NCBI RefSeq assembly: GCF_037031285.1
Contig: NZ_JAYEZO010000001.1
Coordinates: forward strand, 558,001 to 622,000
DNA from: Halobellus sp. LT62
Lineage (GTDB): Archaea > Halobacteriota > Halobacteria > Halobacteriales > Haloferacaceae
Length of the DNA: 64,000 bases
Direction of reading: 5' to 3'
Shown here: one piece after another, positions 1 through 64,000 of the stretch
How the letters are laid out: the number at the start of each line of letters is the position of its first letter
How positions within the stretch are numbered: the stretch's first letter is position 1
Made by a program: the position numbers and the translations under genes
The notes under the pieces: model-generated
Seen by the model: the letters and a program-made list of their open reading frames with translations, nothing else
What the model was told of the DNA's origin: nothing
The model's database searches: none

Positions 1-591
1 GTAGAACCCGTACGGGAGGAGGAAGTCGTGTTCGCCGTTCACCAGTCGTAATCCGGCGTCGTCGACCAATCGTTCGACTTGCGACCCCGAGTAGAGGTGC
101 GACCCCATCGGAAGCAGCCAGTTGTACGCGACGCGCGCGCTGCGGCCGTTGAACGTGTCGAAGAAGACGATATCGTTCGAGACGCGGGCCATCTCGGCCA
201 TAAACTTCGCCGGCGTGTCCGCGAGGTGGAAAAACCGCATCGCGAAGACGGCGTCGAAGTGGTCGTCGGGGAACGGCAATCGGGCGGCGTCGCCGCGGAG
301 GAACTCGATGTGGTCTGCGACGCCGGCCCGCCGGGCCTTCTCGCGGCCCTGCGCCAGCATCGCGTTGGAGATGTCCAGTCCGATGATCTCCGCCCCACGC
401 TCGGCCAACATCGCGGTGAACCGTCCCGTCCCGCAGGCGATCTCGAGGACCTCCTTGTCCTCGACCGGTCCGAGCGCCTCGAGGACCGCGCGCTTTTCGC
501 GGTCGTCGATGAGTCTCCCGCCGCGCGAGAACCGCTTCGAGTCGTACTCCTCGGCGACCTCATCGGCCTGGTACCACTCCTTTCCTTTCAC
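1..591 (-). CDS. SAM-dependent class I methyltransferase (3' end cut by window edge)
   Basis: The visible 197 codons encode a class I S-adenosylmethionine-dependent methyltransferase of the UbiE/Methyltransf_11 type. The SAM-binding glycine motif EIACGTGRF lies near residue 50, followed by the acidic residue of strand 2 in IIGLDIS and the D-A-x-x-L-P-F motif typical of this family. The substrate cannot be told from sequence. I take the start as the GTG that gives VKGKEWYQADEVAEEYD, because the WY-x(4)-VAxxYD opening is common at the N-terminus of these enzymes and the next in-frame ATG is inside it. The gene reads out of the window at base 1, so the C-terminus is missing. No neighbour on its downstream side is visible. 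Confidence 0.85.
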   Translation of the reverse strand, partial: MKGKEWYQADEVAEEYDSKRFSRGGRLIDDREKRAVLEALGPVEDKEVLEIACGTGRFTAMLAERGAEIIGLDISNAMLAQGREKARRAGVADHIEFLRGDAARLPFPDDHFDAVFAMRFFHLADTPAKFMAEMARVSNDIVFFDTFNGRSARVAYNWLLPMGSHLYSGSQVERLVDDAGLRLVNGEHDFLLPYGFY

Positions 592-816
592 GCTATCTCC
601 CAGTGCTCACTCGCAGACTAAAACCGTACTGGATGCGCGCCGCATTGCGTGAGCGGGAGACCGCCGGCACTTGCCAGTCGATGCGGACGCACCCGACGGC
701 GGTTTTCGCGACTGATCTTGTGACTCTGTCGCATCCTTGTATGTGTATAAGGTCTACGGATTGTATTGACACACTTGTAGGCAACCTTTACCAAGCGCGC
801 CCCGGTTTCGGGTGGT

Positions 817-1089
817 ATGAGCACCAGTACCGCAGAGCTCGACGGTGACCACCTGCTCTCGGAGTCGGAGTACCGCGAACGGCTTCGAGAGCTTCCACCG
901 AGCGCAAAACTCGTCGCGAAAGTCCTCGAAAGCGACGCACCGCTGTCGCAGGGCCAACTCGCCGAAGAATCGCTGCTGCCGGATCGGACGGTCCGCTACG
1001 CACTCAACCGCCTCGAAGACGCCGACCTCGTGGGGTCGCGCTACAGTTTCAAAGACGCCCGCAAGCAGGTCTACTACCTGAACACGTAG
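817..1089 (+). CDS. small winged-helix transcription regulator (MarR/TrmB-like fold)
   Basis: This 90-residue protein is predicted to be a stand-alone winged helix-turn-helix DNA-binding protein. Residues about 25-85 carry the pattern SAKLVAKVL, then QGQLAEESLLPDRTVRYAL (recognition helix) and NRLEDADLVGSRYSF (wing), as in MarR/TrmB-type domains. It has no ligand or kinase domain. A close paralogue lies at 59414-59677 in the same window, with the same PPSAKLVAKVL block and a matching recognition helix. A T-rich TATA-like element around 785-791 (ctttacc) lies 26-32 bases before the ATG, fitting a leaderless transcript. The target genes are unknown. Confidence 0.85.
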   Translation: MSTSTAELDGDHLLSESEYRERLRELPPSAKLVAKVLESDAPLSQGQLAEESLLPDRTVRYALNRLEDADLVGSRYSFKDARKQVYYLNT

Positions 1090-1212
1090 TCGGCCGGAGG
1101 ACCGTCGCCGCCGTCTGACGCGACTGCGACGAGTCACGCCTCAGCGGTATCCTCTCTCCCGTCTCACCCGAGCCTGCGGCAACGTTTTCTATCCCCGAAT
1201 CGAGTTCCGAAT

Positions 1213-2016
1213 GTGACCGCTGCGTCCGCCGATCTCGTCTCGATACGCCGCATCTCCGTCCCGCTCGATAAGCCCGTTCCGACCGGCGCGACCAACGCGT
1301 ATCTCGTCGGCGACGACGAGGCACTGCTCCTCGACCCGGCGGCTCGGACGTCCGAACTCGACAAAGCCGTCGCCGAGAGCGACGTCGAACACGTCGCGCT
1401 CACGCACGCGCACCCGGACCACGTCGGCGGCGTCGCCGCGTACGCCGAGGAAACGGACGCGACCGTCTGGTGTCGCCGCGGCCGCGAGGACCGCTTCGCC
1501 GAGTACACCGGCGTCGAACCCGACCGGACGTTCGCCGAGGGATCGACGCTCCCCGTCGCGGGCGGCCTCGACGTCATCGACGTCCCCGGCCACGCCCCGG
1601 ACCACGTCGCCTTCGAGGCCGACTTCGGCACGATCTGCGGCGACGTCGCCATCGCGGAGGGGAGCATCGCGGTCGCCGCGCCCGACGGCGACGTGCGCGC
1701 GTACCTCGTCGCGCTTCGGCGGCTCTACGCCCGCGATCCGCCGCGATTGTTCCCGGGCCACGGCCCGGTCATCGAGGAGCCGCGGGCGGCCTGCGAGCGG
1801 CTGCTCCGACACCGACTCGCCCGCGAGCGCGACGTCCTCGCGGCCGTCGAGGCCGGCGCGCGCGATATCGACGCCGTCGTCGACGCCGTCTACGACAGGG
1901 ACCTCACCGGGGTCCGCAAGTTCGCGCGGGCGACGGTCGTCGCGCACGTGGAGACGCTCGCGGCGCACCGTCGCGTGCGCTTCGACCGCGAGGCCGAGAC
2001 CGTCGCGCCGGCGTAA
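1213..2016 (+). CDS. metallo-beta-lactamase fold hydrolase
   Basis: The 267-residue product is an MBL-fold metal-dependent hydrolase. The HxHxDH motif is THAHPDHVGG at residues 64-73 (H65, H67, D69, H70). Further metal ligands are likely in VPGHAPDH, the aspartate of ICGDVAI and the FPGHGPVI motif. The last 65 residues look like the small helical C-terminal domain seen in LACTB2-type members. The start is GTG: the overlapping ATG at 1211 is followed at once by a stop. The family includes glyoxalase II-like thioesterases and nucleases, and the substrate here is not predictable. It stands alone between a regulator and a CxxC protein on the same strand, with about 70 bases to the next gene. Confidence 0.85.
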   Translation: MTAASADLVSIRRISVPLDKPVPTGATNAYLVGDDEALLLDPAARTSELDKAVAESDVEHVALTHAHPDHVGGVAAYAEETDATVWCRRGREDRFAEYTGVEPDRTFAEGSTLPVAGGLDVIDVPGHAPDHVAFEADFGTICGDVAIAEGSIAVAAPDGDVRAYLVALRRLYARDPPRLFPGHGPVIEEPRAACERLLRHRLARERDVLAAVEAGARDIDAVVDAVYDRDLTGVRKFARATVVAHVETLAAHRRVRFDREAETVAPA

Positions 2017-2086
2017 TCCGCGCCTGTTCATCCGAACCAACTCTCTCGACCGAGAGCGTTTTGTCCGCGTCGGTTCGAAAGTCGCT

Positions 2087-2890
2087 GTGAACGACACTCG
2101 CTCGCTCGAAACCGAGCTCGAACGCGCCCGCGAGCTGTCGGTCGCGGAGCTGGCCGACGCCATCGAGTCGATCGGCTTCGAGTGCACGCGCTGCGGCGCG
2201 TGCTGCAAGGGCCACGAGGGCGCGGACGGCGAGGGGACGGAACCGCACACGGCGACGGTCTTTCCCGACGAGATTCGGACGTTGCAGTCGGCCGAAGACG
2301 GCCACACGGGATCGGTCGGAGACGGCCACACGGAATCGGTCGGAGACGACCGCACCGGACCCGACGGAGACGCCGCGGCCTCTGAGAAGGCCTACGACTG
2401 GCGCGACGTCGCCCGGCCGATGCCGTACGGAATCGTCGAGGGCGACGACGGCCCAGAGGGCGAAACGTTCGAGTGGGCGCTCCAGACGGACGCCTGCGGT
2501 GATTGCGCGTTCTACGAGGAGCGCGAAAGCGGGGATGGTGCTGGCACCACGGGGGCGTGCCGCGTCCACGACGACCGGCCGCTGATCTGTGAGACGTATC
2601 CGTTCAGCGTCGCGCTCGGCGGGACCAGCCAGCCGATGGGCGAGGCCGTCGACGAGGCGGGGATGGTCCGCGCGCACGAGTGCGAGGGCCTCGGACGCGA
2701 CATCTCCCGCGACGACGCCGAGGCGTTGGCGACGGCGCTCAAGGAACGCGCCGTCCGCGAGTTGACGGAGGCGATCGGCGTCCGCGACAACTACGGGCCG
2801 GTCGATCAGTCCGCTCAGGACGGGGTTGTCGTCTACGATTCCGAGGGGCCGAAGCGTCCGGACGGCACGGCGATTCGCGACGCGGAGTGA
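2087..2890 (+). CDS. YkgJ-family cysteine-cluster (Zn/Fe-binding) protein
   Basis: The 267-residue product has the YkgJ/CxxCxxCC signature CTRCGACCKG at residues 33-42 (C33, C36, C39, C40), followed by C137, C140, C158 and C168 in ACGDCAFYE, GACRV and PLICETYPF. That set suits a zinc or iron-sulfur site as inferred for this poorly characterised family. It has an acidic insert around residues 69-95 encoded by a 24-nt tandem repeat that is absent from the core fold. The GTG start directly precedes the helix NDTRSLETELERA. Upstream spacing suggests its own promoter. The metal and the function are unknown. Confidence 0.8.
   Translation: MNDTRSLETELERARELSVAELADAIESIGFECTRCGACCKGHEGADGEGTEPHTATVFPDEIRTLQSAEDGHTGSVGDGHTESVGDDRTGPDGDAAASEKAYDWRDVARPMPYGIVEGDDGPEGETFEWALQTDACGDCAFYEERESGDGAGTTGACRVHDDRPLICETYPFSVALGGTSQPMGEAVDEAGMVRAHECEGLGRDISRDDAEALATALKERAVRELTEAIGVRDNYGPVDQSAQDGVVVYDSEGPKRPDGTAIRDAE
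2297..2368 (+). repeat. 24-nt in-frame tandem repeat inside the YkgJ-family gene
   Basis: Two almost identical 24-nt units (gacggccacacgggatcggt and on, one base different) are followed by a third diverged unit. They encode the acidic linker DGHTGSVGDGHTESVGDDRT. Because the unit is a multiple of three, the reading frame is kept. It looks like slippage-driven expansion of a disordered linker. Confidence 0.85.
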
Positions 2891-3001
2891 GGCGTTCGGG
2901 GGCCCGGCGTGGGCGCAACGGACGTCGCCAGTCGCGGACCGGTCTCCGACCCACGCGTCGGTTGCGAGCCTTCTTGACTGTCCCGACCTAACCGAGCGGC
3001 A

Positions 3002-3391
3002 ATGACGGCTGACCTCTTCGAGCGGATCGCGAGCGCGACCGAGGGCGACGAGGTGACGATCACGCTCGCCGACGACTCCGTCACCGTCGGCGGCGTCGAA
3101 TTCGAATCCCCGATCGGTACCCGCGTGGCCGCAGTCAGCGAGCAGACGGTGGACGCGCGACAGAAAGACGTCGACATCGACGGCATCGTCGACCGGCGGA
3201 TCCTCCATCTCGCACCCGTCGCCGGCGACGATCGCCACGAGGCGTACGTCGTCGAGACGCGCAGCCCGGTCGTCGGCGACGAGACCGTCTGTCCGCTGCG
3301 GGCGCGCCCCAGATCGGGCTGCGGCCCCGCCGACGATCTCGGGTCGCTCCCGGTCGTCGGAGACATCGAGGCCCTCGACGTCCGATCCTAG
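3002..3391 (+). CDS. conserved-looking haloarchaeal protein of unknown function
   Basis: I do not recognise this 129-residue acidic protein. The first 60 residues look like a small beta-rich domain (EVTITLADDSVTVGGVEFESPIGTRVAAV). It has no membrane segment and no obvious catalytic motif. Codon use has the strong third-position GC of real genes here, and the ORF has an ATG start. It is followed by about 95 bases before the LOG-like gene on the same strand. Confidence 0.65.
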   Translation: MTADLFERIASATEGDEVTITLADDSVTVGGVEFESPIGTRVAAVSEQTVDARQKDVDIDGIVDRRILHLAPVAGDDRHEAYVVETRSPVVGDETVCPLRARPRSGCGPADDLGSLPVVGDIEALDVRS

Positions 3392-3485
3392 CGTCGATCG
3401 GTCCGACTCTAGATCGACCGGTCCGACCGTTCGCGATCCCTCTCCGAGTCGAAATCACTACCCACTCCGCCGACGAGTCTCTGCT

Positions 3486-3929
3486 ATGCGAGTCAGCGTC
3501 ATCGGCGGAAGCGTCATCGACGAGGAAGAGGCGGAGACGGCGACTGCGTTGGGTCGGCTCCTCGGACAGCGCGGGCACACGGTCGTTTGCGGCGGGCTCG
3601 GCGGCGTGATGGAGGCCGTCTGTCGCGGCGCGGCCGAAGCGGGCGGGCACACCATCGGAATCCTCCCGACCGACCGCCGCGCGGACGCGAACGAGTACGT
3701 CGACGAGGCCATCGCGACCGGACTGGGCCACGCCCGCAACGCCGTGGTCGTGATGAACGGCGACGCGGTGGTCGCGGTCGACGGCGGCGGCGGGACGCTC
3801 TCGGAACTCGGCTACGCGTCGGTCTACGACCGGCCGACCGCCGGGATCGGAACGCACGACGCCGACCACGTCGAAGCGGTCGAGACGCCGGAGGCGGCGG
3901 TGAAGTACGTCGAAGAAACAGCAAACTGA
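3486..3929 (+). CDS. TIGR00725/LOG-like nucleotide-binding Rossmann protein
   Basis: The 147-residue protein belongs to the SLOG superfamily (the 'lysine decarboxylase-like' LOG fold). The phosphate-binding motif GGLGGVMEA is at residues 36-44 and GGGGTLSE at 100-107, the equivalent of the PGGxGTxxE motif with D99-G for P-G. The length fits the short TIGR00725 group rather than true LOG cytokinin-activating enzymes of about 190 residues. A nucleotide or nucleotide-derivative ligand is likely, but the reaction is unknown. The gene converges on dph2 across a 27-base gap. Confidence 0.8.
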   Translation: MRVSVIGGSVIDEEEAETATALGRLLGQRGHTVVCGGLGGVMEAVCRGAAEAGGHTIGILPTDRRADANEYVDEAIATGLGHARNAVVVMNGDAVVAVDGGGGTLSELGYASVYDRPTAGIGTHDADHVEAVETPEAAVKYVEETAN

Positions 3930-3956
3930 GCCGTGTAGTCGACCGCGATCGTCAGT

Positions 3957-4991
3957 TCACCAGGTGCCGTGGAACGTGTCGAACTCCAGTGAATCGAGCG
4001 GCTCGTCGCCGACGGCGATTCGGTACTCGCCGGGCGTGAGCATCGGCTTGTGGAACCGCGGGCCGTCGTCGGTCGTGATCCGCGGACAGCCGGTGTTGAC
4101 GAACGCGTCCATATCGAAGTTTCTGAGCCGGTCGGGGGTCACTTCGTCCATCGTGATGAGGTAGGCGTCGTCGTTGTCCTCGATGATCTCCTCGGCGATC
4201 TCCATCCGACCCTGCCCGATCTTCGTACAGAAGATGACGCCCCACTTCTCGGCGTCCATCGCGCGGTGGACCGCGCCATAGCGCTGCTTCAGGAATTTTT
4301 CGGTGTCGGCGACGGTCACGACGTTGTTGACCGGATCGGCGATCAGCACCTTCTTTTCGGGGTGCTCCATCGCGAGACCGAGCGGGTGGAACTTTCCGCC
4401 GCCGACGTACAGCACCTGATCGGCGTCGATGTCGGCGGAGGCGTAGTTGCAGCCGAGGACCTGCCCCTCGTAGGTGAGGCGGTCGTCGCCGCGGCGGGTG
4501 TGGACGTCGTAGCCGCGCTCTTCGAGCCACTCGACCATCTCCCCGAAGCGGTTCATGTGCTGGGCGGTCGTGACGAGCCCGACCTCCTCTTCGGGGAGGT
4601 CCTCGACGGCCTCTTCGAGGATCGGGAACGGATCGACGTTCGAGAAGAGAGGGACGTAAATGATCTTCTCGGACTCCTTCATCGGGGAGTGCCCGAAGTG
4701 GACGAACACGTCGGTTCGGCGCATCAGGTAGGTATCGAGATCGCACGCGCCGTAACAGGGTTGCCCGGAGAGCAGAAACGTCACGTCGTCGTCGCACAGC
4801 TCGCGGAGGTCGTCGGCGACGGCCGGGCCGCGGCGCTTCAGCCCCTCAGGGAACTGCAGGCCGACGCGGGTCGCGTCGCGCTCGTCGATCGCCTCGACGA
4901 TCCGGTCTAACTCGTAGTCCCACTCGCGGTCGTGCTTCAGCGACATCCCGGTGTTTCGGAGGTCGCCCTCCGTGGCGGCGTCTTGGCTCAT
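3957..4991 (-). CDS. dph2: diphthamide biosynthesis protein Dph2 (2-(3-amino-3-carboxypropyl)histidine synthase)
   Basis: The 344-residue protein makes the first step of diphthamide on elongation factor 2, transferring the 3-amino-3-carboxypropyl group of SAM to a histidine using a [4Fe-4S] cluster. Candidate cluster cysteines are C79 or C83 (SGQPCYGAC), C181 (LGCNYA) and C302 (NTGCPRI), with spacings near those of the archaeal homodimeric enzyme. The start MSQDAATEGD was chosen over longer in-frame codons because no Dph2 similarity is visible upstream. An internal methionine at residue 16 (MSLKHDREWDYELD) is an alternative. Archaea use a single Dph2 homodimer, so no partner is expected. Confidence 0.93.
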   Translation of the reverse strand: MSQDAATEGDLRNTGMSLKHDREWDYELDRIVEAIDERDATRVGLQFPEGLKRRGPAVADDLRELCDDDVTFLLSGQPCYGACDLDTYLMRRTDVFVHFGHSPMKESEKIIYVPLFSNVDPFPILEEAVEDLPEEEVGLVTTAQHMNRFGEMVEWLEERGYDVHTRRGDDRLTYEGQVLGCNYASADIDADQVLYVGGGKFHPLGLAMEHPEKKVLIADPVNNVVTVADTEKFLKQRYGAVHRAMDAEKWGVIFCTKIGQGRMEIAEEIIEDNDDAYLITMDEVTPDRLRNFDMDAFVNTGCPRITTDDGPRFHKPMLTPGEYRIAVGDEPLDSLEFDTFHGTW

Positions 4992-5159
4992 TGCACTCTC
5001 ATAACTGGTCGACGCCCATAACGGCGGCGGTTCCGAGACGCCCGAAAACGAGCGTGTGAGTGTGTTTCGTGGCGGGTGGTGTCCGTCGAGCGTTCGCCCC
5101 TCTCGTGTCAACCGCCCCCGTCCGGCACCTTGAAACGCCTCGCGTCCGAACGGGCACTG

Positions 5160-5534
5160 ATGAGCGTCCAGACAGATCGACTCGAAGCGCTCGGCCGCGA
5201 ACTCGGCGAAGCGATCGCCGAGACTCCCGAGTACGAGGCGTTCGAGGAGAAGAAGGCGGCCGTCGAGGCCGACGACGACGTCCAAGAGCAGATCGCGGAG
5301 TTCCACGAGCGGCGCGATCACTTCATGCACGCCCGACAGATGGGAAACGCCACCGAGGAGAACCTCCAGCGGGTCCAAGCGGCCCAAGAGGAACTGCACT
5401 CGATGCCGAAGATGGCAGCCTACCTCGACGCCCAAGAGGAGCTCACAGAGCGCCTCGAAGCGGTCAACGAGGCGATCTCCGACCCGATCGCGGTCGACTT
5501 CGGCGGCGAGGCCGGCGGTTGCTGTCACGACTGA
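5160..5534 (+). CDS. YlbF-family protein with C-terminal GGCCHD tail
   Basis: This 124-residue, mainly helical protein resembles the YlbF/YmcA family. The helical part is residues about 1-105 and the chain ends in GGEAGGCCHD. In Bacillus, YlbF-YmcA-YaaT form a complex that affects RNA maturation and can carry Fe-S clusters. A role in archaea is not established. The ATG at 5160 is used because the upstream in-frame extension is arginine-rich and unlike the family. The paired cysteines at the C-terminus could bind metal (inference). The stop codon forms the first base triplet of a tandem repeat. Confidence 0.75.
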   Translation: MSVQTDRLEALGRELGEAIAETPEYEAFEEKKAAVEADDDVQEQIAEFHERRDHFMHARQMGNATEENLQRVQAAQEELHSMPKMAAYLDAQEELTERLEAVNEAISDPIAVDFGGEAGGCCHD

Positions 5535-5602
5535 CTACGACTGAACGACTGACTACGACTGAACGACTGACTACGACTGAACGACTGACTACGACTGAAC
5601 GA
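5531..5602. repeat. four perfect 18-bp tandem repeats downstream of the YlbF-like gene
   Basis: The unit ctgactacgactgaacga occurs four times without a mismatch, starting inside the stop codon of the YlbF-like gene. It is followed by a partial fifth unit (ctga). The 18-base period keeps a frame, but no gene on either strand plausibly uses it. It reads as a minisatellite. Confidence 0.95.
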
Positions 5603-5786
5603 CTGATTCTGCGCCGTCAGCCGTCGGCGTCTGATCGTGTTTGGTTAAGCGATAGCGGGCAAAAAACCGCCACTGGGTGGGGCTTCCACGGTCTTTTCGC
5701 AACGACATCACCCGTTTCACTCCAAACTACACTGCACCCGGCGTCTCCTGCGAACGTTCAAATACCATACCGGGACCACGAGCGGT

Positions 5787-6551
5787 ATGCTCGCGATCGC
5801 CGGCGGAAAGGGAGGCAGCGGCAAGACGACTACGACGCTCGGGGTGGCCCGCGCGATCGACGGCCCGAGCGTCGCGGTCGACGCCGACTGCGACCTTCCT
5901 AATCTCCACGCGCTCGCGGGCGTCCCTCGGGGCGCGCCGCCCGACGGGCTCGGCCATCCCGACCCGGGAGCGGACGACGACACCCGAATCGTCCCGGCCC
6001 CTCGCGACGCGCCCGATGGGATCGGGAGTCGGCTCCGTCGCCTCCGGGCTCGCGAGCGCGGCGAAGCCGACGCGTCACCGGTCACCGTAGGAGCGATCGG
6101 CCGGTGGGCAGCAACCGGACACACCGCGACGGGCAACCGCGGAGAAGAGTCCGGCCACGACACGCCGCAAGACTTCGACGCGTCACCCGACTGCGCCGCG
6201 CCGCGCGACCGCGAGACTATCGGCACCGTCCTCGTCGACTGCCCGGCGGGCGCGGGGCCGGACGCGACCGTGCCCCTGCGCGTCGCCGACGGCGTGCTCG
6301 TGGTCGCGACGCCGTGCGTCGCCGCCCTTCGCGACGCCGCGAAGACCGCGGCGATGGCGCGAGCGGTCGGAACGCCAGTCGTCGGCGGCGTGCTCACGCG
6401 AGCGCGACTCGTCCCGCCGGGCGTCGAGGAACTGCTCGGCTGTGAGGTCCTCGCGACAGTTCCGGACGCACGCGACCCGCTCGCCGATGAACGTGTCAGA
6501 CGCGCGTACGACGATCTCGGCGCAGCCCTCTTCGATCGGCCGAAAGGCTAA
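5787..6551 (+). CDS. MinD/ParA-like deviant Walker A ATPase
   Basis: The 254-residue protein is a SIMIBI-class ATPase. The deviant Walker A motif GGKGGSGKTT lies at residues 6-15 and the D-x-D region (VDADCDLPN) near residue 36. A DCPAGAGPDATVPL block corresponds to the switch II (DxPxG) motif. Residues about 50-135 are a poorly conserved, low-complexity insertion. Family members position proteins or DNA, or insert metals. The exact role is not predictable. A TATA-like caaatacc at 5758-5765 lies 22-29 bases before the ATG. The next gene, a KaiC-like protein, follows after 25 bases and is likely co-transcribed. Confidence 0.85.
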   Translation: MLAIAGGKGGSGKTTTTLGVARAIDGPSVAVDADCDLPNLHALAGVPRGAPPDGLGHPDPGADDDTRIVPAPRDAPDGIGSRLRRLRARERGEADASPVTVGAIGRWAATGHTATGNRGEESGHDTPQDFDASPDCAAPRDRETIGTVLVDCPAGAGPDATVPLRVADGVLVVATPCVAALRDAAKTAAMARAVGTPVVGGVLTRARLVPPGVEELLGCEVLATVPDARDPLADERVRRAYDDLGAALFDRPKG

Positions 6552-6576
6552 GCCGCTCGACTCCGTACGCGTCGTC

Positions 6577-7203
6577 GTGGCAGGGAGACTCTCGACTGGC
6601 GTCAGCGTCCTCGATCGCCAACTCGACGGCGGGATCCCGCCGGGGAGCATCGTGCTTCTCGCCGCGGACCCCGCCAGTCAGTCTGAGTTGTTTCTCTACG
6701 AACTCACCGCGGTCCGCGCGTCGCTGTATCTCACGACGATCCGCTCGGATCAGGCGGTCCGCGACGCGATCGACCGGACGGCGGGGCACGTCGGCGAGCC
6801 GACGGTGCGCGACGTCGGCGGCAACGCGCCGCTCGACACGGCGAACCGCTTCGTCCGCGACCTCCCGGAGGGTGCGAACCTGATCATCGACGTCGTCGAC
6901 GTCTTAGAGGAGACCGAGCCCGCCCGCTACAGGCAGTTCCTGAACGAACTGCAGACGCATATGGTCAACACCGGCGGACTGGCGGTGCTCCACGGGATGA
7001 AAAGCGACGGCGAGCCCCGAAACCGGGGCTACACGAAGCACATGTCCGACGCGGTGTTCGATCTCCACACGGAGATCAAGGGCTCCGACATCGAGAACCG
7101 CCTCGCGGTGCCGAAGTTCCGCGGCGCGCACCCGCCCGAAGAGACGATCAAGCTCCGACTCGGCGAGCGCGTCACGGTCGACACGAGCCGCGATATCGCG
7201 TAG
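6577..7203 (+). CDS. KaiC/RecA-superfamily protein with degenerate P-loop
   Basis: The 208-residue protein has the KaiC-type opening GRLSTGVSVLDRQLDGGIPPGSIVLL. The P-loop region reads AADPASQSE where GxPGSGKT would be expected, so ATP binding is probably lost. A later LIIDVVDVLE strand fits Walker B, and the fold continues to about residue 190. I use the GTG at 6577, which places the protein just before the conserved GRLSTG block. An in-frame ATG at 6487 would add 30 residues and overlap the MinD-like gene by 65 bases. The gene lies 25 bases behind the MinD-like ATPase and is likely in an operon with it. This may be the haloarchaeal DUF7125 group. Confidence 0.75.
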   Translation: MAGRLSTGVSVLDRQLDGGIPPGSIVLLAADPASQSELFLYELTAVRASLYLTTIRSDQAVRDAIDRTAGHVGEPTVRDVGGNAPLDTANRFVRDLPEGANLIIDVVDVLEETEPARYRQFLNELQTHMVNTGGLAVLHGMKSDGEPRNRGYTKHMSDAVFDLHTEIKGSDIENRLAVPKFRGAHPPEETIKLRLGERVTVDTSRDIA

Positions 7204-7236
7204 TCGTCGCCCGCAGCGGTATTTCTCCTCCGTCGC

Positions 7237-7545
7237 TCAGACGACGAACCCGAAGTACAGAAGCGCCGCGAACGTCACCGCGACCGTCAGCAGCGACCAG
7301 TTCTGCGGCGTATCGAGCCCGCCGAGGGAGAGCCGCTTTGTGAACAACGAGAGGAAGTAGGGGCCGAGCGGCAGCAACCGCCAGACGAGAGAGACCTCTC
7401 GATCGAGGCCGTACTGCAGGAGCAGCGTGAGGCCGACCGTGCAGGCGGCGGCCACTGCGGCGACCCGCAGGTCGTCGGTCCCGGGGAGTTCGGTGTCGGG
7501 GCTGGCATTCGGATCGGGTTCGGCGTCGGTGGATCGCTCGGACAT
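7237..7545 (-). CDS. small haloarchaeal membrane protein
   Basis: The 102-residue protein has an acidic N-terminus (residues 1-27) and two to three hydrophobic segments: about 28-46, 52-70 and 83-102. There is no recognisable enzymatic motif. It runs towards the KaiC-like gene (convergent) and its start lies 108 bases from the FKBP gene's stop on the same strand. The function is unknown. Confidence 0.65.
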   Translation of the reverse strand: MSERSTDAEPDPNASPDTELPGTDDLRVAAVAAACTVGLTLLLQYGLDREVSLVWRLLPLGPYFLSLFTKRLSLGGLDTPQNWSLLTVAVTFAALLYFGFVV

Positions 7546-7653
7546 ACTGATTTCTGTTCTCCGCAGTGACGGCCGTCGGCTGCCGCTCCGTGGCGAGCGG
7601 CGAAGAAGACGGAACGGTCGCCCCTCGGCGAGCCGTTCGGTGGGACAGCGACG

Positions 7654-8643
7654 TTACTCGTCGAGGTCGGCGTCGAGTTCGTCGGCGAGTTCGTCGGCGT
7701 CGACGTCGACGTCCTCGACGGCCTCTTCGAGGTCCGCAGCGTCGAGACCGCCGGCGTCGCCTCCCATCATTCCGCCGAGACCGCCCATCATCCCGCCCAT
7801 TCCCTCGATGGTCTCCTGAACGATGACGCGATCGAGGTCGAGGCGGTCCATCACGTCTTGGGCGATCTGCTGCTTCGAGAACATCCACTGCTGGTTCATC
7901 GTCATCTGCGGGGTGGCCTCGATGTACAGCGTCTCCTTCTCGACTTCGACGGTCTCGAATTCGGGTTCCTCCTCGTCGTCTTCGTCGGCTTCGTCGGCTT
8001 CGTCGTCGTCAGCCTCGTCGTCCTCGACGAGCTGCTCCTCTTCGACGGTGTCGGTCTGGATCCAGACCTCGGGGGCCTCTTGGAGGTACATCTCCAGCAT
8101 ACTGCCGGCCTGCTCCTCGCGATCGTCGACGAGTTCGAGGACTTCGTACTCGTATTCGAGGTCCTCGCCGGCCAGCGGGTGGTTGAAGTCGACGCGTGCG
8201 CGACCGCTGACGATCGTCACGATCCGGCCCTGGTCGCCGTCGATCTGGACCTGTGCGCCGGGGTAGCGCTGGTCCTCTTCGATCTTGTTGGCGCTGACCG
8301 TCCGAACCTGATCGTCGTCGTACTCGCCGAAGGCCTCGTCGGCGGCGATCTCGACCGTGCCGCTGTCGCCGACCTCCGCGCCGATGAGCGCCTCGTCGAC
8401 GCTCTCGAAGACGTGCCCGGCACCGACGACGATGACGCGCGGCTCGAACTCGTACTCGTCGGTGTCGATCTCGGCCTCTTCGGCCGTCTCTAGGTCGGTC
8501 GTGTCGACGACGGTGCCGTCGTCTGCGGTTCGGAGCGTGTAAGCGAGGCGGACGAAGTCGCCGTCCTGAATTCCGTCGGCGACCTCTTCCGCGTCGGCGT
8601 CTGCCTGTGATTCGGCGGCGTCCGCCTGCTGATCGTCACTCAT
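7654..8643 (-). CDS. FKBP-type (SlyD-like) peptidyl-prolyl cis-trans isomerase
   Basis: The 329-residue protein catalyses cis-trans isomerisation of Xaa-Pro bonds and probably acts as a chaperone. The FKBP core, with the insert-in-flap arrangement of SlyD, spans about residues 35-190 (VRLAYTLRTADDGTVVDTT, then VIVVGAGHVFESVDEAL and the insert-in-flap region). An acidic stretch of D/E repeats occupies about 200-250, typical of halophiles. The C-terminal part has a Met/Gly-rich segment GMGGMMGGLGGMMGGDAGG and an acidic tail. The start MSDDQQADAAESQ is used rather than the upstream codon because it lies right after the intergenic gap and gives the usual acidic start. Confidence 0.9.
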   Translation of the reverse strand: MSDDQQADAAESQADADAEEVADGIQDGDFVRLAYTLRTADDGTVVDTTDLETAEEAEIDTDEYEFEPRVIVVGAGHVFESVDEALIGAEVGDSGTVEIAADEAFGEYDDDQVRTVSANKIEEDQRYPGAQVQIDGDQGRIVTIVSGRARVDFNHPLAGEDLEYEYEVLELVDDREEQAGSMLEMYLQEAPEVWIQTDTVEEEQLVEDDEADDDEADEADEDDEEEPEFETVEVEKETLYIEATPQMTMNQQWMFSKQQIAQDVMDRLDLDRVIVQETIEGMGGMMGGLGGMMGGDAGGLDAADLEEAVEDVDVDADELADELDADLDE

Positions 8644-8803
8644 ACGCGGACAATCTCCCGTGCGACCCTTAAGAATCACGTTTCGACTCGCGGACGCGTC
8701 CGACGAGGGAGACGGGGACGACGACGGGAATGCGGTCTCTCGCCGTCGACTCGGTGCTGCGGCGAAGTTTTATCACGGACGACAGTGATGTTCACCTGTT
8801 CAC

Positions 8804-9244
8804 ATGGCACAGGCGACGCTCGTTGCGAGCTTTCTGCTCGGAATGCTCCTCGTGGGCGGTATGGTTCTGCTGCTCTCACGCGGGCGGTTCCGCTACACGC
8901 CGGGGGGCGAGACTGAGGACGGAGATCTCGTGGCTCGCCTAACCGAGATTGCACGGACGCCGCTCGCGTGGACGGTTGCGTTTCTCGCGCTGGCGCTTTT
9001 GTCAGGGCTCGCGACGGTCCTCGCAGTCGGCGGATTCGACGTCTCTCCCGGCGTGTCCGGGGGAGCCATCGCGCTGCTCGCGGGGATCGCGACCGCCGTC
9101 CTCGTGGGCTATCTCTTCTACGGAACGTTCGCGGCCGCGCGATCCCGAGGACTCCACGCTGCGCAGGCCGCCGCGTTCGGATCGTGGGCTGTCGGGTTAC
9201 TCCTGCTCGTCGCCGTCGTCGCGAGCCTTCTCGGACTCGTGTGA
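8804..9244 (+). CDS. four-helix membrane protein upstream of the cytochrome oxidase region
   Basis: The 146-residue protein has four hydrophobic segments (about 5-25, 52-74, 84-106 and 123-146) and no catalytic motif that I recognise. It is followed after 3 bases by a large multi-helix membrane protein, and a zinc-finger membrane protein follows that, so the three are likely one transcript. Their closeness to cox genes hints at a respiratory or membrane-assembly role. That is inference only. Confidence 0.65.
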   Translation: MAQATLVASFLLGMLLVGGMVLLLSRGRFRYTPGGETEDGDLVARLTEIARTPLAWTVAFLALALLSGLATVLAVGGFDVSPGVSGGAIALLAGIATAVLVGYLFYGTFAAARSRGLHAAQAAAFGSWAVGLLLLVAVVASLLGLV

Positions 9245-9247
9245 GCG

Positions 9248-10666
9248 ATGAGCGACGAACCGGCTGTCACCGGCCGCTCGCGGTGGGGCGCGAACCGAGG
9301 TATCCGCATCGTCGCATTCGTGCTGTTCGCGACGTTCTCGGCGGTGGTCGTGTTCGCCGACCCCGTCCTCGCGCACGCCGGGTCGTTGGGTGCCGTCTCT
9401 CGAAGCGCACCCGTACCCTCGTGGCTGGTAATCGCTTCGGGCGCGGGAGTCGTCGGCGCGTCGTTCCTGTTCACGAGCCTCCTGACGGATCGGCAGGCCA
9501 TCGAGGGCTTCCCGCGTCGCGGCCGATCGCTGGCGCTGACGGCCGTCGGTTCGGGCCTCGGTCGGATCGCCCGCTGGACCGCGGTCGCGGCGGTGCCGCT
9601 CGTGGTCGCCGTGGGACTGATCGGCCCCGACGCACCCGCGGCGAACCTGCTCACGCTCGTCGTCTGGGTCGTCTGGTGGGCGGGGTACACGATGACGACG
9701 TACGCCGTCGGCGACACGTGGCCCGCGCTGAATCCGTGGCGGACCGTCGCGTCGCTGATCCCCCTCGAACGGCGGTCGCTCCCCGATTGGGTGGGCGCTT
9801 GGCCCAGCGTCGTCGCTCTCCTCGCGCTCGTCGCGATCGAAGTCCTGAGCCCGGTGGCCGCCGATCCGCGACTCCTCGCGGCCGTGGTGATCGGCTACTC
9901 TACCGTCACCGTTGCCGGCGCGGCGGCCTTCGGCGACGCGTGGTTCGATCGCATCGACCCGGTGGCACGGACGTTCGCACTCTACGGTCGCTTCGCCCCG
10001 GTCCGTCGAACGGATTCGGGGCTCGACGTCGGCCTCCCGGGCGCGGGCCTCGCGCGCGACACCACCGTCTCCGACCCCGACGACGTGGCGTTCATCGTCG
10101 GGCTGGTCTGGGTGACGACGTTCGACGGGCTCGTCTCGACGGCCGCGTGGGAGCGCGTCACGAGCGCGGTGGCGGCCCTCGGCGTCCCCGTGTGGGTGGT
10201 CACGCTCGCGGGGCTGCTCGGGGGTTTCGCCTGCTTCGTGGCCTGCTACTGGCTCGCGGCCCGCGGCGTCAGGCGAACCGCACCGACGTACGTCTCGACG
10301 CGGTACCTCGCGGGGTGGTTCGCGCCCGCGCTGGTCCCGATCGCCGCGGGCTATCACTTCGCGCACTTCGTCGGCTATCTCGTCGGCTTCGCGCCCACGA
10401 TCGCGGCCGTCGTCGCCTCGCCGCTCGCACCGCCGGGGTCGCTGGTCGTCCTGTCGCCGCCGGGATGGTTCGGTGCGGTCCAAGTGATCGCGATCGTCCT
10501 CGGGCACATTCTCGCTGTCTGGGTCGCTCACGCCCGGGCGTTCGAGCTGTTCGCCGGTCGAGTCCAACCGATCAGGAGCCAGTACCCGTTCGCACTCGTC
10601 GCCGTGCTGTATACGACTGTCAGCCTCTGGATCGTCGCACAACCTATCGCGACGGGGATACGTTGA
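9248..10666 (+). CDS. multi-pass membrane protein of unknown function (472 aa)
   Basis: The 472-residue protein has an N-terminal hydrophobic segment ending in VLAHAG that could be a signal anchor, and roughly ten to eleven further hydrophobic segments. It has conserved-looking features such as TMTTYAVGDTWPALNPWRT and GYHFAHFVGYL, with histidines inside membrane segments that could bind a metal or heme (inference). It overlaps no gene but sits 3 bases after one gene and 1 base before the next, so an operon is likely. I do not recognise a named family, though it may be a cox-region conserved haloarchaeal protein. Confidence 0.7.
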   Translation: MSDEPAVTGRSRWGANRGIRIVAFVLFATFSAVVVFADPVLAHAGSLGAVSRSAPVPSWLVIASGAGVVGASFLFTSLLTDRQAIEGFPRRGRSLALTAVGSGLGRIARWTAVAAVPLVVAVGLIGPDAPAANLLTLVVWVVWWAGYTMTTYAVGDTWPALNPWRTVASLIPLERRSLPDWVGAWPSVVALLALVAIEVLSPVAADPRLLAAVVIGYSTVTVAGAAAFGDAWFDRIDPVARTFALYGRFAPVRRTDSGLDVGLPGAGLARDTTVSDPDDVAFIVGLVWVTTFDGLVSTAAWERVTSAVAALGVPVWVVTLAGLLGGFACFVACYWLAARGVRRTAPTYVSTRYLAGWFAPALVPIAAGYHFAHFVGYLVGFAPTIAAVVASPLAPPGSLVVLSPPGWFGAVQVIAIVLGHILAVWVAHARAFELFAGRVQPIRSQYPFALVAVLYTTVSLWIVAQPIATGIR

Positions 10667-10667
10667 G

Positions 10668-10967
10668 ATGCCTGAACAGTCACCCGTTCCCGAGACAACG
10701 GTGCCCGAGACAACGGTACCCGACGACGGGACGACGCCGGCCGTCTGTCCGAACTGCGGTCGATCGTTCGTCACCGACCGGCAGCGCGCGCTCCACGTCG
10801 GCGAGCGACACGACGCGACGCCCGCAGAGCGGCGCGCCTACGAGGACGCTCGCGAAGCCGAGAGCGACGAGCTGTTCCGCCTTCACCTGAAGGTCGTCTT
10901 CGCCGTCGGTCTGCTCTATGCGGCGTCCGTCGTCGCCGGCGTCGTGGCGTTCAGCCTCCCCGGGTGA
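10668..10967 (+). CDS. C2H2-type zinc-finger protein with one membrane segment
   Basis: The 99-residue protein has one C2H2 finger (CPNCGRSFVTDRQRALHVGERH) at about residues 27-48 and a single hydrophobic segment at about 74-97. The N-terminus repeats PETTVPETTVPDD, encoded by a near-perfect 15-nt duplication. Its partner could be the large membrane protein that starts the operon, as they are one base apart. DNA binding is unlikely for one finger on a membrane anchor; a structural or protein-contact role is more likely (inference). Confidence 0.75.
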   Translation: MPEQSPVPETTVPETTVPDDGTTPAVCPNCGRSFVTDRQRALHVGERHDATPAERRAYEDAREAESDELFRLHLKVVFAVGLLYAASVVAGVVAFSLPG

Positions 10968-10996
10968 GTGGGATTCCCCACATCCGAGCTGGGCGT

Positions 10997-11200
10997 TCAG
11001 ACGCCGTGATCTCCGCTCTCGGCTGGATCCGGCATTCGAGCGACGGCGGCGGTGAGAAGCCCCACACCGGCGAGCGAGACGAACCCCCAAGCGGCGACGA
11101 CGGTCGTCGACATCCCCGCGGCCTCCGCCGAGAGGAGTCCAACGAGACCCGCACCTACGAGCGCGAGCGCCGCCGCCAGCGCGAGTTGTGACGCGTCCAT
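10997..11200 (-). CDS. small two-helix membrane protein (67 aa)
   Basis: The 67-residue protein has two hydrophobic segments, about 5-27 and 33-55, and a short acidic tail. I take MDASQLALAAALA as the start: the upstream in-frame extension has no supporting features. It lies in a minus-strand run of short membrane proteins that leads from the cytochrome oxidase genes, so it may belong to oxidase biogenesis. This is not shown by sequence. Confidence 0.65.
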   Translation of the reverse strand: MDASQLALAAALALVGAGLVGLLSAEAAGMSTTVVAAWGFVSLAGVGLLTAAVARMPDPAESGDHGV

Positions 11201-11253
11201 CGTCACGCCGTACGCCGGCAACCGTGGTAAATGTTCACATTGCGCTCTCGCGC

Positions 11254-11727
11254 TCACGGCTCCGGTGATCCGCCCCACCCGATCGCGACGAGGAGGACGA
11301 ACACCGCGGCCGCGAGCGCCAGACTCGGGCCGAAGACGAGCGCGTCTGTCGGCCGTCCGCGAGTCACTTGGAGCAGCATCACCGCGACGCCGACGCCGAC
11401 GGGGACTGAAAAGAGGAGGGCGTAACCGAGGACGGCGCGACGGGACCGCCTCCCGCCGCCAGTGTCGGCATTCTGCGGTCCGTTCGAGTCGCCGGTATCG
11501 ACGCTCGCCGCTCGTCTCGGCTCGTCGGCATCGGCGTTCTCACGGGTCAATTCGTCGGCATCGACGTTCTGCGTTCGGCTCGATTCACCGGCGATCGATC
11601 GGTCGTGCTTTGCGGTTCCGTGGTCGGCGGCGTCGGTGGATGCGTCGAGGCCAGTCGCGTCGTAGCCGGTCGCTCCGAGACGGGTGGTGTCGAGCGCGCC
11701 CTCGAAGTCGGTAATCGAGTGAAGCAT
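11254..11727 (-). CDS. acidic linker protein with two membrane helices
   Basis: The 157-residue protein has about 95 low-complexity residues, with near-repeats such as QNVDADELTRENADAD, and then two hydrophobic segments (about 96-118 and 127-148). The start ATG is 43 bases from the coxD stop. It is on the same strand as the oxidase genes. Membrane topology is clear; the function is unknown. The repeat-like linker suggests rapid change in that part. Confidence 0.65.
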   Translation of the reverse strand: MLHSITDFEGALDTTRLGATGYDATGLDASTDAADHGTAKHDRSIAGESSRTQNVDADELTRENADADEPRRAASVDTGDSNGPQNADTGGGRRSRRAVLGYALLFSVPVGVGVAVMLLQVTRGRPTDALVFGPSLALAAAVFVLLVAIGWGGSPEP

Positions 11728-11770
11728 CGGTTTCGGGTGTCGTTGTCGGGGGTCTTTCCGGTGATGCGGC

Positions 11771-12031
11771 TCACAGGATGGAGTACGACGCCGCGAGCGT
11801 CAGCGCCAGCGCCGCCGCGAGTCCGATCAAGATGACGTACGTCAGCGAGCGCGGCTCGAACCGGAGGTGCTGGAAGTACGCCGCGACCAGCACCGCCTTG
11901 AACGCCGAGAGCGCGATGATGATGCCGAACGCCGTCCAGTACGCCAACTCAGCGAACTCGACGAGTACTTGGATCGTCGCCGAGACGAACAGGACCGCGA
12001 AGATCGCCGTGTACAGTTTCGTGTGTGTCAT
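11771..12031 (-). CDS. coxD: cytochrome c oxidase subunit IV (CoxD/CtaF-like)
   Basis: The 86-residue protein has three hydrophobic segments and the pattern of the caa3_CtaG/COX4_pro small subunit: an AYFQHLRFEPRSLTYVI stretch between helices 2 and 3. The position, immediately after the fused subunit I+III gene with an 8-base gap, is decisive. The start is the ATG of MTHTKLYTAIF. Confidence 0.85.
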   Translation of the reverse strand: MTHTKLYTAIFAVLFVSATIQVLVEFAELAYWTAFGIIIALSAFKAVLVAAYFQHLRFEPRSLTYVILIGLAAALALTLAASYSIL

Positions 12032-12039
12032 TGGTGCAC

Positions 12040-14640
12040 CTACAGGATGTAGAACAGCGGGAAGAGGAACAGCCAGACGATGTCGACGAAGTGCCAGTAG
12101 AGCCCGAAGTACTCGACCGGCCGGTGATCCGTCAGGTACGCCCCGCCGAGCGACCGGCCGAGGAGGTACAGCGCGCCGATCAGCCCCGCGATGACGTGTG
12201 CGGCGTGCAGCCCGGTCGTCAGGAAGAACGTCGAAGTCTGGATCGTCGCGGTCGGCTCGACGCCCGTGTGGAACAGGTGCAGCCACTCGAGGGCCTTGTT
12301 GCCGAGGAAGCCGATGCCGAGCGCGATCGTCGCCGTCAGGCTGGCGACGACGCCCCACCGGTGCTCCTTCTGCGCCGCGACGAGGGCGAGGATGACCGTG
12401 AAACTGCTCGCGAGCAGGATGTACGTGTTCACGAGCCCCGGGATCGGATCCTCGGGGATCGGCTGCCAGCCGACCCAACCCGCCGCGACGCGGGTGAACA
12501 CGTACGCGCCGATGAACCCGCCGAACAGCACGACGTCGGAGGCGAGAAAAACCCACATCCCGACCTTGCCGTTCTCGACCCCGGCGAACGGCCACGCCTC
12601 GCCGAAGCCGCCTTCGGGGGCCTCGAACGGTTCGATCGCCCACGCCACCAGCGAGCCGAAGACGACGAGCCCGCCGGCGAGCGCGGCGAAGAGATAGAAC
12701 GATCCGGCGATCCCCTCCACGAGCGATCCCTCGCGGATCCCCGAGAGTCCGAGGAACAGCAAGAAGCCGCCGACGCCGACTGCGAACGGCCAGATACTGG
12801 CGTGGTCGCCGTGGTCGTGCTCCTCTGCGTGGACGTCGGCGTCGACCGCGACGCCACCGTCGGGCTGCGTGGAAGCGGTGGAGCCGCTGTCTGCCGCCTC
12901 TCGCGACCGGAACGAGAGGTTCCCGTCGCTGTAAGAGGGAATCCCGGGGAAGTTCTCCGTCGGCGGGGGCGACGGAATGGCCCACTCGGCGGTCCGGGAG
13001 AACTCCCACGGCGTGTTGCCGACGCGTTCGCCGTCGAAGGCGCTCTTCGTCAGGTTGTAGAACATCAAGACAAAGGACAGCCCCAAGATGAACGCCCCGA
13101 GGGTGGCGAGCCTGTGCCAGGGCGTCATCCACGGATCGTACTGGAAGACACGCCGCGGCGTCTCCCAAGCCACGAACATCGGGAAGTACAACAGGTTGAA
13201 CCCGACGAAATACGCGACGAAATGCGCCTTCCCGAGGAACTCGTCGTACATCCGTCCGGTGATCTTCGGGAACCAGTAGTAGAGCCCTCCGACGAGCGCG
13301 GTCACGCCGCCGACCATCACGTAGTGGAAGTGCGCGACCACCCAGTAGGTGCCGCGGAACTCGTAATCGAGCACGATGGCACCGAGGAAGACGCCGGTGA
13401 TGCCGCCGAGGATGAACAACAGTAGCCCGCCGAAGGCGAAGAGAAACGGCGTCGTGAACTTCACGCGTCCCTTGATCAGCGTGTAAATCAACGCGAACAC
13501 CATCAGATCGAAGGGAAGCGATATCCCGATCGTCGTCACCATAAACAGCGTCTTGATCTCGAGGTTGATGCCGGTCAGGAACATGTGGTGCATCCAGACG
13601 ACGAAGCTCTGGAGCGCGACGAGCACCATCGCGGCGATGAACCACTTCCGGCCGACGATGCGTCGACCGGTGAACGTCTGGAACACCTCGGCCATAATCC
13701 CCAGCGCCGGGAAGAAGACGATGTACACCTCCGGGTGACCGAAGAACCAGAACAGGTGTGTCCAAAGCAGCGTCCCGCCCGCGGTCTCTTGGATGAAGTA
13801 GGCGGTTCCGAGGATGCGGTCCGACGAGAGGATGAGAAGCGCCGCGAGCAGCGCGGCGAACGCGAAGAGCATCATCCACACGGTCAGGAGGATTGACCAC
13901 GAGAAGATCGGGAGGCGTCGGAGCGTCAGCCCCTCCGCCCGCATTCGATGCATCGTCGTCAGGAAGTTCACCGACGAGACCGTGACCGAAACGACGAAGA
14001 GGACGAGCGCGAGGATCGCCGTGTTCGCGCCCACGTCCGGCGTGAACGTCGGGAGGTTCAACGGCGCGTACATCGTCCACCCGCCCGCGAAAGTGCCGCC
14101 TTGGAAGAACGAGGCGACGAACAGCAGTCCCGAGGCGAGATACAGCCAGAAGCTGAGCGCGTTGAGACGCGGGAACGCGAGGTCGTCAGCCCCCAACTGC
14201 AGGGGTACGACGTAGTTCGCGAAGCCGAACGCGAACGGCGAGAGGAACCAGAACACCATCACCAGCCCGTGCGCGGAGACGGCCTGATTGTAGGCCATCG
14301 CGCCGAGGACCCCCTCGCCGACGGCTCTGGGCTCCCACAACTGGATCCGCATCAGCCACGCGAGCAGGCCGCCGAGGAGCAAGAAGAACAGCGACGCGAT
14401 GATGTAGAGGATGCCGACGTCCTTGTGGTTCGTCGTCGTCAGCCAGTGCCGGATGGTCGATCGAGAGGGGTGCGCCGCCGCGGTCAGCGCGTCGGAGACG
14501 GCCCCTTCGACCGGAATCTCTTCTTCCGTGACAGTGCCGCCGTCGGCCGTTCGATCACGGGTCGTCCCGCCGTCAGCCGTTCGGTTACGGGTCGACTCCT
14601 CGTCGGCCCCCTCTCGGTCTGTCGGATCTTCCTCGCTCAT
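12040..14640 (-). CDS. coxAC: cytochrome c oxidase subunits I and III fused (CoxAC)
   Basis: The 866-residue protein reduces O2 to water with proton pumping, using heme a, heme a3 and CuB. Subunit I spans about residues 60-600: low-spin heme ligand H124 in SAHGLVMVF, CuB/Tyr motif H303-PEVY307, HH352-353, and heme ligands H438 and H440 in VVAHFHYVMVGG. The subunit III part covers about 680-866 (SSFTVILALVAAQKEHRWG, then HTGVEPTATIQTSTFFLTTG). The join is a Gly/Asp/His-rich linker around 600-640. The N-terminal 45 residues hold a 10-residue repeat TADGGTxRDR. It overlaps coxB by 4 bases and precedes coxD by 8, so all three form one operon. The fusion is known in haloarchaeal oxidases. Confidence 0.96.
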   Translation of the reverse strand: MSEEDPTDREGADEESTRNRTADGGTTRDRTADGGTVTEEEIPVEGAVSDALTAAAHPSRSTIRHWLTTTNHKDVGILYIIASLFFLLLGGLLAWLMRIQLWEPRAVGEGVLGAMAYNQAVSAHGLVMVFWFLSPFAFGFANYVVPLQLGADDLAFPRLNALSFWLYLASGLLFVASFFQGGTFAGGWTMYAPLNLPTFTPDVGANTAILALVLFVVSVTVSSVNFLTTMHRMRAEGLTLRRLPIFSWSILLTVWMMLFAFAALLAALLILSSDRILGTAYFIQETAGGTLLWTHLFWFFGHPEVYIVFFPALGIMAEVFQTFTGRRIVGRKWFIAAMVLVALQSFVVWMHHMFLTGINLEIKTLFMVTTIGISLPFDLMVFALIYTLIKGRVKFTTPFLFAFGGLLLFILGGITGVFLGAIVLDYEFRGTYWVVAHFHYVMVGGVTALVGGLYYWFPKITGRMYDEFLGKAHFVAYFVGFNLLYFPMFVAWETPRRVFQYDPWMTPWHRLATLGAFILGLSFVLMFYNLTKSAFDGERVGNTPWEFSRTAEWAIPSPPPTENFPGIPSYSDGNLSFRSREAADSGSTASTQPDGGVAVDADVHAEEHDHGDHASIWPFAVGVGGFLLFLGLSGIREGSLVEGIAGSFYLFAALAGGLVVFGSLVAWAIEPFEAPEGGFGEAWPFAGVENGKVGMWVFLASDVVLFGGFIGAYVFTRVAAGWVGWQPIPEDPIPGLVNTYILLASSFTVILALVAAQKEHRWGVVASLTATIALGIGFLGNKALEWLHLFHTGVEPTATIQTSTFFLTTGLHAAHVIAGLIGALYLLGRSLGGAYLTDHRPVEYFGLYWHFVDIVWLFLFPLFYIL
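14536..14595 (-). repeat. 30-nt tandem repeat in the 5' part of coxAC
   Basis: Two adjacent 30-nt units (with few differences, such as gtcggccgttcgatcacggg against gtcagccgttcggttacggg) encode the hydrophilic N-terminal repeat of the fused oxidase subunit. The period is a multiple of three, so the frame is kept. Confidence 0.8.
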
Positions 14641-15341
14641 GAGTCAGGTGGTGTCGTGTTGGCGTACCACTCTTGATACTCGTCGGGTTCCATCACGACG
14701 ACGGTCGCCGACATATACGAGTGGCCGCTCCCGCAGAGTTCGTAACACTGTGCCGTGTAGTTCCCCGTCTCGTTAGCCTGGAACCACGTGGTCGTGGTCT
14801 GGCCGGGAACGGCGTCCGTCTTGACGCGTAACTCCGAGACGCCGAAGTTGTGGAACACGTCGCGGGAGGTGACGCGGAGTTGGATCACCTCATTGCTCGG
14901 CACGCGGAGGACGTCGCTCTCGTGGCCGTTCGGATAGGTGAAGTCCCAGCCGAACTGATAGCCCTCGACCTCGACTTCCATTTCGGGCTCCGGTGGGTCC
15001 TCGACGTACAGCAGCGTGAAGTACGTCCACGTGACGAGCGAGACGACGATGACGGTGCTGAGCGCGAACGACGTGAACAGCTTTCGACCGCCGCCGCCTC
15101 CCGTGGGCAGTTCGCCGAGCACCGGCGGATCGAAGTCGCCCTCGCGGCCCGGTCCGTCGCGGTACTTGTACGCGTTGTAGACCATATACGCGACGACGAC
15201 GACGCCGACGAGCGTTCCGAGGACGAGGAACACCTCGAAGATACTCTCGAAAACGTTCGTTCGCGTCCCTCGCGGGACCAGTTCCGGCTGTAGGGGAAGC
15301 TGGTTCACCGGCCCCGCCGTGTGTGCGTGTATCTCTACCAC
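14637..15341 (-). CDS. coxB: cytochrome c oxidase subunit II (CuA subunit)
   Basis: The 234-residue subunit accepts electrons into the binuclear CuA centre. Two membrane helices (about 35-57 and 92-112) are followed by a cupredoxin domain. The CuA ligands are all present: H164, C199, E201, C203, H207 and M210 in CYELCGSGHSYM. The start is a GTG (VVEIHAHTAG). This is the first gene of the cox operon. A TATA box on the minus strand lies 28-34 bases upstream, so a leaderless or short-leader transcript is likely. The electron donor in haloarchaea is probably a halocyanin; none is encoded here. Confidence 0.95.
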   Translation of the reverse strand: MVEIHAHTAGPVNQLPLQPELVPRGTRTNVFESIFEVFLVLGTLVGVVVVAYMVYNAYKYRDGPGREGDFDPPVLGELPTGGGGGRKLFTSFALSTVIVVSLVTWTYFTLLYVEDPPEPEMEVEVEGYQFGWDFTYPNGHESDVLRVPSNEVIQLRVTSRDVFHNFGVSELRVKTDAVPGQTTTTWFQANETGNYTAQCYELCGSGHSYMSATVVVMEPDEYQEWYANTTPPDS

Positions 15342-15368
15342 GCCTATTGAAACAATTAGGAACGATTG

Positions 15369-15375
15369 TTATAAA
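15369..15375 (-). promoter_or_regulatory. coxB: TATA box of the cox operon
   Basis: On the minus strand the sequence tgatttataacaat places TTTATAA 28-34 bases before the coxB start, the usual archaeal distance for a leaderless or short-leader transcript. Confidence 0.7.
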
Positions 15376-15458
15376 TCATACGCAGGTCCGGCGCTATTCA
15401 CGACGCCCGGAGAATCCGACGAGGCGACGAGGTTTTCACAGCGCCACGTTCGACCGTC

Positions 15459-15977
15459 TCACACCTCGTGCTGGGGTAATCCGGCGGTTCGCGTCAGCAC
15501 GATACCGAGAGTCAGCCCGTAAACCCAGTGTCCCGCGAGCGAGAACGCGACGTAGGCGGCGGTGGTGAGCAGCCCGGCACCCGGCCAGAACGCCGGGAGG
15601 AACCCGAACCAGAACGCCGTGGCGAAGGTCGCACCGCGGAGGTACCGCGGCGTCTCCGGCGGGAGAAACGCCCCGACGACGAGGAACGTCAGCGGCAGCA
15701 CGACGGTTCCACCGAAGCCGAAGAGCGCGATTCCGAGCGTCACGGTCGGTTCGAGGCCGAAGAACTCCGCGAACCCGGCGAACCGCGTCACCGGCTCGGT
15801 CTGGAACAGTCCCAACAGACCGGGGAGGCCGACGAGCACGGGGAGCATCGCCACCGTTCCGAGGAGGCCACCGCTCATCGCGGCGAGAACCACTCGCCCG
15901 GTGATCGGGGCGGTGACAGACTCGATCAGTTCCTCGTCGACTGCAGGCGTCGGTGTTTCGGATGTCTCGCCGCTCAT
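15459..15977 (-). CDS. four-helix membrane protein (DUF6789-like)
   Basis: The 172-residue protein begins with an acidic N-terminus and has four hydrophobic segments (about 28-48, 68-88, 88-110 and 130-165). It resembles haloarchaeal proteins I know as the DUF6789 family, often near oxidases. Its start is in the divergent gap with the CYTH gene, an AT-rich stretch (acacaattattaacaataa) that could hold both promoters. It lies upstream of the cox operon on the same strand. Confidence 0.75.
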   Translation of the reverse strand: MSGETSETPTPAVDEELIESVTAPITGRVVLAAMSGGLLGTVAMLPVLVGLPGLLGLFQTEPVTRFAGFAEFFGLEPTVTLGIALFGFGGTVVLPLTFLVVGAFLPPETPRYLRGATFATAFWFGFLPAFWPGAGLLTTAAYVAFSLAGHWVYGLTLGIVLTRTAGLPQHEV

Positions 15978-16073
15978 TGCCCTATCTGGACTAACACAAT
16001 TATTAACAATAAATTCATAGGGTCGTCGCGATCGACCGCATCGGTTTTTTCCGCCCCGGTCGATCGGGCGTCT

Positions 16074-16646
16074 ATGTACGAAGTTGAGGTCAAAGTGCCC
16101 GCGTCGCACGATGACGTCAGGCGGCGGCTCCGGGACGCCGGCGCTGAGCGCCTCGAACGCGTCGCACAGACCGACACGTACTACGACGCCCCGCACCGGG
16201 ACTTCGCCGAGACCGACGAGGCGCTTCGCCTCCGACGGGAAAGTCGCGGGACAGATTCCGCGTCTCCGGTCGGAGAGGGCGAGGACACGATCAAAGTCAC
16301 CTACAAGGGGCCGTTGATCGACGACGCGTCGAAAACGCGTGAGGAACACGAGACGGTCGTCGGCGACGGCGACACCGCAGAAGCGATATTCGACGGCCTC
16401 GGGTTCGAGCCGGCGGCCGTCGTCGAGAAGGAGCGGGAGTTCTTCGATCTCGACGGGTACACCGTCACGCTCGACCGCGTGGCGGGACTCGGCGAGTTCA
16501 TCGAGGTCGAAGCCGAGGCGGACGACAGCGCGGACGTCGAACGCCTGCGGGAGGGCGTCTTCGACGTCATTCGACGGCTGGGTCTCGATCCCGACGATCA
16601 GATTCGAACGTCCTATCTGGGGCTGTTGCTCGTGGACGAGGAGTGA
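16074..16646 (+). CDS. cyaB: CYTH-domain protein (CyaB class IV adenylate cyclase/ThTPase-like)
   Basis: The 190-residue protein has the CYTH signature ExExK (YEVEVKV, residues 2-8). Other charged residues of the tunnel appear in LRLRRE, IKVTYKGP, KTREEHET, KEREFF, TLDRV and EFIEVE. The fold binds triphosphates and divalent metals. Members include adenylate cyclases and triphosphatases, so cyclic AMP synthesis is not proved. It diverges from the DUF6789-like gene and is followed by the S-adenosylmethionine synthetase gene. The start ATG gives the canonical MYEVEVKV. Confidence 0.88.
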   Translation: MYEVEVKVPASHDDVRRRLRDAGAERLERVAQTDTYYDAPHRDFAETDEALRLRRESRGTDSASPVGEGEDTIKVTYKGPLIDDASKTREEHETVVGDGDTAEAIFDGLGFEPAAVVEKEREFFDLDGYTVTLDRVAGLGEFIEVEAEADDSADVERLREGVFDVIRRLGLDPDDQIRTSYLGLLLVDEE

Positions 16647-16647
16647 C

Positions 16648-16705
16648 TGGCGAGGGCGGACGAATTGATGTCTATTTGGCGAGAGCCGGCGAATTAATAT
16701 CTATT
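16648..16705 (+). repeat. 29-bp imperfect direct repeat before the S-adenosylmethionine synthetase gene
   Basis: The unit tggcgagggcggacgaattg and on (16648-16676) is repeated at once as tggcgagagccggcgaatta and on (16677-16705). 24 of 29 positions match. It begins just after the cyaB stop and ends 34 bases before the apparent TATA box (ttataga, near 16739) of the next gene. Confidence 0.85.
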
Positions 16706-16770
16706 AGTAATATTAGTGTGAACAATCTTTTCCGCAAGTTATAGAACCGCCCGGACAGAACGCTCCCGCA

Positions 16771-17976
16771 ATGACCGAACGGAACATCGCTATCGAGGCT
16801 GCAGACCGGAGCGCAGTCGAGGATCAGGGGGTCGAGATCGTCGAACGGAAGGGAATCGGACATCCGGATTCGATCTGCGACGGGATCGCCGAAGCCGTCT
16901 CGCGGGCGCTCTCGCAGCTCTATCTCGACCGCGTCGGCAAGGTGCTTCACTACAACACCGACGAGACGCAGCTCGTCGCCGGCGAGTCCGCGCCGACGTA
17001 CGGCGGCGGCGAGATCGTCGAGCCGATCTACGTCCTCATCGTCGGCCGCGCGACGCGGGAGTACGACGGGAAGCGACTGCCCGTCGACGCCACGGCGATC
17101 GCGGCCGCCCGCGAGTACCTCAACGAGCACATCCCGGAACTGGTAGTCGGCACCGACATCGTCGTCGACACGCGGATCGGCGAGGGCTCCGGCGACCTCC
17201 AAGACGTCTTCGGCGAGGACGACGTCGAGGTTCCGATGTCGAACGACACCTCCTACGGCGTCGGCCACGCGCCGCTGACGGAGACCGAGGAGATCGTCCT
17301 GACGGTCGAACGGCGGCTCAACGGCCCCTACGCGGCCGATAATCCGGAACTGGGCCCCGACGTGAAGGTGATGGGCAAGCGCGAGGGCGACGCGATCGAC
17401 ATCACCGTCGCCGCCGCGATGGTCGACGCCTACATCGACGACCTCGACGACTACGACGACGCGGTCGACCGAGTCCGCGAGTACGTGACCGACGTCGCCC
17501 GCGGCCTCACCGATCGCGACGTCCACGTCGAAGTCAACACCGCAGACGACTACGACGCGGGATCGATCTACCTGACTGTCACCGGAACCAGCGCCGAGAT
17601 GGGCGACGACGGCTCCGTCGGCCGCGGCAACCGCGCCAACGGCCTCATCACGCCGAACCGCCCGATGAGTATGGAGGCGACCTCCGGGAAGAACCCGGTC
17701 AACCACATCGGCAAGATCTACAACCTCCTGTCGACCGACATCGCCGAGAGCGTCGTCGCCGACGTCGACGGCATCCGCGACCTCCAGATCCGGCTACTCT
17801 CGCAGATCGGCCGTCCGATCGACCGGCCGCACGTCGCCGACGCGAAGGTCGTCACCGAAGAGGGCGTCGCCCTCTCAGACATCGAGCCCGAGGTGCGCGC
17901 GCTGATCGATGAGCGACTGGCGAACGTCACCGACATCACCCGGCGCGTCATCGAGGGCGAGCTTTCGACGTTCTGA
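16771..17976 (+). CDS. mat: S-adenosylmethionine synthetase, archaeal type
   Basis: The 401-residue enzyme makes S-adenosylmethionine from ATP and methionine. It matches the archaeal MAT family, which differs from bacterial MetK. Motifs include [14 protein letters not shown] at about 29-42, [19 protein letters not shown] and the GGRGNRxNGLITPxRPMSMEA-like region in [16 protein letters not shown]. The length is as expected. It is preceded by a direct repeat and an AT-rich promoter region with ttataga at about 16739, 26-32 bases before the ATG. Confidence 0.96.
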
Positions 17977-18001
17977 AGCCGCCCGCCCCGAAACGAGTGG
18001 T

Positions 18002-19225
18002 GTGAACGCGACGAACGCTTCGGACTCTGACGACCCCGCGGATCCGACGAACGCGGTCCTCGCGGGCCACGGCGACTTCGGCACGAAGAGCAGCGGCGTC
18101 CGCTCGAAGATGGCGGCGGGGCTCGCTCGCGACGTCGAGGCCGCGCTCGCCGCCGCCGACGTCACGGCGACCGTCGAACGACCGTGGTCGCGGCTCGTGA
18201 TCCGAACCGATCGCCCGACGGCGGCCGCGCGCGTCGTCGCGACACTGCCGGGAATCGCCTTCGCTCGGCCCGTCGTCGCGGTCGATCCCCGGATGGAAGA
18301 CATCTTGGAAGCGACCCGTCGACTCGCCGAGGCCAGCGCGCACGTCGGGAGCACCGCCCATACCGAAGCGGATACCTACGCAGTCGACGGGGACCGCGTC
18401 GGCCCGCGGGACGCCCACGATTTCTCGACGCCGGACCTGAACGTCGAGGGCGGACGGGTCGTCGGCGAGGTCACGGGCGCGGCCGTCGACCTCGACGACC
18501 CGGACCGGACGTACCGGATCGAGGCGCGCGAGGACGAGGCCTACGTCTCCGTGTGCCGCTTCGACGGACCGGGGGGACTCCCGGTCGGCACGCAGGGGCG
18601 GGTGGCGGTCCTCGTCAGCGGCGGCCTCGACTCGCCGGTCGCGATGTGGCGGCTCCTCTGTCGCGGCTGCGTGACGATCCCCGTCTACGTCGACCTCGGC
18701 GAGTACGGCGGCGCGGACCACCGCGCTCGCGCCCTCGAAGTGTGTCGAACGGTCGCCGAGCGCGCGCCTCGCGGGGATCTCCGTCCCCGCGTCGTCGACG
18801 GTGGGGAGTTCGTCGGGCGCGTCGTCGAGCGGACCGACAACACGCGGATGCTGTCGCTCCGGCGCGCGATGCTCGCAGCGGCCGAGGGCGTCGCCGAGGA
18901 GGTCGGCGCGCACAGCATCGCGACCGGCGAGGCGCTCGGACAGAAGTCGAGCCAGACCGGCGCGAACCTCGCGGTGACCGATGCCGCGGTCTCGCGCCCG
19001 GTCCACCGTCCGCTCCTCACTGTCGACAAGCCCGACATCGTCGCGGCCGCTCGGGAACTCGGGACGTATACGGACGCGACGCTGCCCGTCGGCTGCGACC
19101 GCGTTGCGCCGGCCCATCCGGAGACGAACGCGACGCTGGGCGACGTGCGTGCGCGAGAACCCGGTGGGCTGCTCGAACTGGCACGGGAGGCCGGGCGTGC
19201 GGCCGACGTCGCGTCCGGGGAGTGA
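18002..19225 (+). CDS. thiI: tRNA sulfurtransferase ThiI (tRNA 4-thiouridine synthase)
   Basis: The 407-residue protein adds sulfur to U8 of tRNA and can act in thiamine thiazole synthesis. A THUMP domain covers about residues 50-170. The PP-loop SGGLDSPVA (206-214) binds ATP, and C365 in LPVGCDRV is the candidate catalytic cysteine. No C-terminal rhodanese domain is present, as is usual in archaea. The start is a GTG 26 bases after the S-adenosylmethionine synthetase stop, so the two genes may be co-transcribed. A longer in-frame ORF from 17909 overlaps that gene and was not used. Confidence 0.9.
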   Translation: MNATNASDSDDPADPTNAVLAGHGDFGTKSSGVRSKMAAGLARDVEAALAAADVTATVERPWSRLVIRTDRPTAAARVVATLPGIAFARPVVAVDPRMEDILEATRRLAEASAHVGSTAHTEADTYAVDGDRVGPRDAHDFSTPDLNVEGGRVVGEVTGAAVDLDDPDRTYRIEAREDEAYVSVCRFDGPGGLPVGTQGRVAVLVSGGLDSPVAMWRLLCRGCVTIPVYVDLGEYGGADHRARALEVCRTVAERAPRGDLRPRVVDGGEFVGRVVERTDNTRMLSLRRAMLAAAEGVAEEVGAHSIATGEALGQKSSQTGANLAVTDAAVSRPVHRPLLTVDKPDIVAAARELGTYTDATLPVGCDRVAPAHPETNATLGDVRAREPGGLLELAREAGRAADVASGE

Positions 19226-19271
19226 GGGGGCGTTGGCTACGAAAGGCGAGTCGACGGGAAACGCGTCGGGG

Positions 19272-19305
19272 ATTTCGTTCGCCGTGTGAACGCACGGCGC
19301 GAAAT
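19272..19305 (+). other. strong hairpin downstream of thiI
   Basis: ATTTCG-tt-CGCCGTG pairs with CACGGCG-CGAAAT around the loop TGAACG: a 7-bp inner stem and a 6-bp outer stem with a 2-base bulge. It begins 47 bases after the thiI stop. It could end or process the thiI transcript. No T-run follows directly, so I do not call it a terminator outright. Confidence 0.6.
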
Positions 19306-19413
19306 TGTGAGAATGTGTGCCAGTGTCGGAATATCGTTCACTATCGTTCGGTTTTATGTGTGATAATCCGGGCAAAAATGGGTTTACATACCCGGAGCAC
19401 GTACGATCTGTCA

Positions 19414-19683
19414 ATGTCTAAATCGTGCAGTCCCTCCCCCTCGACGTCGGACGCGGAGTGGACCGTGAGACAGGTCGCGCAGGTCAGTGACTGGGATTCG
19501 ACTACCGACACGTGCCCGGCGTGCGGTGGTCGCGTCGACCTCTCGGAGGCGCACTATCAGGTGCAACTGGACCGCGAACGGACGCCCGCCAGCGGCGAGA
19601 AACTGACCCACGAGCGCCGCTTACTGGCGTTCTGTGACGCCGACTGCGCCGATACGTGGTTGGACAGCGACGCGAACCGCTGA
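19414..19683 (+). CDS. small zinc-binding protein with two CxxC/CxxxC pairs
   Basis: The 89-residue protein has cysteine pairs C34-P-A-C37 and C74-D-A-D-C78, plus H47, and looks like a single treble-clef zinc domain. It resembles haloarchaeal DUF7576-type proteins. The ATG follows a TATA-like tttacata at 19383-19390 by 24-31 bases, so it is probably leaderless. That TATA lies in a short palindrome GGGT-ttacat-ACCC. A partner is not evident. Confidence 0.75.
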   Translation: MSKSCSPSPSTSDAEWTVRQVAQVSDWDSTTDTCPACGGRVDLSEAHYQVQLDRERTPASGEKLTHERRLLAFCDADCADTWLDSDANR

Positions 19684-19835
19684 TTGGGACGCACCGCAAC
19701 CGATTTATTGTCTCCTCGGCAACCGCCGGACAGCCCCGCGCCACCGCGCGGTCGACACACTATGATCGTTCCCCCGCCGCGCACCGCGTCCGCACCGAAC
19801 CGTAACCGACGCCGCGGCCGCGCGCCGCTGTACTC

Positions 19836-20294
19836 GTGACCCGCGTCTGTTTCGTGGGATCGGCGGACGTGGACGTCCAGTACGAGCTGCTTTCGCGTGA
19901 AACGTCGCGTGAGGCGCTGTCGACGTACGACCGCTACGCCCCCTTCGAGAACTCGCTGGCGGTCGACACGGTGAGCCTCGGCGCGGCCGTCTCGCTGTGT
20001 AACGACTTGAACTGGTATCTCGTCCGGTTCGTCGACGCCGCCCTCGTTCGAGAGCCGAGCGTCGCGGGCGACGAGTGGTTGAGTCGATCGCTCGCGGCCG
20101 CGATCCGCGACGGCGACGTCCGACCGCAGGAGACCGGCGAGCGCCTCGCGGTCTACGGTCTCGACGACGGCCGATTGGTCGAGCCGATGTACGTCACTCG
20201 CCGCCCCGACGGGACGATCCCGACGTACGACCTCCGTCCGGTCGAGGAGACGGTCGTCGTCCGCGTGACCGCCGAGGAGTTCGACGCGGCGTAG
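19836..20294 (+). CDS. conserved haloarchaeal protein (DUF5804-like)
   Basis: The 152-residue soluble protein has a GTG start. I recall similar proteins in haloarchaea as DUF5804, but cannot confirm it. The sequence shows alternating strands and helices, such as VCFVGSADVDVQYELLSRET and LYSLCND-like LSLCNDLNWYLVRFVD, with no catalytic motif. It is followed after 53 bases by the PRC-barrel gene. Function is not known. Confidence 0.65.
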   Translation: MTRVCFVGSADVDVQYELLSRETSREALSTYDRYAPFENSLAVDTVSLGAAVSLCNDLNWYLVRFVDAALVREPSVAGDEWLSRSLAAAIRDGDVRPQETGERLAVYGLDDGRLVEPMYVTRRPDGTIPTYDLRPVEETVVVRVTAEEFDAA

Positions 20295-20347
20295 GTCGCA
20301 GTTGCGTCCTACGAACAATTAAGACGGACGCTCACAATGACCGGAGT

Positions 20348-20662
20348 ATGGACGACACTCCCCAGAAGATCACGACGCTCGTGGGCCGCGAGGTGTACTC
20401 GAACGAGGGCGTCTTCGTCGGCGAAGTCGCCGACCTCAGAGTGGATCTCACCGAGCGACAGGCCGTGACCGGACTCGCACTCACGCAACTCAACGACGAG
20501 CTCTTTTCGGACATCGTCGGCGGGAAGCGAGGCGTCATTCTGCCGTACCGCTGGGTCCGTTCGGTCGGCGACGTCATCCTCGTGAACGACGTCACCCTCC
20601 ACGACGTTATCGAGCAGATGACCCGCCCCAACGGCGAAGACGAAGACTCCGTCTTGGCGTAG
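20348..20662 (+). CDS. PRC-barrel domain protein
   Basis: The 104-residue protein is a single PRC-barrel domain: LVGREVYSNEGVFVGEVADL at about 11-30, then ILPYRWVRSVGDVILVND near the end. In Haloferax, the cell-division proteins CdpB1 and CdpB2 are single PRC-barrel proteins of this type and link SepF to other division proteins. Other haloarchaeal PRC-barrel proteins exist, so I do not assign this one to CdpB. The ATG at 20348 gives the standard start MDDTPQKITTLVG. Confidence 0.85.
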   Translation: MDDTPQKITTLVGREVYSNEGVFVGEVADLRVDLTERQAVTGLALTQLNDELFSDIVGGKRGVILPYRWVRSVGDVILVNDVTLHDVIEQMTRPNGEDEDSVLA

Positions 20663-20730
20663 CGCGACGGGGCGCATTCGGTCGTCCGACGACCAACAGT
20701 CATTTGCGGGCCGAGCCAGTACCGGGAGGT

Positions 20731-21177
20731 ATGTCTGAGGAACCAGATGACGTCGCCGAGAACGACGCCGACGAATCGCCGGCCGACGACGCCGAGAGCG
20801 AGGAGAAATCGTTCCGCGAGCGCGTCGAGGAGATCCGCGAGCGACGCGCCGAGGAACGAGAGGAGGGCGAACGCCCCGAACCCGAGGAGATGATGGGCGG
20901 TGGCGGCGGCCCCGGCGGAATGGGCGGCGGCGGCAATCCCTTCGCGCAGATGATGAGCGGGATGATGGGCGGAGGCGGCCCCGGCGGGATGGGCGGCGGC
21001 CCGCCCGGAATGGGCGGCGGTCCCGGCGGCCCCGGCGGCCGAGGCGGTCCCGAAGAAGAGGGTTCGGCGGGCAACGAGGAACTCGTCCGCGAGGTCCGAC
21101 AGCTCCGCGACGAGGTCCGCGACGCGACCCGTCAGCTTCAGCGCATCGCGCAGGCCGTCGAAGACCTCGACGACTGA
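20731..21177 (+). CDS. Gly/Met-rich protein with terminal coiled coils
   Basis: The 148-residue protein has three parts. Residues 1-60 are acidic and helical (SFRERVEEIRERRAEEREE). Residues about 60-112 are a glycine/methionine/proline-rich low-complexity segment (MMGGGGGPGGMGGGGNPF). Residues about 113-148 form a coiled coil (ELVREVRQLRDEVRDATRQL). No enzyme motif is visible. It is in the same direction as the PRC-barrel gene, 68 bases downstream. A scaffold or phase-separating role is possible but is inference. Confidence 0.75.
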   Translation: MSEEPDDVAENDADESPADDAESEEKSFRERVEEIRERRAEEREEGERPEPEEMMGGGGGPGGMGGGGNPFAQMMSGMMGGGGPGGMGGGPPGMGGGPGGPGGRGGPEEEGSAGNEELVREVRQLRDEVRDATRQLQRIAQAVEDLDD

Positions 21178-21237
21178 AGGCGAAATTCGCCGCTGGAATC
21201 GACCGCGCCTCGAATCCGCACCGCGATCGGGTGCTGA

Positions 21238-22362
21238 CTACTCCGTTCCGTTTTCGTCGATGACCCGCCCGTAGAGTCCGGCGAGTTGATCGACCGCGTG
21301 CTCGACGCTCAGGTCCTCGCGGCGGTCGAGACAGGACCGCGAGAGCGAGTCGCGTTCGTCGAGGACGCGCTCGACGGCGGCCCGGCAGCCGGCGATATCT
21401 CCGTGAGCGTAGTGATAGCCGGTGACGCCGTCTTCGACCGTGTCTGAGAGCGCTCCCGCGTCGACTCCCACGACGGGCGTCCCGCACGCGTTGGCTTCGA
21501 GCGCGACGAGGCCCTGCGTCTCGACCGGGCTGGAGAAGACGAAGACATCGAGAAGCGAGTAGAAGGCGGGCAGTTCCTCGCGCGGGAGAAAGCCGAGAAA
21601 GCGCGCGTCGACGTCGAGGTCGGCGGCGAGCGATTCGAGGTCCTCGCGGGCGGGTCCGTCGCCCCCGATAACGACCGTCGCGTCCAGTCCGGCGGCCGCG
21701 CGCAGGAACTCGGGGAGGTTCTTCTCGTAGCCGTGGCGGCCGGTGTAGCCGACGAGCGGACCGTCCGGGAGGTCGTACCGCTCGCGGAACGGTTCCGGGT
21801 CGGTCGGCGCGAAGAAGTCGACGTCGACGCCGTTCGAGAGCACCACCGCGGGCGTGTCGCTGTCGACGGTGTCGCGGACGCGGTCTCTGGCGTCCTCACT
21901 GGGACAGATCACCGCGTCCGAGTGGGAGAGGAACCACCGCTCGTATCGCTTGGCCAGCCGTTCGATGCTGTGTTCGACCCGCGGGAGCGACGTGAGGTAG
22001 TCGGCGTACTCCGCGGTCGGGGTGTGATAGGAGGTAACGAGCGGGAGGTCCTTCCGGCGGGCGAGCCGGACGCCGCCGAGGCCGACCGCGAAAGGCGTGT
22101 GCGCGTGGACGATCTCGACGTTCTCGGCGGCCGCGGGGATCCGCGGCGTCCCGAGCCGGAATCCCTCGTACATCGGGAACGGGAGGCTCCTGACGGGGTA
22201 CTCTTCGAGCTCCGGTTCGTACTCGTCGCACCCGGGATAGACGACGCGCATCGTCCCGCCGCGGTCGCGCCAGCGGTCGCGCCACGTCTGGATCGTGTAG
22301 GAGACGCCGTTGACCGTCGGCAGATAGGTGTCGGTGAACGCGGCGACCGAGACTGGTGCCAT
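21238..22362 (-). CDS. glycosyltransferase family 4
   Basis: The 374-residue protein transfers a sugar from a nucleotide-sugar donor. The GT-B fold is visible: an N-terminal domain (FTDTYLPTVNGVSYTIQTW; VEIVHAHTPFAVG), then a linker and the C-terminal Glycos_transf_1 domain (VGYTGRHGYEKNLPEFLRAA; YSLLDVFVFSSPVETQGLVALEANACGTPVVG). The E-x7-E motif in ETQGLVALEA marks the donor site. The acceptor is unknown: haloarchaeal glycolipid and protein glycosylation are options. It lies 111 bases from another GT4 gene on the same strand, likely acting in one pathway. Confidence 0.9.
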   Translation of the reverse strand: MAPVSVAAFTDTYLPTVNGVSYTIQTWRDRWRDRGGTMRVVYPGCDEYEPELEEYPVRSLPFPMYEGFRLGTPRIPAAAENVEIVHAHTPFAVGLGGVRLARRKDLPLVTSYHTPTAEYADYLTSLPRVEHSIERLAKRYERWFLSHSDAVICPSEDARDRVRDTVDSDTPAVVLSNGVDVDFFAPTDPEPFRERYDLPDGPLVGYTGRHGYEKNLPEFLRAAAGLDATVVIGGDGPAREDLESLAADLDVDARFLGFLPREELPAFYSLLDVFVFSSPVETQGLVALEANACGTPVVGVDAGALSDTVEDGVTGYHYAHGDIAGCRAAVERVLDERDSLSRSCLDRREDLSVEHAVDQLAGLYGRVIDENGTE

Positions 22363-22473
22363 CGACGACGATTCACGCAGACGGGGTTAAATCGTTGCGA
22401 ATCCCTCGTCGACTCCGACGCGCGGTCCCTCCGCTGCCGACTCCGACGCGCCGTCTCTCTGCCTTCGCCTCAC

Positions 22474-23565
22474 TCACTCCTCGAACTCGACCGACCGCCC
22501 CTCGCGCTTGGCGTCCCGGACCTCCCGGTAGGTCGCGGCGAGGCGCTCGCCGACGCGGTCGAGGCTGTGCTCCATCGCGGTCTCGCGGGCGTTCTCGCCG
22601 AGTCGTTCGCAGAGCGCGTCGTCCTCAGCGAGTCGCTCGACGGCCGCGCGGAACTCCTCGTCGGTCTCGCACTTCAGACAGTCGTGGCCATCGGTGTAGA
22701 ACTCCTCGAACACGGGAATATCCCGGAGCACGACGGCCTTTCCGCAGGCCATCGCTTCGAGAACGGCGATGCCTTGGTTCTCGTTTTTCGTCGGAAAGAG
22801 GTAGACGTCGCCCGCGCCGTACGCGCCGCGTATGTCGTCGATCCAGCCGGTGAACGTGACGTTCTCCGGCGGGTCCGACGTCCACTTGCGAACGGTTTTC
22901 GAGGCGTGCGGGCCGGTGTCGTACGGGCCGAACCACGCGAAGTCGTAGGACGTTTCCTCGGCGACGCGACAGAACGTCGAGAGGCCCTTCCGCTCGAAGA
23001 CGTTGCCGACGAGGAAGACGACCGTCCCGGACAGGTCGTAGCGCTCGCGGTACTCCTCGCGAAGCGCTTCGAACCCGTCGAGAGCGTCGACGTCGACGCC
23101 GTTCGTCATCGGGCGGATCGGGGCGTCGACGGGGTACGATTCGAGCACGCGCTTCGTGTACTCGGAGGGACAGAGCACCAGATCCGCTTGGGAGTAGAAC
23201 CACTTGAGATAGCGACCCAGCGCGGGCGCGACCGTCGTCGACCCGCGGAACGATTCGGCGAAGTCCTCGCGGGTGACGTGCGTGTGGAGGATGAGCGGGA
23301 TATCGTTGCGCCGGGCGTGTCGGGCAACGGCGAGCGATCCCGGTCCCACGAGGTTGCAGTGCGCGACGTCGTACTCGCCGAAGAGGCCGTCGCCCGTCGT
23401 GGCCGCGCGGACGCCGGAGAGCGGGCTCCCGCCGCGCCACGGCGAGGTCACGACCTCGACGTTGGTCCGGGCGAGGGCGGCCCGCTGTTGGTCGGTCGCG
23501 GTCCCGATGCCGCTTCGCTCCAGTTGGGATTCGAGTTCGAGGTAGTTGAGCGCGCGCAGAGCCAC
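22474..23565 (-). CDS. glycosyltransferase family 4
   Basis: The 363-residue protein has the GT-B fold with conserved C-terminal motif NENQGIAVLEAMACGKAVVLRD, whose two glutamates bind the donor sugar. The N-terminal half has VAHCNLVGPGSLAVARHARR and PLILHTHVTREDFAE. The start is GTG (VALRALNYLELES). It looks like archaeal members annotated as diacylglycerol- or archaeal lipid-type glucosyltransferases, but the acceptor cannot be told. It precedes the second GT4 gene on the same strand. Confidence 0.88.
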   Translation of the reverse strand: MALRALNYLELESQLERSGIGTATDQQRAALARTNVEVVTSPWRGGSPLSGVRAATTGDGLFGEYDVAHCNLVGPGSLAVARHARRNDIPLILHTHVTREDFAESFRGSTTVAPALGRYLKWFYSQADLVLCPSEYTKRVLESYPVDAPIRPMTNGVDVDALDGFEALREEYRERYDLSGTVVFLVGNVFERKGLSTFCRVAEETSYDFAWFGPYDTGPHASKTVRKWTSDPPENVTFTGWIDDIRGAYGAGDVYLFPTKNENQGIAVLEAMACGKAVVLRDIPVFEEFYTDGHDCLKCETDEEFRAAVERLAEDDALCERLGENARETAMEHSLDRVGERLAATYREVRDAKREGRSVEFEE

Positions 23566-23677
23566 AGTCGTCTCCGGTTCGCGGCGACGGATGTAGAGTG
23601 TACCGTTTCGGATCGTCCGCTTTCGCTCGGTCCGCCCGCTTCGGAACGACTTTACTCACCCGTGCCCGTGCCTCGGT

Positions 23678-23959
23678 ATGGGCATCCCGGCAGAGCGAAT
23701 CGAGCGACTGCACGATCTCGCTCGGGAGGCGACCGCCGGGGACGACGTCGACCTCGCACGCGAGTACGTCCGCCTCGCGCGCCGGATCGCAGAGCGCAAC
23801 CGCGTTCGGCTGCCGCGTCGCTTCCGACGGTTCACCTGCGACGACTGCGACGCGTATCTGCGTCCGGGCTCGACCGCGCGGGTTCGCCTCCAGTCGGGAC
23901 ACGTCGTCGTCAGGTGTCGCTGCTGTGGCGCGACGAAGCGGTATCCGTACGCGGACTGA
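23678..23959 (+). CDS. rnp4: ribonuclease P protein component 4 (Rpr2/Rpp21)
   Basis: The 93-residue protein is a subunit of archaeal RNase P, which trims the 5' end of tRNA. The helical N-terminal half (residues 1-48) is followed by a zinc ribbon with C54, C57, C80 and C83 in FTCDDCDAY and VVVRCRCCG. In other haloarchaea that I know, rnp4 lies next to yhbY and mscS. Here that order is broken by an extra gene flanked by repeats. Confidence 0.92.
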   Translation: MGIPAERIERLHDLAREATAGDDVDLAREYVRLARRIAERNRVRLPRRFRRFTCDDCDAYLRPGSTARVRLQSGHVVVRCRCCGATKRYPYAD

Positions 23960-23986
23960 CGGAGCGCCCCGCTGACTGATAAGGAG

Positions 23987-24070
23987 TATAGTAGCGTTTG
24001 CAACTGATTGCTCATCAGATCGAACGACAGCGTTCGATCGAGTGAGTGAAGACTTGCAAACGCTACTATA
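23987..24070 (-). repeat. 84-bp palindromic interspersed repeat, copy A
   Basis: The ends are a perfect 17-bp inverted repeat, TATAGTAGCGTTTGCAA and its complement. Inside are two further hairpins: GATCGAACG/CGTTCGATC around a 4-base loop, and CTGAT/ATCAG around a 5-base loop. The copy lies between the convergent 3' ends of rnp4 and the next gene. Strand is assigned so that copies C and D are on the plus strand. Confidence 0.95.
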
Positions 24071-24086
24071 TCAGTGAGAAGCCGGC

Positions 24087-25175
24087 TCAGTCGTAGAAGC
24101 GTTCGGCGGGGACCCACTCGCGCTCGAACTCGTACTCCTCGACGAGCGACTCCCAGTTGTCGGGGAAGGTGATCTTCTCCGTGACCGGGCCGCCGATCGA
24201 CATCCCGACGATGGCGTTGAACCGACCGGGGCCGCCGACTGTCGCGAGTTTGACCGATTCCGGTTCGGAGTACTGCGGGACCTGCCGGCGGGGGACGTCG
24301 GTGTCTCCGTACGTCCCGGAACTCTCGAGCAGGGCTGGGTGTGAGTCGGTGCTCATATTCGAGTTCTCGACGAGGTACCCCTTGATGTCGTCCTTGCTCA
24401 GTCCCGCTTCGGCCAGTTCCTCGGCGTTGTAGGGGTTGATCGCGTGGGTGATCGTCGCGTTGAGGTTCTCGCCGGTCTTCGAGCGCATCGACTGTGGGGT
24501 GTTCCGGATCATCCCGTCGAGGATCTTCTCGGCGGTGTTCTCGCTGGGAAGCCACTGCGTCCAGCCGTTCGGTCCGGAAAGCGTGATCGTGCTCTCGCCC
24601 TCGTCGTACCCGTTCGTGACGTGGAACGGCTCCCACGGGCTGGCCTCTTCGTTCTCGCCCGCGAGCAGGTAGAACTTCGCGGGGTTTCCCATCACCCCCA
24701 TATCCTTCTCGCCGGGGTAGATCTTCGCCGTGTTGCGGTAGGCGATGCCGAGCGCGCGCGAGATGGTCTGGTTGGCGTGGTAGTTCGGGCCGAGCGCCCC
24801 CGTCCCGCTCTCGATGTCGAGTTTGTTCCGAACGGGCCCGTTGACTATCCACTGGTACGCCCACGAACCCGTGCTCACCGACGACTGAATCGAGTTCGAG
24901 TCGGGATCCGCGAACGCCCGAGCACCCGCTTCGAGCACCGGCATATACGGCGGGATACAGCCCGCCATCACGGCGTTGGCCGCGAGGTCTCCGACCGTGA
25001 TCGGGTTGTCCGCGTTGCCGATGCGGCCGAGGACGTGCTCGGGCGGTAGGTCGGTTCCGCGGAGCATCTCCTCGACTCGCTCCTCGGTGGGCGGGACGAC
25101 GGGAAGGCCGTCTGTCAATCCCTGCTCGTAGAGTGATCGGTACGTCTCGTCGAACGAATCGTGTGCGTCGGACAT
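24087..25175 (-). CDS. uncharacterised protein with TDGLPVVPPT motif (UGSC-associated type)
   Basis: The 362-residue soluble protein contains LTDGLPVVPPTEERVEEML near residue 20. I associate this motif with large, poorly characterised proteins found with UGSC-type (seleno)proteins, mostly in bacteria. No UGSC-type small gene is visible in the window. Other blocks are GNADNPITVGDLAANAVMAG, NYHANQTISRALGIAYRNTA and GGPGRFNAIVG. No catalytic motif can be assigned and no signal peptide is present. The gene sits alone between two direct copies of the 84-bp repeat, opposite in direction to rnp4 and yhbY. It may be an acquired cargo gene. Confidence 0.8.
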   Translation of the reverse strand: MSDAHDSFDETYRSLYEQGLTDGLPVVPPTEERVEEMLRGTDLPPEHVLGRIGNADNPITVGDLAANAVMAGCIPPYMPVLEAGARAFADPDSNSIQSSVSTGSWAYQWIVNGPVRNKLDIESGTGALGPNYHANQTISRALGIAYRNTAKIYPGEKDMGVMGNPAKFYLLAGENEEASPWEPFHVTNGYDEGESTITLSGPNGWTQWLPSENTAEKILDGMIRNTPQSMRSKTGENLNATITHAINPYNAEELAEAGLSKDDIKGYLVENSNMSTDSHPALLESSGTYGDTDVPRRQVPQYSEPESVKLATVGGPGRFNAIVGMSIGGPVTEKITFPDNWESLVEEYEFEREWVPAERFYD

Positions 25176-25536
25176 AGTGAACTGTCGGTGATCGCGTGCG
25201 GGTTGTCCGCTCGGTGTATCGACCTCCGTCGCGCGCGGTCGGCAGCAACCCGCGACAGCATCGCGGGCGACTCACCCGTCCCACGGGCGAAACCGGGTCC
25301 CGGTGATGTGATGGGTCCCACGAGCGGCATATCGTAGCATTTGCAACTGATCTGTCATCCGATGGCACGCGGTCGTGCGATCGAGTGGGTGAAGACTTGC
25401 AAATGCTACTATAATCAATAATTATATATCCGTTACATAAGTGTTGATCTCTCGTCAACGGACCGATCTGTCGGAGTCGCATCTCCGTTTCTTGGAGTAT
25501 TAACGTTCAAACCATCTGCCTTCCAAACGAAGTCGT
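25176..25536. other. intergenic region between two divergent genes, holding repeat copy B
   Basis: The stretch upstream of the minus-strand gene (25176-25329) shows no ORF that I trust. Copy B follows, then 25414-25437 is AT-rich (atcaataattatatatcc) and could hold a promoter for yhbY, whose ATG is at 25537. No RNA gene is seen. Confidence 0.6.
25330..25413 (-). repeat. 84-bp palindromic interspersed repeat, copy B
   Basis: Same 84-bp length and orientation as copy A. The arms read TATCGTAGCATTTGCAA and TTGCAAATGCTACTATA: 16 of 17 positions pair. Relative to A, the arm base change GCG to GCA is matched in the opposite arm, and the inner stem changes to GCACG/CGTGC, also paired. Confidence 0.93.
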
Positions 25537-25785
25537 ATGTCGGAGCACGAGCTGCGGAAAGCAGCCCACGATCTGGACGTCACCGTCTGGGTCGGGAAGG
25601 AGGGGATAGACCCGGTCGTCGAGGAGGCGTCCGACCAATTGAAAGAGCGCGACCTGATCAAAGTCAAGTTCCTTCGCGCCGCGCGCGGCGGCACGACCGT
25701 CGAAGAACTCGCCGACGAGCTCGCTGAGCGGACCAACGCGACGGTCATCGAAACGCGGGGTAACACGGGAGTCCTGCACCGATGA
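25537..25785 (+). CDS. YhbY/CRS1-CRM-domain RNA-binding protein
   Basis: The 82-residue protein is a stand-alone CRM domain, the YhbY type that binds pre-ribosomal RNA in bacteria. The domain hallmark GxxG loop appears as VWVGKEGIDPVVEEA, and the C-terminal strand pair is TVIETRGNTGVLHR. Its stop overlaps the mscS start by 4 bases (ATGA), so the pair is translationally coupled. Confidence 0.9.
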   Translation: MSEHELRKAAHDLDVTVWVGKEGIDPVVEEASDQLKERDLIKVKFLRAARGGTTVEELADELAERTNATVIETRGNTGVLHR

Positions 25786-26696
25786 GCGTAGGGGTGTCGC
25801 TGCAGGCCGGTATCGGACTGAACGACACGATCGCCCGCTTTCTGAACGGGTTCGGACTCCCGGACGCGGCCGCCAGCCTCCTCGGACAGGCGATCGCGTT
25901 CCTCATCGTGTTCGCGGTCGTGTTCGTTCTCGGTCGGAGCCTGCTGCTCCCGATCGCGACGCGGACGATGGACTCCCGCGGAATCGAGTCGCACGCGCAG
26001 AAGCCGCTCCGCCGACTCCTCGTCGTCGTCGTCGGCTTCGCCGGAGTCACGGCCGCGTTCGGCGCGGCGGGCTACCCCAACTTCCTACAGTCGCTGGCGA
26101 CGATCGCCGCCGCGGCCACGCTGGCGATCGGCTTCGCTATGCAGAACGTGTTACAGAACTTCGTCGCCGGGATCTTCATTTACACCGACAAGCCGTTCAA
26201 GATCGGCGATTGGATCCAATGGGACGGCAACTCCGGGATCGTCGAAGACATCAGTTTCCGCGTCACCCGCGTCCGGACGTTCGACAACGAACTGCTGACG
26301 GTTCCGAACTCGGCGCTGACCGACGGCGTCATCAAGAACCCCGTCGCGAAGGACAAACTCCGCCTGCAGGTGCCCTTCGGAATCGGCTACGACGACGACG
26401 TCGAGCGGGCGACCGAGATCATCGTCGAGGAGGCCGAGGCCCGCGAGGACATCCTCGATGACCCCGCGCCGTCGGTGCGGCTCACCGAACTGGGCGACTC
26501 CTCGGTGACGCTCACTTCCCGCATCTGGATCGACGATCCCAACCGCTCGGACTTCGTGAAGACCCGCGGCGAGTACGTCACGACCGTCAAGCGCCGCTTC
26601 GACGAGGAGGGCATCGACATCCCGTACCCGAACCGCACGCTCGGCGGCGAACTCACCGTCGCCGGTCTCGAAGAGGTCTCGCCCGCCGACGACTGA
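25782..26696 (+). CDS. mscS: MscS-family mechanosensitive ion channel
   Basis: The 304-residue protein has three membrane segments (about 35-60, 77-98 and 103-130), the last being the pore-lining TM3 (ATIAAAATLAIGFAMQNVLQNFVAGIF). The beta domain follows (KPFKIGDWIQWDGNSGIVEDISFRVTRVR) with the cytoplasmic vestibule to about residue 295. It releases osmolytes upon membrane tension, important for halophiles in hypo-osmotic shock. It is coupled to yhbY and converges on the HD gene with a repeat copy between. Confidence 0.93.
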   Translation: MSVGVSLQAGIGLNDTIARFLNGFGLPDAAASLLGQAIAFLIVFAVVFVLGRSLLLPIATRTMDSRGIESHAQKPLRRLLVVVVGFAGVTAAFGAAGYPNFLQSLATIAAAATLAIGFAMQNVLQNFVAGIFIYTDKPFKIGDWIQWDGNSGIVEDISFRVTRVRTFDNELLTVPNSALTDGVIKNPVAKDKLRLQVPFGIGYDDDVERATEIIVEEAEAREDILDDPAPSVRLTELGDSSVTLTSRIWIDDPNRSDFVKTRGEYVTTVKRRFDEEGIDIPYPNRTLGGELTVAGLEEVSPADD

Positions 26697-26753
26697 GACC
26701 GCTGGTTCTCCGTTCGATCGCCTACGTCGGCGGCCGCGCCGGCGAAGAGATCA

Positions 26754-26837
26754 TTTCCTAGCGTTCGCCCGTCGCCACTCACTCGATCGCACGACTGCGT
26801 GCCATCGGACGAACAATGGGTCGCAAACGCTACAGCT
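26754..26837 (+). repeat. 84-bp palindromic interspersed repeat, copy D (degenerate)
   Basis: This copy is aligned end to end with the others at 84 bp but has lost the TATA tips (TTTCC and AGCT). The core CACTCACTCGATCGCACGA is kept. The last bases contain the stop codon of the HD gene. It lies between the convergent ends of mscS and the HD gene. Confidence 0.85.
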
Positions 26838-27642
26838 CGATCCGCTCGACCAGTTGATCCTCGGACCTCGTGTTGACGGCGACGATGCGAACGTGCTCTT
26901 CGAGTCCCGAATCCTCTAATTTCTCCTTGAGGAGGTTGTCGACCTGATAGACGCCCGCGGCGTTCACCATCTCGATCTCGACGAGCACCGGCTTTCCGTC
27001 TCCCGTTCGGAGCGAGACGTTCTCGATCGCCTGACTGGAGAGCGTGTTGATCCCGCGGCCGCCCTTCTCGTAGGGGATGCGCGACCGCCCGCGTTCCATA
27101 TCGAGCGCGTCGGCGACGCGGATGATCCCCGCCTCGGTCGTCAGTGGATCCTCTTCGGTATGGTGACAGAGGATCGCGTGCAACACCTCGGCCTTCAGCC
27201 GCACGGTCGACTCGGTGTCGTAGAAGCCCAACTGCGGGATGAGCCGGTCGAGGAGGTCGGCCGCGAGCGGGATCGAGTAGTAGACGTGGCCGTCGCGGTG
27301 AACCACGTGCCCGATGTCGTGTAGCGTCGCGGCCAGCGCGATGATCACCGGTTCGTCGGCCTCTTCGAGGCCTTGGTCTGCCGCGCCGTTGCACGCGACG
27401 TCGCCACCTTTCAGGAGATCGTACAGGCAGAGCGCGCGGTTGCGGACGATCTCGATGTGTTTCGGCCCGTGATCGTTGTACCCCTTTCGCGCCACTGCGT
27501 TGACGTTCTGCGCCTCGAGATAAGTCGAGATTTCCGGATCCGTCGTGATCTCTTCGAGGACGGCGTTGAGTCGGTTATCGGGGAAGTTGTGCTCGGTGTC
27601 GGGGTCGTACTCGCGACCCCCGTTGCCGGTCGAGTCAGTCAT
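26830..27642 (-). CDS. HD-domain metal-dependent phosphohydrolase
   Basis: The 270-residue protein has the HD signature H58-x3-H62 region, H108-D109 and H112 in AATLHDIGHVVHRDGH, typical of metal-dependent phosphohydrolases. A C-terminal part from about 180 (GDGKPVLVEIEMVNAAGVYQVDNLL) is a small mixed domain. Substrates of such proteins are nucleotides or phosphorylated signals. None can be assigned. The start MTDSTGNGG was preferred to a longer ORF that overlaps the peroxiredoxin gene. The stop codon lies inside repeat copy D. Confidence 0.85.
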   Translation of the reverse strand: MTDSTGNGGREYDPDTEHNFPDNRLNAVLEEITTDPEISTYLEAQNVNAVARKGYNDHGPKHIEIVRNRALCLYDLLKGGDVACNGAADQGLEEADEPVIIALAATLHDIGHVVHRDGHVYYSIPLAADLLDRLIPQLGFYDTESTVRLKAEVLHAILCHHTEEDPLTTEAGIIRVADALDMERGRSRIPYEKGGRGINTLSSQAIENVSLRTGDGKPVLVEIEMVNAAGVYQVDNLLKEKLEDSGLEEHVRIVAVNTRSEDQLVERIEL

Positions 27643-27688
27643 CACTCCCGGTACTTCAGCGACGGCAAAGAATCTGCGGACGTGCGGT

Positions 27689-28177
27689 TCACACCGACGT
27701 AGCGCGCGCCGCTTCCGCTGCCGCCGCAACTTCGTCGTAGTCGGGTTCGACGCCGGGATCGTCGCTCACCCACGCGTACGTGACCTCGCCGTCGTCGTCG
27801 ACGACGAACACCGCGCGCTTCGCGAGGTTGTAGACGCCGAGGTCGGCGAAATCCATCGAGACGCCGTACGCGTCGATGATCTCGCGGTTGCTGTCGCTGA
27901 GGAGGCCGAAGTTGAGATCGTTCTGCTCGCGGAACTCGTTGAGCGTGAACGGCGTGTCGATGCTGACGCCGTAGACCTCCGCGCCGACGTCCTCGAAGTT
28001 CGCCAGCCGGTCGCGAAAGGTGCACATCTCGGTCGTGCACGTGCCCGTGAAGGCGGCGGGGAAGAACGCGAGCACGACCGGCTCGTCGCCGAGGGTCTCC
28101 GAGAGCGTGAACGATTCGACGTCGCCGTTCGCGAGCGGTGCGGTAAAATCAGGAGCATCGTCGCCGACTGAGACCAT
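27689..28177 (-). CDS. peroxiredoxin (AhpC/TSA, Bcp-like)
   Basis: The 162-residue thioredoxin-fold protein reduces peroxides. The peroxidatic site is FFPAAFTGTCTTEMCTFRD with C47 as the likely peroxidatic cysteine and C52 as a candidate resolving residue. Neighbouring residues T44 and R55 match the active site. The ORF continues upstream in frame, but MVSVGDDAPDF is the standard opening for the family. It is followed by the HD gene on the same strand, 46 bases away. Confidence 0.92.
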   Translation of the reverse strand: MVSVGDDAPDFTAPLANGDVESFTLSETLGDEPVVLAFFPAAFTGTCTTEMCTFRDRLANFEDVGAEVYGVSIDTPFTLNEFREQNDLNFGLLSDSNREIIDAYGVSMDFADLGVYNLAKRAVFVVDDDGEVTYAWVSDDPGVEPDYDEVAAAAEAARATSV

Positions 28178-28275
28178 ATTCTGTGTTCGGGAGACCTCGC
28201 GGTTGAATCTTCCTGTCTTTGCTTGCGGTTTCTGTGACGACTGGCGGGTTTTACCGGGCTGGCCGAGCAAAAAGC

Positions 28276-28283
28276 CTATAATT
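28276..28283 (+). promoter_or_regulatory. tatA: TATA box of tatA
   Basis: ctataatt lies 26-33 bases before the tatA ATG. The spacing fits a leaderless or near-leaderless transcript. Confidence 0.65.
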
Positions 28284-28308
28284 ACCACTGGGTTAGAATC
28301 TGGTAGCG

Positions 28309-28572
28309 ATGTACGGAACTATCACCCCATTGTTCCCGGGGCTGCCGGGTGGACCGGAAGTGCTCGTCGTCCTGCTCATACTGGTGCTGCTGTTCGGCGC
28401 TAACAAGATCCCGAAACTCGCCCGCTCGACGGGGCAAGCGATGGGCGAATTCCGACGCGGCCGCGAGGAGATCGAAGAGGAACTGAAGGGGATGGACGAC
28501 GACGACGAAGAGGACGAAGAAACGACGTCGACGGAATCGACCTCGACCGAGAAGTCGACCGAGACGAACTAA
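28309..28572 (+). CDS. tatA: Sec-independent translocase subunit TatA
   Basis: The 87-residue protein forms the pore part of the twin-arginine export system, which haloarchaea use heavily. A short hydrophobic helix (about 16-32, GPEVLVVLLILVLLFGANK) is followed by the hinge FGANKIPKLARSTGQAMGEFRRG and an amphipathic helix. The acidic tail with TSTEST-type repeats is usual in halophiles. TatC is not in this window. A leaderless TATA box lies upstream. Confidence 0.93.
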   Translation: MYGTITPLFPGLPGGPEVLVVLLILVLLFGANKIPKLARSTGQAMGEFRRGREEIEEELKGMDDDDEEDEETTSTESTSTEKSTETN

Positions 28573-28641
28573 CGCGCTTTCCACCCGGATCTTTTCGCGA
28601 AACCGAGTCTGTTTAAGCCACCGCTACGCTACTCGTCGGTG

Positions 28642-28715
28642 GGACGTGTGGCCTAGTGGACCAGGGCGAGGGGTTCCTAACCCCTAGATCGCGGGTTCGA
28701 ATCCCGTCACGTCCG
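28642..28715 (+). tRNA. tRNA-Arg (CCT anticodon)
   Basis: A full cloverleaf can be drawn. The acceptor stem is GGACGTG paired with CACGTCC, and the discriminator is G. The D stem GCCT pairs with GGGC. The anticodon stem AGGGG/CCCCT encloses the loop TTCCTAA, giving anticodon CCT, which reads AGG arginine codons. The T arm is GCGGG-TTCGAAT-CCCGT. There is no intron. CCA is not encoded. Confidence 0.95.
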
Positions 28716-28746
28716 TTTTCCGCCGAGCGATAGCGAGGCGTGAAAA
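28716..28746 (+). other. hairpin just after the tRNA-Arg
   Basis: TTTTCCGCC pairs with GGCG-GAAAA (one T bulge) around a short loop. It starts right after the discriminator base and could serve as the end or processing signal of the tRNA transcript. Confidence 0.5.
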
Positions 28747-28821
28747 CGACACTGCGGGATTCGAATCAGGGAGGTCGCGTGGATCACCCGACCTTTCGTC
28801 GTCGCCGGCTCTCCGACCCGA

Positions 28822-29133
28822 TTACCCGATATTCTGGGTGAGGAGCGTCTCTCTCGTCACCTGTCCGTTGTTGATTCGCTTTTCGACGACGCGAAGTTTC
28901 ATCTTGACCGTGGATTCGTCGAGGTCGAGGAGATCGGCGATGGTGTCTAACGAGCGCTCGGTGAGCTGGCGGACGGCTTTGACTTCAGCTTCCTCTTCTA
29001 CGAGGGGAGTGTGGTCCGCCAGCTCGGTTGCGCGGCAGCGATTGCACACTGCTTGGTCCCAGTGATCGAACTGCCCGACGATACGTCCGTTCTCGACGTC
29101 TTCGCTCTCCCCGCAACGACTGCATTCCGTCAT
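28822..29133 (-). CDS. zinc-ribbon/helix-turn-helix small protein
   Basis: The 103-residue protein has an N-terminal zinc motif with C4-x2-C7 and C30-x2-C33 (TECSRCGES; QAVCNRCRAT). The C-terminal half has a helix-turn-helix-like stretch (SLDTIADLLDLDESTVKMKLRVVEKRI). The combination suggests a small DNA-binding regulator. No target is known. It lies alone, convergent to the tRNA. Confidence 0.75.
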   Translation of the reverse strand: MTECSRCGESEDVENGRIVGQFDHWDQAVCNRCRATELADHTPLVEEEAEVKAVRQLTERSLDTIADLLDLDESTVKMKLRVVEKRINNGQVTRETLLTQNIG

Positions 29134-29252
29134 TGATGTATCACTGTCATACCGTCTGTTAATTGTTGGTGCCTATCGTCTATCACAGGCGAAACGGACC
29201 GAGGAATCGACCCACCTCCCGAGAGACGCACGCGATCAGTCTGGAAATGCCC

Positions 29253-30086
29253 CTATAGGTCCACGCGGTCGCCGATCTCGGCGATTTCCAGCGACTGCGG
29301 GTACTCGTAACTTCGCGCGTGGTGGTGCAGCACCTTCGGATCGGCGGTCATTCCCTTCCACATATCCCAGTGGCTCGGGAGGAAGCGGTCCAGTTGGAGA
29401 TCCGACGCCGACTTGACCGCCTCGTTCTCCGTGGAGTACCAGCGGGTGCGAACCGGCTCTCGGGTCTGCTTGTCCGGGATGTTGCCGATCGCGCCGAAGG
29501 CGAGCACGCCGAGGTCGATGTCGTAGCGCTCACCCAGTTCGTCGAAGTCGTCGTGCGGTTTCGTGTCGCCGCCGTGGAAGAACGTCCCCGAGTCGTGCTC
29601 GAAGACGTACGAGACCGGATGCGTCGAGTCGGGATCGTGGGAGAATTCGACGTGGACGGTGAACTCGCCGACGTCGAGGGTGTCGCCCTCCGCGATTTCC
29701 GTGAACTGTGACTCCGAGAGGTCGTACTCGTCGAGCCACGCCTCGTCGTCGACGGCGACCGACAGCGAGTCGTCGGGGGCGTAGAAATCCGCGCCCGTGT
29801 TCTCTAAGATTGGTGCCTGACTCGGCCCGTGGGTGTGGTCCGTGTGCTCGTGGGTGGCGAAGACGGCGTCCATCTCCGCGACGTCCTCGGGATCGAAGGG
29901 AACGGGGATCATCCGGACCGTCCGCGGCGGATCGCCGGTACCGAGATACGGGTCGATCGCGACGGTCGTACCCTCGCTGCCTTTCAGAATGAAACCGTTG
30001 CAGCCGAGGTACCAGACGGCGACGGTGTCGGGATCCGCTGCTTCGACGGCGCGCGGGAGCCAGTCTCCCCAGTCGCTTCGAGTCAT
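29253..30086 (-). CDS. UlaG-like metallo-beta-lactamase fold hydrolase
   Basis: The 277-residue protein has the HxHxDH motif in ATHEHTDHTHG (about residue 78-88). Other conserved blocks include VWYLGCNGFILKG, FHGGDTKPHDDF and PSHWDMWKGM near the end, which match the UlaG/L-ascorbate 6-phosphate lactonase-type branch. The substrate is unknown. The start MTRSDWGDWLP was chosen over an upstream ATG 26 codons back. Confidence 0.85.
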   Translation of the reverse strand: MTRSDWGDWLPRAVEAADPDTVAVWYLGCNGFILKGSEGTTVAIDPYLGTGDPPRTVRMIPVPFDPEDVAEMDAVFATHEHTDHTHGPSQAPILENTGADFYAPDDSLSVAVDDEAWLDEYDLSESQFTEIAEGDTLDVGEFTVHVEFSHDPDSTHPVSYVFEHDSGTFFHGGDTKPHDDFDELGERYDIDLGVLAFGAIGNIPDKQTREPVRTRWYSTENEAVKSASDLQLDRFLPSHWDMWKGMTADPKVLHHHARSYEYPQSLEIAEIGDRVDL

Positions 30087-30576
30087 ACGTGTCGCTGTGG
30101 CAGGCGTCGGGCTAAGTGTTCCGGACCGGGACGCGCGCGATCGCCGGCGATGGATCGCCACCAACGCCCCGATTCGGCCACTCCCGTAACGTGGATGTAG
30201 TCCGTGTCACGACAATACGTAACCGAATTGGCTGTCAAGTCAGATCAGAGTGTATATGTGTCCACTATTCGTTGAAGGTGCTCTAAGTACTTCAAACAAT
30301 ATCGACAGAAGACACTTATTACATACCGCCGACATTCCTGCTATGACAGCTACTCACAGGGAGACGGCACACTTTTCGCAGATGGACACGACGATGCGGC
30401 GACTGGGGTCGTGGACACCGCCTCGGCCGGACGAAGGTGGCTAATCGTCGCAGTTCCGTTCGATCGTCGTCGATCGATCAAACGGTTACTCCGCGCCTAT
30501 AGGAGCGTTTGCAAGTATTCATTCACGCGATCGCACGCTGTCGTGCGATCTGATGAACAATCAGTCGCAACCGCTG
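30087..30576. other. long intergenic region with AT-rich segment and repeat copy C
   Basis: About 490 bases without a firm gene. It is AT-richer than its surroundings between 30190 and 30345. A possible 33-codon ORF (30343-30444) is listed separately. At the right end repeat copy C begins. I see no RNA gene or transposase fragment. Confidence 0.5.
30343..30444 (+). CDS. possible leaderless 33-aa ORF (weak)
   Basis: An ATG lies about 20-27 bases after a TATA-like ttattac (near 30316-30322), giving a 33-residue product that ends in PPRPDEGG. There is no recognised domain. It could be a small protein, the remnant of a lost gene or chance. Confidence 0.2.
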   Translation: MTATHRETAHFSQMDTTMRRLGSWTPPRPDEGG

Positions 30577-30581
30577 CTATA
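30498..30581 (+). repeat. 84-bp palindromic interspersed repeat, copy C
   Basis: Reading on the plus strand this copy matches the reverse complement of copy A at most positions and keeps the exact 84-bp length. The inner stem is ATCGCACG/CGTGCGAT, and the second hairpin CTGAT-gaaca-ATCAG is intact. The outer arms have lost several pairs (GGAGCGTTTGCAA against TCGCAACCGCTGC). The last bases hold the stop codon of the DUF302 gene. Confidence 0.93.
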
Positions 30582-31017
30582 GGTTGCCGAACGCCTCGTC
30601 GACGAGTTCGCCGGTATCCGCGATGATGTCTGCCATCTCCTCGCTGTCGGGTGCCATCCCGACGAGTCGCGCGATGCGCATAATGCTCACGTGATAGACC
30701 GTCTGGACGCCCGGCTCCTCCTGCCAGATCACGACGTTGCACGGGAACAGCCCGCCCATCTTCTTGTCGCTCGCGTCGAGGGAGCGGTCCGCCATCGTCG
30801 GGTTACACGCGCCGAGTACGTAGTACGGGTCGCGGTCGGCGTCGACCTTCTCGTTGAGCATCTCCGAGGGGGAGAACTCCGTCGCGACGCCGAAGCCCGC
30901 GTCGGTGAACGCCTCGCGCACGTGTTCGATCGCGTCCTCGTGCTCCATTCGGAGGGTCGCCCGTTCTTGCCCGATGTCGCCCGCGGCGATCGCGCTCGGA
31001 TCGATAGGTAGCGTCAT
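30577..31017 (-). CDS. DUF302-domain protein
   Basis: The 146-residue protein fits the DUF302 family: the block EHVREAFTDAGFGVATEFSPSEMLNEKVD with the later YYVLGACNP and FPCNVVIWQEE are typical. The biochemical role of DUF302 is not established; some members bind heme or metal. The stop codon is in repeat copy C. The start MTLPIDPSAIAAG was chosen over an upstream in-frame ATG because it gives the standard family length. Confidence 0.88.
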   Translation of the reverse strand: MTLPIDPSAIAAGDIGQERATLRMEHEDAIEHVREAFTDAGFGVATEFSPSEMLNEKVDADRDPYYVLGACNPTMADRSLDASDKKMGGLFPCNVVIWQEEPGVQTVYHVSIMRIARLVGMAPDSEEMADIIADTGELVDEAFGNL

Positions 31018-31141
31018 TGGATCGACGTACGTCGCGCGAGAATGAAAAAGTACGGACTTGTCTGTATTGTGCACACCCGAGACCGATTCACTCGATCGCG
31101 CTTGCTCTTGATCCGGTCGATCGCATACCCCCGAGCCGGGA

Positions 31142-31831
31142 TCACAACGGAATCGGGAGCCACCGAAGCGCCGCCAGCACGTCCTCCGGTGGGATGAGGG
31201 GGTCGTGGAGGATCAGCCAGTCGAGCAGGGTCAAGCCGAGTCCGTGGGCGACGATGGAGGGCAGAAGCGACTGGCTGTGGTAGTCGACCGCACCGAAGAG
31301 GACGTCAGTGGGTCCCGAAAGGAGGAGTTCGATCGGGGGTTTCCCGACGTGATGCAGCGCGTAGACGACCGGGCTGATGAAGACGCTCTTGAACCCGAAC
31401 TCGTCGCTGACGCCGACGCAGAGCAGCCCGCGGTAGTAGGTCTCGGCGGCGATGACGACGAGCAGTTGCTGGACCGTGTGCGGGAGGAACTGTCCGAGCG
31501 CGGTGGTCGTCTCCCACATCGGGTAGTACGTGCGGATGCTCGGCAGCGACGAGCCGACGAGATAGAACGGCAGCACGAAGGCCGCGAGGAGGAGCGTGTC
31601 GCGGACGGCGGTGCGGTCGACGCGAAACCCGAGCCGCCGCCCGTGCGAGAGGGCCAGACTGACCGGGATCAGGAAAAACAAGATCACGTCGCGGACGACC
31701 CGCGCCGTGAGGCTCGACGGCGGGACCGACCACGTGCTCCACAGCACCGAGAGGACCAATCCGACCAACAGCGACCGCTGGAGCCAACTCAGTTCGCCGA
31801 CGGCGGTCCGGATGCGGGCGTTTACGGACAC
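31142..31831 (-). CDS. CPBP-type membrane protein (CAAX protease-like)
   Basis: The 229-residue protein has about seven hydrophobic segments. AAETYYRGLLCVGVSDEF and SPVVYALHHVGKPP lie where the EExxxR and HxxxN-type motifs of the CPBP/Abi family stand, and GAVDYHSQSLLPSIVAHGLG has the final histidine motif. One glutamate of the EE pair is replaced (AET), so protease activity is uncertain. The start is a GTG 15 bases after the upstream small gene on the same strand. Confidence 0.7.
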   Translation of the reverse strand: MSVNARIRTAVGELSWLQRSLLVGLVLSVLWSTWSVPPSSLTARVVRDVILFFLIPVSLALSHGRRLGFRVDRTAVRDTLLLAAFVLPFYLVGSSLPSIRTYYPMWETTTALGQFLPHTVQQLLVVIAAETYYRGLLCVGVSDEFGFKSVFISPVVYALHHVGKPPIELLLSGPTDVLFGAVDYHSQSLLPSIVAHGLGLTLLDWLILHDPLIPPEDVLAALRWLPIPL

Positions 31832-31845
31832 CGTCGCACGCGTCG

Positions 31846-32127
31846 TTACTCGGTGGCGACTGGTTCGTCGCCGACGACGTCCTTCACGAGTGAGACGAAC
31901 GTCTGCCGAGAGTCGACGTACGTCTCGTCGACCTCTTCGAGCACGTCCGAGAGCGTCTGCGGCCCCGAGGGCGTTCGGATGACGCTGTCGCCTTCCTGTG
32001 CGATGATTCGGCTCATCTCGTGGGGCCACGTGAGGCGCGCGGCGACGCGCGCGAGGGGCTGACCCTCCACAGGCGTCTCCTCGCCCAACTCGACGACGGG
32101 GCCCGCTGATTCCTCCTCGTCTGCCAT
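31846..32127 (-). CDS. small haloarchaeal protein (DUF5789-like)
   Basis: The 93-residue protein looks like the haloarchaeal DUF5789 family, with RLTWPHEMSRIIAQEGDSVIRTP and QTLSDVLEEVDETYV. It is soluble and acidic. Function is unknown. It is the first gene of a likely two-gene unit with the CPBP-type membrane protein (gap 14 bases). Confidence 0.75.
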   Translation of the reverse strand: MADEEESAGPVVELGEETPVEGQPLARVAARLTWPHEMSRIIAQEGDSVIRTPSGPQTLSDVLEEVDETYVDSRQTFVSLVKDVVGDEPVATE

Positions 32128-32343
32128 ACGCGTCGATTTGCCATCACTGACAATAATCCCTTCGACACGCTCTGCGATTCCCGAGAGTCGGCGTTACAGG
32201 CGGTCGATTCGTCCGCCGATATCGCCGTCCACCGCCGCTTCCAGCGCCGAATCGTCGACGTCGCGCGCCGCCGATACCGACGTCGACGTTCGTCGTGCGC
32301 CCGTCTGACGCATCGTTTTGTGTGGTGACTACGAAGAGGGGCT

Positions 32344-33300
32344 ATGCCCAGTCTCTCGGAGGTCTACAGGGGAAAGCAAACGGGGGCGAGCCTCCGCCGA
32401 CTGCTCTTCGGATTGGGGCTGTTTCTCGCGGGGGGCCTCCTCGTCGTCTCGGGGATCGTCGTCGCGACCACCGATCTCCTGTACGGATCGGACGTGGCGG
32501 CGCTGACGGCCAAACGACAGCTCGGAGCCGTCCTCGCCGGCGTCGGCATCCCGTCGGTGTTCCTCGGAATCTTCGCCGTGCTCCCGTCGGGGCGGCTCAC
32601 CAAGGCCGCGGCGGTCGTCGGTGCCGGGGTCGCCGTCGTCGGCGTCGCGCTGTTCACGTACGCGTACCCCTGCCACTGGTCGGGGTCGCTCTGCGCCGAC
32701 AGCACCCCGGATCTGACGCTTCTGACCGTCGGTATCTACTTTCTCGGCGCGATGCTCACCTTCTGGTGTCTGTTCGTCGGCGTCGCGAACTTCAAGACGC
32801 GAAACGACCCCGGCGGCACCGCGATGGTCAGCGTGACGCGCCGGCACGAGACGACGTACGTCCCCGTCGAACGCCCCCGCAGTGGGTTCGGCGGCATCGG
32901 CTTCTTCGGCGGCACGCCCGACGGCGAGGTCGAAACCCAGACCGGCAGCGCGGGACCGGGGCCCGCTTCCGACGGCGGGAGCGACGCCGAGGTTATCTCC
33001 TCGCCGCTGGACGACTCGTCGGCGACGCCGTCGAACCCCGCCACACCGACGTCGCCCTCGCGGTCGGCCTCGTCCACCCCCTCGGAACCGGCATCGCCCT
33101 CGACACGCGCCCCCTCGCAGCCGAGCGCGGGCCCGTCCGGAAATCGAAACTTCGACGCCGCCGACAGCTACTGCGGCAACTGCGCGCACTTCGAGTACGT
33201 CCGAACCGAATCGGGGATTGAACCCTACTGCGGTGCCCACGAGGAACTGATGGACGACATGGACCCCTGCGAGGAGTGGACGCCGCGGCCGGATCGGTGA
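32344..33300 (+). CDS. membrane protein with Pro/Ser-rich linker and C-terminal cysteine/histidine motif
   Basis: The 318-residue protein has four hydrophobic segments (about 20-42, 57-80, 86-107 and 128-150). Then a Ser/Pro/Thr-rich linker runs from about 190 to 265. The C-terminal CGNCAHF-x12-YCGAH-x9-CEEW motif is a small metal site: four cysteines and two histidines. It resembles the haloarchaeal DUF7139 group, but I am not sure of the number. Role unknown. Confidence 0.75.
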   Translation: MPSLSEVYRGKQTGASLRRLLFGLGLFLAGGLLVVSGIVVATTDLLYGSDVAALTAKRQLGAVLAGVGIPSVFLGIFAVLPSGRLTKAAAVVGAGVAVVGVALFTYAYPCHWSGSLCADSTPDLTLLTVGIYFLGAMLTFWCLFVGVANFKTRNDPGGTAMVSVTRRHETTYVPVERPRSGFGGIGFFGGTPDGEVETQTGSAGPGPASDGGSDAEVISSPLDDSSATPSNPATPTSPSRSASSTPSEPASPSTRAPSQPSAGPSGNRNFDAADSYCGNCAHFEYVRTESGIEPYCGAHEELMDDMDPCEEWTPRPDR

Positions 33301-33321
33301 GATCGATCAACCCGCTGCGAG

Positions 33322-33825
33322 TTATTTTCTGACGCCCGCGAGCGTCGCTCGCACGTCGTCCCAGTGACTCCCCTTCCAGAACACCTGCCCGCAGTCGCGA
33401 CACCGCCAGCAGGCCGTCTCCGCGGGATCGGGCATCCCACTCGAAAGCGACTCGTCGGCGTCGACGCGTCCGAGTTCGCCGTTGCACGCGCCGCAGCGAC
33501 GCGGCGGATCCGCGAGCGACAGGTCGAAGCCCGCCTCGTAGAGCGCGTCGAGCTGTTCGACCACGTCGCGGCTCGTCAGCAACACCGCGTCGTCGACGCG
33601 CGCCGCGAGGTCGACGTCCCGCGTGACGAGCGTTCGACCCGACCGCTCGGCCCACGCGGCGATGTCGGCGTCCGACGGGCTCTCGGTCGTCGAGGCGGAC
33701 TCGGAGGTGCGTTCAGTCCCGGCCCCGTCCTCCGGATCGAGCACGTACGCCGCGTCGTAGCCGCACATCCGCAGGTACGTCGCCAGTTTGCCGCACATCG
33801 CGTCGACGAGGAGTCGTTCGCTCAT
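33322..33825 (-). CDS. Mut7-C RNase-like domain protein
   Basis: The 167-residue protein matches Mut7-C: an N-terminal PIN-like nuclease fold (ERLLVDAMCGKLATYLRMCGYD; GRTLVTRDVDLA) and a C-terminal zinc ribbon (RCGACNGEL; CWRCRDCGQVFWKGSHWDDV). The conserved aspartates D7, D65-type and D73-type fit a metal-dependent RNase, though activity is inferred. An acidic insert lies at about 33-55. It ends a run of minus-strand genes after polX (26-base gap). Confidence 0.88.
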   Translation of the reverse strand: MSERLLVDAMCGKLATYLRMCGYDAAYVLDPEDGAGTERTSESASTTESPSDADIAAWAERSGRTLVTRDVDLAARVDDAVLLTSRDVVEQLDALYEAGFDLSLADPPRRCGACNGELGRVDADESLSSGMPDPAETACWRCRDCGQVFWKGSHWDDVRATLAGVRK

Positions 33826-33850
33826 CGCTCTCACACCGGCTCGACGTCCG

Positions 33851-35617
33851 TCAGTGCAGGAACGTCTCGAGGTCGTCGACGTCCCACGCGTTCAGCACGT
33901 CGTCGCGCTCGCACCATCCTCGCCGGGCCGTGTGCACCCCATACCGGACGTAGTCGAGCGCCCCGGGCGCGTGGGCGTCGGTGTCGATCGCGATCGTCGC
34001 GCCCTGTTCGACGGCGACGCGGACGAGTTCGCCCCAGAGATCCAAGCGGGCCGGGTCCGCGTTGATCTCCAGTGCCGTCCCGGCGTCGGCCGCCGCCTCG
34101 ACGAGCCGTGCGATGTCGAGGTCGAGGCCCTCGCGCTCGTTGATGAGCCGGCCGGTCGGATGGCCCAAGATGTCGACGCTCGGATGTTCGACGGCGCGGA
34201 CGAGTCGCTCAGTGGCGGTCTCGCGGTCCTGCCCGAGTGCCGCGTGCGGCGAGGCGACGACGACGTCGAGGTCGGCGAGCAGGTCGTCGCCGGTCGAGAG
34301 CCCCCCCTCGGCGTCGATGTTGGTCTCGACGCCGTGGAAGAGTTTCAGGTCCGCATCCAGCGTCTCTCCGAGCGCCTCTCGGACCGAGTCGACCGCGTCC
34401 GTCTGCTCGCGAAGTTCCGCGTCCGAGAGCCCCACGCCGCCGACCATCCCGGGGCCGGTCGCGTGGTCCGTCACGGCGTAGTAGTCGTAGCCGCGCTCGG
34501 CGGCGGCCTCGACCATCTCCTCGATCGACGCGCGGCCGTCGGACCAGTCAGTGTGGGTGTGCAGGTCGCCGCGGACGTCGCTCTCCTCGAGGAGGGCTGG
34601 AAGCGTCCCCTCGTGCGCGGCGTCGATCTCGCCGGTCCCCTCGCGGATCTCCGGCGGGATGAGCGGCAGATCGAGCGCCGCGTACATCGATTCCTCGGTC
34701 TCGCCCGCGACGCGCTCGCCGATCCGCTGGTCCGCGTCGGGCTCGTCGACCTCCGAGACGTCGAAGACGCCGTACTCGTTCATCTTCAGCCCACGGCCGA
34801 TCGCGAGGTTCCGGAGTTCGACGTTGTGCTCTTTGCTTCCGGTGAAGTACTGCAGCGCCGCGCCGAACTCCTCGGGGACGACCACCCGCAGATCCACGCG
34901 GATGCCGTCGACGCGGACGCCCGCCTTGTGCTCGCCCGCCTCGATGACGTCGTTCGCGGCGGGCCACTCGACGAACGCGTCGACGACCCGCGCGCCCGAC
35001 TCGGCGGCGACGAGGACGTCGACGTCGCCGATCGTGTCGCGCCACCGTCGGAGCGAGCCGGCGACGTCGGCCCGTTCGACGGCGTCGACGTCGCGCAGGT
35101 ACGCGAGCGCGTCCTCCCCGAGGGGCAGCGCGTCCCCGAGCCGCTCGCGCTCTCTCGCCTGCCGCGCGAACGCGATGTTCTCGCGGATGTTCTCCTCGGT
35201 CTTCGCGCCGAATCCCTTCACCTCTCGAATCTGCCCGCTCTCGGCCGCCGCTTCGAGTTCGTCGAGCGTCGTGATTTCGAGGGCATCATAGAGTGCACCG
35301 ACGGTTTTGGGGCCGACGCCCTCGACGCGCGTGAGCGCCTCCATCTCGACCGGGAGCTTCTCGCGCAGCTCCGCCAGTTCTCCGATCTCGCCGGTCTCGA
35401 CGTACTCGACGACCTTCGAGGAGATGGCGTCGCCGACGCCGTCGATCTCCTCGACGGCCGCTTCGCCCTCCGCGGCCAGCGCCTCGATCGCCTCGGGGTG
35501 CTCGCGGATGTTCTCGGCGGCCCGGCGGTAGACGTTCGGCTTGTACTCGACGCCGTCGGCCTCGAGGAGGTCGGCGAACAGTTCGAGCTGTCGCGCGACC
35601 TCGGCGTTTCGGCTCAC
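33851..35617 (-). CDS. polX: family X DNA polymerase/3'-5' exonuclease (PolX)
   Basis: The 588-residue protein is a gap-filling polymerase of DNA repair. An 8-kDa-like helical region and a helix-hairpin-helix segment come first (residues about 1-150, VEGVGPKTVGALYDAL). The polymerase palm follows with GSLRRWRDTIGDVDVLV, whose two aspartates bind metal. The C-terminal PHP domain begins around 345 with DLHTHTDWSDG and continues with HPTGRLI and DTDAHAP, giving 3'-5' exonuclease activity. Length is as in bacterial PolX. It overlaps the DUF5788-like gene by 4 bases. Confidence 0.94.
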   Translation of the reverse strand: MSRNAEVARQLELFADLLEADGVEYKPNVYRRAAENIREHPEAIEALAAEGEAAVEEIDGVGDAISSKVVEYVETGEIGELAELREKLPVEMEALTRVEGVGPKTVGALYDALEITTLDELEAAAESGQIREVKGFGAKTEENIRENIAFARQARERERLGDALPLGEDALAYLRDVDAVERADVAGSLRRWRDTIGDVDVLVAAESGARVVDAFVEWPAANDVIEAGEHKAGVRVDGIRVDLRVVVPEEFGAALQYFTGSKEHNVELRNLAIGRGLKMNEYGVFDVSEVDEPDADQRIGERVAGETEESMYAALDLPLIPPEIREGTGEIDAAHEGTLPALLEESDVRGDLHTHTDWSDGRASIEEMVEAAAERGYDYYAVTDHATGPGMVGGVGLSDAELREQTDAVDSVREALGETLDADLKLFHGVETNIDAEGGLSTGDDLLADLDVVVASPHAALGQDRETATERLVRAVEHPSVDILGHPTGRLINEREGLDLDIARLVEAAADAGTALEINADPARLDLWGELVRVAVEQGATIAIDTDAHAPGALDYVRYGVHTARRGWCERDDVLNAWDVDDLETFLH

Positions 35618-36108
35618 CGACGCCCGCCTCCCGATCCCCCTGTTCCGCCGCGTCCGCCTCCCGACCCCCGTCCGCCGGCGGGACTGCTACTGACGTCCTC
35701 GTGGCCGAGCGCCTGCTTCAGGAAGCGCACCCAGCGCTTCTGGTCGGCGGTCGCCTGTACCGACGACTCCTCTTCGAGATCGACGGGGCGGAGCTGTTCG
35801 AGCGCGTTCAGCGCGCGGTCGATGCCGACGATGCTCTCGGCGAGGCGTTCCCCTTTCTCGTAGGAGATCTCTCCGTCCTTGATCTTCCGGAGTCGCTGGC
35901 GACGCTCCCGGCGGAGGTTCCGCTTCGCCTCGTCGACGCGGTCGCGCTCGCCCGACGGAATCGTGTCGCGGCGCTTGATCTCGAAGACGAACTCGCGGAG
36001 GTCGATCTCCTCGCCCTGCACGTCGATCGCGTCGGGGATCTCGACGCCGACGGTCGCGGCCTCGCGGTTGACGCGCTCCAACAGCTGCTTTCGCTGGAAC
36101 TCCTTCAC
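35614..36108 (-). CDS. DUF5788-like protein with glycine/arginine tail
   Basis: The 164-residue protein is a helical, charged haloarchaeal protein (DUF5788-like) of unknown role, with the block LRKIKDGEISYEKGERLAESIVGIDRALNALEQL. The C-terminal 20 residues are a Gly/Arg-rich RGG-like tail (GGRGSGGGRGGTGGSGGGRR). It is translated from a GTG start and its end overlaps the polX start by 4 bases, so co-translation is likely. A nucleic-acid-binding role for the tail is inference. Confidence 0.8.
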   Translation of the reverse strand: MKEFQRKQLLERVNREAATVGVEIPDAIDVQGEEIDLREFVFEIKRRDTIPSGERDRVDEAKRNLRRERRQRLRKIKDGEISYEKGERLAESIVGIDRALNALEQLRPVDLEEESSVQATADQKRWVRFLKQALGHEDVSSSPAGGRGSGGGRGGTGGSGGGRR

Positions 36109-36243
36109 GGCTCTTACGTGCCTTTGTCGCGGCGCGTACTTCGCTCCTTCGCCGCGGGCGGTCGAGATCGACGCGTCGCAGACAGCGGCAGACGTTCGCG
36201 CGGAGACGAAAGTTCTTATGACTCACGGGGGAATACGACCGAT

Positions 36244-37593
36244 ATGGGATTGTTCGACCGGCTGCGCGGGGAAGATCACCCGCGCGTCGCTTTCATCGGT
36301 ATCGACGGCGTACCCTTCAGTCTCCTCGCCGACAGCTCTGAGCTCTTTCCGAACTTCGCCGCGCTCGCCGAGGAGGGCAGCGCCGGCGCGATCGAGAGCA
36401 TCGTGCCGCCGGAGTCCTCCGCCTGCTGGCCCTCGCTCACGACTGGCGTGAATCCGGGGGAAACGGGTGTTTATGGCTTTCAAGACCGCGAAAACGGCTC
36501 CTACGACACCTACGTCCCGATGGGGCGTGACGTACAGGCGACGCGCCTGTGGGACCGCGTCACCGACGACGGGCGACAGGCCAGCGTGATGAACGTCCCC
36601 GTGACGTTCCCGCCGCAGCGCAACGTCCAGCGGATGGTCTCGGGCTTCCTCTCGCCGGGCGTCAAAAAGGCCGCCCACCCCGAGGAGTTCCGCGACGAAC
36701 TCGATTCGATGAACTACCGCATCGACGTCAACGCCAAACTCGGCCACGACGACGACAAGTCGGACTTCGTCGAGAACGCTCACGAGACGCTCGACCGACG
36801 GTACGAGGCCTTTACCTCGGTCCTCGATCGCGACGACTGGGACCTCTTCTTCGGCGTCTTCATGACGACCGACCGGGTGAATCACTTCCTCTTCGAGGAC
36901 TACGAGCGCGACGGCGAGAACAAGGGGGCCTTCATCGAGTTCTACGAGAAGGTCGACGAGTACGTCGGGAAGATCCGCGAGGCGCTGCCGGAGGACGTGA
37001 CGCTCGTCGTCGCCTCGGATCACGGGTTCACCTCGCTGGACTATGAGGTCCACTGCAACGCGTGGCTCGAAGAGGCGGGCTGGCTCTCCTACGAGGACGA
37101 CGACCACGACGAACTCGGCGACATCGCCGACGACGCGCGCGCGTACTCGCTCATTCCCGGCCGGTTCTACATCAACCTCGAAGGCCGCGAGCCGCGGGGG
37201 AGCGTCCCCGAGGACGAGTACGAGGCGGTTCGATCGGAACTCAAAGCCGAACTCGAAGCGCTCGAAGGCCCCGACGGTCGAAAGGTCGCAGACCGCGTCG
37301 TCGAGAAGGAAGACGCCTTCCGCGGCGACCACGACGACATCGCCCCGGACCTCGTCGTCGTTCCGAACCACGGCTTCGATCTGAAATCCGGGTTCACGGG
37401 CCACGAGGACGTGTTCGGGAAGGGTCCCCGAAACGGGATGCACAGCTTCGACAACGCGTCGCTGTTCGTCGACGACCCCGACGTGGAAATCACCGACGCG
37501 GACCTCTACGACATCGCGCCGACGGTCCTCGATCTGATGGAAGTCGACTACGCTCGCGCTGAGTTCGACGGTGCGAGTCTGTTGCAGCAGTAA
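36244..37593 (+). CDS. type I phosphodiesterase/nucleotide pyrophosphatase (alkaline phosphatase superfamily)
   Basis: The 449-residue protein belongs to the alkaline phosphatase superfamily. Metal site residues are in FIGIDGVPFSLL (about 18-29) with the nucleophile region SSACWPSLTTG. The second metal half is VVASDHGFTS and FDLKSGFTGHE, followed by IAPTVLDLM near the end. There is no signal peptide, so it is probably cytoplasmic. Substrate unknown. It diverges from the DUF5788-polX unit. Confidence 0.88.
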   Translation: MGLFDRLRGEDHPRVAFIGIDGVPFSLLADSSELFPNFAALAEEGSAGAIESIVPPESSACWPSLTTGVNPGETGVYGFQDRENGSYDTYVPMGRDVQATRLWDRVTDDGRQASVMNVPVTFPPQRNVQRMVSGFLSPGVKKAAHPEEFRDELDSMNYRIDVNAKLGHDDDKSDFVENAHETLDRRYEAFTSVLDRDDWDLFFGVFMTTDRVNHFLFEDYERDGENKGAFIEFYEKVDEYVGKIREALPEDVTLVVASDHGFTSLDYEVHCNAWLEEAGWLSYEDDDHDELGDIADDARAYSLIPGRFYINLEGREPRGSVPEDEYEAVRSELKAELEALEGPDGRKVADRVVEKEDAFRGDHDDIAPDLVVVPNHGFDLKSGFTGHEDVFGKGPRNGMHSFDNASLFVDDPDVEITDADLYDIAPTVLDLMEVDYARAEFDGASLLQQ

Positions 37594-37622
37594 GGACGCA
37601 CGGACCGCCGACGCGAACGCGG

Positions 37623-38711
37623 CTACAACAGGTTGTCGAGGTCGTCGTTGGCCCACATATCGCCGGGGTTATCGGGTTTCGCTTCCGCGGCGGTCTCCTC
37701 TTCCTGCGCCTCCTTCGCGCGCTGCATAAACGCCTCCAACCGCTCGGAGCGTTCGATTCCGCCGAGGAGGATCAATGTCGCGATCCGATCGCTCGACAGC
37801 GGGAAGTCGCCGCCGCGAACCTGCAGGCTCCCCGTCTCCTCTTCGACCCAGCGTCGGGCGCGCTCGACGCCCTTCCGCGGGACGGCGTCCTGTCTGCCGG
37901 CGACGACGACGAGCGCGGCGTCGGCGTCGGTCGCGTCCGGCAGGCTCGACCCCGTGAGCAGCGCGCGGCGGGTCGTGCTCATCACGGTGTTGATGTTCTC
38001 CTCGGCCTCGGGGGCCGCCTCAGCGGAGGCGTAGCCGAGCGCGGCGATCGAGCCGTTCCGGAGCGTGTTGATGATCTCCGAGGAGTCGACGACGCTCTCG
38101 GCGACGCCCTCGACGGACTCGCCGGACGCGAGCAGTAGACCGACCCGCTTTGCGATCTCGCGGTTGATCGAGTCGAACCCCTCGGTGACGCTCTCGCCGG
38201 CCGACCGGAACGCGTCGTTGTCGACGAGGAGCAGCGAATCGGACTCGCGCGCGAACGTTTTCAGCGATCGGCCGGCGTTGACTTGGTACATCGATCCCTC
38301 GTCGCGCCCCGGGAGGATACCGAGCCCGTAGACCGGGACGTCGTAGATGCGTTTGAGCTCCTTCGCGACGACGGGCGCGCCGCCGCTGCCGGTGCCGCCG
38401 CCCAGCCCGGCGACGACGAAGATCGCCTCGGCTTCGGCCGTGATCGACCCGTCGAGCGCGGAGAGCACCTCTTGGATATCTGCCTGCATCACCTCCGCAC
38501 CGAGTTCGTTGTCGCCGCCGACACCTTGGCCTTTCACGCGGTCTTGGCCGACGAGGACGGTCTCGAAGGGGAGGGAGCTGAGATCTGCCTGCGCGGTGTT
38601 GACCGCGACAGCGCCGCGGACGGCACCGAACCCCATCCGCTCGTCGAAATCGACCAGTTCGCGGGCGAGTTTCCCGCCGGCTTGGCCGACACCAATCAGG
38701 ACGGACTTCAT
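37623..38711 (-). CDS. cetZ: CetZ tubulin-like cytoskeletal GTPase
   Basis: The 362-residue protein is a tubulin/FtsZ superfamily GTPase that affects cell shape in haloarchaea. The nucleotide-binding T-loop GLGGGTGSGGAP (102-113) is intact. The CetZ-specific part GQGVGGDNELGAEVM is near residue 61. It has the CetZ rather than the FtsZ pattern in the T7 region (TGLGGGTGSG with GRDEGSMYQVNAGRSLK). The C-terminal tail ends DMWANDDLDNLL. Which CetZ paralogue it is cannot be settled. The start MKSVLIGVGQAGGKL is standard. Confidence 0.94.
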   Translation of the reverse strand: MKSVLIGVGQAGGKLARELVDFDERMGFGAVRGAVAVNTAQADLSSLPFETVLVGQDRVKGQGVGGDNELGAEVMQADIQEVLSALDGSITAEAEAIFVVAGLGGGTGSGGAPVVAKELKRIYDVPVYGLGILPGRDEGSMYQVNAGRSLKTFARESDSLLLVDNDAFRSAGESVTEGFDSINREIAKRVGLLLASGESVEGVAESVVDSSEIINTLRNGSIAALGYASAEAAPEAEENINTVMSTTRRALLTGSSLPDATDADAALVVVAGRQDAVPRKGVERARRWVEEETGSLQVRGGDFPLSSDRIATLILLGGIERSERLEAFMQRAKEAQEEETAAEAKPDNPGDMWANDDLDNLL

Positions 38712-38784
38712 ACCCGTATCTCTCCGAGGTGGACCTTCAACCTTGGTGCCTGAGTTTATAAGGGAGAACGGGGCCACTCGCGAT

Positions 38785-39285
38785 ATGACGACCGCACCCG
38801 AGCGAGACGATCTGCGGGCGTGCGAATCCGACGAATTCGACGCTCACCCGACAAATGCCGGGACGATCGAGGCCGGGACCGGCGATCGGGTCCCCGACAC
38901 CGACGCGGATGTCGCCTCGCTCGAACGGCGGCTGGCGTCGGTGGAGGCCGAACTCGACGCCGTCCGCGGGCTCCTCGGCGGCGTCGACGCTGTCGACGAG
39001 GCGGTCGAGCGGCGCGCGTCGATCGCGCTCGCGAAGGTCGAATCGCTGGAAGAGCGGCTGAAATCGTCGGACGGCGGGCTGGTTCGGGAGCGACTTCCCG
39101 AGACGGGCGCGCGCAAGGAGATCTCTCGGTCGAGGACAGCTCACAGCACAGCCACGGCCGACGACGGATCACAGTCGCCCGACGCAAGCGGCGAACGGGA
39201 ACTCGGCGCTGGGACGGTCGAGCCTCGCCGATCCGACGATGAACGCGAGTCGTTGGCGACGCGCCTTCGCGACGCGTTCCAGTGA
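38785..39285 (+). CDS. coiled-coil protein at the start of the pilus-like cluster (DUF7310-like)
   Basis: The 166-residue protein has a coiled coil at about residues 50-105 (SLERRLASVEAELDAVRGLL) within a polar, low-complexity chain. I recall DUF7310 for this position in such clusters. Its stop overlaps the start of the next gene (GTGA). It probably interacts with the secretion apparatus, but no direct evidence is in the sequence. Confidence 0.7.
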   Translation: MTTAPERDDLRACESDEFDAHPTNAGTIEAGTGDRVPDTDADVASLERRLASVEAELDAVRGLLGGVDAVDEAVERRASIALAKVESLEERLKSSDGGLVRERLPETGARKEISRSRTAHSTATADDGSQSPDASGERELGAGTVEPRRSDDERESLATRLRDAFQ

Positions 39286-39743
39286 TCCGGCTGGTCGTCG
39301 CCGCCGTGCTGACAGTGGCGACGCTCGCGGCCGCACTGCCCGCTATCGACGACGCGAGGGCGACCGGGACCGACCGGGAACTGGCGGGAACCGTCGACCG
39401 GATCGAACGCGCCGGGGCGGCACTGGCCGCGACCGAAGACGCGACGCCGAGGCGGTCACAGGCAGCAGTCCGACGTGTGGCGGTCCGGCTTCCGAAAGCG
39501 TCGCTGGCGACCGCGCGACCCGCGTTCGTCGCGATCGGGGGGAAGCCGGATGGAGCGGGGAACCGCTCGCTCGTCGCCTACGGATCGTCCTCGGGGTCGA
39601 CTCGGCTTCGGGGGCTCTCGCTTCCCGTGCCGGTTCGAACGCCGAACGGTCCCGTCGTCTTCGAGGCGACCGGTCGGCACGCCGTCTCGCTCGCGCTCGT
39701 CGTCGACGGCGGCCGGCCGGTGATCGTCGTCACGCGCGGGTGA
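39282..39743 (+). CDS. secreted/membrane-anchored protein in the pilus-like cluster (DUF7311-like)
   Basis: The 153-residue protein starts with a hydrophobic segment (MIRLVVAAVLTVATLAAALPA) and then has a mostly beta, polar part. The GTG start overlaps the previous stop by 4 bases. Likely a partner of the ATPase machinery downstream. No named family function. Confidence 0.65.
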   Translation: MIRLVVAAVLTVATLAAALPAIDDARATGTDRELAGTVDRIERAGAALAATEDATPRRSQAAVRRVAVRLPKASLATARPAFVAIGGKPDGAGNRSLVAYGSSSGSTRLRGLSLPVPVRTPNGPVVFEATGRHAVSLALVVDGGRPVIVVTRG

Positions 39744-39789
39744 GTGGTGCGGGATCGACCGTCGATGTTCGCGCCACCCGGTCCAACGG

Positions 39790-39797
39790 TTTATATA
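39790..39797 (+). promoter_or_regulatory. TATA box, first pilus-cluster promoter
   Basis: tttatata lies 23-30 bases before the ATG of the ATPase gene. It is part of a 34-base block that recurs with one mismatch before 43829 (see findings). Confidence 0.75.
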
Positions 39798-39819
39798 CGG
39801 AGACGCGGCCACCGGCGCT

Positions 39820-41925
39820 ATGACTTCGATCCGCGACGATGAACCGGCGGCCGGTTCCGACTCGACGCTCGCTGACGTCACTACCGCCATCGACCGGTTC
39901 GCTGCGACTCTTGGCCTCGCGACTGACGGCGGCGATCGCAGTGGGCCTGCGGGGGATGCAAAGACCTCAGAAACTGCCGAAGCGTGTCGCTGTCGGCCGT
40001 CCTTCGAACATCCCTCGGGAACGGGGATCACGGACCGGCGAGCGCTCATCGTCGACGCGTCGACGTGTCCCGGCGATGGCGATCTGGCGTTGAGCCCCGG
40101 CTGTCGGGCGACCGTCGTCGCCGCGCTCGAAGAACGCGACGTCGACGTGGTCCGGACGCGCTCGGACGGCATCGAACGCACGTATGCGGACGCCGCGGTC
40201 GGACTGTTGCTCGCCGCCGGTCGATTCGCGGAACGGGCGCGCGCCCACGACGACTCACTGGCCGAGCGCGCACGCGTCGACCCGCTCGGGGCCGCCCACC
40301 GAGCGACGGGTCGCGCGGGGGCGCTCTCACGGATCGCAGCGGAGTCGGGGCTCGCGGCGGGTGTCGATCACGTTGCGGGCCGACGCGGTGGATCGGCGGT
40401 CGATCCGGAATCGAACCGCTACCGGGAGGCGCTTCGAGCGTTCGTCGGACCGACGGTCGCTCGGGCCCGCGTTTCGACGCGGCCGCCGTCCGCCGCGCTC
40501 CGCGAGTCGCGGACGCTCCCGACTGACGCTGAGGTGCGGCGGTACGACACGTGTGACGGCCCGCTGTATCACCTGACGCCGACGGCTCACGACCTCGCTG
40601 CCGACGCGACCGCGACGCTCGCTGCGGCGTATCGCGTCCTCGCGAACGGTTCCGTCGCGGGAGGTTCCCGCGCGGCCGGCAGAGCGGTCCGGCGAGTCGC
40701 CGACGCCGACGAGCCGATCGAGACGATCGCAGCGGTTCTGGATCGGTACACCCGCGGCCTCGGCGTGTTCGAGCATTTCTTCGCCGACGAGCGCGTCTCC
40801 GACGTCGTTGTCTCCGCACCCGTGACGGACGCGCCCGTTCGGGTCGTCGTCGACGGCGAGCGTCGCCCGACGAACGTCCGCCTGACGCCCGACGGAGCCG
40901 CGTCGCTCGCATCGCGCTTCCGACGCGAGAGCGGCCGCGCGTTCTCCCGGAGCGCGCCGACCCTCGACGCCTCGGTCGTCGCCGAGACGGGGCGTCGAAT
41001 CCGCGTCGCGGGCGTGACCGCGCCGGCCAGCGACGGACTGGGGTTCGCGTTCCGCGCCCGCGACGACGACGCGTGGACGCTCCCGCGACTCGTCGGGGCG
41101 GGATCACTGCCCGCGGACGCCGCGGCGTTTCTCTCGCTCGCGGTCGCGGGCGGCGCGGCGACGATCGTCGCCGGAACGCGCGGAGCGGGCAAGACGACGC
41201 TTCTCGGCGCGCTCCTCTGGGAGCTTCCGGCGACGACGCGGCTCGTGAGCATCGAGGACACGCCGGAGCTTCCGATCGAAGCGCTCCGGGAGCGCGGCCG
41301 CGACGTGCAGGCGTTACACACCGACGTCGGCGCGGGAGCAGCCGGGGATTCCGGCGGGGGCAGTACCCGACGGGACGGCGGCAGCGGTCGAAGCGGCTTC
41401 TCGCCGACCGACGCGCTGCGGACGGCGCTCAGACTCGGCGACGGCGCGCTCGTCGTCGGCGAGGTCAGAGGCGGCGAGGCGCGGTCGCTGTACGAGGCGA
41501 TGCGCGTCGGCGCGCACGGGCACGCCGTCCTCGGCACGATCCACGGCGACTCGGCCGCGGCGGTCCGCGAGCGCGTCGTCTCCGACCTCGGCGTGCCGCC
41601 CTCCTCGTTCGGGGCGACTGATCTAGTCGTCACCTGCGTGCGCGACGGCGACGAACGATACGTGTCCGCCGTCGAGGGGGTGCGGACGACGGGCGACGAA
41701 TCGACGTTCGTCCCGCTGTTCCAGCGCCGCGACGGCTCGCTGCAGTCGACGGGGGCCGTCGAACGGGGCGACAGCGCGGTCTTCGAGCGGCTCTGCGGCG
41801 ACTGCGAGTCCTACAGTGACCTCCTGTCTCGGCTCAATCGGACGGCCGAACGGTTCGACCGCCTCGCGTCGGCGTCGCTGACGACGCCCGAGGCGTGCGA
41901 CCGGAGCCGTCGCGGAGGGCTGTGA
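39820..41925 (+). CDS. type II/IV secretion ATPase (PilB/TadA/VirB11-like)
   Basis: The 701-residue protein is the motor of a type IV pilus- or Tad-like system. The C-terminal RecA-like domain has Walker A GTRGAGKTT near residue 451, an Asp-box SIEDTPEL, Walker B ALVVGEVRGGEA near 546, and a His-box HAVLGTIHGD. Residues 1-300 form a less conserved N-terminal domain with two segments of low complexity. A Gly/Ser-rich linker at about 505-527 interrupts the motor domain. The stop overlaps the ATG of the membrane platform gene by one base. Its own TATA box gives a leaderless start. Confidence 0.93.
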   Translation: MTSIRDDEPAAGSDSTLADVTTAIDRFAATLGLATDGGDRSGPAGDAKTSETAEACRCRPSFEHPSGTGITDRRALIVDASTCPGDGDLALSPGCRATVVAALEERDVDVVRTRSDGIERTYADAAVGLLLAAGRFAERARAHDDSLAERARVDPLGAAHRATGRAGALSRIAAESGLAAGVDHVAGRRGGSAVDPESNRYREALRAFVGPTVARARVSTRPPSAALRESRTLPTDAEVRRYDTCDGPLYHLTPTAHDLAADATATLAAAYRVLANGSVAGGSRAAGRAVRRVADADEPIETIAAVLDRYTRGLGVFEHFFADERVSDVVVSAPVTDAPVRVVVDGERRPTNVRLTPDGAASLASRFRRESGRAFSRSAPTLDASVVAETGRRIRVAGVTAPASDGLGFAFRARDDDAWTLPRLVGAGSLPADAAAFLSLAVAGGAATIVAGTRGAGKTTLLGALLWELPATTRLVSIEDTPELPIEALRERGRDVQALHTDVGAGAAGDSGGGSTRRDGGSGRSGFSPTDALRTALRLGDGALVVGEVRGGEARSLYEAMRVGAHGHAVLGTIHGDSAAAVRERVVSDLGVPPSSFGATDLVVTCVRDGDERYVSAVEGVRTTGDESTFVPLFQRRDGSLQSTGAVERGDSAVFERLCGDCESYSDLLSRLNRTAERFDRLASASLTTPEACDRSRRGGL

Positions 41926-43754
41926 TGGCGGGTGCGGCCCGAGTCCGCCGAGCGATTCGCCTCCAGCGGATCGCTCGAACGCTCGCCGAGTGGTACCCGG
42001 GCGACGTCGAGCCGACCGACGACCTCCACCGCTCGCTGGCGTTCCTCGGCAGCGACCTCCGCGCCGACACCGTCGTTCGCGCCGGGTACGTCGCCGCCGT
42101 CCCCGTCGCCGTGCTCGCGCTCTGCGCGCTCGTCGCGTTGCTCCCAGTGCTCCCGGTCGCGGCGTCGGTGCCCGCGGCGGCGGGAATCGGCCTCGGAGCG
42201 ACGCACGTCGTCCATCGACTGCCGGTCGCGGCGGCAACGCTCCGCCGGGCCCGCGCGCTCGGCGATGCGCCCAGTCTCGTCGCGCGCGCGGCACTCCGGC
42301 TTCGACTCGACTCGACGCCCGAGCGGGCCGCGATATTCGCCGCGCGGACGGGCACGGGACCGCTCGCTCGCAGCCTCGCGGCGCACGCCGAACGGACGCG
42401 ATCGGGGCCGTCGGCCGGCCTCGACGCCTTCGCCGCGGAGTGGCGCTCGTGGTTCCCGGCGCTCGAACGGTCGATCGCGCTGCTCTCGGCCGCGGTGGAG
42501 GCACCGCCGGACGAGCGCGAACAGGCGCTCGAACGGGCCTTAGAGACGGTCCTCGACGGCGCGCGAACGGAGATGGCCGAGTTCGCCGGCGACGTCCGCG
42601 GCCCGGCCAGCGGGATCTACGCCTTCGGCGTCCTGCTCCCGCTCGCGCTGGTCGGCGTGCTGCCCGCCGCCCGCGCCGGTGGCGTGACGATTCCCGCCTC
42701 GGTCTTCGTCGTCCTCTACGACGTCCTGCTTCCGGTCGGACTCGTCGGCGCGGGCGCGTGGCTACTCCTCCGACGCCCGATCGCGATCGCGCCGCCGCGC
42801 GTGACTGCGGCGCACCCGGACGTGCCCTCGGAACCGACGCGCGGCGTCGTCGCGGGCGTTCTCGGCGTCGCATTCGGATTCGTCTGCGGCTCGGCCGTCG
42901 CTTCGTGGGCCGCGCCCGTCGCTGCCGTGGGAACCGGGGTCGGCGCGGCGCTCGTCGTTCACTACCGACCGATGGCCGCGGTCCGTCGTGACGTCAGCGC
43001 TGTCGAGGCCGGACTGGCAGACGCGACGGCGGTCGTCGGTCGGCGGGTCGGTGCCGGCGAGGCGGTCGAGACGGCGATCGAGTCGGCCGCGGGGGCGACG
43101 ACCGGGCGGACGAGCGACCTCTTCGAGGCGGCTTCCGGCGTGCAACGTCGGCTGCGAGTCGGCGTCAGAGCGGCGTTTCTGGGCGAACACGGCGCGCTGC
43201 GCGATATCCCGAGCCGACGCGCGCGAGCGACGGCGTCGCTCCTCGCGGTCGCCGCGGCGGAGGGTCGGCCCGCCGGCGGAACGCTCGTCCGACTGGCCGA
43301 TCACCTCACCGAGCTCCGTCGCGTCGAGGAGGAGGCGCGACGAGAGCTCGCGGCGATCACCGGAACGCTGGGTCACACCGCGGCGCTGTTCGCCCCGCTC
43401 GTCGGCGGCGCGACCGTGGCGATGGCGACGCAGATGGCGGCGTCGGAGGCGACAACGGGATCGAGCGCGTCGACAGCGGGTGCGAGTGCATCGACCGCAG
43501 GTGCATCGACGACGGGAGCGACGACATCGCTCGCCGCGACGGGTGTGCCGGGCGTCGCCACGCTCGATCCGTCGACGCTCGGTGCGGCCGTCGGCGTCTA
43601 CGTGCTCGCGCTCGCGGCGGTCCTCACCGTCGTCGCGACCGGGCTCGACCGCGGCCTCGACCGCTCGCTCGTGGGGTATCGAACCGGCCTCGCGCTGCTC
43701 GCTGCGACCGCGACCTATCTCGTCGCGTATCAGGGTGCGGCGATGCTGTTCTGA
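41925..43754 (+). CDS. type II secretion system F/TadC-like platform protein
   Basis: The 609-residue membrane protein is the inner platform that works with the ATPase. It has about eight to nine hydrophobic segments and two T2SSF-like domains (RTEMAEFAGDVRGPASGIYAFGVLLPLA; TLGHTAALFAPLVGGATVAMAT). Residues about 507-532 are a tandem Ser/Ala/Gly/Thr-rich repeat (STAGASASTAGASTTGA). It follows the ATPase gene directly (TGATG overlap), so translation is coupled. Confidence 0.9.
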   Translation: MAGAARVRRAIRLQRIARTLAEWYPGDVEPTDDLHRSLAFLGSDLRADTVVRAGYVAAVPVAVLALCALVALLPVLPVAASVPAAAGIGLGATHVVHRLPVAAATLRRARALGDAPSLVARAALRLRLDSTPERAAIFAARTGTGPLARSLAAHAERTRSGPSAGLDAFAAEWRSWFPALERSIALLSAAVEAPPDEREQALERALETVLDGARTEMAEFAGDVRGPASGIYAFGVLLPLALVGVLPAARAGGVTIPASVFVVLYDVLLPVGLVGAGAWLLLRRPIAIAPPRVTAAHPDVPSEPTRGVVAGVLGVAFGFVCGSAVASWAAPVAAVGTGVGAALVVHYRPMAAVRRDVSAVEAGLADATAVVGRRVGAGEAVETAIESAAGATTGRTSDLFEAASGVQRRLRVGVRAAFLGEHGALRDIPSRRARATASLLAVAAAEGRPAGGTLVRLADHLTELRRVEEEARRELAAITGTLGHTAALFAPLVGGATVAMATQMAASEATTGSSASTAGASASTAGASTTGATTSLAATGVPGVATLDPSTLGAAVGVYVLALAAVLTVVATGLDRGLDRSLVGYRTGLALLAATATYLVAYQGAAMLF

Positions 43755-43798
43755 GGCGGTCAGAAAACCGTTTCCGATCCCGCGAACCCAGCCGAGCG

Positions 43799-43806
43799 TT
43801 TATATA
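43799..43806 (+). promoter_or_regulatory. TATA box, second pilus-cluster promoter
   Basis: tttatata lies 23-30 bases before the ATG at 43829. It stands 44 bases after the stop of the platform gene and is part of the duplicated 34-base block. Confidence 0.75.
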
Positions 43807-43828
43807 CGGAGACGCGGCCAACGGCGCT

Positions 43829-44308
43829 ATGTTCGACCTGACGCTGGACGCGTGGTACGGCTGGATCGGCCTGTCGCTGGCGGGAGTCGCGCTCGTGGGC
43901 GCGGCGACCGGACTCCCGACGGCTCCGCCGCCGGACGCGGGCGCGGTCGGCGCGACGGTGGACCGCGTCGCCGCCGCCGAGTACGCCGCCACCGGCGAAC
44001 ACCCGCTCGACGCCGACGAGATCCGACTCCGCACGCGCCGGATCGGCCTCAGGTCCGACGGCGGAACGGCGCACGCGACGCTTTCGTTCGGTCCGGTCAC
44101 GCCCGTTCCGGCCGACGAGTCGCCGCTGCGCGACGTCCTCTACGGGACGCCGCCAGAGCGGGCCTTCGACTCGCCGGAGGCGTTCAGACAGGCGGTCGTC
44201 GAGGCCCGCGCCGACGCGGGCGACGCCCCGTGGCGACCCGTCGATCGCACGCTGATCGTCCGCCGACTGTCTTGGGAGGGAGTGGATGTCGTCCTCGTCG
44301 ACGCGTGA
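43829..44308 (+). CDS. pilus-cluster protein with N-terminal membrane segment (DUF7283-like)
   Basis: The 159-residue protein has a hydrophobic segment at about 10-30 followed by a polar soluble part (LPTAPPPDAGAVGATVDRVAAAEYAATGEHPLD). I recall such genes as DUF7283. The next gene overlaps its end by 23 bases. It may be a minor pilin-like or assembly protein. Confidence 0.7.
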   Translation: MFDLTLDAWYGWIGLSLAGVALVGAATGLPTAPPPDAGAVGATVDRVAAAEYAATGEHPLDADEIRLRTRRIGLRSDGGTAHATLSFGPVTPVPADESPLRDVLYGTPPERAFDSPEAFRQAVVEARADAGDAPWRPVDRTLIVRRLSWEGVDVVLVDA

Positions 44309-44786
44309 GAGCGCCGCCCGCGGGCCGCGAGCGCTGTCTCCCGGCGCGTCGCGGGCGCAAACGACGCCGCTCGTCGCCCTGATCGCGCTGTTCGCGGTCT
44401 GCACCGGTCTCTCGCTGTACGCGACGACGCTGGGCGCGGTGACGCCGGACGAGACGGCCAACGCGCTCGCCGAACCGACGCTCGAACGGGTCTACGACGA
44501 CGTGAGCGAGGGCGGCGTCGTCTCACCGGTCGGGCTCCCGCGCGACGGCCCGGCCACGCCCGACGGGTACCTCGTCGCCGTCGTGGTGACGACCCCGAAA
44601 GGGACGTGGACCAACGGTCGTCGACCGCCCGAAGCCGCCGGACGAGTGGCGACCGTCGGTTCTGCCGGCGTCGATTCTGCCGGCACCGATACCGACGGCG
44701 TCGATTCCGCCGAGCGACCAGTGTCCGTCGCGACGGTCGACGGCGATGTCGTCTGGGGGACGCTCCGCGTCTGGGTGTGGCGATGA
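44286..44786 (+). CDS. pilin-like protein with class III-type signal (DUF7285-like)
   Basis: The 166-residue protein has SRAQTTPLVALIALFAVCTGLSLY near residue 22, which resembles a pilin/prepilin N-terminal helix with a PibD-like cleavage site after RA (inference). The remainder is a small exported domain with a V-D-S-A-G-rich linker. The start overlaps the previous gene by 23 bases. Confidence 0.65.
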   Translation: MSSSSTRESAARGPRALSPGASRAQTTPLVALIALFAVCTGLSLYATTLGAVTPDETANALAEPTLERVYDDVSEGGVVSPVGLPRDGPATPDGYLVAVVVTTPKGTWTNGRRPPEAAGRVATVGSAGVDSAGTDTDGVDSAERPVSVATVDGDVVWGTLRVWVWR

Positions 44787-44814
44787 TCCGAGCGCTTCGC
44801 GGGGGTGCGCGGCG

Positions 44815-45765
44815 ATGAACGCCGCCATCGATGCCGTCGTCTGTCTGTTGCTCGTTTCGGCGGCCGTCGTCGGCCTCGTCACCGTCGAGCAGTCGCCGCC
44901 GCCGCCGCCCGGCCGCGCCGACGCCGTGGCGGACACGCTCGCGACGACGACCGCGCAAGTCGACTACTCGCTCGCCCCCGGCGTGCGCGAGGTCGCCGCG
45001 AGTGAGGAGGGTCCAGACGTGTCGGACGTCCCGCTCGACTCGCCCGAACTCGATCGCACGGCGCACGGCAGCCTCGCCGAGTTGCTCGCGCGGGCGACGA
45101 CGTCGACGAGCGGCGTCGATTTCGTGTCGACCGCGAGCGCGGGGAGGAACGCGACGCCGGCCCCTGCGTCGGAGATTCCGCCGCTCACCCGAACGCGGGC
45201 GACGTTCCGGCGCGGCGTCGCCGACGCGGTCCGCGCGCGGACCGGCGCGACGGTTCGGGTCGACGCCACGTGGCGACCGTACCCCGGCGCGCCCGTCGGC
45301 GGGGCGGTCGGCGTCGGGACGAAGCCGCCGCGCGACGGCGTCCACGCGGCGACACTCGTCGTCCCGACCGGCGTCGAGCCGATCCCCCGATCGGCGACGT
45401 GGGACTTCGAGTCCCTCGGAGACGCGGTCGCCGAGCGGACTGTCGCGGTGCTGGTGCCCGCCGGCCCCGCGAAGACGACGCTCCGCGGGAACGACCCGTC
45501 CGCCGCGTTGCTCCGGCACCGCTACGCGCGCCTCGAAACGGAGATAGACGGAGCGGATTCAGCGGAGAACGCGTCGCTCGCGGAACCGCTCGCGACCGAG
45601 GACACCGCGGCGGCGAACGAACGGCTCGCGGCCGCGATCGCCCCGCGGGTTACTGCGGATCTGCGCGCCCGCTACGATTCGCCGGTCGCCGCGGCCGACG
45701 CGGTGTCCGTCTCGTCGGTCCGGATCGTCGTGCGGACGTGGTCGGCCTCCGCGGAGGTCCGCTGA
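44815..45765 (+). CDS. exported pilus-cluster protein (DUF7284-like)
   Basis: The 316-residue protein starts with a hydrophobic segment (AAIDAVVCLLLVSAAVVGLV) and continues with an exported domain rich in Ala, Thr and acidic residues. The stop overlaps the next ATG by one base. No known domain is recognised. The conserved cluster context suggests a structural or minor pilin role. Confidence 0.7.
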   Translation: MNAAIDAVVCLLLVSAAVVGLVTVEQSPPPPPGRADAVADTLATTTAQVDYSLAPGVREVAASEEGPDVSDVPLDSPELDRTAHGSLAELLARATTSTSGVDFVSTASAGRNATPAPASEIPPLTRTRATFRRGVADAVRARTGATVRVDATWRPYPGAPVGGAVGVGTKPPRDGVHAATLVVPTGVEPIPRSATWDFESLGDAVAERTVAVLVPAGPAKTTLRGNDPSAALLRHRYARLETEIDGADSAENASLAEPLATEDTAAANERLAAAIAPRVTADLRARYDSPVAAADAVSVSSVRIVVRTWSASAEVR

Positions 45766-48700
45766 TGCGGCTCGCCGAGGACGACCGCGGTCGCGTTCCC
45801 TTCGCGCTGCTCGGCGTGTTGCTACTCGTCGCGAGCTCGGCGTTCGCGGCGTCGCTCGCGACGCCCGGCCCCGCGCCGGTCGATCGGTCCGCGGACGTCG
45901 CAGCCGACCGCGTGGACGCGGAAGCGACTGCCGCGCTCAGGATCGCCGTGCGGAACGCGGCGCAGGCCGCAGCGCGCGAGCCGGTCACGGTCGCCGCCGA
46001 CACCGACGTCGGGTCCGCACTCGACGGACCGGAGACGTTCCGGAAGTATCTCCGGCTTCGGATCTTCCTCGCCGTTCGCGACGCGATGGATCCGGTCGAA
46101 CACCGCCGCGGCGGCAGCGCCGCCCGCGCGTCGTTCGGCGAGTCGGTTGAATCGGCAGACGCGGCGATCGAGCGCGTCTCGATCGCGGGCGTCGACAGCG
46201 GGACCGAGCTCCGAGTGACGGTTCGCGGACTGAAGCTGACAGTCGAGGCGGACGGCCGCGTCGTCGACACCCGTCGCGTGGATCGCACGGTCACCGCGGG
46301 CGTTCCGGTCTTGGCGCTCCACGACCGGACGGGCGAGTTTCAGGAGCGCCTCGACGCCGGCCCGCTCGAGGGACCGGGGCTCGCTCGCCGCACGACGGTC
46401 GGCGTCACCGCGATGGCACAGGCCCGCGGGCTGGGGCAGTACGGCGGCCTGCCGATCTCGAACGTCGTCGCCAACCGCCACGTCGCGCTCTCGACGAACG
46501 CCGGACTGCTCGACGCCCAGCGCGCCGCGTTCGGCCGGAGCGACCCCGACGCGGCCGCCGGCGTTCGCGCGGCGACGCTGCAGACGGGTGCGGCAGACAT
46601 CTCTGAGATCTCCCCGAACTCACGCGTCGCGTCCGCGGCCACGGGCCAACTTCCCGATCCGAACGACGCCGAGCGGGTGAGCGCGCGCGACGAGTCGGGC
46701 GCACTCCCGGCCACCCGAACCGTCTCCGTCGGCGTCAACGGAACGGCCGACGAGGCGTTCTTGGAGCTGCTTCGAGGGACAAACGGCGCGTCGAGTCTCG
46801 ATTCGATCCTGCGCGACGGCTACCGAGCGGGAGCCTCGGTGAGCGCCAGCACTCGGACAATCAGCAACGAGCGACGTCCGCGTCCGCGCTCGCCCGGTGA
46901 AAACTGGACGCTCGTTCGGTCGGACACGTCGAAATCTGTCGACGTCAGCGGCGACGGTAGCGCCCGATCCGGTTCGCGGATCGGCCTCGGCGAGCGTCGG
47001 CTCTACGCGGCCACCCGGCGCGTCACCGAACGCTGGCGGGTCGAGCGGACGTGGGCCAAGGTCAACGAGACGCCGCGGACGACGTCGGCGTCGTGGGAGC
47101 ACGTCCACCGCGTTCGGGTGACCGGCGAAGCTCGAATCCGCGGGAGCGCGGCACCGACTCGCTCGGTCCGACCGCTGTTCGAGTCCGGCGGCGCGCTCGA
47201 CGGGCCGAACCTGCGCGAGGGACGTGCGGCGACTGCCGCCCTCGTTTCGGATCTCGGCGGCCCCGACGAGATCGCCCGCAGTGCCGTCACCGGCGGCCGG
47301 ACTCGCGCGTCGCGGTCACTCACCGGCGACCGTCCCGCCAACCTCGAATCGTGGGTCTACGCCGACGTGGCCGACCTCCGAGACCGGGTCCGCGATCTCT
47401 CCGTCGAGGTGGACGCCAGCGACGCCGGAACCGGGCAGTCGAACGGAGCCGCGAGGCTCGCCGCGCTCGTGCGCGACCGCCGCGCGGAACTCGTCGACGC
47501 CCCGGACGAGTACGACGGCGTCGCCGACCGGACCCGCGTGGCCGCCCGCGAAGTGTACCTCGATCAGGTACTAGCCGGACTCGACGAGCGCGCCGGCGAC
47601 ACCCGATCGCAGAACGCCGGAATCGCACGCGCGCTGAACGCGAAGGGGCTGGCCGCCGATCGGGTGAGCGAACTCGCCGCGCTCACCCCCGACCCGCCCG
47701 CCCCGCGAACGGACGTCGGCAGCGACGGGGGCGCTCGCGGCGAGGCGGTCCTCGTGCCCGACGGCGACCCGGCCTACCTCGCGCCGGATCCGGTCGAGGG
47801 GACGCTCGTCGACGGCGTCGCCGACGACGAGCAGTACGTCGGGCTCGCGGTCAGGAACGTCAACGTGTTCAGCGTCCCCTACGGCGACGCCGCCGACATC
47901 GTCACGCGGACGCTGTTCGGCGATCCCGGGCGCGTGTCGCTGCACACGGCCGGACAGGCGCTCCTCGCGGCGGAGGAGACCCTGCAATCGCACCCGGACC
48001 CGACGCTCCGACACCGCCGGGACGTCCTCGAATCGAAGGTCGAGGGGTCGATGACGGACGTTCGAGCGACGGCGACGCGGACGCTCGCGAGAGAGACATC
48101 GCTGACGCGCGCGGAACGAGAGCGCGTGACTCGACGCTCGTTCGCCCGCTTCGACGGCCCCGGCGAGCGTGCTGTCGCGGCCACGGACGGCTCGCTGGCC
48201 CGCGAGCTGGCGTCGGTCGCGAGCGCGACGGATACGAGCGCACGCGGTGATTCCCCCGCGATCGCCGAGGACCGCGTCCGGACCGCGCTGCGAGTCGACC
48301 TCCGGCGCGTCGCCACGTCAGAGCGGGTTCGCGTTCCCGAGTCAGCCGTCGACGACGCCGTCTCCTCGGTGCGCGCGGAGATCGAGCGAGAGGCGAACGA
48401 CGCCGCCGAGCGCGCGACGGAACGGGCGATCACCCGTGCGACGAACGACACCGTCGGCGGCATTCCGGCCGGACTGCCGATTTCGCCGACGCTCAGTCCG
48501 TGGGTCGCTACGGCGAACCTCTGGATCGTCGAGTCCCGCGGCGCGTACGGCCGCTTCGCCGTCGGCGTCGACGGCGAGGAGACCACCTACGTCCGCGACG
48601 GCTCCACCGTCTCCCTCGACGTCGACGACGACGGCGGGAGGGAGACGCTGGGTCGGAGTGAACGAGTCGACTTCCGGATCAAAACGGTCGCGCTCGCCGT

Positions 48701-48836
48701 CGTCCCGCCCGGAAAACTCGGCGTCGGCGACACCGACGGGAATACGGACGAGCGGTCGGTCGCGTGGAGCGATCCGTCGCCCGGACCGCGATGTATCACG
48801 TCGACCGGGCAGTGCCCGCGGGAAAATTCGGAATAA
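45765..48836 (+). CDS. 1023-aa surface/exported protein of the pilus cluster (DUF7286-like)
   Basis: The 1023-residue protein begins with a signal-like hydrophobic segment (RVPFALLGVLLLVASSAFAASLA), then a long chain of helices and beta segments. Residues about 520-760 and 800-950 are helix-rich and charged (RAERERVTRRSFARF; VRAEIEREANDAAERATERA). A final segment is VALAVVPPGKLGVGDTDGN. It is probably the outward-facing component of the system. The ATG start is set by the 1-base overlap with the preceding stop. Confidence 0.8.
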   Translation: MRLAEDDRGRVPFALLGVLLLVASSAFAASLATPGPAPVDRSADVAADRVDAEATAALRIAVRNAAQAAAREPVTVAADTDVGSALDGPETFRKYLRLRIFLAVRDAMDPVEHRRGGSAARASFGESVESADAAIERVSIAGVDSGTELRVTVRGLKLTVEADGRVVDTRRVDRTVTAGVPVLALHDRTGEFQERLDAGPLEGPGLARRTTVGVTAMAQARGLGQYGGLPISNVVANRHVALSTNAGLLDAQRAAFGRSDPDAAAGVRAATLQTGAADISEISPNSRVASAATGQLPDPNDAERVSARDESGALPATRTVSVGVNGTADEAFLELLRGTNGASSLDSILRDGYRAGASVSASTRTISNERRPRPRSPGENWTLVRSDTSKSVDVSGDGSARSGSRIGLGERRLYAATRRVTERWRVERTWAKVNETPRTTSASWEHVHRVRVTGEARIRGSAAPTRSVRPLFESGGALDGPNLREGRAATAALVSDLGGPDEIARSAVTGGRTRASRSLTGDRPANLESWVYADVADLRDRVRDLSVEVDASDAGTGQSNGAARLAALVRDRRAELVDAPDEYDGVADRTRVAAREVYLDQVLAGLDERAGDTRSQNAGIARALNAKGLAADRVSELAALTPDPPAPRTDVGSDGGARGEAVLVPDGDPAYLAPDPVEGTLVDGVADDEQYVGLAVRNVNVFSVPYGDAADIVTRTLFGDPGRVSLHTAGQALLAAEETLQSHPDPTLRHRRDVLESKVEGSMTDVRATATRTLARETSLTRAERERVTRRSFARFDGPGERAVAATDGSLARELASVASATDTSARGDSPAIAEDRVRTALRVDLRRVATSERVRVPESAVDDAVSSVRAEIEREANDAAERATERAITRATNDTVGGIPAGLPISPTLSPWVATANLWIVESRGAYGRFAVGVDGEETTYVRDGSTVSLDVDDDGGRETLGRSERVDFRIKTVALAVVPPGKLGVGDTDGNTDERSVAWSDPSPGPRCITSTGQCPRENSE

Positions 48837-48887
48837 GACGACGGGAGAACGAAGGAGCTGGAGCGCGGACAGAACGCGAAGACCGCG

Positions 48888-50102
48888 TTACCGAAGCCGT
48901 TCGTCGATCAGCGATTCGAGGTCCTCGCGGAACTCGTCGACTTCGATCTCGTCGAGGACGGGCACGAAGAAGCCCTCGACGAGCATATTGCGCGCCTTCT
49001 CGGGCTGGATCGCTCGCGAGGTCATGTAGAACAGGTCCTCTTGGTCGACCTGTCCGACCGTCGCCGAGTGCGACGCCTCGGTGTCGTGGTTGTGGATGAT
49101 CAGCTTCGGAGACGCGTCGGCCTCACTCTCGTCGGAGAGCATCAGCGTGTTCTCGCGCTGGTACGAGGAGGTGTTCCACGCGTCGCGGCCGACGTCTTGG
49201 ACGCCCTCGTACACCGAGCGAGCGGCGTCGTCGAGGACGCCGCGGGTGACGAGGTCGGCGGTCGTGTTCTCCGCTTGGTGCCAGACGCGGGCGTTGACGT
49301 CGAAGTGCTGCTCCTCGTGGCCGAAGAACGCGCCGACGATCTTCGTCTCCGCGGAGTCGCCGTTGAGTTCGGACTCGACGTCCGAACGGGTGAGCCGGGA
49401 GCCGAGGTTGCCCTCGATCCAGTTGACCGTGGCGTAGGTGTCGACATCGGCGCGCTTGAGCGTGTAGTTGTAGGTATCCTCGTCGAGATTCTGCAGCGAG
49501 CCGTACTGAACGTAGGAGTTCTCGCCCGCCGCAATTTCGACGAGGTTCGAGAAGTACCGCGCGTCGGCGTCGACGCCTGCGTCGGACTCGATGCTCTCGA
49601 GGATCGTCACCGACGACGACTCCTCGGTGATGACGAGCGTGTGACTGAACAGCGAGCGGGAGTTCATCTCCGCGCGGATCGTCACGTCCTCGGCGTCGAC
49701 GCCCTCGGGGACGTAGACGACGGTCCCGGTCGTGAAGAGCGCGGCCGACAGCGCCGTGAGGTAGTTCTCTCGGGGCTCGATCGTCGAGCCGAACGCGGAC
49801 TCGACGAGGTCCGGGTGGGAATCGAGCGCCTCGGTGAACGTGAGCACCTCGACGCCCTCGTCGGCCGTCCGCTCGGTCTCGTCGGCTTGGTCGAGCGGGT
49901 CGACGAGCGACTCGAAATCGAGCGCTTCGAGGTTCGTCCAGCGGCGGCCGGGCGTCTGGATGACGTCCGGCAGGTCGAGGGTGTCGAGCGCGGAAAGGGC
50001 GTCGAGCCGCGACTCAAGCAGCCACTCGGGCTCGTCGCGGCGCTCGGAGATCTCACGAACCGTCTCTTCGGAGAGGTTCGCGGGGAGTTGTGCGCTGCTC
50101 AT
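48888..50102 (-). CDS. sufD: Fe-S cluster assembly protein SufD
   Basis: The 404-residue protein is the scaffold partner of SufB. The SufBD beta-helix core fits (GVDAEDVTIRAEMNSRSLFSH; YVQYGSLQNLDEDTYNYTLKRADVDTYATVNWIEGNLGSRLTRSDVE; HNHDTEASHSATVGQVDQEDLFYMTSRAI). It lacks the extra cysteine- and histidine-rich part of SufB. It lies 1 base downstream of sufB on the same strand. Confidence 0.95.
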   Translation of the reverse strand: MSSAQLPANLSEETVREISERRDEPEWLLESRLDALSALDTLDLPDVIQTPGRRWTNLEALDFESLVDPLDQADETERTADEGVEVLTFTEALDSHPDLVESAFGSTIEPRENYLTALSAALFTTGTVVYVPEGVDAEDVTIRAEMNSRSLFSHTLVITEESSSVTILESIESDAGVDADARYFSNLVEIAAGENSYVQYGSLQNLDEDTYNYTLKRADVDTYATVNWIEGNLGSRLTRSDVESELNGDSAETKIVGAFFGHEEQHFDVNARVWHQAENTTADLVTRGVLDDAARSVYEGVQDVGRDAWNTSSYQRENTLMLSDESEADASPKLIIHNHDTEASHSATVGQVDQEDLFYMTSRAIQPEKARNMLVEGFFVPVLDEIEVDEFREDLESLIDERLR

Positions 50103-50103
50103 G

Positions 50104-51534
50104 TTATCCGAGGCTGCCCTCCATTTCGAGCTCGACGAGGCGGTTCAGCTCGACCGCGTACTCGATCGGGAGCTCTTCGGTGATCGGCTCGATGAAGCCC
50201 GAGACGATCATCTGCTTTGCGTCGTCGTCGTCGAGACCGCGCGACTGGAGGTAGAAGATGTCCTCGTCGCCGATCTTTCCCACGGTCGCCTCGTGGGCGA
50301 CGTCGACCTTCGACTCGTTGATCTCCATATACGGCATCGTGTCCGACGTCGACTCGTTGTCGAACATCAGCGCGTCGCACTCGACCGCAGTCGAAGAGTT
50401 CTCCGCGCCATCGGCGATGTGGACGAGCCCTCTGTAGTTGGTGCGGCCGCCGTCCTTCGAGATCGACTTCGACTCGATCGTCGACTTTGTGTTCGGCGCG
50501 TTGTGGTAGACCTTCGCGCCGGTGTCGATGTTCTGGCCCTCGCCCGCGAAGGCGATGGTGATGTGGTTGTCGGACGCGCCCGGTCCCTTGAGCACGGAGG
50601 AGGGATACAGCATCGTCGCCTTCGAGCCCATCGAGCCGGAGATCCACTCCATCCGGCCGCCGGCCTCGACGAGGGCGCGCTTCGTGTTCAGGTTGTAGGT
50701 GTTCTTCGACCAGTTCTGGACGGTCGAGTACTGGACGTGGGCGTCCTCGCCCACGAAGACTTCGACGCCGCCGGAGTGGAGGTTGAACGCGGAGTACTTC
50801 GGGGCCGAACAGCCCTCGATGTAGTGGACCTCCGAGCCCTCTTCGGCGACGATGAGCGTGTGCTCGAACTGGCCCATCCCTTCCGAGTTCATCCGGAAGT
50901 ACGCCTGTACCGGCATCTCGACGGTGACGTCCTCGGGGACGTACACGAACGAGCCGCCGGACCAGACCGCGCCGTGCAGCGCGGCGAACTTGTTGTCTGA
51001 CGGGGGCACGCACTTCGTCATGAAGTGCTCTTTGACGATCTCTTCGTGCTCTCGGACGGCCTCGTCCATGTTGCAGAAGATGACGCCCTTCTCCTCCCAG
51101 CGTTCCTGCATGTTCTGGTAGACGACCTCCGATTCGTACTGCGCGCCGACGCCGGAGAGCGCGTTCTTTTCGGCCTCGGGAATGCCCAGTTTGTCGAAGG
51201 TGTCTTTGATCTCGTCGGGGAGTTCCGTCCAGTCGTCGACGCCCGCGCGGACGTCGACGTCGGGGCGGATGTACGGGACGATCTCCGCGACGTCGACTTC
51301 CGAGAGGTCCGGCTGGCCGGGCCAGTCGGTCGGCATCGGCATCTCTTGGAACTGCTTGAGCGCGCGGAGCCGACGGTTCAGCATCCACTCGGGCTCGCCT
51401 TTGTCCTCGGAGATGACCCGGACGGTCTCCTCCGTCAGGCCCTTCTCGGTCTCGAACGCCGAGGACTCCTCCTTCTTGAAGTCGAAGCGGGCCTCGGTGT
51501 CCGTGTCTTTGAGGTGGTCTTGTTCGGAGCTCAT
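50104..51534 (-). CDS. sufB: Fe-S cluster assembly protein SufB
   Basis: The 476-residue scaffold builds Fe-S clusters with SufD and the SufC ATPase. The standard SufB sections are present: GVDDWTELPDEIKDTFDKLGIP, GVIFCNMDEAVREHEEIVKEHF, CVPPSDNKFAALHGAVWSGGSFVYVP and HYIEGCSAPKYSAFNLHSGGVEVFV. The cysteines of CNM and EGCSAP are the usual candidate cluster ligands. It lies 36 bases after sufC on the same strand. Confidence 0.96.
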   Translation of the reverse strand: MSSEQDHLKDTDTEARFDFKKEESSAFETEKGLTEETVRVISEDKGEPEWMLNRRLRALKQFQEMPMPTDWPGQPDLSEVDVAEIVPYIRPDVDVRAGVDDWTELPDEIKDTFDKLGIPEAEKNALSGVGAQYESEVVYQNMQERWEEKGVIFCNMDEAVREHEEIVKEHFMTKCVPPSDNKFAALHGAVWSGGSFVYVPEDVTVEMPVQAYFRMNSEGMGQFEHTLIVAEEGSEVHYIEGCSAPKYSAFNLHSGGVEVFVGEDAHVQYSTVQNWSKNTYNLNTKRALVEAGGRMEWISGSMGSKATMLYPSSVLKGPGASDNHITIAFAGEGQNIDTGAKVYHNAPNTKSTIESKSISKDGGRTNYRGLVHIADGAENSSTAVECDALMFDNESTSDTMPYMEINESKVDVAHEATVGKIGDEDIFYLQSRGLDDDDAKQMIVSGFIEPITEELPIEYAVELNRLVELEMEGSLG

Positions 51535-51570
51535 GATTGTAGTTGTGTGTTCACTGTGTCTTTGTCCGTG

Positions 51571-52494
51571 TTAGGCTGCCTCGTAGACTTCCTCGCGAAC
51601 CCAGTCGTAGCCCTTGTCTTCGAGCTGTTCGGCCAGCGACGCGTCGCCGCTCTTGACGACTCTCCCGTCCAGCATAATGTGGACGTGATCGGGCTCGACG
51701 TACTCGAGGATCCGCTGGTAGTGTGTGATCTGGAGGATGCCCGTGCCCTGCTCGTCGCGCAGCGCGTTGATCCCGTTGGAGACGTCCTGCAGGCGGTCGA
51801 TGTCCAGCCCGGAGTCGATCTCGTCGAGAACCGCGATCGACGGTTCGAGGATGGCGGCCTGCAGCACTTCGTTCTGCTTTTTCTCGCCGCCGGAGAAGCC
51901 GGCGTTGAGGTAGCGCTGCATGAACTTCTCGTCCATATCGAGCAGCTCCATCTTCTCTTTGAGGAGCTTCTGGAACTCGGCGACGCCGACCTCGCCCTCG
52001 TCGGCGGGGCCTTCCATCGGCGACGTCTCGTAGCCTTCCTCGTCCTCGTCGCCATCGTCTGCGTCGGCCTCCTCGGCTTCGTCATCGTCCTCGAAGAGCT
52101 CCTCGCGCTCTTCGAGCTTGGCGTTGAGCGCCGTCCGCAGGAAGTTCGTCATCGTGACGCCCTCGATCTCGGCGGGGTACTGGAAGCCGAGGAAGATGCC
52201 GAGCGCAGCGCGCTCGTTCGGCTCCAGTTCGAGAAGGTCCCACGTCAGTTTCTCTTCGGGGACGTCGTCGTCTACTTCGTCCTCGTCGAGTCGGAGGAGG
52301 ATCTGTCCGTCGGTCACCTCGTAGGCGGGGTGTCCGGCGATGATCTTCGCCGTCGTCGACTTCCCCGACCCGTTCGGCCCCATCAGGGCGTGGATTTCCC
52401 CGGAGTTGACCTCCAGGTCGACGCCGCGAAGAATCTGTTCGCCGCCTTCCTCCGCCACGCTCGCGTGGAGGTTCTTGATTTCGAGTGTAGCCAT
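51571..52494 (-). CDS. sufC: Fe-S cluster assembly ATPase SufC (with acidic insert)
   Basis: The 307-residue ABC-type ATPase drives SufBCD. Walker A GPNGSGKSTT lies at about residue 39, the signature LSGGE-like is NAGFSGGEKKQNE and Walker B is SIAVLDEIDSGLD. Most SufC proteins are about 250 residues; here an acidic insert (DDEAEEADADDGDEDEEGYE) extends the region after LFED. The insert is typical of halophiles, but it lies in the helical domain where partners dock. This gene leads the sufCBD operon. Confidence 0.94.
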   Translation of the reverse strand: MATLEIKNLHASVAEEGGEQILRGVDLEVNSGEIHALMGPNGSGKSTTAKIIAGHPAYEVTDGQILLRLDEDEVDDDVPEEKLTWDLLELEPNERAALGIFLGFQYPAEIEGVTMTNFLRTALNAKLEEREELFEDDDEAEEADADDGDEDEEGYETSPMEGPADEGEVGVAEFQKLLKEKMELLDMDEKFMQRYLNAGFSGGEKKQNEVLQAAILEPSIAVLDEIDSGLDIDRLQDVSNGINALRDEQGTGILQITHYQRILEYVEPDHVHIMLDGRVVKSGDASLAEQLEDKGYDWVREEVYEAA

Positions 52495-52676
52495 CGTTGT
52501 TTCGTTGCCTCGTAACTGTGAAATGGGCTCTAACGCCCATAATGGTTACGCATTCGCCCCTCCAATCTTCACTGTCTAGAAAATTTATTTGTGTTTCACG
52601 AAACCGAAATCGGCTACGTCGGTGTTGGTTACCGAGAGCCGTTACGCGAGACGTCGGACGAAACTACCGAGCAGCG
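52495..52676. other. intergenic region between the suf operon and polB
   Basis: The region has the sufC upstream part (52495-52560), with an inverted sequence GTTTCacGAAAC near 52593, and a 16-base sequence gacgaaactaccgagc at 52657 that also ends polB. No gene is seen. Confidence 0.5.
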
Positions 52677-55600
52677 TCAGACGAAACTACCGAGCCCGGT
52701 CTGTTCCTGACCGGATTTCACCTCGTCCCACGACATCCCCAGCGCCTCGATGATGCGCGCGATCGGCCCCTTCAGAGTCTTCTCCAACATCTTGTCCCAG
52801 TCGACCTCGAACTCCTCGGGGAGTTGGTCGTCGTACTCGATGCAGATCACGTCGGGATCGCGTTTGAACTCCCCGTAGAGCGGATCTCGCTGCGGATCGA
52901 AGCCTTCCTCCGCCTCCATCTTCCGGAACCACGAGGGGTGGACCTTCCGCAGATAGAGCCGCTTCGGCTTCGATCCGCGGCCGAAGTTCGTCCCCAGAAA
53001 CTCGTTGGCGTACTTCGCGCCGCGGACCTGTGCGGTCGCGGTGTCGTAGGCGTCGAGTCGCTTGCCGATGCCGCCGGGGATGCCGATCTCTTCGACCGGG
53101 ACCTCGCCGGTCTCGAAGTCCTCGATGATCCCGCGGACGTACTCGGTGATTTCTTCTGTGTCCTCGCCGTGGACGATCATCTCGATCACGCGCTTTTGAA
53201 CCTCCTTGGTGATCGGGGCGATGTCCGAGCGCTTGTACTCGAAGCCGGTGATATCGATGTCGTCGACGTCCTTTCCTTCCTTCCAGATGATGTGGCCCGC
53301 GTAGCGCTTCTTCTTGCCCGCTTGGAAGAACCGTCGGTAGAGCTTCTCGAACTCGATCTGGAAGCGGTGGTACGCGGCGTCGAGTTCCTCCAAGGCGAAC
53401 TCGTCGTAGGAGTCGTTGATGTGTTCTTCCAACTCGAAGGACTGCTCGATGGCTTCCCCCTTGGAGACGTCGCCGCCGAGTTCGAGCATCACACTGTCCG
53501 TATCCCCGTAGATCACTTCTTTGTCGAGTTCGTTGGCGGATTCGGCAGTGTGTTCGATTACGTCACGGCCGGTTGCAGTGACGGCAGCGCCCATCTCCTT
53601 GTCGTATAGCCGGAAGCGGTCCCAACCCAAGACTCCGTAGAGCGATTGCCCGACGAACTGGAACTTCCCGTTTCGACCCGCCAACAGCGTGTGATTGTCC
53701 GCGACCGTGACGCAGTAGGCACCCTCGTCCGCGGTGCTTCGCCCGCCGCTGCGGTGCATCCGGAACGAGTTCTTCGCGCCCTCGGTGCAGTAGATCCGCC
53801 ACGATCCGCTGTTGCGGTTGTAACTCGCCGTCTCGCCGAGGTGTGCACAAAGCCGAAGCACGTCGTCGCGGAGCCGCTCGCTCGATGTCGTGTACCGCCA
53901 CGAGTTAACCTGTCGATCGCCGTCGCCCGCGACGAGCGTGTCGAGGAACCGGCGCTTCTGGTCTTCGGCGGCCTCGAACACGAGGTCAGGGATCCGCTTC
54001 TCGAAGCTGTCCGCCCCGCAGAGCCGTTCGAGTAACTCCCCGAGGAGTTTCGAGGTGAACTGGTACGATCGGTCGTCGACGTAGCAGTCGAATCCCATCC
54101 GATCGAGCAGTTCACCGATACGCGTGTGATCGTCTCGTTCCGGCTCTCCGCCGTCTGCGTGCTCCACCTCTCCGCCGTCCGCAACCGCGTTCTGCGCGAT
54201 CTTGACCGTCGTCGCGGATCCGCGGAACTGCTCGCCGAACTGCTTGTCTTCGGAAGTGTAGACGTTCCCTTCGGTGACGTACCACGCCAGCAGTTCGAGG
54301 AAGTCGTCGCCGTCGTAGGTCCGCGGGATCCACTTTCTCCCCGATTCGCGGTGGATGAAACTGATCTCACACACGGATTCGACGTACTCGCGGTGCTCTT
54401 CGAACTCCTCAGCGGTGAACACGTAGCCGGTCTGCCCGATATCCGCCTTCGGAACGCGTCGAGGCGTCCATCCCAACTCCGCCGTGAACGTGTGACCGTG
54501 AACGGAGGGGCGGACCCACACTTCGTACTCGTCGTCTTCGGCATCAAGCAGTTCTGTGAGGTCGATGTCGCCGATTCGATCTCCGTGATCGCCGGTCCAC
54601 CCGTGCGGGAGTTCGTAGTGGGAGTACTCGTCGAGCTCGCCCGCTTCAACGAATCGGAAGTCGTCCCACGACGCCCCGTTCTTCGAGTTCTTCCGGACCA
54701 GCATTCGGTGGTTCGGCGTCACGCTGAAGTCGGCCTTGCTGGTCTGGATGTCGACGAGGTCGCCCCGGTAGTCGGGATACTCGTGCGTCTCTTCGACCGG
54801 CTTTACTTCCATCCGCATCGTCTCCGGATCGAGCGAGTAGACCTCGTCGCCGACGTCGAGGTCGCGAATGTTCCGAATGCCATCCGGTGTAAGTACGTCC
54901 GTGTCCGGCGTGAAGCAGTTCATAATAACCTTGACAGCTCCCTGCTGTCGGTCGTACTGCTCGTAGGCGGCCGAGCCCGGATCGTTCTCGTTTCTGAGCG
55001 ACTTCTTCTCCTCGCGCTCTGCGAGGAGGTCGTCGATCATCTCGCGGATGACGCCGTCGGGTTCGCGGCGGAAGTGCGTCCCGTTGGGGGCGTGGAACGT
55101 CTCGCCGTCGTACGCGTCGGGATCGACTTTCGTCTCCGGCGACGCGTTGATCGTCACCATACACATCGGATAGAGTGATTTTAAGTCCAGTACGGTGACA
55201 TTTTCTTTGACCCCCGTGATCGGATCGAAGACCGCGCCGCCCTCGTAGTCCTCGGCGTCGGCTTGGCCCTTCGAGGGCAGCGCGAAGCGGCCGTGGGCCT
55301 CGTGGAGGATGTAGACGTCGACGGTGTCGCCCGGGGTCGTCGCGTCCTCCAGTTTGCAGCCGACGAACGTGCGAACCTCGTCCCAGAAGGCGATGACGTC
55401 CTGTTTTCTGTCTATTTCGACGCAGAGCTCCACGTCGCGGACGTTGTATTCGAGGAGTCGCTCGGGCTCTTGCTCCCAGAGGTCGCCGATGTCGCCCGCG
55501 TAGCGCTCTTTTCCGACATCCAGTTCGAGCTCGCCGACGGCGTCGAGGCGGTACGATTCCAGTTCGGAGAACTGCGTGCGCTTGTAGGCGTACAGGAGGT

Positions 55601-56708
55601 CGAAGACGACTCGTCCCTTCACGTTGGGCCCGCCCCAGCCGCTGCGCCAGACCTCGTCGATCCGGGAGAAGCGGTCGGGGTCGAGGTTGCACTCGGCGGT
55701 CGGATCGATCCGCTCCATCCGGTCGAGGAGGTAGGGCATGTCGAAGTCCTCGAAGTTCCAACCGGTCAGGACGTCCGGGTCCGTCGATTCGATGTAGGAG
55801 ACGAACGCGTCGAGCATCTCGTCCTCGCGTTCGAAGGTGCGGACGTCGATCTCGGTGTCCTCGCGGAGCGGTTCGTACGTCGCGAGCGACTCGGGAGATT
55901 CGACGCCAGTTCCGGCCTCAGGGGCGTCGTAGAGCCACGCGATGTACTCGTCGTCGTAGGAGTCGTGACTGGTGAGACAGACGATCGGCTCTTCGCCCTC
56001 CTCCGGAAAGCCCGAGCGGTCGTCGACCTCGATGTCGAACGTGTTCACCCGGAGGTCGGCGTCGACCTCGACGGGTTCGATCTCGTCGTGGGGGATCTGG
56101 ATCGGGGGGTTCGCGCCCCCGTCTGCGTCCGCGTCCGCCGCTCCACTGTCGGCTTCGCCGACTTCGAGTCGTCGGGCAGGGACCCGAATCCCGCTTTTGA
56201 TGTCCTTGTCGATCAGGAGTCGGTTCGGGAAAAGGATGTCCGCCTCGTAGTGCTCGAACTCGTCGCGGATCTGGCCGACGTCCCGCGGGGTCCGCGTACA
56301 GATCTTCGTCAGGTCGTCGCCGCGGATGCTCTCGAAGCCCTCCTCGGTGCGCGTGATGACCTCCTTATCGAGTTTCTCGTCGTCGAGCGTCTCCGTCGGT
56401 ACGTAGAAGTACGGCTCGAAGCCGAGGACGCGGACGTGTTCGACCTCGTTCTCGCGGGTCCGGCCGAACACGTGGACGACGGGGTACTCGCTGTCGCCGC
56501 TCCCCTCGATCGAGTAGTTCACCTGCGTCACCATCAGCTCGACCGTTCCGTCGGCGTCGGGAAAGCGGATCTCCTCGGCGTCGACGACTTCCGAGACGTG
56601 CTGGGTGCCGTTTCCGGCGACGGCGACGGCCTCTTCGTCGGGCCGGGAGCCGTCGGCGGCGTCCCCCGCACCGCCGCCCCAGTTGTCCGTGAGCCCTGCC
56701 TGTTTCAT
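52677..56708 (-). CDS. polB: family B DNA polymerase with in-frame intein
   Basis: The 1343-codon ORF contains a B-family replicative DNA polymerase of about 919 residues interrupted by an intein. Exonuclease motif I is DIE at D225-E227 (VNTFDIEVDD), and Exo II is in LTGWNFEDFDMPYL. Polymerase motif A is LKSLYPM, motif C is YGDTDSVM, and motif B (KVIMN-SLYG) is split by the intein. The start MKQAGLTDNW was chosen because the upstream in-frame codons are Arg/Pro-rich and contain no matching residues. An operator-like palindrome covers the promoter. Confidence 0.94.
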   Translation of the reverse strand: MKQAGLTDNWGGGAGDAADGSRPDEEAVAVAGNGTQHVSEVVDAEEIRFPDADGTVELMVTQVNYSIEGSGDSEYPVVHVFGRTRENEVEHVRVLGFEPYFYVPTETLDDEKLDKEVITRTEEGFESIRGDDLTKICTRTPRDVGQIRDEFEHYEADILFPNRLLIDKDIKSGIRVPARRLEVGEADSGAADADADGGANPPIQIPHDEIEPVEVDADLRVNTFDIEVDDRSGFPEEGEEPIVCLTSHDSYDDEYIAWLYDAPEAGTGVESPESLATYEPLREDTEIDVRTFEREDEMLDAFVSYIESTDPDVLTGWNFEDFDMPYLLDRMERIDPTAECNLDPDRFSRIDEVWRSGWGGPNVKGRVVFDLLYAYKRTQFSELESYRLDAVGELELDVGKERYAGDIGDLWEQEPERLLEYNVRDVELCVEIDRKQDVIAFWDEVRTFVGCKLEDATTPGDTVDVYILHEAHGRFALPSKGQADAEDYEGGAVFDPITGVKENVTVLDLKSLYPMCMVTINASPETKVDPDAYDGETFHAPNGTHFRREPDGVIREMIDDLLAEREEKKSLRNENDPGSAAYEQYDRQQGAVKVIMNCFTPDTDVLTPDGIRNIRDLDVGDEVYSLDPETMRMEVKPVEETHEYPDYRGDLVDIQTSKADFSVTPNHRMLVRKNSKNGASWDDFRFVEAGELDEYSHYELPHGWTGDHGDRIGDIDLTELLDAEDDEYEVWVRPSVHGHTFTAELGWTPRRVPKADIGQTGYVFTAEEFEEHREYVESVCEISFIHRESGRKWIPRTYDGDDFLELLAWYVTEGNVYTSEDKQFGEQFRGSATTVKIAQNAVADGGEVEHADGGEPERDDHTRIGELLDRMGFDCYVDDRSYQFTSKLLGELLERLCGADSFEKRIPDLVFEAAEDQKRRFLDTLVAGDGDRQVNSWRYTTSSERLRDDVLRLCAHLGETASYNRNSGSWRIYCTEGAKNSFRMHRSGGRSTADEGAYCVTVADNHTLLAGRNGKFQFVGQSLYGVLGWDRFRLYDKEMGAAVTATGRDVIEHTAESANELDKEVIYGDTDSVMLELGGDVSKGEAIEQSFELEEHINDSYDEFALEELDAAYHRFQIEFEKLYRRFFQAGKKKRYAGHIIWKEGKDVDDIDITGFEYKRSDIAPITKEVQKRVIEMIVHGEDTEEITEYVRGIIEDFETGEVPVEEIGIPGGIGKRLDAYDTATAQVRGAKYANEFLGTNFGRGSKPKRLYLRKVHPSWFRKMEAEEGFDPQRDPLYGEFKRDPDVICIEYDDQLPEEFEVDWDKMLEKTLKGPIARIIEALGMSWDEVKSGQEQTGLGSFV
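53646..54917 (-). other. intein in PolB at the KVIMN/SLYG site (424 residues)
   Basis: The intein starts with C598 (CFTPDTDVLTPDGIRNIRDL) and ends before S1022 with VGQ. It contains the splicing motif TPNHRMLV and a LAGLIDADG-type endonuclease: LLAWYVTEGN and LDTLVAGDGD. The terminal residue is Gln and the penultimate one Gly instead of Asn and His. Splicing would join N597 and S1022 and restore KVIMNSLYG, the B motif of the polymerase. The endonuclease part lowers GC and codon bias slightly against the extein. Confidence 0.95.
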
Positions 56709-56725
56709 AGGGACGCCTTCGACAC

Positions 56726-56746
56726 TGCCGAGTAAAAACCTCGGCA
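56726..56746. promoter_or_regulatory. polB: perfect inverted repeat around the polB TATA box
   Basis: TGCCGAG-taaaaac-CTCGGCA is a perfect 7-bp inverted repeat with an AT-rich 7-base spacer. The spacer is 25-31 bases before the polB start, where a TATA box (minus strand gttttta) should be. A repressor bound here would mask the TATA box. It could also be a chance structure. Confidence 0.55.
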
Positions 56747-56804
56747 TTGCCTCCGGCCCTCGCTGCGTCCGCGGCGCGCCGCGACCGACGATCGCCCGCA
56801 AGAC

Positions 56805-56812
56805 CTATAATA
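56805..56812 (+). promoter_or_regulatory. TATA box for the small gene at 56837
   Basis: ctataata lies 25-32 bases before the ATG, fitting a leaderless transcript. Confidence 0.6.
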
Positions 56813-56836
56813 TGGTAACACTTACCACGATTCACG

Positions 56837-57025
56837 ATGGTCGACCCTGTAGACTCCGAGCGGACGGATCGGTCGCCAGCCGCGCCTGCGCGGGTGGACG
56901 AAGCGAACGGACTCGACGACGTCGAGTCCTACGAGGTCGACGGCGGAGTCGTCTTCTACGATCCGCAGAACCCGCTCGCGTGGGTGGAGACGTCGCGGAC
57001 GGTGACGCTCACCGAGCACTGCTGA
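56837..57025 (+). CDS. 62-aa haloarchaeal protein (DUF7331-like)
   Basis: The 62-residue protein has the core YEVDGGVVFYDPQNPLAWVETSRTVTL, which I associate with small haloarchaeal DUF7331 proteins. It is acidic and has no membrane segment. The promoter above has a clear TATA box. Confidence 0.75.
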   Translation: MVDPVDSERTDRSPAAPARVDEANGLDDVESYEVDGGVVFYDPQNPLAWVETSRTVTLTEHC

Positions 57026-57101
57026 ACGCGGCCCGCGCCCACAGCGCGCGGCGTACCGGCGGAGCGAATTACTTTTGCGGGAACCGACCTTCCTCTCGAG
57101 C

Positions 57102-57470
57102 GTGCCGAAGGAGTTCGACGAGTGGCCCGACGAACCCGACGAGCCCGACCCCGAGGGCCGGTGGGGCGATCCCGAGAGCGACCTCGCGGCGATTCCCTCT
57201 GTCGAGGTCCCCGGTGAGAGCGTCGACGACGAGGGCGCTGGCATCGAGGTCGACGGCGACCTCGCGAAGTTCTTCTGGGCGACGGTCATTTACGCCAACG
57301 TCGCGCTCGCGGGGATCAGCCTCGGTCTCCTGCTCGTCGGGTTCCGGGGGCAGTGGGGGTGGGGCGGCGGCGCGCTCGCGGTCGGCCTCTTCGCGCTCTA
57401 CCGAACGTACGACCTCTATCGGACGTATCAGGAGCGGGAGTTCGGCGACGACGACCCCGCGGACGCCTGA
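57102..57470 (+). CDS. membrane protein with acidic N-terminus (DUF7322-like)
   Basis: The 122-residue protein has an acidic N-terminus (residues 1-60) and two hydrophobic segments (about 66-86 and 90-105). I take the GTG at 57102 because the upstream in-frame extension does not look coding. It resembles a haloarchaeal DUF7322 group. No function can be given. Confidence 0.65.
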   Translation: MPKEFDEWPDEPDEPDPEGRWGDPESDLAAIPSVEVPGESVDDEGAGIEVDGDLAKFFWATVIYANVALAGISLGLLLVGFRGQWGWGGGALAVGLFALYRTYDLYRTYQEREFGDDDPADA

Positions 57471-57552
57471 TACCGAACAAACGCCGTCGCGCCGCGCAGC
57501 GCAGCGCCGACGCGACGTAACCGATAAGCCGCTCTCGCGCCTGTCGACGACT

Positions 57553-58005
57553 ATGCAGACCGTCCGCGACGTCAAGGGAGTCCGCTACCTGCTCGTCAAG
57601 CGCTCCGCGGAGTCGAGCCGCGTGCGCGACCCGGCAACCGGCGAAGAGCGGTATCTCCCCAACGACGAGTTGCGGTTCGAGGGGAACGACGCCGCGCCGC
57701 TGGCAGTCGCTGCCGCGGGAGTTCCCGAGGCGGTCCGACGCGTCGTCACCGCCGCGCACGACGAGCAGTCGCTGGGGTTGCTCATCGAACTCGCCGATCG
57801 AGGCCCGCTCTCGGTCGTCGAACTGCTCGACGCCTACGCGCTGTGCGAGTCGGACCTCCACGGTCGCCTGACGGAGTTCCGAGCCGCGCGGCTCATCGAG
57901 GAGACGACGGTGCACGGCGAGCGCGGCTACGACGCGACCGACGCGACGCGCAGCGCAGTCGCGTCGCTGCGCTCGGGCAGTGAAAACGACTCGATCGGAG
58001 AATAG
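57553..58005 (+). CDS. winged-helix-like haloarchaeal protein
   Basis: The 150-residue protein has a short N-terminal part with RDVKGVRYLLVKRSAESSRVRDP and a C-terminal winged-helix-like segment (LLIELADRGPLSVVELLDAY-ALCESDLHGRLTEFRAARLIEE). It may be a DNA-binding protein of the group named DUF7346 (uncertain). It converges on PAN after 21 bases. Confidence 0.7.
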   Translation: MQTVRDVKGVRYLLVKRSAESSRVRDPATGEERYLPNDELRFEGNDAAPLAVAAAGVPEAVRRVVTAAHDEQSLGLLIELADRGPLSVVELLDAYALCESDLHGRLTEFRAARLIEETTVHGERGYDATDATRSAVASLRSGSENDSIGE

Positions 58006-58026
58006 AACAGCGCGCGGCCCGCGCGG

Positions 58027-59247
58027 TCAGGCGAACGCGCGGCTCGCGGTCCCCTCGTCGACGGCGTCGGCCTGAATCTTCTCCCACGCCTCGACGAAGT
58101 CCGCCATCGCGATCTCGGTTCTGTCGTCGCGGATGGCGAACATCCCCGCCTCCGTGCAGATCGCTTTGATGTCCGCACCGGAGGCGTCGTCGGCCATCTC
58201 GGCCAGTTTCTCGAAGTCGACGTCGTCGGCGACGTTCATGTCCCGCGTGTGGATCTGGAAGATGAGCGCGCGGCCCTCCTCGGTCGGCTTCGGTACCTCG
58301 ATGAGGCGGTCGAAGCGGCCGGGGCGGAGGATCGCCTCGTCGAGCATATCGAAGCGGTTGGTCGCGGCGATGATGCGGATGTCGCCGCGCTCGTCGAAGC
58401 CGTCCATTTCGGACAAGAGTTGCATCATCGTCCGCTGGACCTCCGCGTCGCCGGAGGTCTTCGAGTCCGTCCGTTTCGAGGCGATCGCGTCGATCTCGTC
58501 GATGAAGAGGACGGCGGGCTCGTTCTCGCGGGCCACCTCGAAGAGGTCCCGGACCAGCTTCGCGCCCTCGCCGATGAACTTGTGGACGAGTTCGGAGCCG
58601 GCCATCTTGATGAACGTCGCGTCCGTCTGGTTCGCGACGGCCTTCGCGAGCATCGTCTTTCCGGTTCCCGGCGGGCCGTAGAGCAGCACGCCCGACGGCG
58701 GCTGGATTCCCACCTGCTCGAACATTTCGGGGCTCTCGAGCGGCATCTCGACGGTCTCGCGCACTTCCTGCATCTGCTCGTCGAGACCGCCGATGTCCGC
58801 GTAGGTGATGTCAGGGCTGTGGTCGACCTGCATCACCCGGGCGCGGACATCGGTCTCGTTGTCGAGGCGCTTGACGACCGAGAGGGAGTTGTTGACGGCG
58901 ACGCGCGAGTCGGGTTCGAGCTCCTCGCGCATCTCGTCTGTGACTTCGGTGAGCGCCTCCTGATTGTTTCCGTGCTGTTTGATCACGACGCCGTCGTCGG
59001 TGAGTTCTTGGACCGTCGCGACGAACAGCGGCGACTGCTTGAGCTTCTTGTTCTCGTGCGTCAGTCGTTCGAGTTTCTGCTGGTACTTGTTGTTCTCCGC
59101 GTTCGCATCCAGAAGTTTGTCCCGCATCTCTTCGTTTTGGGACTCGAGAATGTCCAAGCGCTCTCTGAGCGCTTGGATCTTCTCCTGCTGCGACGTCGCG
59201 TCCTCGTCGTAAGGAAGCTCGACGTCGTCCACAGTGTCAGTCATCAC
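58027..59247 (-). CDS. pan: proteasome-activating nucleotidase PAN
   Basis: The 406-residue AAA+ ATPase unfolds proteins and feeds them to the 20S proteasome. A coiled coil (about 18-70) is followed by an OB-fold (about 72-140). The AAA domain has Walker A GPPGTGKT at 191-198, Walker B VLFIDEIDAI, and the second region of homology (AATNRFDMLDEAILRPGRFDR). The C-terminus reads ASRAFA, so a canonical HbYX gate-opening tripeptide is not evident. An internal start at M2 is equally possible. It lies opposite the small winged-helix gene. Confidence 0.95.
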   Translation of the reverse strand: MMTDTVDDVELPYDEDATSQQEKIQALRERLDILESQNEEMRDKLLDANAENNKYQQKLERLTHENKKLKQSPLFVATVQELTDDGVVIKQHGNNQEALTEVTDEMREELEPDSRVAVNNSLSVVKRLDNETDVRARVMQVDHSPDITYADIGGLDEQMQEVRETVEMPLESPEMFEQVGIQPPSGVLLYGPPGTGKTMLAKAVANQTDATFIKMAGSELVHKFIGEGAKLVRDLFEVARENEPAVLFIDEIDAIASKRTDSKTSGDAEVQRTMMQLLSEMDGFDERGDIRIIAATNRFDMLDEAILRPGRFDRLIEVPKPTEEGRALIFQIHTRDMNVADDVDFEKLAEMADDASGADIKAICTEAGMFAIRDDRTEIAMADFVEAWEKIQADAVDEGTASRAFA

Positions 59248-59413
59248 CCTCCGTAGGTCGTGGTTTCATAAGAGACTTCGGGTGGATGAAACGCTAACAG
59301 GAGTCGTCCGATCCGACTAAGGCTCACCGACGTCCGAGCACTACTAAATTCCTTATAGTAATAAAACAATACAGTAAATATTATCAAGCTACATCCCAGA
59401 GGAAGAGACACGA

Positions 59414-59677
59414 ATGAGCACTACCGAGGCACTCGCCCCCGAAGAGTCGTCCGCTGACCGCTGGGAACCGGTGCGCGAGATGCCGCCGAGTGCGAAGCTC
59501 GTCGCGAAGGTACTCGACTACAACGAGACGATGACGCAGAGCCAACTCGCCGAGGAGACGCTCCTGCCGCCGCGGACGGTGCGCTACGCGCTCGCCCGGC
59601 TCGAAGACGCCGGCGCGGTCGACTCGCGGTTTTCCTTCACCGACGCGCGAAAGCGGCTCTACACCCTCTCGCTGTGA
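59414..59677 (+). CDS. small winged-helix transcription regulator (paralogue of 817-1089)
   Basis: The 87-residue protein is a lone winged helix. PPSAKLVAKVL is identical to the paralogue and the helix-turn-helix reads QSQLAEETLLPPRTVRYALARLEDAGAV. The N-terminal 25 residues differ. The upstream region (59340-59395) is AT-rich and provides a promoter. A possible ribosome-binding site (gaggaag) lies at about -14, not seen for most genes in the window. Target unknown. Confidence 0.85.
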   Translation: MSTTEALAPEESSADRWEPVREMPPSAKLVAKVLDYNETMTQSQLAEETLLPPRTVRYALARLEDAGAVDSRFSFTDARKRLYTLSL

Positions 59678-59811
59678 TTCCGTAGTTTTGCTCTGACTCG
59701 GCCGCAACGTCTCGCTCTGATTCCGTCGACGAGCCTTCTTTCGACTGTCACGCGCCCCTCTCCGAGCGTGCGTTCCGAGCGTTCATATACGAGGGCGGGA
59801 CCACACTGTCC

Positions 59812-60297
59812 GTGGTCGAACGCACCGCCCCGATAACGGACTCGTCTCCCGAATCGGTTCGACGGTCGCTTCGCGCGCTTGCGGACGGCTCCGCGCCGTC
59901 CGAGCGGCCGTCGACCTCGCACGTGACCGACGACCGCGAACGGGTGACTGCGGTCGTCCGAGACGGGGACGAGGCTACTTCGTGCGCGAGAGCGGCGGTG
60001 GCGTTTCTGCTCGACGGCCGACTCGACGAGTTGGACGCGGCGGTCGCTGCGGCCGAACGCGAGCGCTGGGTCGAGATCGCCCGACGCGGACGTAGAGCAC
60101 GTGCTACACTCCGTGCGCTCGATTTGGCTCTCCACGATATTTCGGACGCGAAGCAGGCAGCGAACGGGCAGCAAGCAGCAAACAAGCAGCAGGCACCGAA
60201 CGAGCCGCACGGAGCGCGGGCCGGTCGCGACGACGACCACTTCCGCCCCGCTCGCGGAACGGTTTTAGGACGCAGCGATCAATCAGGGGACAGATGA
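59812..60297 (+). CDS. haloarchaeal protein translationally coupled to mre11
   Basis: The 161-residue protein has a helical core (residues 60-115, ARAAVAFLLDGRLDELDAAVAAAERERW). The C-terminal part is a low-complexity stretch QAANGQQAANKQQAPN. It starts with a GTG. Its last 4 bases overlap the mre11 ATG, so it is translated with mre11-rad50. It is probably a partner in double-strand break repair, by context alone. A TATA-like cattatac-type site (ttcatata) is near 59782. Confidence 0.7.
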   Translation: MVERTAPITDSSPESVRRSLRALADGSAPSERPSTSHVTDDRERVTAVVRDGDEATSCARAAVAFLLDGRLDELDAAVAAAERERWVEIARRGRRARATLRALDLALHDISDAKQAANGQQAANKQQAPNEPHGARAGRDDDHFRPARGTVLGRSDQSGDR

Positions 60298-61784
60298 CAC
60301 GGGTGATCCACACCGGCGACACCCACCTCGGGTACCAGCAGTACCACTCGTCGGCGCGACGCGAGGACTTCCTCGACGCGTTCGAGCAGGTGATCGACGA
60401 CGCGGTCGAGTCCGACGTCGACGCCGTCGTCCACGCGGGCGACCTGTTCCACGACCGGCGACCGGAGCTGCGCGACCTCCTCGGGACGATCCGCGTGCTC
60501 CGGCGGCTCCGGGACGCCGACATCCCGTTTCTCGCGGTCGTCGGCAACCACGAATCAACGCGCGGGGGCCAGTGGCTCGATCTCTTCGAGAACCTCGGCC
60601 TCGGCGAACGGTTGGGCGCGGAGCCGCGAATCGTCGGCGAGACGGCCTTTTACGGCCTCGATCACGTCCCGAAATCCCGGCGGGACGACCTCGAATACGA
60701 CTTCGAGCCGCACGACGCCGCCCACGCCGCGCTCGTGACTCACGGACTGTTCACGCCGTTCGCGTACGCCGACTGGGAGACCGAGACCGTCCTCGAACGC
60801 TCGAACGTCGACTTCGACGCGGTGCTCCTCGGCGACAACCACGCCCCCGGGATCGAGACCGTCGCCGACACGTGGGTCACCTACTGCGGGTCGACCGAGC
60901 GCGCCAGCGCCGCCGAGGAGGAAGCGCGCGGCTACAACCTCGTCAGGTTCGGCGCGGCGGCGGGCGACGCCGACGATGCCGAGAACTCCGACGACGTCAC
61001 CGACGATGCCGCCAACGCGGACGCTGCCGACGCCGACGACACCGGTGAGCGCGAGCGCGCGGTCGACATCCGACGGCGGACGCTCGACACGCGTCCGTTC
61101 GTCTTCGAATCCGTGAAGTTGGCCGCGAGCGAGGGGACAGCGCGCGTCCACGAGCAGCTCCGCCAACACGACGTCGACGACGCGGTCGTCGTCGTCGAGA
61201 TCCTCGGCGACGGCGACCCCGTAACGCCCGCCTCCGTCGAGGAGTCGCTCGCCGAGCGCGGCGCGCTCGTCGCCCGCGTCACCGACCGCCGCGAGCGGGA
61301 CGTCGAGTCCTCCCTCGACGTGTCCTTCGCCGACCCCGACGACGCCGTCGAGGAGCGCGTCCGCGAGTTGGGTCTTTCATCGGCCGCCCTCGACGTCGAC
61401 GAGACGATCCGCGCGAGCAAAACGGCAGACTCGAACGTGCGCGAGGTCGTCGAGAACCGCGTCTCCGACCTCATTGACGACGACCGAGGCGCGTTCGATC
61501 CCGCGCCCGAGTCGGCTGAGTCGGACGAACCGGATTCGCCCGTCGGTGGCGAGTCATCCGATGTCGACGACGTTGATAACGGAGATCACGCAGACGCCGA
61601 TGGCGACGATAACGCAGACGAGGTCGACGGCGAACTCGCAGAAGCCGCGGGCGAAATCGGTGGAGAGGACTCGGAGTCGGCCGACGGAGGAGACCCAGAA
61701 TCGGTGGACAGCGAGGACTCGGAGTCGGCCGACGAACAGGTTTCGCGCCCGACCGACGGACAGGTCACGATGGAGGACTTCTAG
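60294..61784 (+). CDS. mre11: DNA double-strand break repair nuclease Mre11
   Basis: The 496-residue protein is a Mn-dependent nuclease of the Mre11-Rad50 complex. Phosphoesterase motifs are HTGDTHLG (D9, H11), HAGDLFHDRRP (D50), VVGNHES (N85, H86), VTHGLF and LLGDNHAPG. An acidic insert follows the motif block (around 225-250). A long acidic Asp/Glu/Ser/Gly tail from about 400 ends in QVTMEDF, a conserved-looking end. rad50 begins immediately after the stop, so they are co-transcribed. Confidence 0.95.
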   Translation: MTRVIHTGDTHLGYQQYHSSARREDFLDAFEQVIDDAVESDVDAVVHAGDLFHDRRPELRDLLGTIRVLRRLRDADIPFLAVVGNHESTRGGQWLDLFENLGLGERLGAEPRIVGETAFYGLDHVPKSRRDDLEYDFEPHDAAHAALVTHGLFTPFAYADWETETVLERSNVDFDAVLLGDNHAPGIETVADTWVTYCGSTERASAAEEEARGYNLVRFGAAAGDADDAENSDDVTDDAANADAADADDTGERERAVDIRRRTLDTRPFVFESVKLAASEGTARVHEQLRQHDVDDAVVVVEILGDGDPVTPASVEESLAERGALVARVTDRRERDVESSLDVSFADPDDAVEERVRELGLSSAALDVDETIRASKTADSNVREVVENRVSDLIDDDRGAFDPAPESAESDEPDSPVGGESSDVDDVDNGDHADADGDDNADEVDGELAEAAGEIGGEDSESADGGDPESVDSEDSESADEQVSRPTDGQVTMEDF

Positions 61785-64000
61785 ATGCGCTTCGAACGAA
61801 TCCGCTTGCGGAACTTCAAACCGTACGCGGACGCGGAGCTCGACCTCCGCGACGGCGTCACCGTCATCCACGGGTTGAACGGCAGCGGCAAATCATCGCT
61901 GTTGGAGGCGTGCTTCTTCGCGCTGTACGGTGCGAACGCGCTCGATGAGACCCTTGACGACATCGTGACGACGGGCGAGGACGAGGCCGAGGTCGACCTG
62001 CAGTTCGCCCACGAGGGCGAGACGTTCAACATCCGACGGGAACTTCGGCGCTCCGGGGACCGCATCGGGACGACGATCTGCACGCTCGAAGGCCCCGACG
62101 TCGCGGTCGACGGCGCGACTGACGTCCGCGCGTTCGTCACCGACCTCCTGCGGATGGACGCCGAGGCGTTCGTCAACTGCGCGTACGTCCGCCAGGGAGA
62201 GGTGAACAAGCTCATCAACGCCACGCCGGCCCAGCGGCAGGACACCATCGACGACCTCCTTCAATTGGGGAAGTTAGAGGAGTACCGCGAACGGGCCGGG
62301 CAGGCGCGACTCGGCGTCGAAGACGTCCGATCGGAGAGGAAGGGCGCGCTCGCGAAGCTCGACTCCCAGATCGAGGCCAAGGAGGACGCCGACCTCCACG
62401 CGCGGCTGAACGAACTCGAAACGAAGTTGGCCGACGTCGATTCCGATATCGAACGCTTCGAGGAGCAAAAGGCGCGCGCGGAGGAGACGCTCGCGGAGGC
62501 CGAGGAAGTCCTCGACTCCCACGAGGAGACGAAGGCGACGCTCGACGACCTCGACGGCGACATCGCCGACCTCCGAGAGACGATCGAATCAGACGAGAAA
62601 GAGCGCGACGAGCTCCGCTCGGAGATCGTCGACCGTCGCGATCGGATCGACGAGCTCGAACGTGAGCTCGAATCCGCGGCGGAGAAGACCGATCTCGAGG
62701 GAGCAACCGGCGCTGACGACGCGGTCGACGCGGCGGCGGTCGACGCCGACGTGCTCGACGCGCGCCGCGAATCGCTGAACGAGCGGGAGGAAGCGGTCCG
62801 CGAGGAACTCACCGACGCGCGCCGACGCGAGACGATGCTGTCGAACCAAGCCGAGAAGTTGGCCGAGCGCGCCGACGAGTTGGAGACGCGCGCGGAGGAA
62901 CTCCGAGAGCGCGCCTCGGAGGCGGAATCGACCGCGAACGACGCCGAGAGCCGGGCCGAAGAGCGGAGCGCGGAACTGGCGGAACTCGACGACGAGATCG
63001 ACGCCCTGCGCGAGCGCTTCGACGACCCGCCGGTCGCGGTCGGCGAGGCCACGGCCCATCGCGAGTCGGTGCAGGCCTCGCTCCGAGAGACGCGCGAGTC
63101 GCTCGCGACGAAGCGCGCGGAGTTGGAGTCGGCCCGAGAGCGCCTCGAAGAAGCCGAAGCGCTCCGCGCGGCGGGGAAGTGCCCCGAGTGCGGCCAGCCG
63201 GTCGATGGATCGCCGCACGTCGACGCCATCGGCGAACACGAGGCGGAGATCGCCGACCTCGAAGCCGACATCGATGATCTCGAAGCGGAAGTGGACGAGC
63301 GTGAAGCGGCGCTGGAGACCGCGGAATCCCTCGTCGACGCCGAGTCGCGCTTGGGGAACCTCCGCGAGAAGCGCACGCTGATCGAGAGCAGCATCGAGGA
63401 CGCCCGCGAGACCCTCCGAGAGCGACGCGAGGAGGCCGAATCCGCTCGCGAGGAGGCGGACGAACTCGACGCGCAGGCCGAAGAAAAGCGCGAGGCGGCG
63501 GAGACCCAGTCGGCGGCCGCCGAGGACGCCGAAGCGGACGTCCAATCCCTCGAAGGCGATCTCGACGAGATCGAAACCGAACGCGAGCGGTTGGATCGAG
63601 TCGAGGCCCTCCGCTCTGCGATCGACGAGGCGGATTCGGAGATCGATCGGCTTCGGGAGCGCCGACAGACCATCGCCGAGCAGAACGACGAGCGGCGGGA
63701 GTACCTCCAAGAGAAGCGTGAGCGACGCGAAGAACTGGCCGACGCGGTCGACGAGGAGCGCGTCGAGACGGCCAAGGCAAACAAAGCGGACGCCGAGGAG
63801 TATCTCGCGAACGTCCCCGAGAAACTCGACGAACTCCGCGGACAGCGCGACGCACTGCAGAACGACATCGGCGGCGTGAAGACGTCGCTCACAGAGCTCG
63901 AATCGCTCCGCGAGGACAGGGCGGAGATCGCCGCGAAGGTCGAGGCGCTGGACTCGGTTCACGAGGAGATATCCACGCTGGAATCGACCTACAGCGACCT
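61785..64000 (+). CDS. rad50: DNA double-strand break repair ATPase Rad50 (3' end outside window)
   Basis: The visible 738 codons encode the N-terminal Walker A lobe and most of the first coiled coil of Rad50, an SMC-like ATPase that acts with Mre11. Walker [10 protein letters not shown] is at residues 30-38 and the Q-loop region is [12 protein letters not shown]. The zinc hook CPECGQPV begins at residue 466, after a long helical arm, and the second arm follows. The ABC signature and Walker B lie beyond the window end. The ATG starts directly after the mre11 stop codon. Confidence 0.96.

Follow-up and report, generated by a model that had tools for sequence, protein, structure and literature searches.

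A short foldback repeat present in four copies in the window, i.e. the whole 64,000-nt stretch of Halobellus sp. LT62 DNA analysed here, represents a real and order-wide, apparently undescribed family of non-autonomous mobile elements, referred to below as the TAGTAG repeat. We consider it very likely (probability of roughly 0.87) that these are transposase-free, MITE-like mobile foldback elements of 80 bp, close to the haloarchaeal Small Mobile Repeats (SMRs), that insert at TA and are moved in trans. An earlier note on the same DNA had taken the family to be undescribed, and the searchable open literature yielded no description of it.

The element has the form TAGTAG...CTACTA, with terminal inverted repeats (TIRs) of about 15 bp and a central hairpin. 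All four 84-nt copies reported in the earlier note were recovered, in register, with copies A and B on the + strand and copies C and D on the − strand; the exact size of 84 bp holds for the copies but not for the element proper, which is 80 bp long, the outermost TA on each side being the target duplication. Copy A (23987–24070, +; element proper, 23989–24068) is intact, with TA at both ends, and lies between converging genes. Its 17-bp TIR is perfect, as had been claimed, the left end TATAGTAGCGTTTGCAA (23987–24003, +) being the reverse complement of the right end TTGCAAACGCTACTATA (24054–24070, +), and its central hairpin (24018–24039, +) consists of a 9-bp stem with a 4-nt loop (GATCGAACG-ACAG-CGTTCGATC); the copy folds as a single hairpin (z −8.7). 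Copy B (25330–25413, +), likewise intact, occupies a divergent gap upstream of both flanking genes and is 82% identical to A, its TIR pairing at 16 of 17 positions with a compensated change (GTAGCATTTGCAA/TTGCAAATGCTAC). A gene of 362 aa (24087–25175, −), for which there was no Pfam match, separates A from B. The other two copies are located at gene 3' ends. Copy C (30498–30581, −), 88% identical to A in reverse complement, in agreement with its description as a reversed A, is like A a good copy; its insertion site is CCTAGG, close to the 3' end of a DUF302 gene (30577–31017, −), and it gives this gene its present TAG stop. Copy D (26754–26837, −), which overlaps the stop codon of an HD-domain gene (26830–27642, −), shows 76–79% identity to A and B over 75 nt in reverse complement, and is degraded at both ends, with the TATA ends lost. 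Allowing up to 2 mismatches, the window contains 6 occurrences of the 13-mer GTAGCGTTTGCAA, compared to 0.29 expected (≥6 in 0/100 shuffles), and given this shuffling result together with the copy number in the genome, chance is excluded as the origin of the window repeat.

The 3.2-Mb genome of Halobellus sp. LT62 carries at least 40 copies (40 scored places among 81 candidates; best E-values from 5e-38 to 2e-17), and further copies beyond the 40 scored ones were found while the loci were read. The family is present in 12 of the 17 genomes of the genus Halobellus, in some of them in dozens of copies, and in 109 of the 392 sampled Halobacteriales genomes (28 of 95 genera), where the matches mostly span the full 84 positions even at 75–79% identity. 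A phylum-wide sample of 295 yielded 21 matches, all within the same order. The search of the genome and other haloarchaea with the consensus thus extends the family from four sites to a multi-copy, order-wide presence. Named genomes with matches include Halobellus, Halogeometricum pallidum, Halobium, Halogranum, Haloplanus, Haloterrigena, Natrinema, Natrialba, Natronococcus and Natronorubrum. At the sensitivity used, no TAGTAG repeat was detected in Haloquadratum J07HQW1 and J07HQW2, two Haloferax species and Halorubrum sp. JWXQ-INN 858; the repeat is present on plasmids of Haloferax mediterranei and of another Halorubrum and, more generally, on many plasmids, mostly where the annotation has no gene. 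Across genome, genus and order, the copies are dispersed, have unrelated flanks and occur singly rather than as clustered arrays. The phage records and the E. coli genome searched contained no TAGTAG repeat. Ten exact 17-mer matches in viral contigs were attributed to chance, given that none extends into the element.

The borders of the element are sharp. Conservation across 150 distinct copies is 89% at positions 1 and 84 and drops to near background immediately outside at both ends, except for a target preference consisting of C before (62%) and G after (62%) the borders, followed outwards by R and Y. The preferred target is therefore the palindrome RC-TA-GY (RCTAGY). Of the 109 distinct copies with an intact TA at both ends, 48 (44%) are in a CTAG context, whereas CTAG accounts for 1.1–2.4% of TA sites and is depleted to 0.05–0.14 of expectation in these sequences. 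The elements are located mostly between genes or at gene ends.

In an alignment of 53 sequences from many genera, 84 columns were aligned with zero gaps, the copies having been selected as ungapped. Almost no variation is seen at the ends TATAGTAG...CTACTATA, and elsewhere in the outer stem the changes are compensated, i.e. U-A, A-U, G-C and C-G at 11/74, C-G and A-U at 15/70, U-A and C-G at 12/73, and A-U and C-G at 4/81. Double-changed cells in the two arms numbered 67, compared to 21.2 ± 3.8 after shuffling (0/500), a difference that may be inflated by related sequences; shifting the pairing partner by 1–3 columns abolishes the pairing, and compensated changes within clades are visible in the alignment (GTAGCATTT/AAATGCTAC, TATC/GATA). 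The copies share the central hairpin core CGCACG-NNNN-CGTGCG, with the frame one off in the Halomicrobium/Natrinema group. As single strands, intact copies fold into one long hairpin (z −4.2 to −11.3), compared to −2.3 for the degraded copy D.

Presence and absence of the element were compared between the Halomicrobium mukohataei plasmid pHmuk01 and pLC1Hm-01, and among 800-kb blocks of three Halomicrobium genomes (G118, G185 and G075), yielding 16 distinct sites. At 14 of these, exactly 2 bp separate the flanks in the empty site; the two remaining sites have a filled copy that is frayed at one end. The net insertion is 82 bp, that is, the 80-bp element plus a duplicated TA. At three sites (G118 200881 and 635448; G075 428757, block positions), the element is present in one genome and both others have a single TA, which indicates that the element was gained rather than lost. 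The empty-site dinucleotide is TA at 11 sites and CA/TG at 5, the latter counting against the preferred explanation, which predicts TA, as does one further plasmid site, pHmuk01 115141, which aligns better with a GA scar. The CA/TG sites, two of which read CCAG, would most simply reflect mutation of the avoided CTAG/TA at a later time, but they are commoner than flank divergence alone suggests.

The same sites bear on the proposal of a REP/BIME-like element, whose hairpin would be recognised by a RAYT or another Y1/HUH transposase and which would move in single-stranded form. Bacterial REP/BIME, ERIC and similar sequences are multi-copy intergenic imperfect palindromes, and the perfect foldback, the strong single-strand fold, the intergenic bias and the multiple copies of the TAGTAG family would all be compatible with such an origin. 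However, symmetric ends and a duplicated TA are unexpected for insertion of the IS200/IS605 type, which produces no target duplication, the copies are single rather than arrayed, and the target is a palindrome; the precise TA duplication and the CTAG target also set the family apart from REP/BIME and ERIC. We regard this origin as very improbable. The earlier note had left the choice between a MITE and a REP-like element undecided, and the TIR, the target duplication and the insertion events favor the MITE side over the REP side.

Comparison with other Halobellus genomes provides a view of the window copies themselves. Gene order is shared between the window and several Halobellus species over many kilobases, and the HD-domain protein adjoining copy D is 92% identical to its H. 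captivus counterpart. The other Halobellus genomes compared lack a repeat at the copy D gene junction and at the copy C site, and the whole stretch from A through the intervening gene to B is missing from them. The exact empty sites of A, B and D could not be placed in other Halobellus because the intergenic DNA is too diverged. With copy C present, the DUF302 protein ends ...EAFGNL* at the TAG of the TIR. When the flanks of copy C are joined by one TA, the junction becomes CCTAGG and the protein ends ...EAFGNLGAE*, compared to ...EAFGNLDAE* in H. captivus and ...EAFGNLDAQ* in H. clavatus. Copy C is an insertion into the end of the DUF302 gene, and removal of 82 bp restores an ancestral end. 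The mobility that the earlier note had proposed is thus supported both by this insertion and by the empty sites in relatives, with their clean 2-bp scar. The A-gene-B stretch was also considered as a composite element, given its matching outer ends, but two separate insertions fit the pattern too, and this reading was not adopted.

These comparisons also address the possibility that the repeat is a functional structured RNA or a transcription terminator maintained by selection rather than a mobile element, as might be suspected from the co-varying arms, the stable fold and the location of A and D between convergent genes. An Rfam search of the window returned a single tRNA and no match for the repeat above the gathering score. 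That the element was recently gained at unrelated sites, is absent from the corresponding sites of close relatives, has inserted into a coding 3' end and occurs in both orientations further argues against selection for such a role, which we find barely credible.

The same Halomicrobium DNA contains two other foldback groups (look-alike families 2 and 3; 114 copies together), namely TACGG...CCGTA (79–80 bp) and TACTGCCGGC...GCCGGCAGTA (77–78 bp), which are similar in layout to the TAGTAG family and have ends unrelated to it in sequence. Identical 3-bp flanking repeats, nearly all of them TCA or TGA (TSA; TTA in two cases), were present at 99 of the 114 copies, and 36 comparisons revealed an empty site with a 3-bp gap, consisting of one TSA where read. 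The TACGG family has the central CGCACG hairpin of the TAGTAG family, and one TACGG copy is nested inside a TAGTAG copy, with a TCA duplication. In the window genome, matches to family 3 were no more numerous than those of a reversed-pattern control. These observations suggest a broader class of foldback elements of about 77–80 bp. That the TA- and TSA-duplicating families share a mobiliser reading the length or shape of the foldback, not a specific terminal sequence, seems rather unlikely. The 3-bp duplications are also relevant to site-specific recombination, in which a serine or tyrosine recombinase would cross over a circular form at a TA core without true target duplication. A palindromic target with a central TA is what such an enzyme might use, and the CA/TG empty sites could then be mismatched cores corrected to TA. 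However, the filled copies at all five CA/TG sites have TA at both ends, with no mixture, and a 2-bp crossover would not give the 3-bp duplications of families 2 and 3, making recombination very improbable.

Under the preferred explanation, i.e. a non-autonomous element moved in trans, an enzyme encoded elsewhere would bind both TAGTAG ends and excise the element, which would then be joined to a TA site cut with a 2-bp stagger, leaving TA on either side. Because of the target duplication, the reaction would probably be of the DDE type, its target signature being that of IS630/Tc1-mariner elements. Co-variation of the arms would be maintained if the same protein reads both ends or if the foldback itself is recognised. 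A narrower form of this explanation holds that the repeat is a true IS630/Tc1-mariner MITE, moved by a haloarchaeal IS630-family transposase that reads the terminal few bases. The 2-bp TA duplication with CTAG preference is the IS630 signature, and IS630 transposases are common in haloarchaea. However, no DDE_3 (IS630) transposase was found in the window genome, G005, G008 and G012, each of which carries TAGTAG repeats, and three genomes of the genus have DDE_3 but no repeats, so that the presence of DDE_3 across the genus does not follow that of the repeat. Furthermore, in a sample of haloarchaeal IS630 elements, comprising 16 loci on plasmids and 21 DDE_3 loci from the genus, of which some are fragments, the transposase was nowhere convincingly flanked on both sides by TAGTAG-type termini. 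This narrower form is possible but doubtful.

Other searches were directed at a parent element. No longer element with TAGTAG ends was detected in a 13-mer TIR search of the whole window genome, and no autonomous partner among the unpaired TATAGTA ends in 2.85 Mb of Halomicrobium DNA or among strain-specific insertions of 350–3500 bp. TIR pairs 400–3000 bp apart with TA or TSA duplications were, with one exception, pairs of short copies around ordinary genes; the exception is a 1,128-bp segment with family-2 ends and no recognisable transposase. Thus, just as the earlier note had seen no transposase near the repeats, none could be tied to them in the genome, the Halomicrobium blocks, the IS630 loci or the strain-specific insertions, and no full-length transposon sharing the ends was found in the DNA screened. 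The lack of a transposase or longer element with these ends in this material counts against the preferred explanation, as does the lack of an IS630 enzyme in the copy-rich Halobellus genomes G000 and G008, neither of which has a DDE_3 match.

If the preferred explanation is right, the TAGTAG repeat is a non-autonomous element very widespread in haloarchaea, and its exact empty sites can be used for work on the mechanism; now that insertion sites, target rule and borders are defined, the movement of SMRs becomes directly testable. The element targets CTAG, a tetramer strongly avoided by these genomes, and edits gene ends by providing stop codons.

Several known systems resemble the family in part. 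A MITE is defined as a short element with no transposase gene, with a TIR related to that of a known transposon and often with target duplications (PMC3119063). The TAGTAG copies are 84 nt long, have TIRs, are non-coding, as the earlier note had stated, and duplicate their target; a parent transposon with the same TIR was not found in the DNA screened. Duplication of TA, with preference for TA within CTAG, is given for IS630 in PMC2170065 (citing Tenzen and Ohtsubo 1991), and the TAGTAG family shares both features with IS630/Tc1-mariner elements and MITEs (IS630, ISY100; PMC2170065); unlike IS630-type MITEs, it has no transposase-bearing relative with matching ends among the elements examined and a constant length of 80 bp throughout the order. 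The PATEs of haloarchaea and IS200/IS605-type elements are similarly short, palindrome-bearing and transposase-free, and PATEs have neither terminal inverted repeats nor target duplications (PMC3119063). Among described kinds, the Small Mobile Repeat of Haloquadratum comes nearest. SMR-A and SMR-B of Haloquadratum walsbyi are non-coding, about 80–110 bp long (HqIRS41, 80 bp) and have prominent inverted terminal repeats; SMRs occur in tens of copies per genome, with no related transposon known and their mobilisation unexplained, and form several families alike in build without sequence similarity (PMC3119063). Compared by description only, the TAGTAG family has the same size, a TIR likewise unrelated to known transposons, and mobility, and the set of look-alike families, with similar size and layout and different ends and duplication lengths, resembles the SMR description as well. 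However, SMRs were described as lacking target duplication and as targeting other mobile elements (PMC3119063), whereas the TAGTAG family duplicates TA (unless the TA is counted in the TIR), prefers CTAG, is mostly intergenic and extends across the order. The TAGTAG family thus resembles MITEs in form and target duplication and is nearest to the SMRs, while departing from each in one defining feature, the known parent transposon of MITEs as defined in PMC3119063 and the lack of target duplication of SMRs.

CTAG occurs at 5–14% of expectation in the window and in Halomicrobium DNA; despite this scarcity, it is the preferred target of family 1, the 84-nt element under study. Two direct copies of this family (G023 C4:142706-142869) overlap by 4 bases with an 80-bp period, as would be expected if the terminal TA of one copy had served as the insertion site for the other. 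In the window, copies A and B have outer ends that pair up at a distance of 1,423 bp, flanked by TA; between the two copies lies a gene for a 362-aa protein (window 24087-25175) without a Pfam match, and the whole stretch, copies included, is absent from the other Halobellus compared. A Natrialba-type variant copy in Natronosalvus hydrolyticus (L206:10796-10872) lies at the stop codon of an HD-domain gene, the same gene that is touched by window copy D, and is apparently an insertion independent of the latter.

In Halomicrobium, two more groups of foldbacks, 77–80 bp long, were observed, namely TACGG..CCGTA and TACTGCCGGC..GCCGGCAGTA, together comprising 114 copies from Halomicrobium loci L222-L362 and plasmids L212-L221. 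Both groups duplicate a 3-bp TSA and prefer the target CTSAG, and 36 comparisons showed a 3-bp gap at the empty site. A further occurrence of a TSA-duplicating foldback was found in Halobellus salinus (L144:2672-2749).

Terminal repeats of family 2, a look-alike foldback, together with a TCA duplication, also bound a 1,128-bp segment of the Halomicrobium genome G118 (C2:2289084-2290211, within locus L312), at the right border of which a strain difference between G118 and G075 falls. This segment contains two ORFs, one of them HTH-like, and no recognisable transposase.

The Halomicrobium blocks also contain strain-specific insertions of ~370–470 bp with ends like GGTAGTGTTCAGATAAG and overlaps of 8–11 bp (for example, G118 block 287840-288272 and G185 block 314800-315170 and 610470-610936), apparently representing another MITE family.

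Follow-up and report, generated by a model that had tools for sequence, protein, structure and literature searches.

Gene content of the window

The DNA analysed here, the window, is a stretch of 64,000 nucleotides from Halobellus sp. LT62 (contig NZ_JAYEZO010000001.1, positions 558,001 to 622,000, forward strand). It carries a type IV pilus-like gene cluster, a MinD-like ATPase gene and an operon of a small gene, mre11 and rad50, and several of the promoters bear a common sequence element.

5757..5789, + strand: promoter of the MinD-like gene, element-bearing (spacing match; counterpart in genome G033)
5787..6551, + strand: MinD-like ATPase (PF01656, 2e-9; TIGR01969 below cut-off)
37623..38711, - strand: CetZ tubulin-like gene, divergent from the cluster (PF21011, CetZ_C, 8e-65; cf. 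PMC9856176, in part)
38755..38787, + strand: promoter of the DUF7310 gene, third element site of the cluster, TTTATA to ATG 30 nt (20/37 loci)
38785..39285, + strand: DUF7310 coiled-coil protein (PF23991)
39282..39743, + strand: DUF7311, in-operon control gene without the element (PF23993; 0/33 loci)
39789..39822, + strand: promoter of the pilB2-type ATPase gene, element-bearing, through the ATG (sequence and relatives)
39820..41925, + strand: T2SSE ATPase, pilB2-type by synteny with cetZ (PF00437, 4e-20)
41925..43754, + strand: PilC-like membrane protein (weak T2SSF match, 0.0012, below cut-off; position kept in relatives)
43798..43831, + strand: promoter of the DUF7283 gene, element-bearing, through the ATG (sequence and relatives)
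43829..44308, + strand: DUF7283, pilin-like set (PF23954)
44286..44786, + strand: DUF7285 (PF23956)
44818..45765, + strand: DUF7284 (PF23955)
45762..48836, + strand: DUF7286, about 1000 aa, marker of the pilus system (PF23957)
59782..59814, + strand: promoter of the small gene directly upstream of mre11-rad50, element-bearing (18/30 loci)
59812..60297, + strand: 161-aa protein without Pfam match, overlapping the mre11 start
60294..61784, + strand: Mre11 (NCBIfam NF041030, Mre11_Halo, above cut-off)
61785..64000, + strand: Rad50-like ATPase (AAA_23, SMC_N), continuing past the window end

The pilB2/C2 regulon described beside cetZ2 comprises an ATPase-membrane protein pair and a predicted pilin-like set, and the passages of the two papers drawn on here call the biological role of such systems unknown (PMC9856176, PMC4858521). 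The present cluster resembles it in the ATPase-membrane pair, the CetZ neighbour, the pilin-like set and, as in a related halobacterial system of those passages, the coiled-coil protein. A PilB-type ATPase is followed by a PilC-type protein, the latter recognised by the sub-cut-off T2SSF match, in a gene order kept in relatives, and the gene adjoining the cluster is of the CetZ family by its CetZ_C match.

The promoter pair and its element

The promoters of the pilB2-type and DUF7283 genes, read directly as GTTTATATACGGAGACGCGGCCACCGGCGCTATG (39789-39822) and GTTTATATACGGAGACGCGGCCAACGGCGCTATG (43798-43831), are identical at 33 of 34 positions, the sole difference being C/A. A reading of the window from sequence only had described this block as duplicated with one mismatch, which is borne out, and also as an exact match over 34 bases, which was wrong. 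It had correctly placed the copies before an ATPase gene and the first gene of a pilin-like set, here T2SSE-type (PF00437) and DUF7283 (PF23954), whose coding sequences indeed diverge at once. Allowing up to 3 mismatches, the first 20 bases of the block have two occurrences in the window, compared with a mean of 0.00 in 100 shuffles. A repeat search extended the pair to 39758-39822 and 43767-43831; this 65-nt block is only 77% identical, so the likeness of the two promoters fades upstream of the TATA box.

In both promoters TTTATA lies 30 nt from the ATG, which is the spacing of a leaderless transcript. The same 30-nt spacing is found at three further element sites in the window (5757, 38755 and 59782), which the sequence-only reading had missed, and many more sites lie elsewhere in the genome. 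As read from these sites, the element consists of a TATA box and, about 8 nt further on, CGSGRCCA, which a spacer of 8-9 nt separates from the first codon of a predicted leaderless transcript; the 34-bp pair is the extreme case of one such element conserved among haloarchaea.

In total, the genome of the window holds 46 element sites, compared with 6 for the reversed pattern; 29 precede a copy of an RNA described below, 10 lie before protein genes whose start codon falls at +30/+31, and 7 precede neither. Across 464 kb, GSGRCCA was present in 8 of 115 TATA-spaced ORF starts, belonging to 7 genes of the regulon proposed below and 1 other. Four further genomes, including one of the same genus, were scanned with a version of the pattern ending in ATG, which gave 16 sites compared with 0 for the control: pilB2 (3), DUF7283 (1), DUF7310 (1), a DUF7382 gene (1), MinD-like (1), ParA-like (1), DUF7857 (2), a nuclease-like gene (1), RNA copies (3) and neither kind of target (2). 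The MinD-like gene of genome G033 is also preceded by the element. A general strong haloarchaeal promoter would account for the TATA box and the leaderless spacing, both of which are ordinary, and for the basal promoter of haloarchaea the relevant passage of PMC4983044 proposes BRE, a TATA box and a WW element at -10. The element is GC-rich near -10 and not WW; a core promoter would moreover be expected neither to fall from 46 to 6 and from 16 to 0 sites on reversal of the pattern nor to be so rare among TATA-spaced ORF starts. By this control and this count it was rejected as very improbable.

With one regular expression, the element was found in relatives at 39 of 44 DUF7283 loci, 35 of 40 pilB2 loci and 20 of 37 DUF7310 loci, the other 17 DUF7310 loci failing that expression, and at none of the in-operon control positions (DUF7311, 0/33; pilC, 0/40). 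Upstream of the mre11 operon it was matched at 18 of 30 loci, with 1, 0 and 0 matches in control stretches of the same length and no match at the other 12, by an expression chosen after inspection of the loci; a version with other spacing matched 4 of 30, and one of the 18 matches is weak, that in G029, a genome lacking DUF7283. A strict expression matched upstream of DUF7857 at only 11 of 30 loci.

Copy or co-regulation

The sequence-only reading had left two explanations for the pair, a recent copy or selection for co-regulation of motor and exported parts. A duplication or gene conversion inside the cluster would fit the 33/34 identity, seen in this single genome, and the greater likeness of the two sites within than across genomes, which averages 16.17 compared with 14.50 of 22 nt in 30 genomes (0/5000 permutations) and 15.54 compared with 14.12 of 22 nt in the 24 genomes outside the genus (3/5000). 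Against it, the likeness ends at the TATA box, as the 77% of the 65-nt block indicates, and both sites bear the element in other genera, as do many unlinked sites. H. captivus shares the pilB2 promoter of the window unchanged, adjoining a different DUF7283 promoter, and in H. rufus both promoters differ from those of the window; each promoter therefore descends in place. With this descent and the 77% block, the recent copy was rejected as extremely improbable.

Selection for co-regulation gained support. Both promoters were compared in relatives, as the sequence-only reading had suggested, with differing sequences at the two sites named as the outcome that would speak against shared regulation; what the relatives have is the element at both sites (39/44 and 35/40) and likeness of the sites within genomes. 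The part of the claim that concerns motor and exported genes holds in that both carry the element, but it was too narrow, as far more genes carry the element too.

A multicopy RNA family with a pseudoknot

Twenty-nine RNA copies were found through the element in the genome of the window, and dispersed matches number 38 in all. Transcripts of 78-130 nt are predicted, with the 5′ end GTGNNNTGA. Alignment A1 comprised 25 of the 29 own copies (L103, L109, L129 and L134 were left out for length or insertions), and alignment A3 comprised 19 of the 29 together with 30 matches from relatives. In the pseudoknot alignment 97.4% of cells were paired, compared with a shuffled mean of 78.0 (0/500 shuffles), and both partners vary in 14 of the 16 pairs (136 cells); an H-type pseudoknot is thereby strongly supported by covariation. 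Folding energies of five copies were close to those of shuffles (z 0.25, -1.08, -0.57, -0.01 and 0.74), and because the folding program cannot form a pseudoknot, the case for the structure is one of covariation alone. CCA lies 7-10 nt before the start in 75 of the 91 copies that came from the RNA model and not from the element; at other offsets it is present in 2-6 of them. The upstream CCA is counted in these copies only, since the element itself served to find the 29 own copies.

No paper naming the family was found in the literature searched. Rfam 15 gave no match at L003, L004, L006, L007 and L008 (gathering cut-off) or at L105, L123, L139 and L142 (E≤1), and the C box RUGAUGA, searched as RTGATGA, occurs in 0 of 120 copies. 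The Haloferax sRNA132, likewise an intergenic haloarchaeal RNA with its own basal promoter, is described as confined to Haloferax, with two stems and a pyrimidine-rich linker; that description, as far as drawn on here, mentions neither a pseudoknot nor the start-X-stop feature described below, and sRNA132 was rejected as a family member on this basis (PMC6560208). Of 59 copies, 37 have their downstream gene on the opposite strand and 19 on the same strand, with none called in 3 (heuristic gene calls); a cis-regulatory leader is not favoured. Matches of the conserved RNA tail, loop or 5′ end as antisense to pil mRNAs showed no clear enrichment over shuffled words (sense counts 4, 3, 24 and 3; shuffled means 1.7, 3.0, 8.5 and 0.6; maxima 17, 22, 38 and 5). 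A plasmid search with one RNA copy returned one record, from Halobellus limi.

Were the RNA a MITE-like mobile repeat that carries a promoter, the sharing of the element would be uninformative on regulation. The 38 dispersed matches in one genome and the inverted-repeat insertion in copies L109 and L134 point that way; yet the copies diverge and retain pairing by compensatory change, and their neighbours are common to same-genus genomes (L156/L166, L151/L159, L161/L162), so RNA copies have been inherited in place. The pil promoters, too, are orthologous between genomes, and we regard a mobile repeat as improbable.

The RNA was detected in at least 70 of the 146 genomes of the order, namely in at least 68 of 92 DUF7286-positive and at least 2 of 54 negative genomes (68/24/2/52; Fisher 2e-18), these presences and copy numbers being lower bounds owing to the stricter filters of the many-genome searches and their ceiling on candidates. 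The association is confounded by shared ancestry, for which the count by genus (25/9/2/20; Fisher 2e-6) is the only correction. All 70 RNA-positive genomes carry DUF7286 or DUF7857, and the RNA was detected in 0 of the 52 genomes that have neither. The 24 DUF7286-positive genomes in which no RNA was detected include one of the same genus, the low-GC G005, in which the pil promoters deviate as well.

The 5′ end of the RNA

The RNA apparently begins with a leaderless two-codon ORF: RTG is the first triplet in 119 of 120 copies and a stop codon the third in 116, L242 being excluded from the count as an incomplete locus. The third triplet is TGA in 92 copies, TAG in 15, TAA in 9 and TGG in only 1; G at both of the last two stop positions is avoided (Fisher 6e-12, from copies that are not independent), and neither codon 2 nor codon 4 is a stop in any of the 120. 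These counts make it unlikely that RTG-NNN-TRR is a protein-binding or initiator motif and not an ORF. Such a motif is suggested by the bias of the second codon (Thr in 69/120) and by position 4, which is mostly A and makes GTGANNTGA a possible motif; in addition, the RNA model includes the start-X-stop columns, and the copies found with it are thereby biased towards them. The conserved start-X-stop is unusual.

Stop-codon readthrough pseudoknots and the length of the ribosome footprint form the background to a possible function of the two-codon ORF. The pseudoknot begins 7 nt after this apparent ORF. A ribosome initiating at the 5′ end would terminate with its leading edge at the pseudoknot, so that during expression of the pilus and recombination genes the RNA could capture or sense terminating ribosomes, or gain stability from them.

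Candidate regulators

A divergent TFB paralog (Pfam TFIIB, 1e-36) is encoded between two element-bearing genes. A TFB adjoins DUF7857-MinD in 20 of 30 loci examined (87 genomes have DUF7857), and the DUF7857-linked TFBs of four genomes form one clade (support 96/93), in which those of the other three genomes are 65-70% identical to the own copy, compared with at most 50% for other full-length TFBs. Conservation of a distinct paralog beside regulon genes is what is looked for in an alternative-TFB regulon. No RCCA element precedes the TFB gene itself. TFB contacts DNA between the TATA box and the start site, and the paralog would read the element like an alternative sigma factor; we put this forward tentatively, as quite possibly correct.

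A classical repressor or activator binding CGSGRCCA between TATA box and start, and controlling the same genes, would fit the promoter data equally well, and a site overlapping the polymerase footprint suits a repressor. Known haloarchaeal regulators also act from defined promoter-near sites, as described in passages on CdrS (PMC8406309) and CsmR (PMC13286277). The CdrS regulon of Haloferax volcanii is, like the present one, defined by a promoter motif and linked to a tubulin-like protein; 15 of its 18 sites have the motif 41-110 nt ahead of the start site, and a CdrS site was rejected here, the element lying downstream of the TATA box and before the start codon. Control of the archaellum by CsmR/CirA likewise involves a promoter-near motif on type IV filament genes, TATCA(N4)TGATA, which precedes BRE and TATA box; this motif is absent from 39758-39822 and 43767-43831, and a CsmR site was rejected as well. 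Unlike many homodimer sites, the element shows no palindrome by eye, and the TFB is the sole transcription factor noticed beside element-bearing genes, in neighbourhoods surveyed unsystematically. A classical regulator has some plausibility, short of being expected.

The proposed regulon

We strongly infer from the sequence comparisons that the element-bearing genes and RNAs are transcribed together, and it is rather likely that the conserved element defines a regulon of pilus genes, DNA-handling genes and RNAs. Its protein-coding members would be the operons of the pilB2/C2 type IV pilus-like cluster, a pilin-like DUF7382 gene and the HerA-like ATPase gene divergent from it, genes for MinD/ParA-like ATPases, for DUF7857 and for a PLD-type nuclease that appears to be secreted, and the operon of the small gene, mre11 and rad50. 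The multicopy pseudoknotted RNAs with their apparent two-codon ORF would also belong to it. A shared promoter element, an RNA family, a TFB paralog and a link to mre11 are not reported in the parts of the pilB2/C2 literature drawn on here (PMC9856176, PMC4858521), and the word "promoter" occurs 0 times in PMC4858521.

The element common to mre11-rad50, the HerA-like ATPase and nucleases, together with the linked TFB, suggests the hypothesis that pilB2/C2 systems serve DNA import and recombination, which may be the purpose of the regulon, though this assignment from gene content is a tentative one. In bacterial competence (ComX/combox) and in the Ups/Ced systems of Sulfolobales, a pilus, a DNA-translocating ATPase and recombination genes stand under one control, and here too a pilus, a putative DNA-translocating-type ATPase and recombination genes appear to share control. 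Unlike in ComX systems, the candidate regulator is a TFB and not a sigma factor, and unlike in competence or Ups/Ced, the regulon includes many pseudoknotted RNAs, with DNA import suggested by gene content. The fullest form of the proposal, a TFB-run DNA-import regulon whose most numerous products would be dozens of ribosome-engaging RNAs of a new class, is speculative and on present evidence doubtful. Haloferax volcanii, which is genetically tractable, has both DUF7286 and DUF7857.

Promoter block and its conservation in relatives

The block shared by two promoters of the pilus-like cluster had been described as a 34-base repeat with one mismatch, standing before an ATPase gene and the first gene of a pilin-like set. 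Both the positions and the mismatch count were right (33/34 bases identical), and the genes downstream were indeed those of a T2SSE ATPase and DUF7283:

39789–39822, block before the pilB2-type T2SSE ATPase gene
43798–43831, block before the DUF7283 gene

Two copies of the block were found in the window at ≤3 mismatches (shuffled mean 0.00), each with a TTTATA-to-ATG distance of 30 nt, and the similarity was gone upstream of the TATA box (65-nt block 77% identical). The cluster fits the pilB2/C2 system, which adjoins cetZ2 and the role of which is called unknown in the consulted sections of PMC9856176 and PMC4858521. No mention of the promoter element, its wider regulon, the TFB link or the RNA family was found in the consulted parts of the literature searched.

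Comparison of the promoters in relatives, as proposed by the sequence-only reading, showed that the element is kept. DUF7283 was present in 44 of 60 genomes of the same-family sample, and all 40 fetched DUF7283 promoters, aligned on the start codon, had T at -30 and C at -11. A single regular expression (TATA-RCCA-start) matched before DUF7283 in 39/44 loci, which include the window and three named Halobellus records, before pilB2 in 35/40 and before DUF7310 in 20/37. Upstream of DUF7311 and pilC, which lie inside operons, it had no match (0/33 and 0/40 loci, respectively). The pilB2 promoter of Halobellus captivus was identical to that of the window and its DUF7283 promoter different, and in H. 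rufus both were unlike those of the window, so the two promoters are old and separately inherited; this contradicts a recent copy, one of the two explanations first considered. Likeness between pilB2 and DUF7283 promoters was 16.17 of 22 within vs 14.50 between genomes (0/5000 permutations), and 15.54 vs 14.12 with the own genus left out (3/5000), as would be expected if both sites track one DNA-reading protein.

Element-bearing genes

The element, i.e. a TATA box, ca. 8 nt, CGSGRCCA, 8–9 nt and the start codon of a leaderless transcript, reaches beyond the block pair: its 21-mer occurred 11 times in the own genome at ≤3 mismatches, the reversed pattern not at all. In total, 46 own-genome sites matched the generalised TTBAWD-N8-VGSGRCCA (reversed control 6), located before a non-coding RNA family (29), before protein genes with the start codon at +30/+31 (10), or before neither (7). 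Within 464 kb of own sequence (the window and a 400-kb sample), 115 ORF starts had a TATA-like box at leaderless distance; eight of these carried GSGRCCA, and seven of the eight were regulon genes. Element-bearing protein genes other than pilB2, DUF7283 and DUF7310 were:

start 5787 in the window, MinD-like gene
start 59812 in the window, small gene overlapping mre11 (NF041030 above cut-off), followed by a Rad50-like gene
outside the window, DUF7382 pilin-like gene, divergent from a HerA-like ATPase gene
outside the window, ParA-like ATPase gene
outside the window, DUF7857 gene
outside the window, PLD-domain protein gene, the product secreted-looking by eye

Directly 3′ of the MinD-like gene, and probably in one operon with it, lies a DUF7125 ORF with a KaiC-type ATPase match (6442–7203).

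Four further genomes (G033, which belongs to the own genus, and G047, G027 and G058) had between them 16 sites of an element version ending in ATG (control 0). Three of these lay before pilB2, two before DUF7857, one each before DUF7283, DUF7310, DUF7382, MinD-like, ParA-like and nuclease-like genes, three before RNA copies (including a weak match at E 0.002) and two before neither. With an expression chosen post hoc from the same loci, the element was found upstream of mre11 in 18/30 loci, one match (G029) being weak, and in 1, 0 and 0 control stretches. The nuclease-like gene (L223/L294 in G058) encodes a 224-aa protein resembling RecB/Cas4-type nucleases, with no Pfam match.

RNA family

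The 29 own copies mostly begin with RTG-NNN-stop, an apparent two-codon ORF, followed by a 9-bp stem, a loop segment pairing further downstream, and a CTGTTCGCC-like end. Among 120 distinct copies, RTG was present in 119 (GTG 111, ATG 8) and a stop at codon 3 in 116 (TGA 92, TAG 15, TAA 9; TGG in one), i.e. in 26/29 own and 90/91 model-found copies, and codons 2 and 4 were stops in 0/120. The stop codon is separated by 7 nt from the first stem of the pseudoknot. CCA was located 7–10 nt before the start in 75 of the 91 model-found copies, and in two to six at four other offsets. A rough gene call placed the downstream gene on the opposite strand for 37 of the 59 copies examined, and therefore the copies look like free-standing RNA genes.

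Paired cells amounted to 96.3% in 25 own copies, with two-sided change in 9/16 pairs, and to 97.4% in 49 matches (19 own, 30 from relatives), with two-sided change in 14/16 pairs and 136 cells. The latter alignment was fitted to, and thus favours, the first stem, not the pseudoknot; 0/500 shuffles were as good (mean 78.0% paired), and slid versions paired at 25–47%. Folding energies of single copies were nothing unusual, and the tested copies had no Rfam match.

The stretch from stem 1 to the 3′ strand of the pseudoknot (columns 60–133 of the 25-copy alignment) varies strongly in sequence and length among the own copies and, by eye, frequently looks able to form a hairpin; it is very short in many copies of other genera. 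Two own copies, L109 (C1:539 kb) and L134 (C2:422 kb), carry inverted repeats of ca. 70–80 nt inside the first loop, which resemble each other, as if a small element had been inserted.

Co-occurrence of the RNA and the pilus system

Members of the family are present in several families of the order. In the family sample, the own genome had 38 model matches, two more of the same genus had 28 apiece, 34 others had 1–11, and 23 of the 60 had none. Among the 146 genomes of the order sample, DUF7286, the marker of the pilus system, was found in 92 and the RNA in 70 (both 68, DUF7286 only 24, RNA only 2, neither 52; Fisher 2e-18), and the association was also seen by genus (25, 9, 2 and 20; 2e-6) and when DUF7283 served as the marker in the family sample (33, 11, 4 and 12; 7e-4), these values being inflated by shared ancestry and the filters missing weak RNA matches. 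Both RNA-positive genomes without DUF7286 (G061, G077) had DUF7857; hence one or the other was present in 70/70 RNA-positive genomes, and the RNA was found in 0/52 genomes with neither. The same-genus genome G005 (locus L050), whose GC is low judging by its handful of first-look candidates, is a natural test of the need for the RNA: it contains the pilus cluster with deviating pil promoters, and the RNA was not detected in it.

Candidate reader of the element

The DUF7857 and ParA-like genes, both element-bearing, flank the gene of a transcription factor B (TFB) paralog. Of the 30 loci fetched, 20 have this TFB next to DUF7857-MinD, and several of the 30 end short of that point. In the four genomes examined, these TFBs grouped as a single clade (96/93), separate from the remaining TFBs, which were ≤50% identical to the own copy where they matched over the full length. 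TFB contacts promoter DNA between the TATA box and the start site. Since the element sits where TFB reaches the DNA, the paralog is an attractive candidate for its reader, as an alternative initiation factor. In three genomes the TFB gene is preceded by a ACCGGTTACCGGT-type inverted repeat (L293:5067–5080, and before the orthologs in L328 and L329), which suggests that the gene may itself be controlled by a regulator.
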